DNA of 18,924 bases, taken from the NCBI GenBank assembly GCA_023212695.1, contig JALCCG010000364.1:1-18924 (forward strand), read 5' to 3'. The number at the start of each line of letters is the position of its first letter. Positions within the stretch are counted from its first letter, which is position 1. The DNA is from Sporisorium sorghi. Taxonomy: Eukaryota > Basidiomycota > Ustilaginomycetes > Ustilaginales > Ustilaginaceae. The notes under the pieces were generated by a model. That model ran no database searches. It was not told where the DNA came from and saw only the letters and a list, made by a program, of their open reading frames with translations. The position numbers were made by a program, and so were the translations under genes. This document shows, in pieces, positions 1 through 18,924 of this stretch.

Positions 1-184
1 CGCCCGGCCTGCCTCCCTTTCCCCCCCCGGCTCCCTTCCTCTTCTTTCTCTTTCTTTTTGTTGGTTTGTGCGACCTCCCCCCCCCCCCCCCCCCCCCCCC
101 CCTGAAAACATCTTCCTCCCACCACACTTTGCTCGACTGCCCTTCAATCCGCCCTCTTTCTCTCCTCTTTCTGATACGACGCAG
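1..184 (+). other. 3' part of an intron of the E1 beta gene, pyrimidine-rich, with poly-C
   Basis: This stretch is almost pure pyrimidine and ends in a plausible acceptor, a branch-like CTGAT followed by ACGACGCAG, just before the first residues that fit the E1 beta family. It is open in the downstream frame, but the translation (proline run, then unrelated residues) has no family similarity, so I read it as intron. The donor site and the first exon are not in the window. The alternative is a misassembled 5' end replacing the true upstream exon. Confidence 0.5.
77..102. repeat. C26 homopolymer run
   Basis: Twenty-six consecutive C lie 76 bp from the window start, with pyrimidine-rich sequence on both sides. 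A similar C32 run lies near the other end. Such runs are unstable in sequencing and may mark an assembly edge; read as G on the other strand, they also resemble poly-G tails of two-colour sequencing chemistry. Confidence 0.9.
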
Positions 185-1174
185 GCGATCCGCGATGCGC
201 AAGCGCACATCCTCTCTAGCGACGCGACGGCATGCGTATTTGGCGAAGACGTGGCGTTCGGCGGCGTATTCCGTTCCACCATGGGACTCGCCGAGACCTT
301 CGGACGCGACCGGGTCTTCAACACGCCCTTGACCGAGCAGGGGATCGTCGGTTTCGGGATTGGGATGGCGGACATGGGCCACACGGCGATCGCCGAAGTC
401 CAATTCGGCGACTACATCTTCCCCGCCTTTGACCAGATTGTCAACGAGGCGGCCAAGTACAATTACCGCTCTGGGGGTCAATTCTCGGCGGGGAAGCTGA
501 CGATCCGGGCGCCGTGCCAGGGCGTGGGGCATGGGGCGCTGTACCATTCGCAGAGTGTGGAGCAGTTCTTCATGCCTGTGCCGGGGATCAAGGTGGTGGT
601 GCCGCGCAGTCCGGTGCAGGCCAAGGGGCTGTTGGCTGCGAGTGTGCGGGACGAGAATCCCGTGGTGTTCTTGGAGCCAAAGATTCTGTACCGGTCGTCG
701 GTGGAGGAGGTGCCGCTGGACGAGTTTACCCTGCCGCTGAGTGAAGCCGATGTGGTGAAACCAGGTAGCGACGTGACGCTCATCTCGTGGGGCGCACCGC
801 TCTACTCGTGCATCGAGGCGCTCCAGGTGCTCGCCAACCCGCCCGCATCCATCGCCCAGCACTTCCCGCAAAGCGTGCGCCAGGCCAACGTCGAGGTGAT
901 CGACCTCCGCACCATCCTCCCCTGGGACCGCGAAACCGTCGCGCGCTCCGTCGCCAAGACGGGTCGCTGCGTCATCGTCCACGAGGCACCCGTCACTGCA
1001 GGTGTCGGAGCAGAGATCGCTGCGCACCTGCAGAAGACGTGCTTCCTCAATCTGGAGGCGCCGATCGCGCGTGTCGGTGGATGGGACACGCCCTTCCCGC
1101 ACGTCGGCGAGCTTTTTTACAAGCCCGAGGCGATTCGCATTGCTGATGCGCTCGTCAAGTGTTTGACTTTTTGA
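185..1174 (+). CDS. BCKDHB: Branched-chain 2-oxoacid dehydrogenase E1 subunit beta, 5'-truncated
   Basis: This is the beta subunit of the thiamine-diphosphate E1 component of the mitochondrial branched-chain 2-oxoacid dehydrogenase complex, which decarboxylates the keto acids of leucine, isoleucine and valine. The visible 329 residues match the family almost end to end: [12 protein letters not shown] near the start, then [11 protein letters not shown], the [20 protein letters not shown] segment, [26 protein letters not shown] and the C-terminal [14 protein letters not shown]. The FGED glutamate belongs to the cofactor site. Reading starts at the inferred acceptor (phase 0); the presequence and first residues of the mature protein, some 60 residues by comparison with the human protein, lie upstream of the window. 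A run of about ten extra residues (near [13 protein letters not shown]) precedes the EVIDLRT block. Its 3' end converges on the THO-complex gene, with 181 bp between the stop codons. The BCKDH assignment over pyruvate dehydrogenase beta rests on the GGVFR and [16 protein letters not shown] signatures. Confidence 0.93.
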
Positions 1175-1355
1175 AAAAAGCAAGAAGAATGTGTGTTTGC
1201 AATGCGATGAATTCAACGCTTTGACGCTGTGGTCGAGGTTTGTCGATCGTGCTGAAAGCCGAGTTGATACAAATGCAAGTGTTGGTGGATGCGATGCAGA
1301 GAGAACGACAAACGATGTTGAGGGTCTCAGACCGAGCCAGCCTTGCGGATCTTGT

Positions 1356-2474
1356 CTAGAGATTAAACACCCTGACGGTCCCCGCGTCCTTCGGCGCCTC
1401 GTCGCCCGCATACGCCAGGACATACTTGGACGGATGCCACGCGAGCGTGTTGATCATCGTGCTCGGCCCCAACGCGATCTTACACACCTGGTCCGACTCC
1501 CCTTCCGCCAGCCCGACACTGGGATTGGCCGCATTGACCGTGATAAACGCATCCTCTCCACCGGCCGCAACGAGCTCGCCGTCGAAGCTAAAGCCGATCG
1601 CCCTCGCCGGAAACGCGAGACTCGTGATCATCTTGACGGCGAACCACTCGCTCGCATCCCACAGCGCGATCATAGCATCGGACGAAGCCGTAGCGACGAA
1701 GCGCGACAAGGGGTCGTACTCGAGACAAAACACGTTCGCTGTGTGTGTGGGGTGCGAGTGGATGCGTGCGTATGTGTCGGTATTGTGGATGTGCACGGAT
1801 CCGGAGCCGGAAGATAGGAGGAGCAGTGCGCCGTCGGGGGAAAAAGCGAGCTCGTTGATCTCGTCGTGGCCGCCGAGCACCGTTGTTGGCGTGTACGTCG
1901 CCGAATCCGCCGCCCAAGGGGCGTTGCGCCGCGTGCACACGGTATGCACGATGCGGTTCTGCCTGGTATCGATGACGGAGACCGTATCCGTCTTGTCGCC
2001 CACCGCGACGTAGTTGCCCGTTGGGTGGTAGGCGATGTTGATGTTCGCCCCCGGTGTGGCCACAACCGCCGCGGCGCTGTCCGCCTTGGCGCGGGCATCC
2101 CACACGCGCACCGTGCGGTCGGCACTCGCGCTCGCCAGCACCTCCGGCTGCAGAGGATGCCACACCAGCTGGTCGACACTCTCGATGTGCCCGCGCAGCT
2201 CCGTGCTCGCGCGGTGGTCGACCGAACGCTCGGGAACCCACACGCGGATGCTCCGGTCCGCCCCACACGTCGCGAGCTTGCGTCCGTCGATGGACCACCC
2301 GAGCCCGCGGACCGATTGGCGGTGACCCGCGCGCAGTTCTTTGGTTTTGAGCTGGCTGAAGTTGGGGAGGGCGATGTGGCGATCTCGAAAGGAAGAAGCG
2401 AGGTGCGCGGGCAGGCCGTTGATCGTCTTGGAGGAGGCGGTTGGTGGTGGTGGCGGGTATGGTGAGAGCGACAT
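1356..2474 (-). CDS. THOC3: WD40-repeat protein, THO complex subunit 3 (Tex1-like)
   Basis: This intronless ORF encodes 372 residues, mostly a seven-bladed WD40 propeller. Blades lie near residues 50-80 (GADRSIRVW), 95-126 (SADRTVRVWD), 141-170, 200-231 (GGHDEINELAFSPDG), 243-273 (SSDAMIALWD), 285-314 and 338-370. The order and wording (LRAGHRQSVRGLGWSIDGRKLATCGADRSI near the start, FSPDGALLLLSSGSGSVHI in blade 4, SSDAMIALWDASEWFAV in blade 5) fit the THOC3/Tex1 family. That family is a nuclear subunit of the THO/TREX complex, which couples transcription with mRNA packaging and export. The ATG chosen is the first one in frame and is followed by a short proline-rich tail before the propeller. 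It is transcribed divergently from NDK1. The family assignment is strong; membership of a complex is inferred from family. Confidence 0.88.
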   Translation of the reverse strand: MSLSPYPPPPPTASSKTINGLPAHLASSFRDRHIALPNFSQLKTKELRAGHRQSVRGLGWSIDGRKLATCGADRSIRVWVPERSVDHRASTELRGHIESVDQLVWHPLQPEVLASASADRTVRVWDARAKADSAAAVVATPGANINIAYHPTGNYVAVGDKTDTVSVIDTRQNRIVHTVCTRRNAPWAADSATYTPTTVLGGHDEINELAFSPDGALLLLSSGSGSVHIHNTDTYARIHSHPTHTANVFCLEYDPLSRFVATASSDAMIALWDASEWFAVKMITSLAFPARAIGFSFDGELVAAGGEDAFITVNAANPSVGLAEGESDQVCKIALGPSTMINTLAWHPSKYVLAYAGDEAPKDAGTVRVFNL

Positions 2475-2680
2475 TGTGTGTCAGAGTCGCTTTGTAGCCG
2501 AGTCTTGCGCTTCGAGATGACTTGATGTAGGAGAGGAGAAGCAAGCAACGAGGACCCTTGAAGCCTCCACTCTCGCGGCGCGTCACGTGTGTTCTTGATG
2601 CGAATCTTCTTCTCGTACGAGTTGACTGCAGAAAAAGTGGCGAGAAGAACGTCGAAAGATGCACCCACCCCTACCCTCTC

Positions 2681-2732
2681 TTTTTTTCTTTTTTTCTTTT
2701 TCTTTTCTTTTTTTCTTTTTTTTTTTTTCTTT
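2681..2732. repeat. T-rich tract with interspersed C
   Basis: About 52 bp of T runs interrupted by single C bases lie between the divergent genes THOC3 and NDK1. On the THOC3 strand this is an A/G tract. It is low-complexity DNA and the likely nucleosome-free part of the promoter. Confidence 0.85.
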
Positions 2733-2780
2733 CGAGAGCCAAGTGCTTTTTCTGCTGCAGCTTCTTTCTTCTTCCAACCT

Positions 2781-2805
2781 GCGTGTGTGTGTGTGTGTGC
2801 GCGCG
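2781..2805. repeat. Alternating GT/GC repeat, Z-DNA-prone
   Basis: A 25 bp strictly alternating purine-pyrimidine run consists of GC, then repeated GT from about 2783 to 2799, then GCGCGCG. Such a sequence has a high tendency to flip to Z-DNA under negative supercoiling, which divergent transcription generates. The structure is a prediction from base order. Confidence 0.8.
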
Positions 2806-3012
2806 AACAACACAGACCCCCCCCCACACGCAGCTGAGAGCAGGCAGCGCACAAAGAGGATGGTGCGCCCTCGTTGCAGCTTGACAGAACTGGTGGTGCT
2901 CGCCGGTCTGTTGTTGGTCTCGTGCTGGTACAATCTTCGCTTTGTGACTCTTTCTTCTTCCACACCACCATCTTTTTCTACCTGTCCATCCCAGACAAAC
3001 CCAATCTTCAAA

Positions 3013-3561
3013 ATGGCTACCGAGCAGAGTAAGCACACTCCCTCCTCAACCAACCCTTGATGCTCTCGCTACTTCGACCCCGACGCTGACCTCTCCTCTC
3101 ATTCTTCTTCGCCGGCAGCCTACATCATGATCAAGCCGGACGGCGTGCAGCGCGGCATCGTTGGTGAGATCATCAAGCGCTTCGAAAATCGTGGCTACAA
3201 GATCGTCGCGCTCAAGATGGTCCAGGCCTCCGAGGAGCACCTCGAGAAGCACTACAAGGACCTCAAGGGCAAAAAGTTCTTCCCGGGCCTCATCAAGTAC
3301 ATGGCCTCTGGCCCCGTCGTCTGCATCGTCTTCGAGGGCAAGGACGCCGTCAAGACCGGCCGTGTGCTGCTCGGCGCTACCAACCCGCTCGACTCGGCTC
3401 CTGGTACCATCAGGGGCGACTTTGCCATCGACGTCGGTCGCAACGTGTGCCACGGCTCCGACTCGGTCGAGAGCGCTAAGGCCGAGATCGCGCTCTGGTT
3501 CGGCGAGCAGAACCCTACTATCAACTACACCCGTGCCGTTGACTCGTGGATCTACGAGTAA
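3013..3561 (+). CDS. NDK1: Nucleoside diphosphate kinase (spliced: 3013-3028 joined to 3119-3561)
   Basis: The spliced gene encodes 152 residues, the usual length for a group I NDP kinase, which transfers phosphate from ATP to other nucleoside diphosphates through a phosphohistidine. All active-site residues are present, one position before human NM23 numbering: Lys11, Tyr51, Arg87, Thr93, Arg104, Asn114 and the catalytic His117 in NVCHGSDS. The first exon is only 16 nt (MATEQ plus one base); splicing rebuilds a Thr codon and gives [18 protein letters not shown]. The start has good context (CAAAATGGC). Without splicing, translation would start at Met9 and lose the first strand, so the intron is needed for the full fold. 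The C-terminus WIYE is typical. It shares a promoter region with THOC3 and converges on the Ndt80-like gene, with 530 bp between the stops. Strong codon bias suggests high expression. Confidence 0.96.
3029..3118 (+). other. NDK1 intron
   Basis: This 90 nt intron has donor GTAAGC, branch site CTGAC at 3086-3090, a pyrimidine stretch and acceptor GGCAG. Joining restores an ACC codon (Thr6) and continues directly into the conserved IMIKPDG block, which fixes both splice sites. Confidence 0.93.
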
Positions 3562-3663
3562 GCGATTCGACGCTCATCGAGCCGCATCGCCGGTCGTCTT
3601 TGTCGGTCGTACCACTTGACGTTCCGCAACGAACAGAAACACATCATCTGATTTCAGAGACCG

Positions 3664-3689
3664 TCTCTCTCTCTCTCTCTCTCTCTCTC
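3664..3689. repeat. (CT)n microsatellite
   Basis: About thirteen CT units begin roughly 100 bp after the NDK1 stop codon, in the expected 3' untranslated region. Confidence 0.9.
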
Positions 3690-3909
3690 GACTGTGTATC
3701 TGCTGCCCATCTCATTCCACCTCACAGCAAGCCAAAGCAGTCTGGCCGCCGCACTCCGAGCCAATCGCCTCGAGAGCCAAGAGAGATCGCGACGTGCAAC
3801 AAAGGTGGGATTTCAGATCTCGAGTGAGAGGCGCAAAAGCATGTCGAGCTGTCAAGGCGTGGCGCCATACGAACGCTGAATGAGCTGAAGGATAGAGGGG
3901 TTGTCTCTT

Positions 3910-3911
<2 letters not shown>

Positions 3912-3952
<41 letters not shown>
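3912..3952. repeat. T41 homopolymer run
   Basis: Forty-one consecutive T lie 140 bp beyond the stop of the minus-strand Ndt80-like gene, so its primary transcript would carry a genomic A41. It would also end any RNA polymerase III transcript on the plus strand. The exact length in the assembly should be treated as approximate. Confidence 0.9.
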
Positions 3953-3953
<1 letters not shown>

Positions 3954-4091
3954 GCACGGTAGTGACGGATTCGGGGATTGCTGTGTATGTTGGGTAACAG
4001 GATAGATGGTATCTCGTGAGTGTGTTAGGGGTAAGCGGTTTACTGTCGTTGCTCGGTGTAGAAACATGCGTTTGAGAATGGCGTCGATGCT

Positions 4092-7000
4092 TCAGGTGAT
4101 GCTGCGGATGTCCATCACCCTGCAGACTCGCCTCTGCGATGCGGCGCTGCTCGAGCCAGACAACTCGCCCTCCTCCAATTCGTCGTCGGCGTCTTGCATC
4201 GTCTCGGCGGCCGCCTCCTGCGAGCTGGCACGCACGGCTGCCAGAAGTCGACGGCTGCTACGTCGCTGATCGGGAGACATGCTGCTGCTGCTGCTGCTGC
4301 TGTTCGTGCTGCGCGCGGGAATGCTGCGCTTCGAAGCGACTCCGGATGACGTCGTGGCCACGTTGGCAGCAGGACCTGCGGATGCCCTGCGAGATACGCT
4401 GCTCGCAGCCGCACTCTCCTTCTTCGTCGTGCCCGTCGATGGATGCGCATAGTGAACCTTGGAGCGACCCCGCACCGTGATCGGATGGCTGACCAGACTC
4501 GCCACCTCAACACCGCCGCTCACCGTCACGGCACCCTGCCTCGGATACGCCAGCAGCGTCAGCTTGAGCGCGTAAAACTGCTGGCTCGCTGCCCCACGTT
4601 GGCCGTTGTTCATCGTGGCCGAGCGGATCTGCACTCTTCGAAACGCGGCGATGGTGCCGGACCTAGTCGCGGCTTGCTCGTTGGCCGAAGCGTCCTTGAC
4701 AATGGTGCCACCGCTGCGCAGCTCGACGGGCTGCACCGCCTCGCGAGGGCCGCGTTCCCTGGCCGGGCCAAACTGGATGAGCGGCACAAGACCCTGGCGA
4801 CCCTTTTGCAGCCGGCCGTCGCTGTTGACGACGTGGGCGGTCATGTGAACGGCGAAGCGCTCGACCACAAACGGAGCACGGCCGGTGGGTTCGCAGATCA
4901 AGTCGCCTTGCACCTCGCCGCGGCGTCGGCCTTGCTCGTCCTCGAAATGAAACGAGACATCCACCTTGAGATCTGAAAGAAGGAACGCAGCGAGTGCGAG
5001 ACTGTGTGTCAGCATTCCATCCGGCGCACGGTTGTTGGACTTGATGGACCATCTTCGGCTTACAATTTCGACGATAGCAAGCCCATTTTCCGTCACTGTC
5101 GGAACCCATTCGAGAGAAAGACACACGCCAGCACTGTCAGTCACGGAAGCGGCCGACGATGGAGCTGGGAGAGTTCGCACTCACACAACGCTGAAGCACT
5201 GGTGCGAAGTCGAGTTGAGCTTGCAAAAGAGTCTGTTGGTCGGTCGTGAACGATGAGCGAAATAGAAGTCAGCTGGTACGCTCTTGCATTCTTTGGCAGG
5301 GCTGGAGTCTCGACTCACTTCTCCGTTGTGTTGCTGCCCCCCTGCTTGAGCGTGATAGGGAGGATCGCTTTCGGAGTCACAAAGATCTCGCCGGTGCGTC
5401 CCTCTTGCGGCAGTGGCAAATCTGGCTGCTCGATCACCACGCTGGGCGTGCTTCCATTCAGGACAGAGGAGCGCGTTGACATCGATGGTCCGATAAGAGG
5501 TTCATCCGAGTCCTGATCCTCACTGTCGTCGCTGCTCATATCCGCAAGAGGCGACATGGCACGTAGGATGGGCATCTTGTAGATGAAGCTGTCGTCCTTG
5601 ATCTTTGCGCCTGGTTTGGCTGCAGAGGCAGGGGCAACAGAGGGAGGCGAAGCGTCGTGAAGCCGGAGCGCGGGGAGGTCGAGAGACGGATCGATGTTGC
5701 TCCTGTTGAGGTCGTGGCGATGAGCGAGCGGGAGCAAGGTGAGCGAGTCGTCGCTGAGAGTCGAGGGCGACGGCAGCTGCGACGAAGCCTCGGACAGGAT
5801 CGCTGGCGAACGAGTGAGCACGCGGGATGGATTCCTCGTGTTGCCGCTGAGCAAGTTGATGCTGCTGCTGCTGGTGCCGCTGCTACCGCCTTGTCCCAGG
5901 AAAAAGTCGGCTTCGCTGCGTGGCGACGGGCCGCAATGAGCTGCTGGACCCAGGTCGAGATGCAGCACGTCCGACGGAAAGGGGTTGGGCTCCACAAAGA
6001 GGCCCAGCGCGTTGTCCGGTGTAGCGAGGTGAGAAGAGGGCAAGCGTGAGCCCATGGTCGCGCCTGGAGATCCTCCGTCTTCCTTCTTGGTGGGATCGCC
6101 GTAGAGAGGGCGCAGTTCAGCAGACGAGCCTTCTAGCTGAAGAGGCGCACCGAGGAAAGTGCGGCTGTTGGAAGGGCGGATGAAGCTGGTGTAGTCCTGG
6201 TGCACGCCGCTGGAAGTGGATCGAATGGAGCTCGTCGGCGTCTTTTGGCCTCTGTGTAGACAAGAAGAGAGGAAGGAGAGGAGCGGTTAGTACAAGCAAA
6301 GACCGCCTCTCTGGCGCGGAGCACTTGCGACACTTACGGGAACAGAGACATGGCCCTGATTTCACGAGCACCTCTCGAGGAGAATGGAGAGAGCGCAAAG
6401 TAGTCGTTCTGCTTGCGCGCTGGAGTGGAGATGAAGTAAGGGTTGCTTCTGTACTCGGCACCGTGGCGGAGAGAGGAGCGGATGGGGCCAAGGTGGTTGA
6501 GCTGACTGTTGAAATAATGTCCGAGCAGAGGAGGCAAGATGGGTCGACCGGAACCGTCAAGAGTGTGGGCTCTCGGCTTGGTAGGCGGCATCATCACGAG
6601 CGATGCGGCAGGCTCAGCTACACTGTGCTCTGTGCCGAGCAAGGGAGGAGAGCCTCTGCTGAGCTCAGGACCGGGAGAGGACTGCGCGACTTTCGACGAC
6701 ACGGTGAACGACACGCCGAGCTCGGCGCTGTCAGACGCCGCCGAACCGAGTGCGATGCGATCCAACATCAGAGAAGAAGAGGGCGTGTGCTGCGACAGTT
6801 TGCGTGCTCTCTGCGTGGACAAGGTCGGTGAGCTCTGCCAGACAGCGTTCCTGCTGCGTTGAAGATCCATTTCAGAGTGTGGACTGCGGAAACAGCCAGA
6901 GGTGTCCCGCGAATGTTCCGATGGCGACGGAAGGAGCTTGCTGCTGTGCGAAGAAGGCGGAGGTGTGAGGAGCAGGATAGGAGTCCAGTCGTATTCCTCT

Positions 7001-7398
7001 AGGCTCGTTGTTGCGGTGTCGCATCGAGCTGTGCACGAAAGAGGGCTGGAACCGCTCGAAGGCGCTTGCAGATGGTGGAGGTAATCGTGATCGCGATTAT
7101 CAAAGTGATGCCGAGTGAATGAGGATGAGGAGGAGAGAAGGAAAGGAGACGGTCGCTTGGAGGAGGAAGGACCGAGAGATCGAGAGTCTTTGAATTGGAA
7201 GGCAGCAGCAGCCGCAGAGTCCACCTTGGCTGGGATTGATAAGAACGAAGAAGAGGGCGGCAACGGATGAGGGGACGCGGCAAGAGGCGACGCCAGATTG
7301 GCGTCCTTATAGCTTCGTGTTGGCGTCTGCATCTGAGCGGCGGACAGCGGCGCTTGGTCAGCAAGCGACGGTGGCGGCGGCGACGAACTCGAGTCCAT
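4092..7398 (-). CDS. Ndt80/PhoG-type transcription factor, five exons
   Basis: Spliced exons are 7398-6338, 6251-5319, 5232-5185, 5095-5064 and 4972-4092, 2955 nt in all and in frame throughout, giving 984 residues. The first 650 residues are a serine/proline-rich low-complexity region without a known fold. The Ndt80/PhoG DNA-binding domain spans about residues 655-868: DGKWACYRRNY (junction of exons 4 and 5), LKVDVSF, ERFAVHMTA, then the family hallmark RSATMNNGQRGAASQQFYAL and finally PITVRGRSKVHY. The remaining tail has a polyserine run and an acidic DADDELEEGE patch. Family members are nuclear, bind immunoglobulin-fold-style to CRCAAA-type sites and govern meiosis, starvation or programmed cell death in ascomycetes; the role in this fungus is unknown. 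The start at 7398 is chosen because upstream in-frame sequence is only translated repeats. Converges on NDK1; faces a 4.7 kb gene-free upstream region. Confidence 0.88.
4973..5063 (-). other. Intron 4 of the Ndt80-like gene
   Basis: This 91 nt intron has donor GTAAGC, branch CTGAC and acceptor TTTCAG. Removing it joins RRN to YLKVDVSF, rebuilding the tyrosine expected after CYRRN in this family. Confidence 0.87.
5096..5184 (-). other. Intron 3 of the Ndt80-like gene
   Basis: This 89 nt intron has donor GTGAGT, a GTGACTGAC branch region and acceptor CCGACAG. This acceptor, not the earlier CTGACAG, is required to enter the DGKWACYRRN motif in the right frame. Confidence 0.82.
5233..5318 (-). 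other. Intron 2 of the Ndt80-like gene
   Basis: This 86 nt intron has donor GTGAGT, branch CTGAC and acceptor AACAG. Splicing rebuilds a lysine codon and avoids the stop that directly follows the unspliced exon. Confidence 0.85.
6252..6337 (-). other. Intron 1 of the Ndt80-like gene
   Basis: This 86 nt intron has donor GTAAGT, a perfect TACTAAC branch site (complement of 6286-6292) and acceptor ACACAG. It splits a proline codon and continues the serine/threonine-rich region in frame. Confidence 0.9.
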
Positions 7399-7497
7399 GG
7401 CGTTGTTGACTTGCAAGGCAGCAGAGCAGCAGAGCAGAACCAAGTGACAGAAGGAAGAGCTCTTCAAGCTCGGAAGAGCCGCTCGAGCGACACGCCG

Positions 7498-7499
<2 letters not shown>

Positions 7500-7530
<31 letters not shown>
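7500..7530. repeat. (TG)15 microsatellite
   Basis: Fifteen TG units lie about 100 bp upstream of the Ndt80-like start codon. It is a dinucleotide repeat with Z-DNA potential in the likely leader or proximal promoter. Confidence 0.92.
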
Positions 7531-7532
<2 letters not shown>

Positions 7533-7810
7533 CGGGAGCGAGGGCGAGGGCGAAGTTTCTATCGGAATGTACGCCGACACTGGAGAGCGCCTTGTTCGGA
7601 TCGTTTCGTCTGCGACGGCTCTGTCCGCTTCTCTGGTTCTGTGTCGGTGTCTGTGCTTGTGTTCTGATTGAGGCGCTGCGAAGCGGCTGCCACAGCTTGC
7701 CTTCTACTTTCTCTGTGAAAGGCAGGAAAAGTGAGCGTGAAGCGTTGACAGATCTCCTTGCTCGCTTGGCCTTCAGAGCAGCAACGACACCAACGAGCAG
7801 TGCAAGCCTC

Positions 7811-7829
7811 TTTTTTTTTTTTTTTTTTT
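7811..7829. repeat. T19 homopolymer run
   Basis: Nineteen T, read as A on the strand of the Ndt80-like gene, lie about 410 bp upstream of its start. This is a possible nucleosome-excluding promoter element. Confidence 0.85.
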
Positions 7830-8913
7830 GGTTTCTGTGCATGGAACGAATGACAGCAGCAGAGAGGATTTGTTTCGTGTGGCGCAACAGCAGAAGAGCC
7901 CGACGGAGTCAGCTTTTTTCTTCCGGCTGGGTCAACGAAGACCGCATTCGCATCGAGGCAGACGAATCGTGATATTCAGGGAGCAGCTTCGACCCGGCTG
8001 CCCAAAAGCGCAGTGCAGCAGCCGATCCGAAGAGAGAAGGTCTAGAACTCACCAGTTTTAGGTTAGCGACTCGCTCTCTGAACAGTGTCAACCAATTGAG
8101 AACTGGTGTCCAAGATGAGCAGCCGTGAGAACAGCGCTTTCGGGCTCGATCCGACTCGAGAAGAGGAGCAGTTGAATTCGACTTCTTCTTCCCACGCGAG
8201 TCTGTTCTGCGTCAAGGGCAAGATGCAGAGCAACACTGAAACAGAAGAAAAGATGGACCCGGAAGTGCCGACGCTTATCGTGGCTTCCGAGAGCAGTCTA
8301 AGCGAAGAGCGTGACACCCACACTTGAAGACGTCCAAATTCGGATACGGCTGCAGAGCGGTGGCGTGCTTGCTCTGCGATGACAGCTTTTTGACTTTCGG
8401 ATCGACCGTTGCCGTTGCCTTCAGAAAGAACACTGCAGCCAAGCAAAATCCAGACGCACCTGCCTATCGACGAGAGCGCAAAAGCTCCACGGTCCACTTG
8501 CGCCTGCGTGTTGCCAACAAGGGACGCGTCCTGGTCGCTGGTCGGATCAGCCGAGCTGATGGTTGCTCTCGCTTCTGGCGGTTGCAAAGCACCCTGAAGA
8601 ACGATCGAGGCAGGCGAGCGCAGTCGAGCGGCGAAGAACGCTGTTCCCACGCTCAGCTGCAGCTGCAAGAGAGGGAGAGAAGGTCTGAAAATGAAAATCG
8701 CTTCGTCGTCAGATCAGAGAAGCGTGAGCAGAAAAAGAAAAATAAGATCAAGCTCGGACCTTGTTCGAAAAAGCACGCTCTCCCTCTGCTCTCCGCTCTC
8801 TGCTCTCTACGCTGAGAACTGCCTTTCCTCGTCCGTTCTCGGCTAGCAATGCAAGCGAGCGGGCTGTACCGAAGGAAAGAGACTGCGGTTTTGTCTCTTC
8901 CTTGCCCTGCTTT

Positions 8914-8941
8914 CGGCAATGCCGGTGGTTCGGCAGTGCCG
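8914..8941. promoter_or_regulatory. Two 11 bp palindromes, CGGCANTGCCG, 17 bp apart
   Basis: CGGCAATGCCG at 8914-8924 and CGGCAGTGCCG at 8931-8941 are each perfect inverted repeats around one central base, that is CGG-N5-CCG. Inverted CGG triplets are the classic target layout for dimeric fungal Zn2Cys6 factors. They lie about 1.5 kb upstream of the Ndt80-like start. The site is seen; binding is inferred. Confidence 0.4.
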
Positions 8942-9413
8942 GCGAGGTGAGGCGAGGCGAGTCGAATCAACAGACTGAATGCAGACCGCGGCTTTTGCCC
9001 TCGTTCTGCGCTCTCTGTTTTGCGCTGGGTGTGAGTGTGCAAAGCCGTCGGAACGAAAATCAGTCAGTCAGCCGGAGAATCCGACAAGCTCTGAGATGGA
9101 AGCGAAGCGAGCTGACGGACGACGATTGAGCACGCTGCACGCACCTCTGCGTCCCGTGGCAGCAGCAGAGACAGGCAGGAGAACCGTCACAGTTCGAAGT
9201 CACAGAAGCTGAGTCAAGATCGTCACCACTTTGGGGTGAGAAAGAGAGAAACAGAGCGTTGCCTTGCCTTGTCTTTGACTCACCTTTGCGTGTGCGTGTG
9301 TTCGTGTCTGTGAGTGCTTTGGCACCTGCACTCTCGAAGTGGAGACTCGGCGAAATGGCAGTGTGCCGCTGCTGCTGCTGCGCTCGTGCGTGGATTTCGG
9401 TTCGTTTTGTGTG

Positions 9414-9440
9414 TTTTTTTTTTTTTTTTTTTTTTTTTTT
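9414..9440. repeat. T27 homopolymer run
   Basis: Twenty-seven consecutive T within the gene-free region; its length is approximate as for all such runs. Confidence 0.88.
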
Positions 9441-9492
9441 CTTCTCCTTGCAACAACTCGCGACGGATGGTTACGGCAGAGGCGGCAGGAGC

Positions 9493-9522
9493 GCAAAGGC
9501 CAGCTGGGCAAAGGCCAGCTGG
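9493..9522. repeat. 15 bp perfect tandem duplication
   Basis: GCAAAGGCCAGCTGG is present twice head to tail at 9493-9507 and 9508-9522 with no mismatch, suggesting a recent duplication. Confidence 0.9.
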
Positions 9523-11090
9523 ATTTTTCGACCCTCGACCCTTTCCCTCTGTCTCCTTTGGAATGGCGGCGCAGCGTTTGCCTGACTGACTGCCTAGCAG
9601 TGACCAAAAGAGTGATTCGACCGACTCGCTCGCTTGCTTGCAGAGCTTGCCACCACCACGACCAGCACCAACGCACGATTTCTCTTGGTAGCAACGTCGC
9701 CACTTCGATGACGAGTCTCGATGTTGAGCTGCAGGATGAGGCTAGCAACGAAGAGCGAGGTTTCGCTCTTCGAGTCCAGATCCGTTCCGAGAACAAGTCG
9801 AGACACCCAGTTACGACGACGACGATGACGACGCTGCAGACGGAGCGAGTATGACTTTGAAGAAGCGACGACGGTCAGCCGGGTGCCAAGAGATATGAGC
9901 GACGTTCACCCTCGCGTGTGTGCGAAAGCGATGGCGACTTGATGCGAGCACGGGGATAAGCGGGCCGCCTCCTTCTGCTTGACTGCTCCACCGACGACTA
10001 AGTGCGGCGCACGTCTTGCTTCCACACTTACTTGCTTGTCGAGTTTGGGCACAGCCTCTGGGCTCCTGTTGTTGTTGCTACGTTCTCTGCCGCTCTCGAC
10101 TGCCTCTGTCCTACAGAAGGTGGCGAACCAAGTTGCGCAGCTGCTCAGCTGCTCGACGGCGATAGGTGCACGAGGCCGGCGCAATCGAACAAGCGAGGTC
10201 AGATCGGGGCTTCGCTTTCGGTATTAGGCGGCTGCTCGGCAACAGGGAGACGGAGACTTCTTGCGCAAGTCGTCTGGGCAAAAGCAAATGCCGCTGGTAC
10301 GTAGCCCCTTCGCCGTCCGTCCCGAGTTCGCTGGTACACGCTCGTGTTGCGCAGCTGAGCGTTCCGATTCGATCGAATGACGTACTGCGACCGGCCTTGA
10401 CCAGCAGCTGTTCTGATTGGGTATCACCTGCGAATGGGAGCGCTTCCCACCAAATCGATCCAGATTTCTTCTGCGTTACAGGTGGCGAACGAATGAATGT
10501 GAAAAAGGAGAGACGCTGTGTCGAGACAAGCGAGACGGAGCTGCAGCTGTAGGAAAGTAAACGAGGGTGCAAGAAAGAGGGATCTGCGTCGAAAGGAAAA
10601 GAAGGCGGATCAAAGTGCTCCGTGACCAAGTCGAGCTTTTGAGGGGCAGACGATTCGCAGCCAGCGTGGGAAGCTGGCATACAAGGACGTTGCACAACGT
10701 CAGCTCTCGCTCGACTCTATGATAGGACAGCTCCAAGAACTCGCACCTTCCCGGGCCAGCTGAAGACCAGCTGCATCCGATACGCAGCGCTGGGATGGCA
10801 CGACCAACATCTTCTCTATGCTCAAGAAGCTCCGCAACCATAACGGCAAACTGGCAAGCACTTCGGGAAAAGCAGCGGCAGGCAGCTACTCGAAGCTCAT
10901 CTTGCCGCCATCTCGGCGCAGTGAGCTCTTGCTCGAGCTACACCAATGCGCATCACAGAGTTTCCGGTAAGCTCTGGCTCGACAACGACGTTGCGGGCGG
11001 ATCACTCGACCCGGTGGCAAAAAGCAAGACCAGAGCGGAGCATGGTATCAGCTCTTTTGAGGCGTTGACGCAGAACAGCGACACTTCAGC

Positions 11091-11104
11091 CGGCAATCGG
11101 CAAT
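11091..11104. repeat. CGGCAAT tandem pair
   Basis: The 7-mer CGGCAAT occurs twice in direct succession. The same word occurs at 8914 and 11898 and, as inverted arms, near 14643-14665. Confidence 0.6.
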
Positions 11105-11738
11105 GGTGACCGGTTACACTCTCCTCGAGCTTGTCACTCCTCTTCGTGATCAGCTTGCTGGCACCTTGCTCGTCATCGGTAGCGGCACGTCTAACTCAAA
11201 CGAACCAAGTTCGCCCGGCAAGCTTGGTTTAGCCCGAGGCTTCGAGAAGCAACACCGACTCGGACAACACAGCCGCAGACAAGCCGACGACAGGACAAAG
11301 TTGAACTGGGACAAGCTGTCATCACTGCTTAGTCTCTGAACAGAGAGTAGATTTCGTTCCAGACTCAGGCTCGATGTCTACACAGCAGATTTACACGCTC
11401 GCTTCCCATCTTGGGCTGCTTGTCAGCTCTCGCAAAACGGCAACAACAAGAACGACGACAAGCTCCAAGCCGATTCTCTGTCATCGCCATTCCCTCTTCG
11501 ACGACAAGCTCGTAGACGAGAGTTTCGCCGGCCTCATAGCTTCGAGACATTCTTCCAACATCTCAATCCCAGAACCTAACCTTGGCGATGAAAGAAGGAT
11601 CGTGGCGATCTCATCGCGAGAGCCGAACGTCAAACATCCCCACCAGAATGCAATACCTTAATTGTGGGCGGCTCGTCGCTGTCGAGCTTGCATTTTGACG
11701 TGCCGGTCGCCGGCGTTTGCCTATCCGGCGAGAGGTTC

Positions 11739-11750
11739 TTTGCCGGCAAA
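11739..11750. promoter_or_regulatory. 12 bp palindrome TTTGCCGGCAAA
   Basis: A perfect palindrome about 370 bp beyond the 3' end of the oxidase gene, in a stretch with several CCGG words. It could be a dimeric factor site; there is no further support. Confidence 0.25.
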
Positions 11751-12114
11751 AGCGACAGATGCGATCCCGCTGGTCAACCTCATGGTTCCGATGACAAACT
11801 CAGCGTCTACTCCGCATGCACACCGTGCAGATGAAAGAAACTCGGAATGGTGGGGCTGTCATGCATATGTACGTGCGCCACGAAGTTTAACCGGTGCCGG
11901 CAATGCAATTCCTCCCTCGCGTCCGAAAGTAGAGGGCTTTTGGCCGTCATTACGGTGTTGATGGATGGATTGGCTCAGCAGTTGCCAAGCTCGTCTGGTG
12001 ATCACGATCAAAGGTGTTTTAGCAGGGAACGTGATGATGGGTGGTAAGTGATGCCGAGCTCTAGTGCACTCGAGAGAAACATGCTGAACAGAAACGATGC
12101 GCAGATCGCAAAGA

Positions 12115-13401
12115 TTAGGCCGTCTTTTCGGCCGCAGCAGCAGCACTGGAGCCGTCGCCGAGATCCTTGCCCTTGGCCCATTCGAGCGCCTCTTCACGCT
12201 CCAAGCCGTAGATCTCTGCGCGCATCTTTGCCGGTGGCTCGCGCAGTGCGAATGGGTTGGGATCGTCGGCCTCGAGCGAGGCAAACGTGTGGTTGATGTG
12301 TCGATGCGTTGCCTCGTCGGCGCGAACAGCTCGGATGACGTCGACGAGCATGGCGTTGTCGCCGAGCTGCCAATACTGCTTGGCGATCTCGGGTGCGGGC
12401 AGGACCTCCCACTCGGGCAGTCGTCCCTCCTTCAGGTCCTCGAGGATGAACGAGTAGGTGAGCACGGCTTCCTCCTCGAGCACGCCGACGAACCGGTGCG
12501 CCACCTTGGGCGAGACCAGGTAGAAGACGAAGAAGAAGTTGTAGAAGACGCCTTGAGCAAGTAGGACGAACATGCGGGCGATCCATCCAGGCTTTGGTCC
12601 TAGCGACATGAAGGTCAAAAGATGCATGCGCTCGTTCTCGGCGTCCTCGAGCATGGTGTGGATCCATCCCTTGTCCTTCTTCATCAATCGGAGGCTCTGG
12701 AGGTGGCGACAGGTGGCGGCGACCATGCCCGGCACGCCGGCGATGGTTTCGAGGAAGATGATGCGGTTCAGCCAGCCGTCCGGGCCGAAGCAGAGTCCCT
12801 TTGCGCGCATCTCTCGCAGCGTCATGGCTCCGTCGTTCTTGGCGAGCTCGTCGAGATCGGCGCCGGTCTCATTGACGACCGGCTTGGCATTGGCATCATC
12901 CTTGGAGTGCTGGAAGCGCTGCACGAGCCTGGACGAGGGCAGCGCGACGGTCTTTTCGACGTCCTCCTTCTTGATGGGCGGGAACTTGACGCCCGTGTGA
13001 TCCGGATAGCGCGTGGCCATGTCAAAGATGGTGCGTGCCGTGGTGCACATGGCTTTGGCGACCTTGTCACCGAACGTCTTGCTCTGGCGATGCACGACCT
13101 TGACGCTGTCGAGATCGCTCTCCGAGTAGATCGGGTGGAAGAGCAGGTAGCTGCCGTCCGGATGCTTGAGACCCGGTGTGCCCGGTCGGTCTTTGGCCTG
13201 CACGGCGCTTTTGTGCGATGGCGTAGGTTCTGATGATGTCGAGTAGGCGCGTCGGGACGAAGAGGATGATGAAGAGGCGAAAGGGTGGTGCTGGAGTCGT
13301 GCCATGTTGGCGAGGATAGCATGCCTGCTGGCGGTGGTGCCACTGTACGCGCCGACGACGGCGGCAGAGGCGGCACATGTGAGTGGTCTACCGACCTGCA
13401 T
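12115..13401 (-). CDS. AOX1: Alternative oxidase, mitochondrial
   Basis: This intronless gene encodes 428 residues of the cyanide-insensitive ubiquinol oxidase of the inner mitochondrial membrane, which passes electrons from ubiquinol to oxygen without pumping protons. The diiron ligand motifs are all present: LET (Glu218), NERMH (Glu257, His260), LEEEA (309-311) and RADEATH (Glu363, His366). The hydrophobic stretch at about 277-296 fits the monotopic membrane surface of the family. The N-terminus is arginine/serine-rich with a RRAYST sequence near residue 50 that resembles a processing-peptidase site. The frame extends upstream to 13476, but that end is a TTG; 13401 is the first ATG. A TATA box about 110 bp upstream supports this start. 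The long serine-rich presequence and C-terminal alanine run are normal fungal variation. A repeat-derived block begins about 1.25 kb upstream. Confidence 0.96.
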   Translation of the reverse strand: MQVGRPLTCAASAAVVGAYSGTTASRHAILANMARLQHHPFASSSSSSSRRAYSTSSEPTPSHKSAVQAKDRPGTPGLKHPDGSYLLFHPIYSESDLDSVKVVHRQSKTFGDKVAKAMCTTARTIFDMATRYPDHTGVKFPPIKKEDVEKTVALPSSRLVQRFQHSKDDANAKPVVNETGADLDELAKNDGAMTLREMRAKGLCFGPDGWLNRIIFLETIAGVPGMVAATCRHLQSLRLMKKDKGWIHTMLEDAENERMHLLTFMSLGPKPGWIARMFVLLAQGVFYNFFFVFYLVSPKVAHRFVGVLEEEAVLTYSFILEDLKEGRLPEWEVLPAPEIAKQYWQLGDNAMLVDVIRAVRADEATHRHINHTFASLEADDPNPFALREPPAKMRAEIYGLEREEALEWAKGKDLGDGSSAAAAAEKTA

Positions 13402-13507
13402 GGTTGTTGTTAGTCGTTGCTGTTGTTGCTTGCGTTGGTACGTTGGATGGAGATAGTGAATGATGGTCTTGGTCAATCCAGAGTCGAGGACAGAGAATGG
13501 CCGATGC

Positions 13508-13513
13508 TATATA
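13508..13513 (-). promoter_or_regulatory. TATA box of the alternative oxidase gene
   Basis: TATATA on the minus strand, in GTATATAGC, lies about 107 bp before the ATG. Initiation some 30 bp downstream would give a leader of about 75 nt containing CAA repeats. A TATA box fits a stress-induced gene such as an alternative oxidase. Confidence 0.5.
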
Positions 13514-14663
13514 CAACTTGGAACGAAGGCTAGGAGACACTCGGGACGCCTGCCACAAGGGCAATGACGGGAGGGACCACAAGCAGGAAGGACACGGGCC
13601 ACCGGTCGGCTGCTCGCGGGCTGCTCGTGGGCTGCTTCGGTAAGTGAAATAGACTCGGCGCAATTGGATGGCAGCCTCTCCGAGTTGACACGCACGCACA
13701 CGCCTTTCGCTCGCCAAGCTGACCACTCCGACCGGCTTGCCGAGGAAGCGCCTCGTTTACCGATGCAGAACCGTGCATGGACCTTGGATAAACATGCGTT
13801 TTTAATTGCAAGCGAACAAGACACGCAGCCCGAGCAGCGATCGAACCTCGGCTTTCGTCATCCACTTGCAGCGGGTCGGTCTTCGCATGACAAAGAGAGG
13901 TGAGAGGCGAGAGACGGACACAGTGACAGAGACAAGGCGAGCTTCGACAGAGGAAGTGTGCTTGCTGCCCACACAGACGAGGGCGCTGTTCGACGGATTC
14001 CCTAAATTCTCCGAGACCGTGCGCTGCAAGTACCCTTTTCTTCCTCGTGCCGGGCAGCACCGTGTAAGGGCAGCCTGACATTTCCTTTGCGCGATGCTTT
14101 TGTAATGTCGGCTGTCAAAGGACGCCGCAGACAGCATCCTTGGGCTCCGCTCCAATCGCGCAAGAGGGTCTGTCTAGTCTTCTCGCCTCGTGTGCGTTAG
14201 TGGCAAACAGCACAGCACTGCATTTGCTAACAAGATGTGAACTTCGAGCATCGTCTTTCGTGCATCGTTCGATTGGCACTTGGTAGGCTTGGGGTTACCA
14301 AGTTGCGCGCAAAGCTTGCAGTCCTCACAGGGGAGCTTTGAGATCTTGTGACCCGCGGGTCGTGCGGAAGCGCAGTCGAGAGACAAGCTGCAACATCTCC
14401 AGCGGACCCTTTCTCCGGTCTATTTTCGTCTCGGTAGAGATCGGTAAACGCGCCGCCCTCTTCCGACCTGGGCCATCCGTGGCTCCCACATCACGCCCCG
14501 CTTTCCCTTTGTGTACCAACTTGACTCGCACTGAAAAGTCTGCTCAGGCTCGTCTCTCACAACAGAACCAAGTCGTTTGGCAGCTTCCCAACATTGGATG
14601 TCTGGAAAAAAAAAAAAGGCAACATTGGGCTGTGTACCTTCCATCGGCAAACAAACATTGCCG
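13514..14663. other. Upstream region of the alternative oxidase gene, no gene seen
   Basis: About 1.15 kb of CpG-rich native-type DNA. ORFs up to 183 codons exist, but none shows a family motif. It should include the oxidase promoter. A12 occurs at 14606-14617. It ends at an abrupt change in composition. Confidence 0.6.
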
Positions 14664-14665
14664 AT
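14643..14665. repeat. Inverted repeat ATCGGCAA-N7-TTGCCGAT
   Basis: Perfect 8 bp arms with a 7 nt spacer. The arms carry the CGGCAA word also seen in the gene-free region. It sits exactly at the left edge of the CpG-depleted block and holds the last CpG before it. Confidence 0.6.
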
Positions 14666-14685
14666 CTGCTAGGCAGTGGCTTCTG

Positions 14686-14763
14686 TCACTCTAGCAACTT
14701 CTTGTACACCTTGATCTTCCTCACACACTTGTGTTCATCTATTTTCTTGCTGCTAAGGTCCAT
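14686..14763 (-). pseudogene. Short basic peptide ORF, possible coding remnant
   Basis: A 25-codon reading frame begins MDLSSKKIDEH and ends KVYKKLLE before a stop at the left edge of the block. The lysine-rich, amphipathic wording looks protein-like, but it is too short to assign and may be chance. Confidence 0.15.
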
Positions 14764-14780
14764 GAAATAAATCACAACCT

Positions 14781-15290
14781 ACAGTCACATCCATAACCAT
14801 CCCACATCTTTCAAATTCTTGTTCCAAAAATTTGGGATTCTAAGCTGCAGAGCACTACACCATCTCAAAGCTACAATCCTTCCCAAAAATGATCACCTCC
14901 TTTTTTGTGCAATTCTTCTAAGACACAGTTAAAATGAGTATAGTTTCAAGCTCCAAAGTTTTACAAGCTGCAATATTCCAGCAATTTTTATGTAAATGAA
15001 TGACCTGCAGACCAAAGGATGCAAAATCACACTTTGGGGCACTTCATCGGTGTAGTTTTAAACCACTACAACACACTCAAGAAAAATGGATGGCCCCTTG
15101 TTTTGGTGTGAGATTGTAGCCATATATAGCATTTGTCAGCTCCAGGTGCCAGAAAAATGTGTGCATTTCCTTGTATTAATGTGTTGATCATTCTTGTGAG
15201 GTATGGTACTTTGAGATGGTGTGGTGCTGTGGAGCTTAGATTTTGACCAATTGCAGAACTAAATGTGGGTAAATTTTAGATGTGACTGGA
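14781..15290. repeat. Fold-back (inverted-repeat) element of about 510 bp
   Basis: The left arm (about 14781-14891) and right arm (about 15185-15288) are inverted copies around a centre of about 290 bp. The best part is 14839-14870 against 15209-15240, 29 of 32 bases identical. Similarity resumes outward at GATGTGACTG (right) with CAGTCACATC (left) and inward at GATCATT. The centre has its own small hairpin (GTGTAGT with ACTACAACAC) near 15050-15073. It resembles a miniature inverted-repeat element without coding capacity. Flanking duplications are not obvious. Confidence 0.6.
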
Positions 15291-15473
15291 AGAAAGTTGG
15301 TCTTTTGGCTGTCAGCAACTCTGCTTGGCCAATTTTCTATAGGCTCAATTCCAGCAGCTGGCTCAGCAGTGTGAGTCATGGATGGTTGCCCTTTGTGACC
15401 ACATCAGAGCTATCAACCCTCTGTTCACAAGGTCAACTGCGCTATCATCAGCAACACTCATGTGCTCCAAGCC

Positions 15474-15761
15474 ATGTACCCAACAATATGGGCTTATTGC
15501 ATCCAGTACACCTTCAACTTCCTCTCACTGTTCCCTGGTGATGAGGTTCTGACAGACCCCAGTCTTCACCCAGGTGGCTTCAGCTACATCAAAGGTTCAG
15601 CTTACATCAAGATTCTTTGTGACATTGATGTCCTCTGCAGTCACATTGATCATTTCTTCAACAAGGCCAGACTGCCTTTGCTTGGTTGCCGGTGCAAATC
15701 CCTTTCACAAAACATGGGGCATCTAGCATCACTCAAGAAAATCCCTTGGCTTGGAAACTAA
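15474..15761 (+). pseudogene. Decayed ORF fragment, unknown family
   Basis: The frame reads MYPTIWAYCIQYTF, then FSLFPGDEV-like and GGFSYIKGSAYIK segments, 95 codons from the first ATG. The amino-acid composition is protein-like, but I do not recognise the family. It lacks a sensible upstream start and runs into the 122 bp repeat. It is probably a relic of the coding part of a repeat. Confidence 0.25.
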
Positions 15762-15776
15762 CATATAGAGGACGTT

Positions 15777-15898
15777 GTTATGGATCACATTGGGATGGGT
15801 TGATTGTGAAGGGATCAGGAGATTGGTTGACTCAACTCGGTGGCTGCAGCATTGGCCACTGGGAGCGGAGGCTGCTCTGGGCATGGTGTGAAGTCTCC
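15777..15898 (+). repeat. 122 bp dispersed repeat, left copy
   Basis: This copy aligns without gaps to the reverse complement of 17647-17768, about 77% identical by eye, with 20 transitions and 8 transversions. Identical cores include the GGCTGCAGCATTGGCCAC and CTCTGGGCATGG words. Translated, both give GCSIGH..RLLWAW. No CpG is shared between the copies. Confidence 0.85.
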
Positions 15899-16042
15899 AA
15901 CCTCCTTCTTCTCGATGATTGTATTTTACGGTGGCCTGCTATAGCCATCTCTGGTCCACCAACAGCCACAGCACTTCACATAACAGCACACAAGAAGCCA
16001 TTCAACAACACTATCAAAGACCACGGGGTGTAATCCAAGAAA

Positions 16043-16693
16043 ATGCACAACAACATGGTGCTTGAAGCCAATATCACCGAGCCCTTCAATGCCAGCGAGC
16101 ATGCTGAGGAGGATGCTAACTTTGCTGCAGAGGCTGCACCGTTTCACCACAACATGGTACTCACCGAACATGGCCATCACATTGGCACTGTCAAACCTGG
16201 ACCAACCCTGCAGCTCGAGGACACCCTGGCTGACCTGGAGCAACTCATCCACGACACCAGCATGGCTTTTCCGGGCATGACCAAACTGTGGTGGATGGGC
16301 AGAAACATGGGAGAGATGCACTTTGTGCTTATTGGATACCTCGAATCCACCCGCCTTCACAACAACAATGTTGAGGATCTCGTACACACATTCCAGACTG
16401 TGGAGCAGAGGGCAGTCGACCTGGGAGTACCTATCAACAACTCCATCCTGGCCGATCTCTTCCAATGCAGGTTTGATGGCCACCCCATCGGAGCCGCCAG
16501 ATACGACACTTTCGACTGGACCACTGCTGCCCTCCTTTGCCAGGCAGCACTGGTGCGGAACTATGCCATCGAGTCACTGGCTCACAACATGACTCAGGAG
16601 GAGATCTTCAACTCTCTCCACAGACCATCAATGCTCAGGAATAGGCGTGACCATGACTGGTCGACTCAACAACACTCCATCTGTCTCAACTAG
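16043..16693 (+). CDS. Uncharacterised ORF of 216 residues inside the repeat block
   Basis: This is the only long ATG-started ORF in the block. It is richer in GC than its surroundings (about 53-55%) and somewhat richer in CpG, which suggests a former coding constraint. The protein has an acidic N-terminal half (NASEHAEEDANFAAEA), a segment around WWMGRNMGEMHFVLIGYLEST, and a C-terminal helical part (FDWTTAALLCQAALVRNYA). No signal peptide, membrane segment, zinc knuckle or protease motif is visible. It could be a gag-like or captured gene of a mobile element, or a relic lacking exons. An antisense ORF covers part of it, which I take as a shadow. I do not recognise a function. Confidence 0.35.
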   Translation: MHNNMVLEANITEPFNASEHAEEDANFAAEAAPFHHNMVLTEHGHHIGTVKPGPTLQLEDTLADLEQLIHDTSMAFPGMTKLWWMGRNMGEMHFVLIGYLESTRLHNNNVEDLVHTFQTVEQRAVDLGVPINNSILADLFQCRFDGHPIGAARYDTFDWTTAALLCQAALVRNYAIESLAHNMTQEEIFNSLHRPSMLRNRRDHDWSTQQHSICLN

Positions 16694-16867
16694 TCATATG
16701 GCAATGTCAACCATTCACTCATCAAACATGCGGAGCCTGAGGACAACATCATTTGGGGAGGCTTGCCCTCTCACTCACCTAGACGGTGAGCCCAGGTTAT
16801 AACCACCCTGCTCTTGAGACTTGGTCTGGAGGGTAGGAGGCTGTGTCACTGACCCAGGTTGTGTGGG

Positions 16868-16887
16868 CATGTTCATCCATGAACATG
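16868..16887. repeat. 20 bp palindrome with 9 bp arms
   Basis: CATGTTCAT and ATGAACATG are perfect inverted arms separated by two C. In single-stranded DNA or RNA they would form a tight hairpin. Confidence 0.7.
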
Positions 16888-16997
16888 GTGGTGTCTGGGA
16901 TGACTCTGAGCGAGAAAGGGTGCTCCACAGGACTGTCATTGCCTCCCTGCAAGTTATGCGCCTGGGGTCTGAGAATCTCAACACGAAGAGAGAGCCA

Positions 16998-17063
16998 CCT
17001 TGCATATGAAGTCACCAACCTTGAAAGGAGAGGGGCCTTGCATGTGAAGTTGCTCATCTCGTA
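16998..17063. repeat. Degenerate minisatellite units, first cluster
   Basis: Two units of about 38 bp start CCTTGCATATGAAGTCAC and CCTTGCATGTGAAGTTGC. A related pair occurs about 530 bp downstream in the same orientation. Confidence 0.5.
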
Positions 17064-17273
17064 CACAAGCCAGTCTTAGCTGCAAGGTCAAGCAGACGAC
17101 AGCTATTGAGGCCAGCAAGGAGGTGCTGGGTGCTAGTGGCCCACATTGATGCCAAACAGGGGTGGGACAGATGCGAGTGGGTCCAAGCTCTTGGCCCACT
17201 GCAGGTTCATGTGGGATGAGTGGGAGGAGGAGGAGAAGGGTGGTTGACGTGGCCAGAGACTATGGGGCTGCTG

Positions 17274-17458
17274 TATATAAGCCACAACTTCACGATGGTG
17301 GACAGGCAAGAGCCCATCCACTCTATCATATACCTTCTTTATAATAAGCTCAGCTTCTTCACAGTCTCTTAGTATTATCAGCTGCAGCATTCACTAGACT
17401 CGATACAAGCCTCAAGGTCACCTGGGTTTTGTACGGGAGCATTACAAGTTATACAACA
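17274..17458 (+). mobile_element. Possible 3' part of an LTR (TATA box to AACA end)
   Basis: TATATAA at 17274-17280, followed by GCCACAAC, looks like an LTR promoter. About 180 bp on, ATTACAAGTTATACAACA is followed by CCATCAGAGCATG, whose ATCAGAGCATG part (17461-17471) resembles the initiator-methionine tRNA primer-binding site of Ty1/copia elements (usually TGGTATCAGAGC). The first four bases of the site do not fit, no 5' LTR end starting TGTTG was found, and no pol region follows. If real, this is a degraded remnant. A weaker similar promoter word (TTTTTAAGCCACAAG) lies near 17994. Confidence 0.25.
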
Positions 17459-17529
17459 CCATCAGAGCATGCTGCATTGCCTCTGAACAAGGTGACCACA
17501 AGGATCAGTCAGCTTCAAAGACAAAGGCT

Positions 17530-17605
17530 CGCTAGTTTTGAGTTCACCAGCCTTGTAGACAAGCACTGCTTACTTATGAGCTCAGCAACTTTGAATGTTA
17601 GGTAG
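17530..17605. repeat. Degenerate minisatellite units, second cluster
   Basis: Units near GAGTTCACCAGCCTTG and GAGCTCAGCAACTTTG repeat the pattern of the cluster at 16998-17063. On the minus strand they continue in the frame of the right 122 bp repeat (VAELISK and STRLVNSKLASL). Confidence 0.45.
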
Positions 17606-17646
17606 TTTTCCTTAGAGCCCAGAAGCCAGGTGCACAACCCTTGACA

Positions 17647-17768
17647 GGAGGCTTCGTACCATGCCCAGAGTAGCCTCTGCTCACGGTGGCCAATGCTGCA
17701 GCCTTTGGGTCGAGCCACTGGATCTCCTGATCCACTTGCAATCGCACCATCCTGGAGCGATCCATAAC
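17647..17768 (-). repeat. 122 bp dispersed repeat, right copy (inverted)
   Basis: This is the inverted partner of 15777-15898. It lies within a 132-codon minus-strand ORF (17515-17913) that is probably not a gene but the frame of the repeat. This copy keeps five CpGs where the left copy has TpG or CpA, and has CpA at the two places where the left copy keeps a CpG. Confidence 0.85.
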
Positions 17769-18047
17769 ATGCACCAACCGTTCGGTTGCACCTTATTGGA
17801 AACTGAGGGATGCCAGTGGAGCAACCAAGGCAATCAATTGCAAGGTGTACAAGTTCTTTGACACAAGTCAATGAGACAGAAGGCAAGTAGCTAATTTGCT
17901 GAGGTCTCTGCAAATGGCAAGTTGGCTTGTAGGGCTGGATCTAAAAGGCCTGACATTAGACTGGATCCAAGATGACATTAGTCCAGATATGGCTTTTTAA
18001 GCCACAAGGGATTGCTGTCTTAGGCAGCAGTGGACCAAAGTGTCCCT

Positions 18048-18806
18048 CGCTTGCTCTTCAGGGCTACTCATCAGACGTGCTCGATGATCTCATCTCTGTC
18101 TGTCAGTGTTTGGAATCTGCACCTTCATTGCCAAGATGGTAAAGGCGCATCTGCCCGCCGAAAAGGGTACACTTCTCTTTGAATGGGACACTGACAGGCT
18201 ACTAGCTTCGACTTTCGTTACTGGCGTTGAGCACTTGAGAGGTTGCACGAGTTTGTCTGAGCGCATTCTGCCTTACGCAGCTCGACGCCACTTGTTCGAC
18301 GCCGAGGATGCACACTTGATGTGCGTACCGCGTGTCGGTTGAACAGCATGCACTGGCTCTGCGCCATCGGTCAGCATGCTTGTCTAGTCAGACAAAGCAG
18401 TCTCTGCCGCCCCCGGGCTTGTCTCGTTTCAGTCTGCTGGAAAGCTATCCCTCGCTTGACATGCCTGCTCACCAGGTTTCGTACTGGTCCATCCGTTCTC
18501 CTCTCCATCGCACTCTTCGCTCGTCGCACGCTTCTGCTCTGCCGCAGCTCGCGCTCTGCTCAGTACTATTATTGACAGGCTCTCCTTCTGCAAGCTCTGT
18601 TCTTGTCATCAAGATGTTTCGGTCTGTCTTGTCGCTGGTGGCACTTTCAACGCAGCAGCTGTGCACCTGGTTCGCAATTCCTCTTGCTGTGCATCTCAGA
18701 TACTTCAGATCTCTGCATCCTACATCTCGATTTGAGTGTCTGTTGATGTGATTGAGCTGTTCCATACAATCCGAACCTTCTCTCTCGAGCTTGGTGCCGC
18801 TTACGA

Positions 18807-18807
<1 letters not shown>
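18048..18807. other. Native-type DNA right of the repeat block, no recognised gene
   Basis: CpG frequency returns abruptly to the level of the left flank. A 68-codon plus ORF from an ATG at 18136 to 18342 (MVKAHLPAEKGTLLFEWDTD at its start) has protein-like wording and could be an exon, but lacks a family match or clear splice sites. Nothing else is supported. Confidence 0.4.

Positions 18808-18839
<32 letters not shown>
18808..18839. repeat. C32 homopolymer run
   Basis: Thirty-two C, followed by an almost pure pyrimidine tail to the window end. This mirrors the C26 run and pyrimidine sequence at the start. Confidence 0.9.
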
Positions 18840-18924
18840 TTGTGGTGTGTTTGCTCTTCTCCCCTCTCCTTTTTTTTTTTCTACCCCCTTCTTCCTTTTT
18901 CCTTCCCTTCCCTCTTTTCCTTTT

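What the first reader, a model, noticed from the sequence alone, without database searches (positions are those of the whole stretch)
14664..18047. A sharply bounded CpG-depleted block in an otherwise CpG-rich contig
By direct reading, CpG is absent for 384 bp (14664-15047), again for about 390 bp (15050-15439) and for 263 bp (17785-18047). I count roughly 50 CpG in the 3.4 kb, where base composition alone would predict nearly 190. The flanks show no depletion. TE-targeted cytosine methylation in basidiomycetes would produce this; so would a join with DNA of another fungus. Some smuts (Ustilago maydis) are reported to lack DNA methylation, so in a smut this would be informative either way.
Basis: partly seen in the sequence, partly recalled or inferred. 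Interest (0 to 1): 0.8.

Follow-up and report, generated by a model that had tools for sequence, protein, structure and literature searches.

The report
Methylation-worn transposon graveyard in a smut
The CpG-poor stretch is a pile of old mobile-element fragments whose CpG sites have turned into TG or CA, most likely through cytosine methylation, in a smut fungus that still carries genes for the methylation enzymes; this is a known kind of genome wear.

Summary
In detail: 49 CpG against 198.5 expected in 14664-18047 (obs/exp 0.25), against 1.10 for the 14.66 kb to the left. The block is at least partly a mosaic of degenerate repeats: a foldback, an inverted-repeat pair, and two families with copies on other contigs of the same genome. 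The right edge of depletion is the end of a repeat (18042; next CpG 18048). Where another copy keeps CG, the block has TG or CA in 212 of 285 cells and CG in 24; GC control sites are kept in 361 of 505. At 26 sites where at least half of the other copies keep CG, the block keeps none, so the loss is its own. There is no TCG preference. The genome encodes a DNMT5 with an open frame and a DNMT1-like enzyme, whose best named relatives are Sporisorium proteins. Best reading: CpG methylation of transposons followed by deamination; methylation itself was not measured. CpG-poor repeats are already reported in U. hordei and U. bromivora. A foreign or chimeric origin is not supported.

The parts
14501..14663 (.). 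Left transition zone, moderately CpG-poor (5 of 8.6 expected)
   Evidence: Three-piece likelihood fit starts at 14501; composition
14664..18047 (.). CpG-depleted block, CpG obs/exp 0.25, TpG/CpA excess
14782..15288 (.). Foldback, MITE-like element with imperfect terminal inverted repeats, CpG obs/exp 0.05; no copy found elsewhere in the genome
   Evidence: Inverted arms 14782-14807/15263-15288 and 14839-14870/15209-15240; own-genome search; composition; the type is inferred
15776..15929 (+). Left member of an inverted repeat pair; aligned copies in 4 of 20 fetched loci
   Evidence: 76% inverted match to 17647-17769; 80-84% to L018, L020, L022, L028
16034..16693 (+). Open frame of 219 codons, no Pfam match, no homologue found; gag-like by eye only
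17107..17646 (.). Dispersed repeat family, about 540 bp
   Evidence: 67-82% matches; first half in 9 and second half in 10 of the 20 fetched loci
17647..17769 (-). Right member of the inverted repeat pair
17787..18042 (.). Dispersed repeat family, about 250 bp, no CpG here; its end is the right edge of the block
   Evidence: 9 copies in 8 of 20 fetched loci, 73-76%; next CpG at 18048
18048..18924 (.). Right flank, partly CpG-depleted; a poly-C run near the contig end
   Evidence: obs/exp 0.76

Best explanation
The block is a nest of old transposable-element fragments in a Sporisorium-like smut. CpG sites in these repeats were (and may still be) methylated by the host's DNMT5 and DNMT1-like enzymes, and methylated cytosine deaminated to T, on either strand, over time. 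Shown: the depletion; the repeat nature of about 1.07 kb of the 3.38 kb by matches elsewhere in the genome, and a foldback of 0.5 kb by its own inverted arms; a CG to TG/CA exchange that is this copy's own; and genes for both enzyme types. Inferred: that the cytosines are methylated, that these enzymes do it, and that the unmatched parts of the block are also transposon remains.
For: Repeats: 59 own-genome matches to the block, of which 5 lie in the window itself and 54 on 27 other contigs. Substitutions: other copy CG, block TG or CA 212 of 285, CG 24 of 285; GC control kept 361 of 505. At columns with 5 or more copies where at least half of the others keep CG, the block keeps 0 of 26 (22 TG/CA, 4 other); the other copies, tested in the same way, keep 82 of 162. 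Of 82 columns inferred as ancestral CpG the block has CA 38, TG 31, CG 7, the rest other. Both-strand TA products are rare, 0.5% of 6048 cells. In the 20 fetched repeat loci plus window, repeat-covered DNA has obs/exp 0.495 (41.0 kb), uncovered 0.946 (162.3 kb). Native gene loci: 0 of 77 500-bp windows below 0.5, minimum 0.83; the six block windows are 0.04-0.46. Some relatives of the block's repeats are hardly depleted (pieces in L014, L024 and L028 at 1.03-1.14). Enzymes: DNMT5 on C469, open frame of 2522 codons, best PDB match 7r76 with 1536 bits; DNMT1-like on C177. One SRA-domain gene on C428.
Against: No methylation data. Non-CpG transitions are also common (456 transitions against 91 transversions in 4137 cells outside CpG-like columns), so CpG decay is not the only change. 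By single C context, the difference between 'other C, block T' and 'block C, other T' is small (CG 0.411 against 0.333, CA 0.188 against 0.153), because other copies are decayed too; the CA figure there includes CA to TG exchanges. 14664-15775 and 15930-17106 have few or no relatives at DNA level, so their transposon origin rests on the foldback and on composition. Two copia loci with long open frames (646 and 743 codons) are also CpG-poor (0.34, 0.38), so part of the depletion could be inherited from an element lineage. The repeat loci were chosen because they hold relatives of the block; no unbiased sample of the genome was had. In U. hordei one study reports that recent LTR elements themselves do not show the high 'CG substitution' fraction of their flanks (PMC9603552, passage read; what that measure counts I did not check).
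Confidence: 0.85

Rival explanations
1. A RIP-like process: repeats are recognised as duplicates during sex and mutated C to T in a burst, with CpG as the preferred site.
For: Copies differ mainly by transitions, outside CpG-like columns too. RIP-like signatures are reported for smuts (PMC5106213, PMC4081816, PMC12210899, passages read).
Against: No TCG preference: CG is kept in 40% of TCG cells and 32-34% of ACG, CCG and GCG cells. The CpA preference of Neurospora RIP (recalled) is not seen: CA to TA in 32 of 619 cells, CT to TT in 64 of 434. Of the ten PF00145 matches only those on C177 and C469 look fungal, a DNMT1-like gene and DNMT5; no RID was seen, though no RID-specific search was made. 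Copies of one family range widely in CpG level, which suits slow decay.
Confidence: 0.1
2. The block is CpG-poor because the element lineages had themselves become CpG-poor under long methylation, and were inserted in that state.
For: Copia loci L041 and L042 have obs/exp 0.34 and 0.38 with frames of 646 and 743 codons.
Against: In the block the losses are private: 0 of 26 CG kept where at least half of the other copies keep it. Some pieces of the same families are near normal (1.03-1.14 in L014, L024, L028). For the parts without relatives (14664-15775, 15930-17106) this cannot be told.
Confidence: 0.1
3. The block is foreign DNA or an assembly chimera.
For: The assembly does hold contigs that look bacterial (C112, C439, C211, by reading the frames).
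Against: Block repeats match 27 other contigs of the assembly, 13 of the 20 fetched loci with CpG-normal DNA on both sides; the right edge is a repeat end.
Confidence: 0.03

Closest known systems
CpG-depleted repeats of Ustilago hordei and U. bromivora
   Same: Smut fungi; CpG lack in repeats by dinucleotide frequency, less so in Melanopsichium (PMC5106213, passage read)
   Different: Here a Sporisorium-like genome; private CG to TG/CA exchange, a context test and the enzyme genes are shown for one locus and its relatives
CpG effect in transposons of Microbotryum lychnidis-dioicae
   Same: CpG-biased transitions in transposon copies, which its authors link to maintenance methylation (PMC4469406, passages read)
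   Different: Different subphylum; the TCG context recalled for Microbotryum is not seen here
DNMT5 (PDB 7r76, deposited as DNA repair protein Rad8; that it is Cryptococcus Dnmt5 is recalled)
   Same: DNA_methylase, SNF2 and helicase C domains in one chain
   Different: Activity not tested here
Neurospora RIP (features recalled)
   Same: C to T transitions in repeats
   Different: CpG rather than CpA; no RID seen among the PF00145 matches

Membership tests
CpG-methylation decay of transposons | CpG deficit with TpG/CpA excess | tested here: met
   CG 0.25, TG 1.45, CA 1.60
CpG-methylation decay of transposons | Deficit concentrated in repeats | tested here: met
   Repeat-covered 0.495 against 0.946 uncovered in chosen loci; native gene loci 0 of 77 windows below 0.5; not genome-wide
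CpG-methylation decay of transposons | CG in one copy, TG or CA in another | tested here: met
   212 of 285
CpG-methylation decay of transposons | 5mC present at the locus | not testable with these tools
   No methylation data
CpG-methylation decay of transposons | CpG methyltransferase genes in the genome | tested here: met
   DNMT5 and DNMT1-like
Neurospora-type RIP | CpA preference (recalled) | tested here: not met
   CA to TA 32 of 619, CT to TT 64 of 434
Neurospora-type RIP | RID methyltransferase | tested here: inconclusive
   PF00145 search shows two fungal-looking loci, DNMT1-like and DNMT5; no RID-specific search
Microbotryum-type TCG hypermutation | TCG context (recalled, no call) | tested here: not met
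   CG kept more often in TCG (0.403 of 2278) than in ACG, CCG, GCG (0.319-0.343)
DNMT5 | Methylase plus SNF2 fusion | tested here: met
   PF00145, PF00176, PF00271; 7r76
DNMT1 with RFD | Replication foci domain | tested here: not met
   No such Pfam match at E <= 1 in 7 smut proteins; weak BAH in 3 of 7, best E 0.005

The most novel reading that the evidence does not exclude
In grass smuts, transposon lineages have adapted to lasting CpG methylation: copia loci with long open frames are themselves CpG-poor (0.34-0.38), and a short DNMT1-like enzyme without an RFD match, kept in part of the family, acts beside DNMT5, so that the reported loss of methyltransferases in U. maydis would be a natural experiment on transposon control.
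Probability: 0.2. Interest if true: 0.5.

Novelty: new member of a known kind. Interest (0 to 1): 0.3.

Why it matters
It shows at one locus that CpG decay of repeats goes with the presence of DNMT5 and a DNMT1-like gene in a smut, while U. maydis is reported to have no methyltransferase (PMC7862722, PMC13297926, passages read). Comparing repeats of smuts with and without these genes would date the loss and test what methylation does to transposons.

Tried and rejected
Foreign origin or chimera: rejected on repeat matches and their flanks. TCG-type hypermutation and Neurospora-type RIP: rejected on context. A coding identity for the 219-codon frame: no Pfam family at E <= 1, no second copy in the genome, no homologue at E <= 1e-3 among 330 candidates. 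The first change-point fit picked the complement of the block because its model was symmetric; redone as a three-piece fit. Placing the fungus by species: only as a Sporisorium-like smut, by DNMT5 96% to S. scitamineum over the searched region and the DNMT1-like protein 70% to S. reilianum. Papers not held: Laurie et al. 2012 and 2013, Horns et al. 2012; what I know of them is recalled. One paper search found nothing.

Full report
Observation. The block 14664-18047 has 49 CpG where base composition gives 198.5; obs/exp 0.25 against 1.10 to the left. In 2000 shuffles the minimum was 168. TpG (1.45) and CpA (1.60) are in excess. Depletion is unequal inside: 14664-15775 is nearly CpG-free (4 CpG), the open frame 16034-16693 is milder (0.44), the 250-bp repeat at the right end has none. 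The right edge is sharp (repeat end 18042, next CpG 18048). The right flank is partly depleted (0.81-0.87) and the left edge is a transition from 14501.

What it is made of. A search of the genome in which the window lies (23.17 Mb, 469 contigs) gave 59 matches, 5 of them in the window itself and 54 on 27 other contigs (the tool calls its counts lower bounds). With 20 fetched loci, 36 HSPs fall into these groups: 15776-15929, in 4 loci, whose inverted partner is 17647-17769; 17107-17395 in 9 loci and 17398-17653 in 10 (a family of about 540 bp); and 17787-18042 (9 copies in 8 loci). Together they cover about 1.07 kb of the block. A foldback lies at 14782-15288; no copy of it was found elsewhere. 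The inverted pair begins TGTTATGGATC and ends with its complement, but I see no target-site duplication. No protein family was found in the frames tested and the 219-codon frame has no relative; that it looks gag-like is my own reading. In C306 a copia reverse transcriptase (13652-14383) lies between a 540-family and a 250-family copy on the same strand, so these two may be parts of one retroelement; this is a lead, not a test.

How the CpG went. Where a relative keeps CG, the block has CA 120, TG 92, CG 24 of 285; GC sites are kept 361 of 505. Losses are private: 0 of 26 kept at columns where at least half of the others keep CG; the other copies, tested in the same way, keep 82 of 162. Over all pairs among the 21 sequences, CG meets CG in 36%, TG in 29%, CA in 28% and TA in 0.5% of 6048 cells, and GC meets GC in 69% of 11243 (pairs are counted from both sides and are not independent). 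TCG is not preferred; retention by 5' neighbour is 0.32-0.40 and by 3' neighbour 0.32-0.39. This is what deamination of methylated CpG on either strand leaves. Against a clean picture: other transitions are also frequent (0.11 against 0.022 transversions outside CpG-like columns), and a test by single C context shows only a weak direction.

Generality. In the fetched loci, chosen because they hold relatives of the block, repeat-covered DNA has obs/exp 0.495 and the rest 0.946. In 13 of the 20 the level returns to 0.9 or more (best 1-kb window) on both sides of the match, in 19 on at least one; in L009 no flanking 1-kb window reached 0.9. In native gene loci (DNMT5, Ago, DNMT1-like, SRA, RdRP and window 1-14500) none of 77 windows of 500 bp falls below 0.5. 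Four copia loci found by protein have 0.34, 0.38, 0.66 and 0.65. No unbiased sample of the genome could be taken.

Enzymes and organism. PF00145 gives ten matches. C439, C112 and C211 carry frames that look bacterial and are probably contamination (by reading; the second C439 match was not read). The fungal ones are C177, a DNMT1-like gene read in two frames, probably two exons, and C469, a DNMT5 with methylase, SNF2 and helicase domains whose best PDB match is 7r76. The DNMT1-like protein is 70% identical to a Sporisorium reilianum protein and has named relatives in Kalmanozyma, U. trichophora, Melanopsichium, Pseudozyma hubeiensis, U. hordei and Testicularia (120 listed of 312, many without a name); it has no RFD match, and a weak BAH match occurs in 3 of 7 smut members. 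DNMT5 is 96% identical over the searched region to a protein of S. scitamineum and is listed for many Ustilaginomycotina. U. maydis is not named in either list, but only 120 of 783 were shown and some rows have no name, so this is no proof of absence. One Argonaute match, RdRP matches at three places (two of them with a stop inside, which may be introns) and one SRA-domain gene are present.

Known or new. CpG-poor repeats are reported for U. hordei and U. bromivora, less in Melanopsichium (PMC5106213, passage); RIP-like mutation in U. hordei repeats (PMC4081816, passage); and a CpG effect in Microbotryum transposons (PMC4469406, passages). U. maydis is reported without methyltransferases (PMC7862722, PMC13297926, passages), although HPLC values listed in PMC7862722 and restriction-based work cited in PMC7409079 (passages) report 5mC in it. 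PMC9603552 (passage) reports that recent LTR elements of U. hordei do not share the high CG-substitution fraction of their flanks. A search for Sporisorium with DNA methylation, transposable elements and CpG gave three papers, none on Sporisorium methylation by title. The finding is a new member of a known kind.

Noticed in passing
L029, L030, L031, L033, L034, L036 (contigs C439, C112, C211): Contigs with bacterial-looking genes, several cytosine methyltransferases among them; the fungal assembly seems contaminated, perhaps by a Paenibacillus relative (the name is a guess).
   Followed up: partly
L041, L042 (contigs C350, C56): Copia loci with open frames of 646 and 743 codons are themselves CpG-poor (0.34, 0.38), which hints at CpG-poor element lineages rather than only dead copies.
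   Followed up: partly
L032 (contig C177): DNMT1-like protein of smuts lacks an RFD match and relatives show at best a weak BAH; its class (DNMT1, DNMTX or other) is unsettled.
   Followed up: partly
window 18809-18841: Run of C of about 30 bases near the contig end, perhaps the reason why assembly stops.
   Followed up: no
window 1356-2480, 3061-3561, 4092-5180, 12115-13506: Native genes in the left part by Pfam: THOC3-like WD40, nucleoside diphosphate kinase, NDT80/PhoG-like, alternative oxidase.
   Followed up: yes
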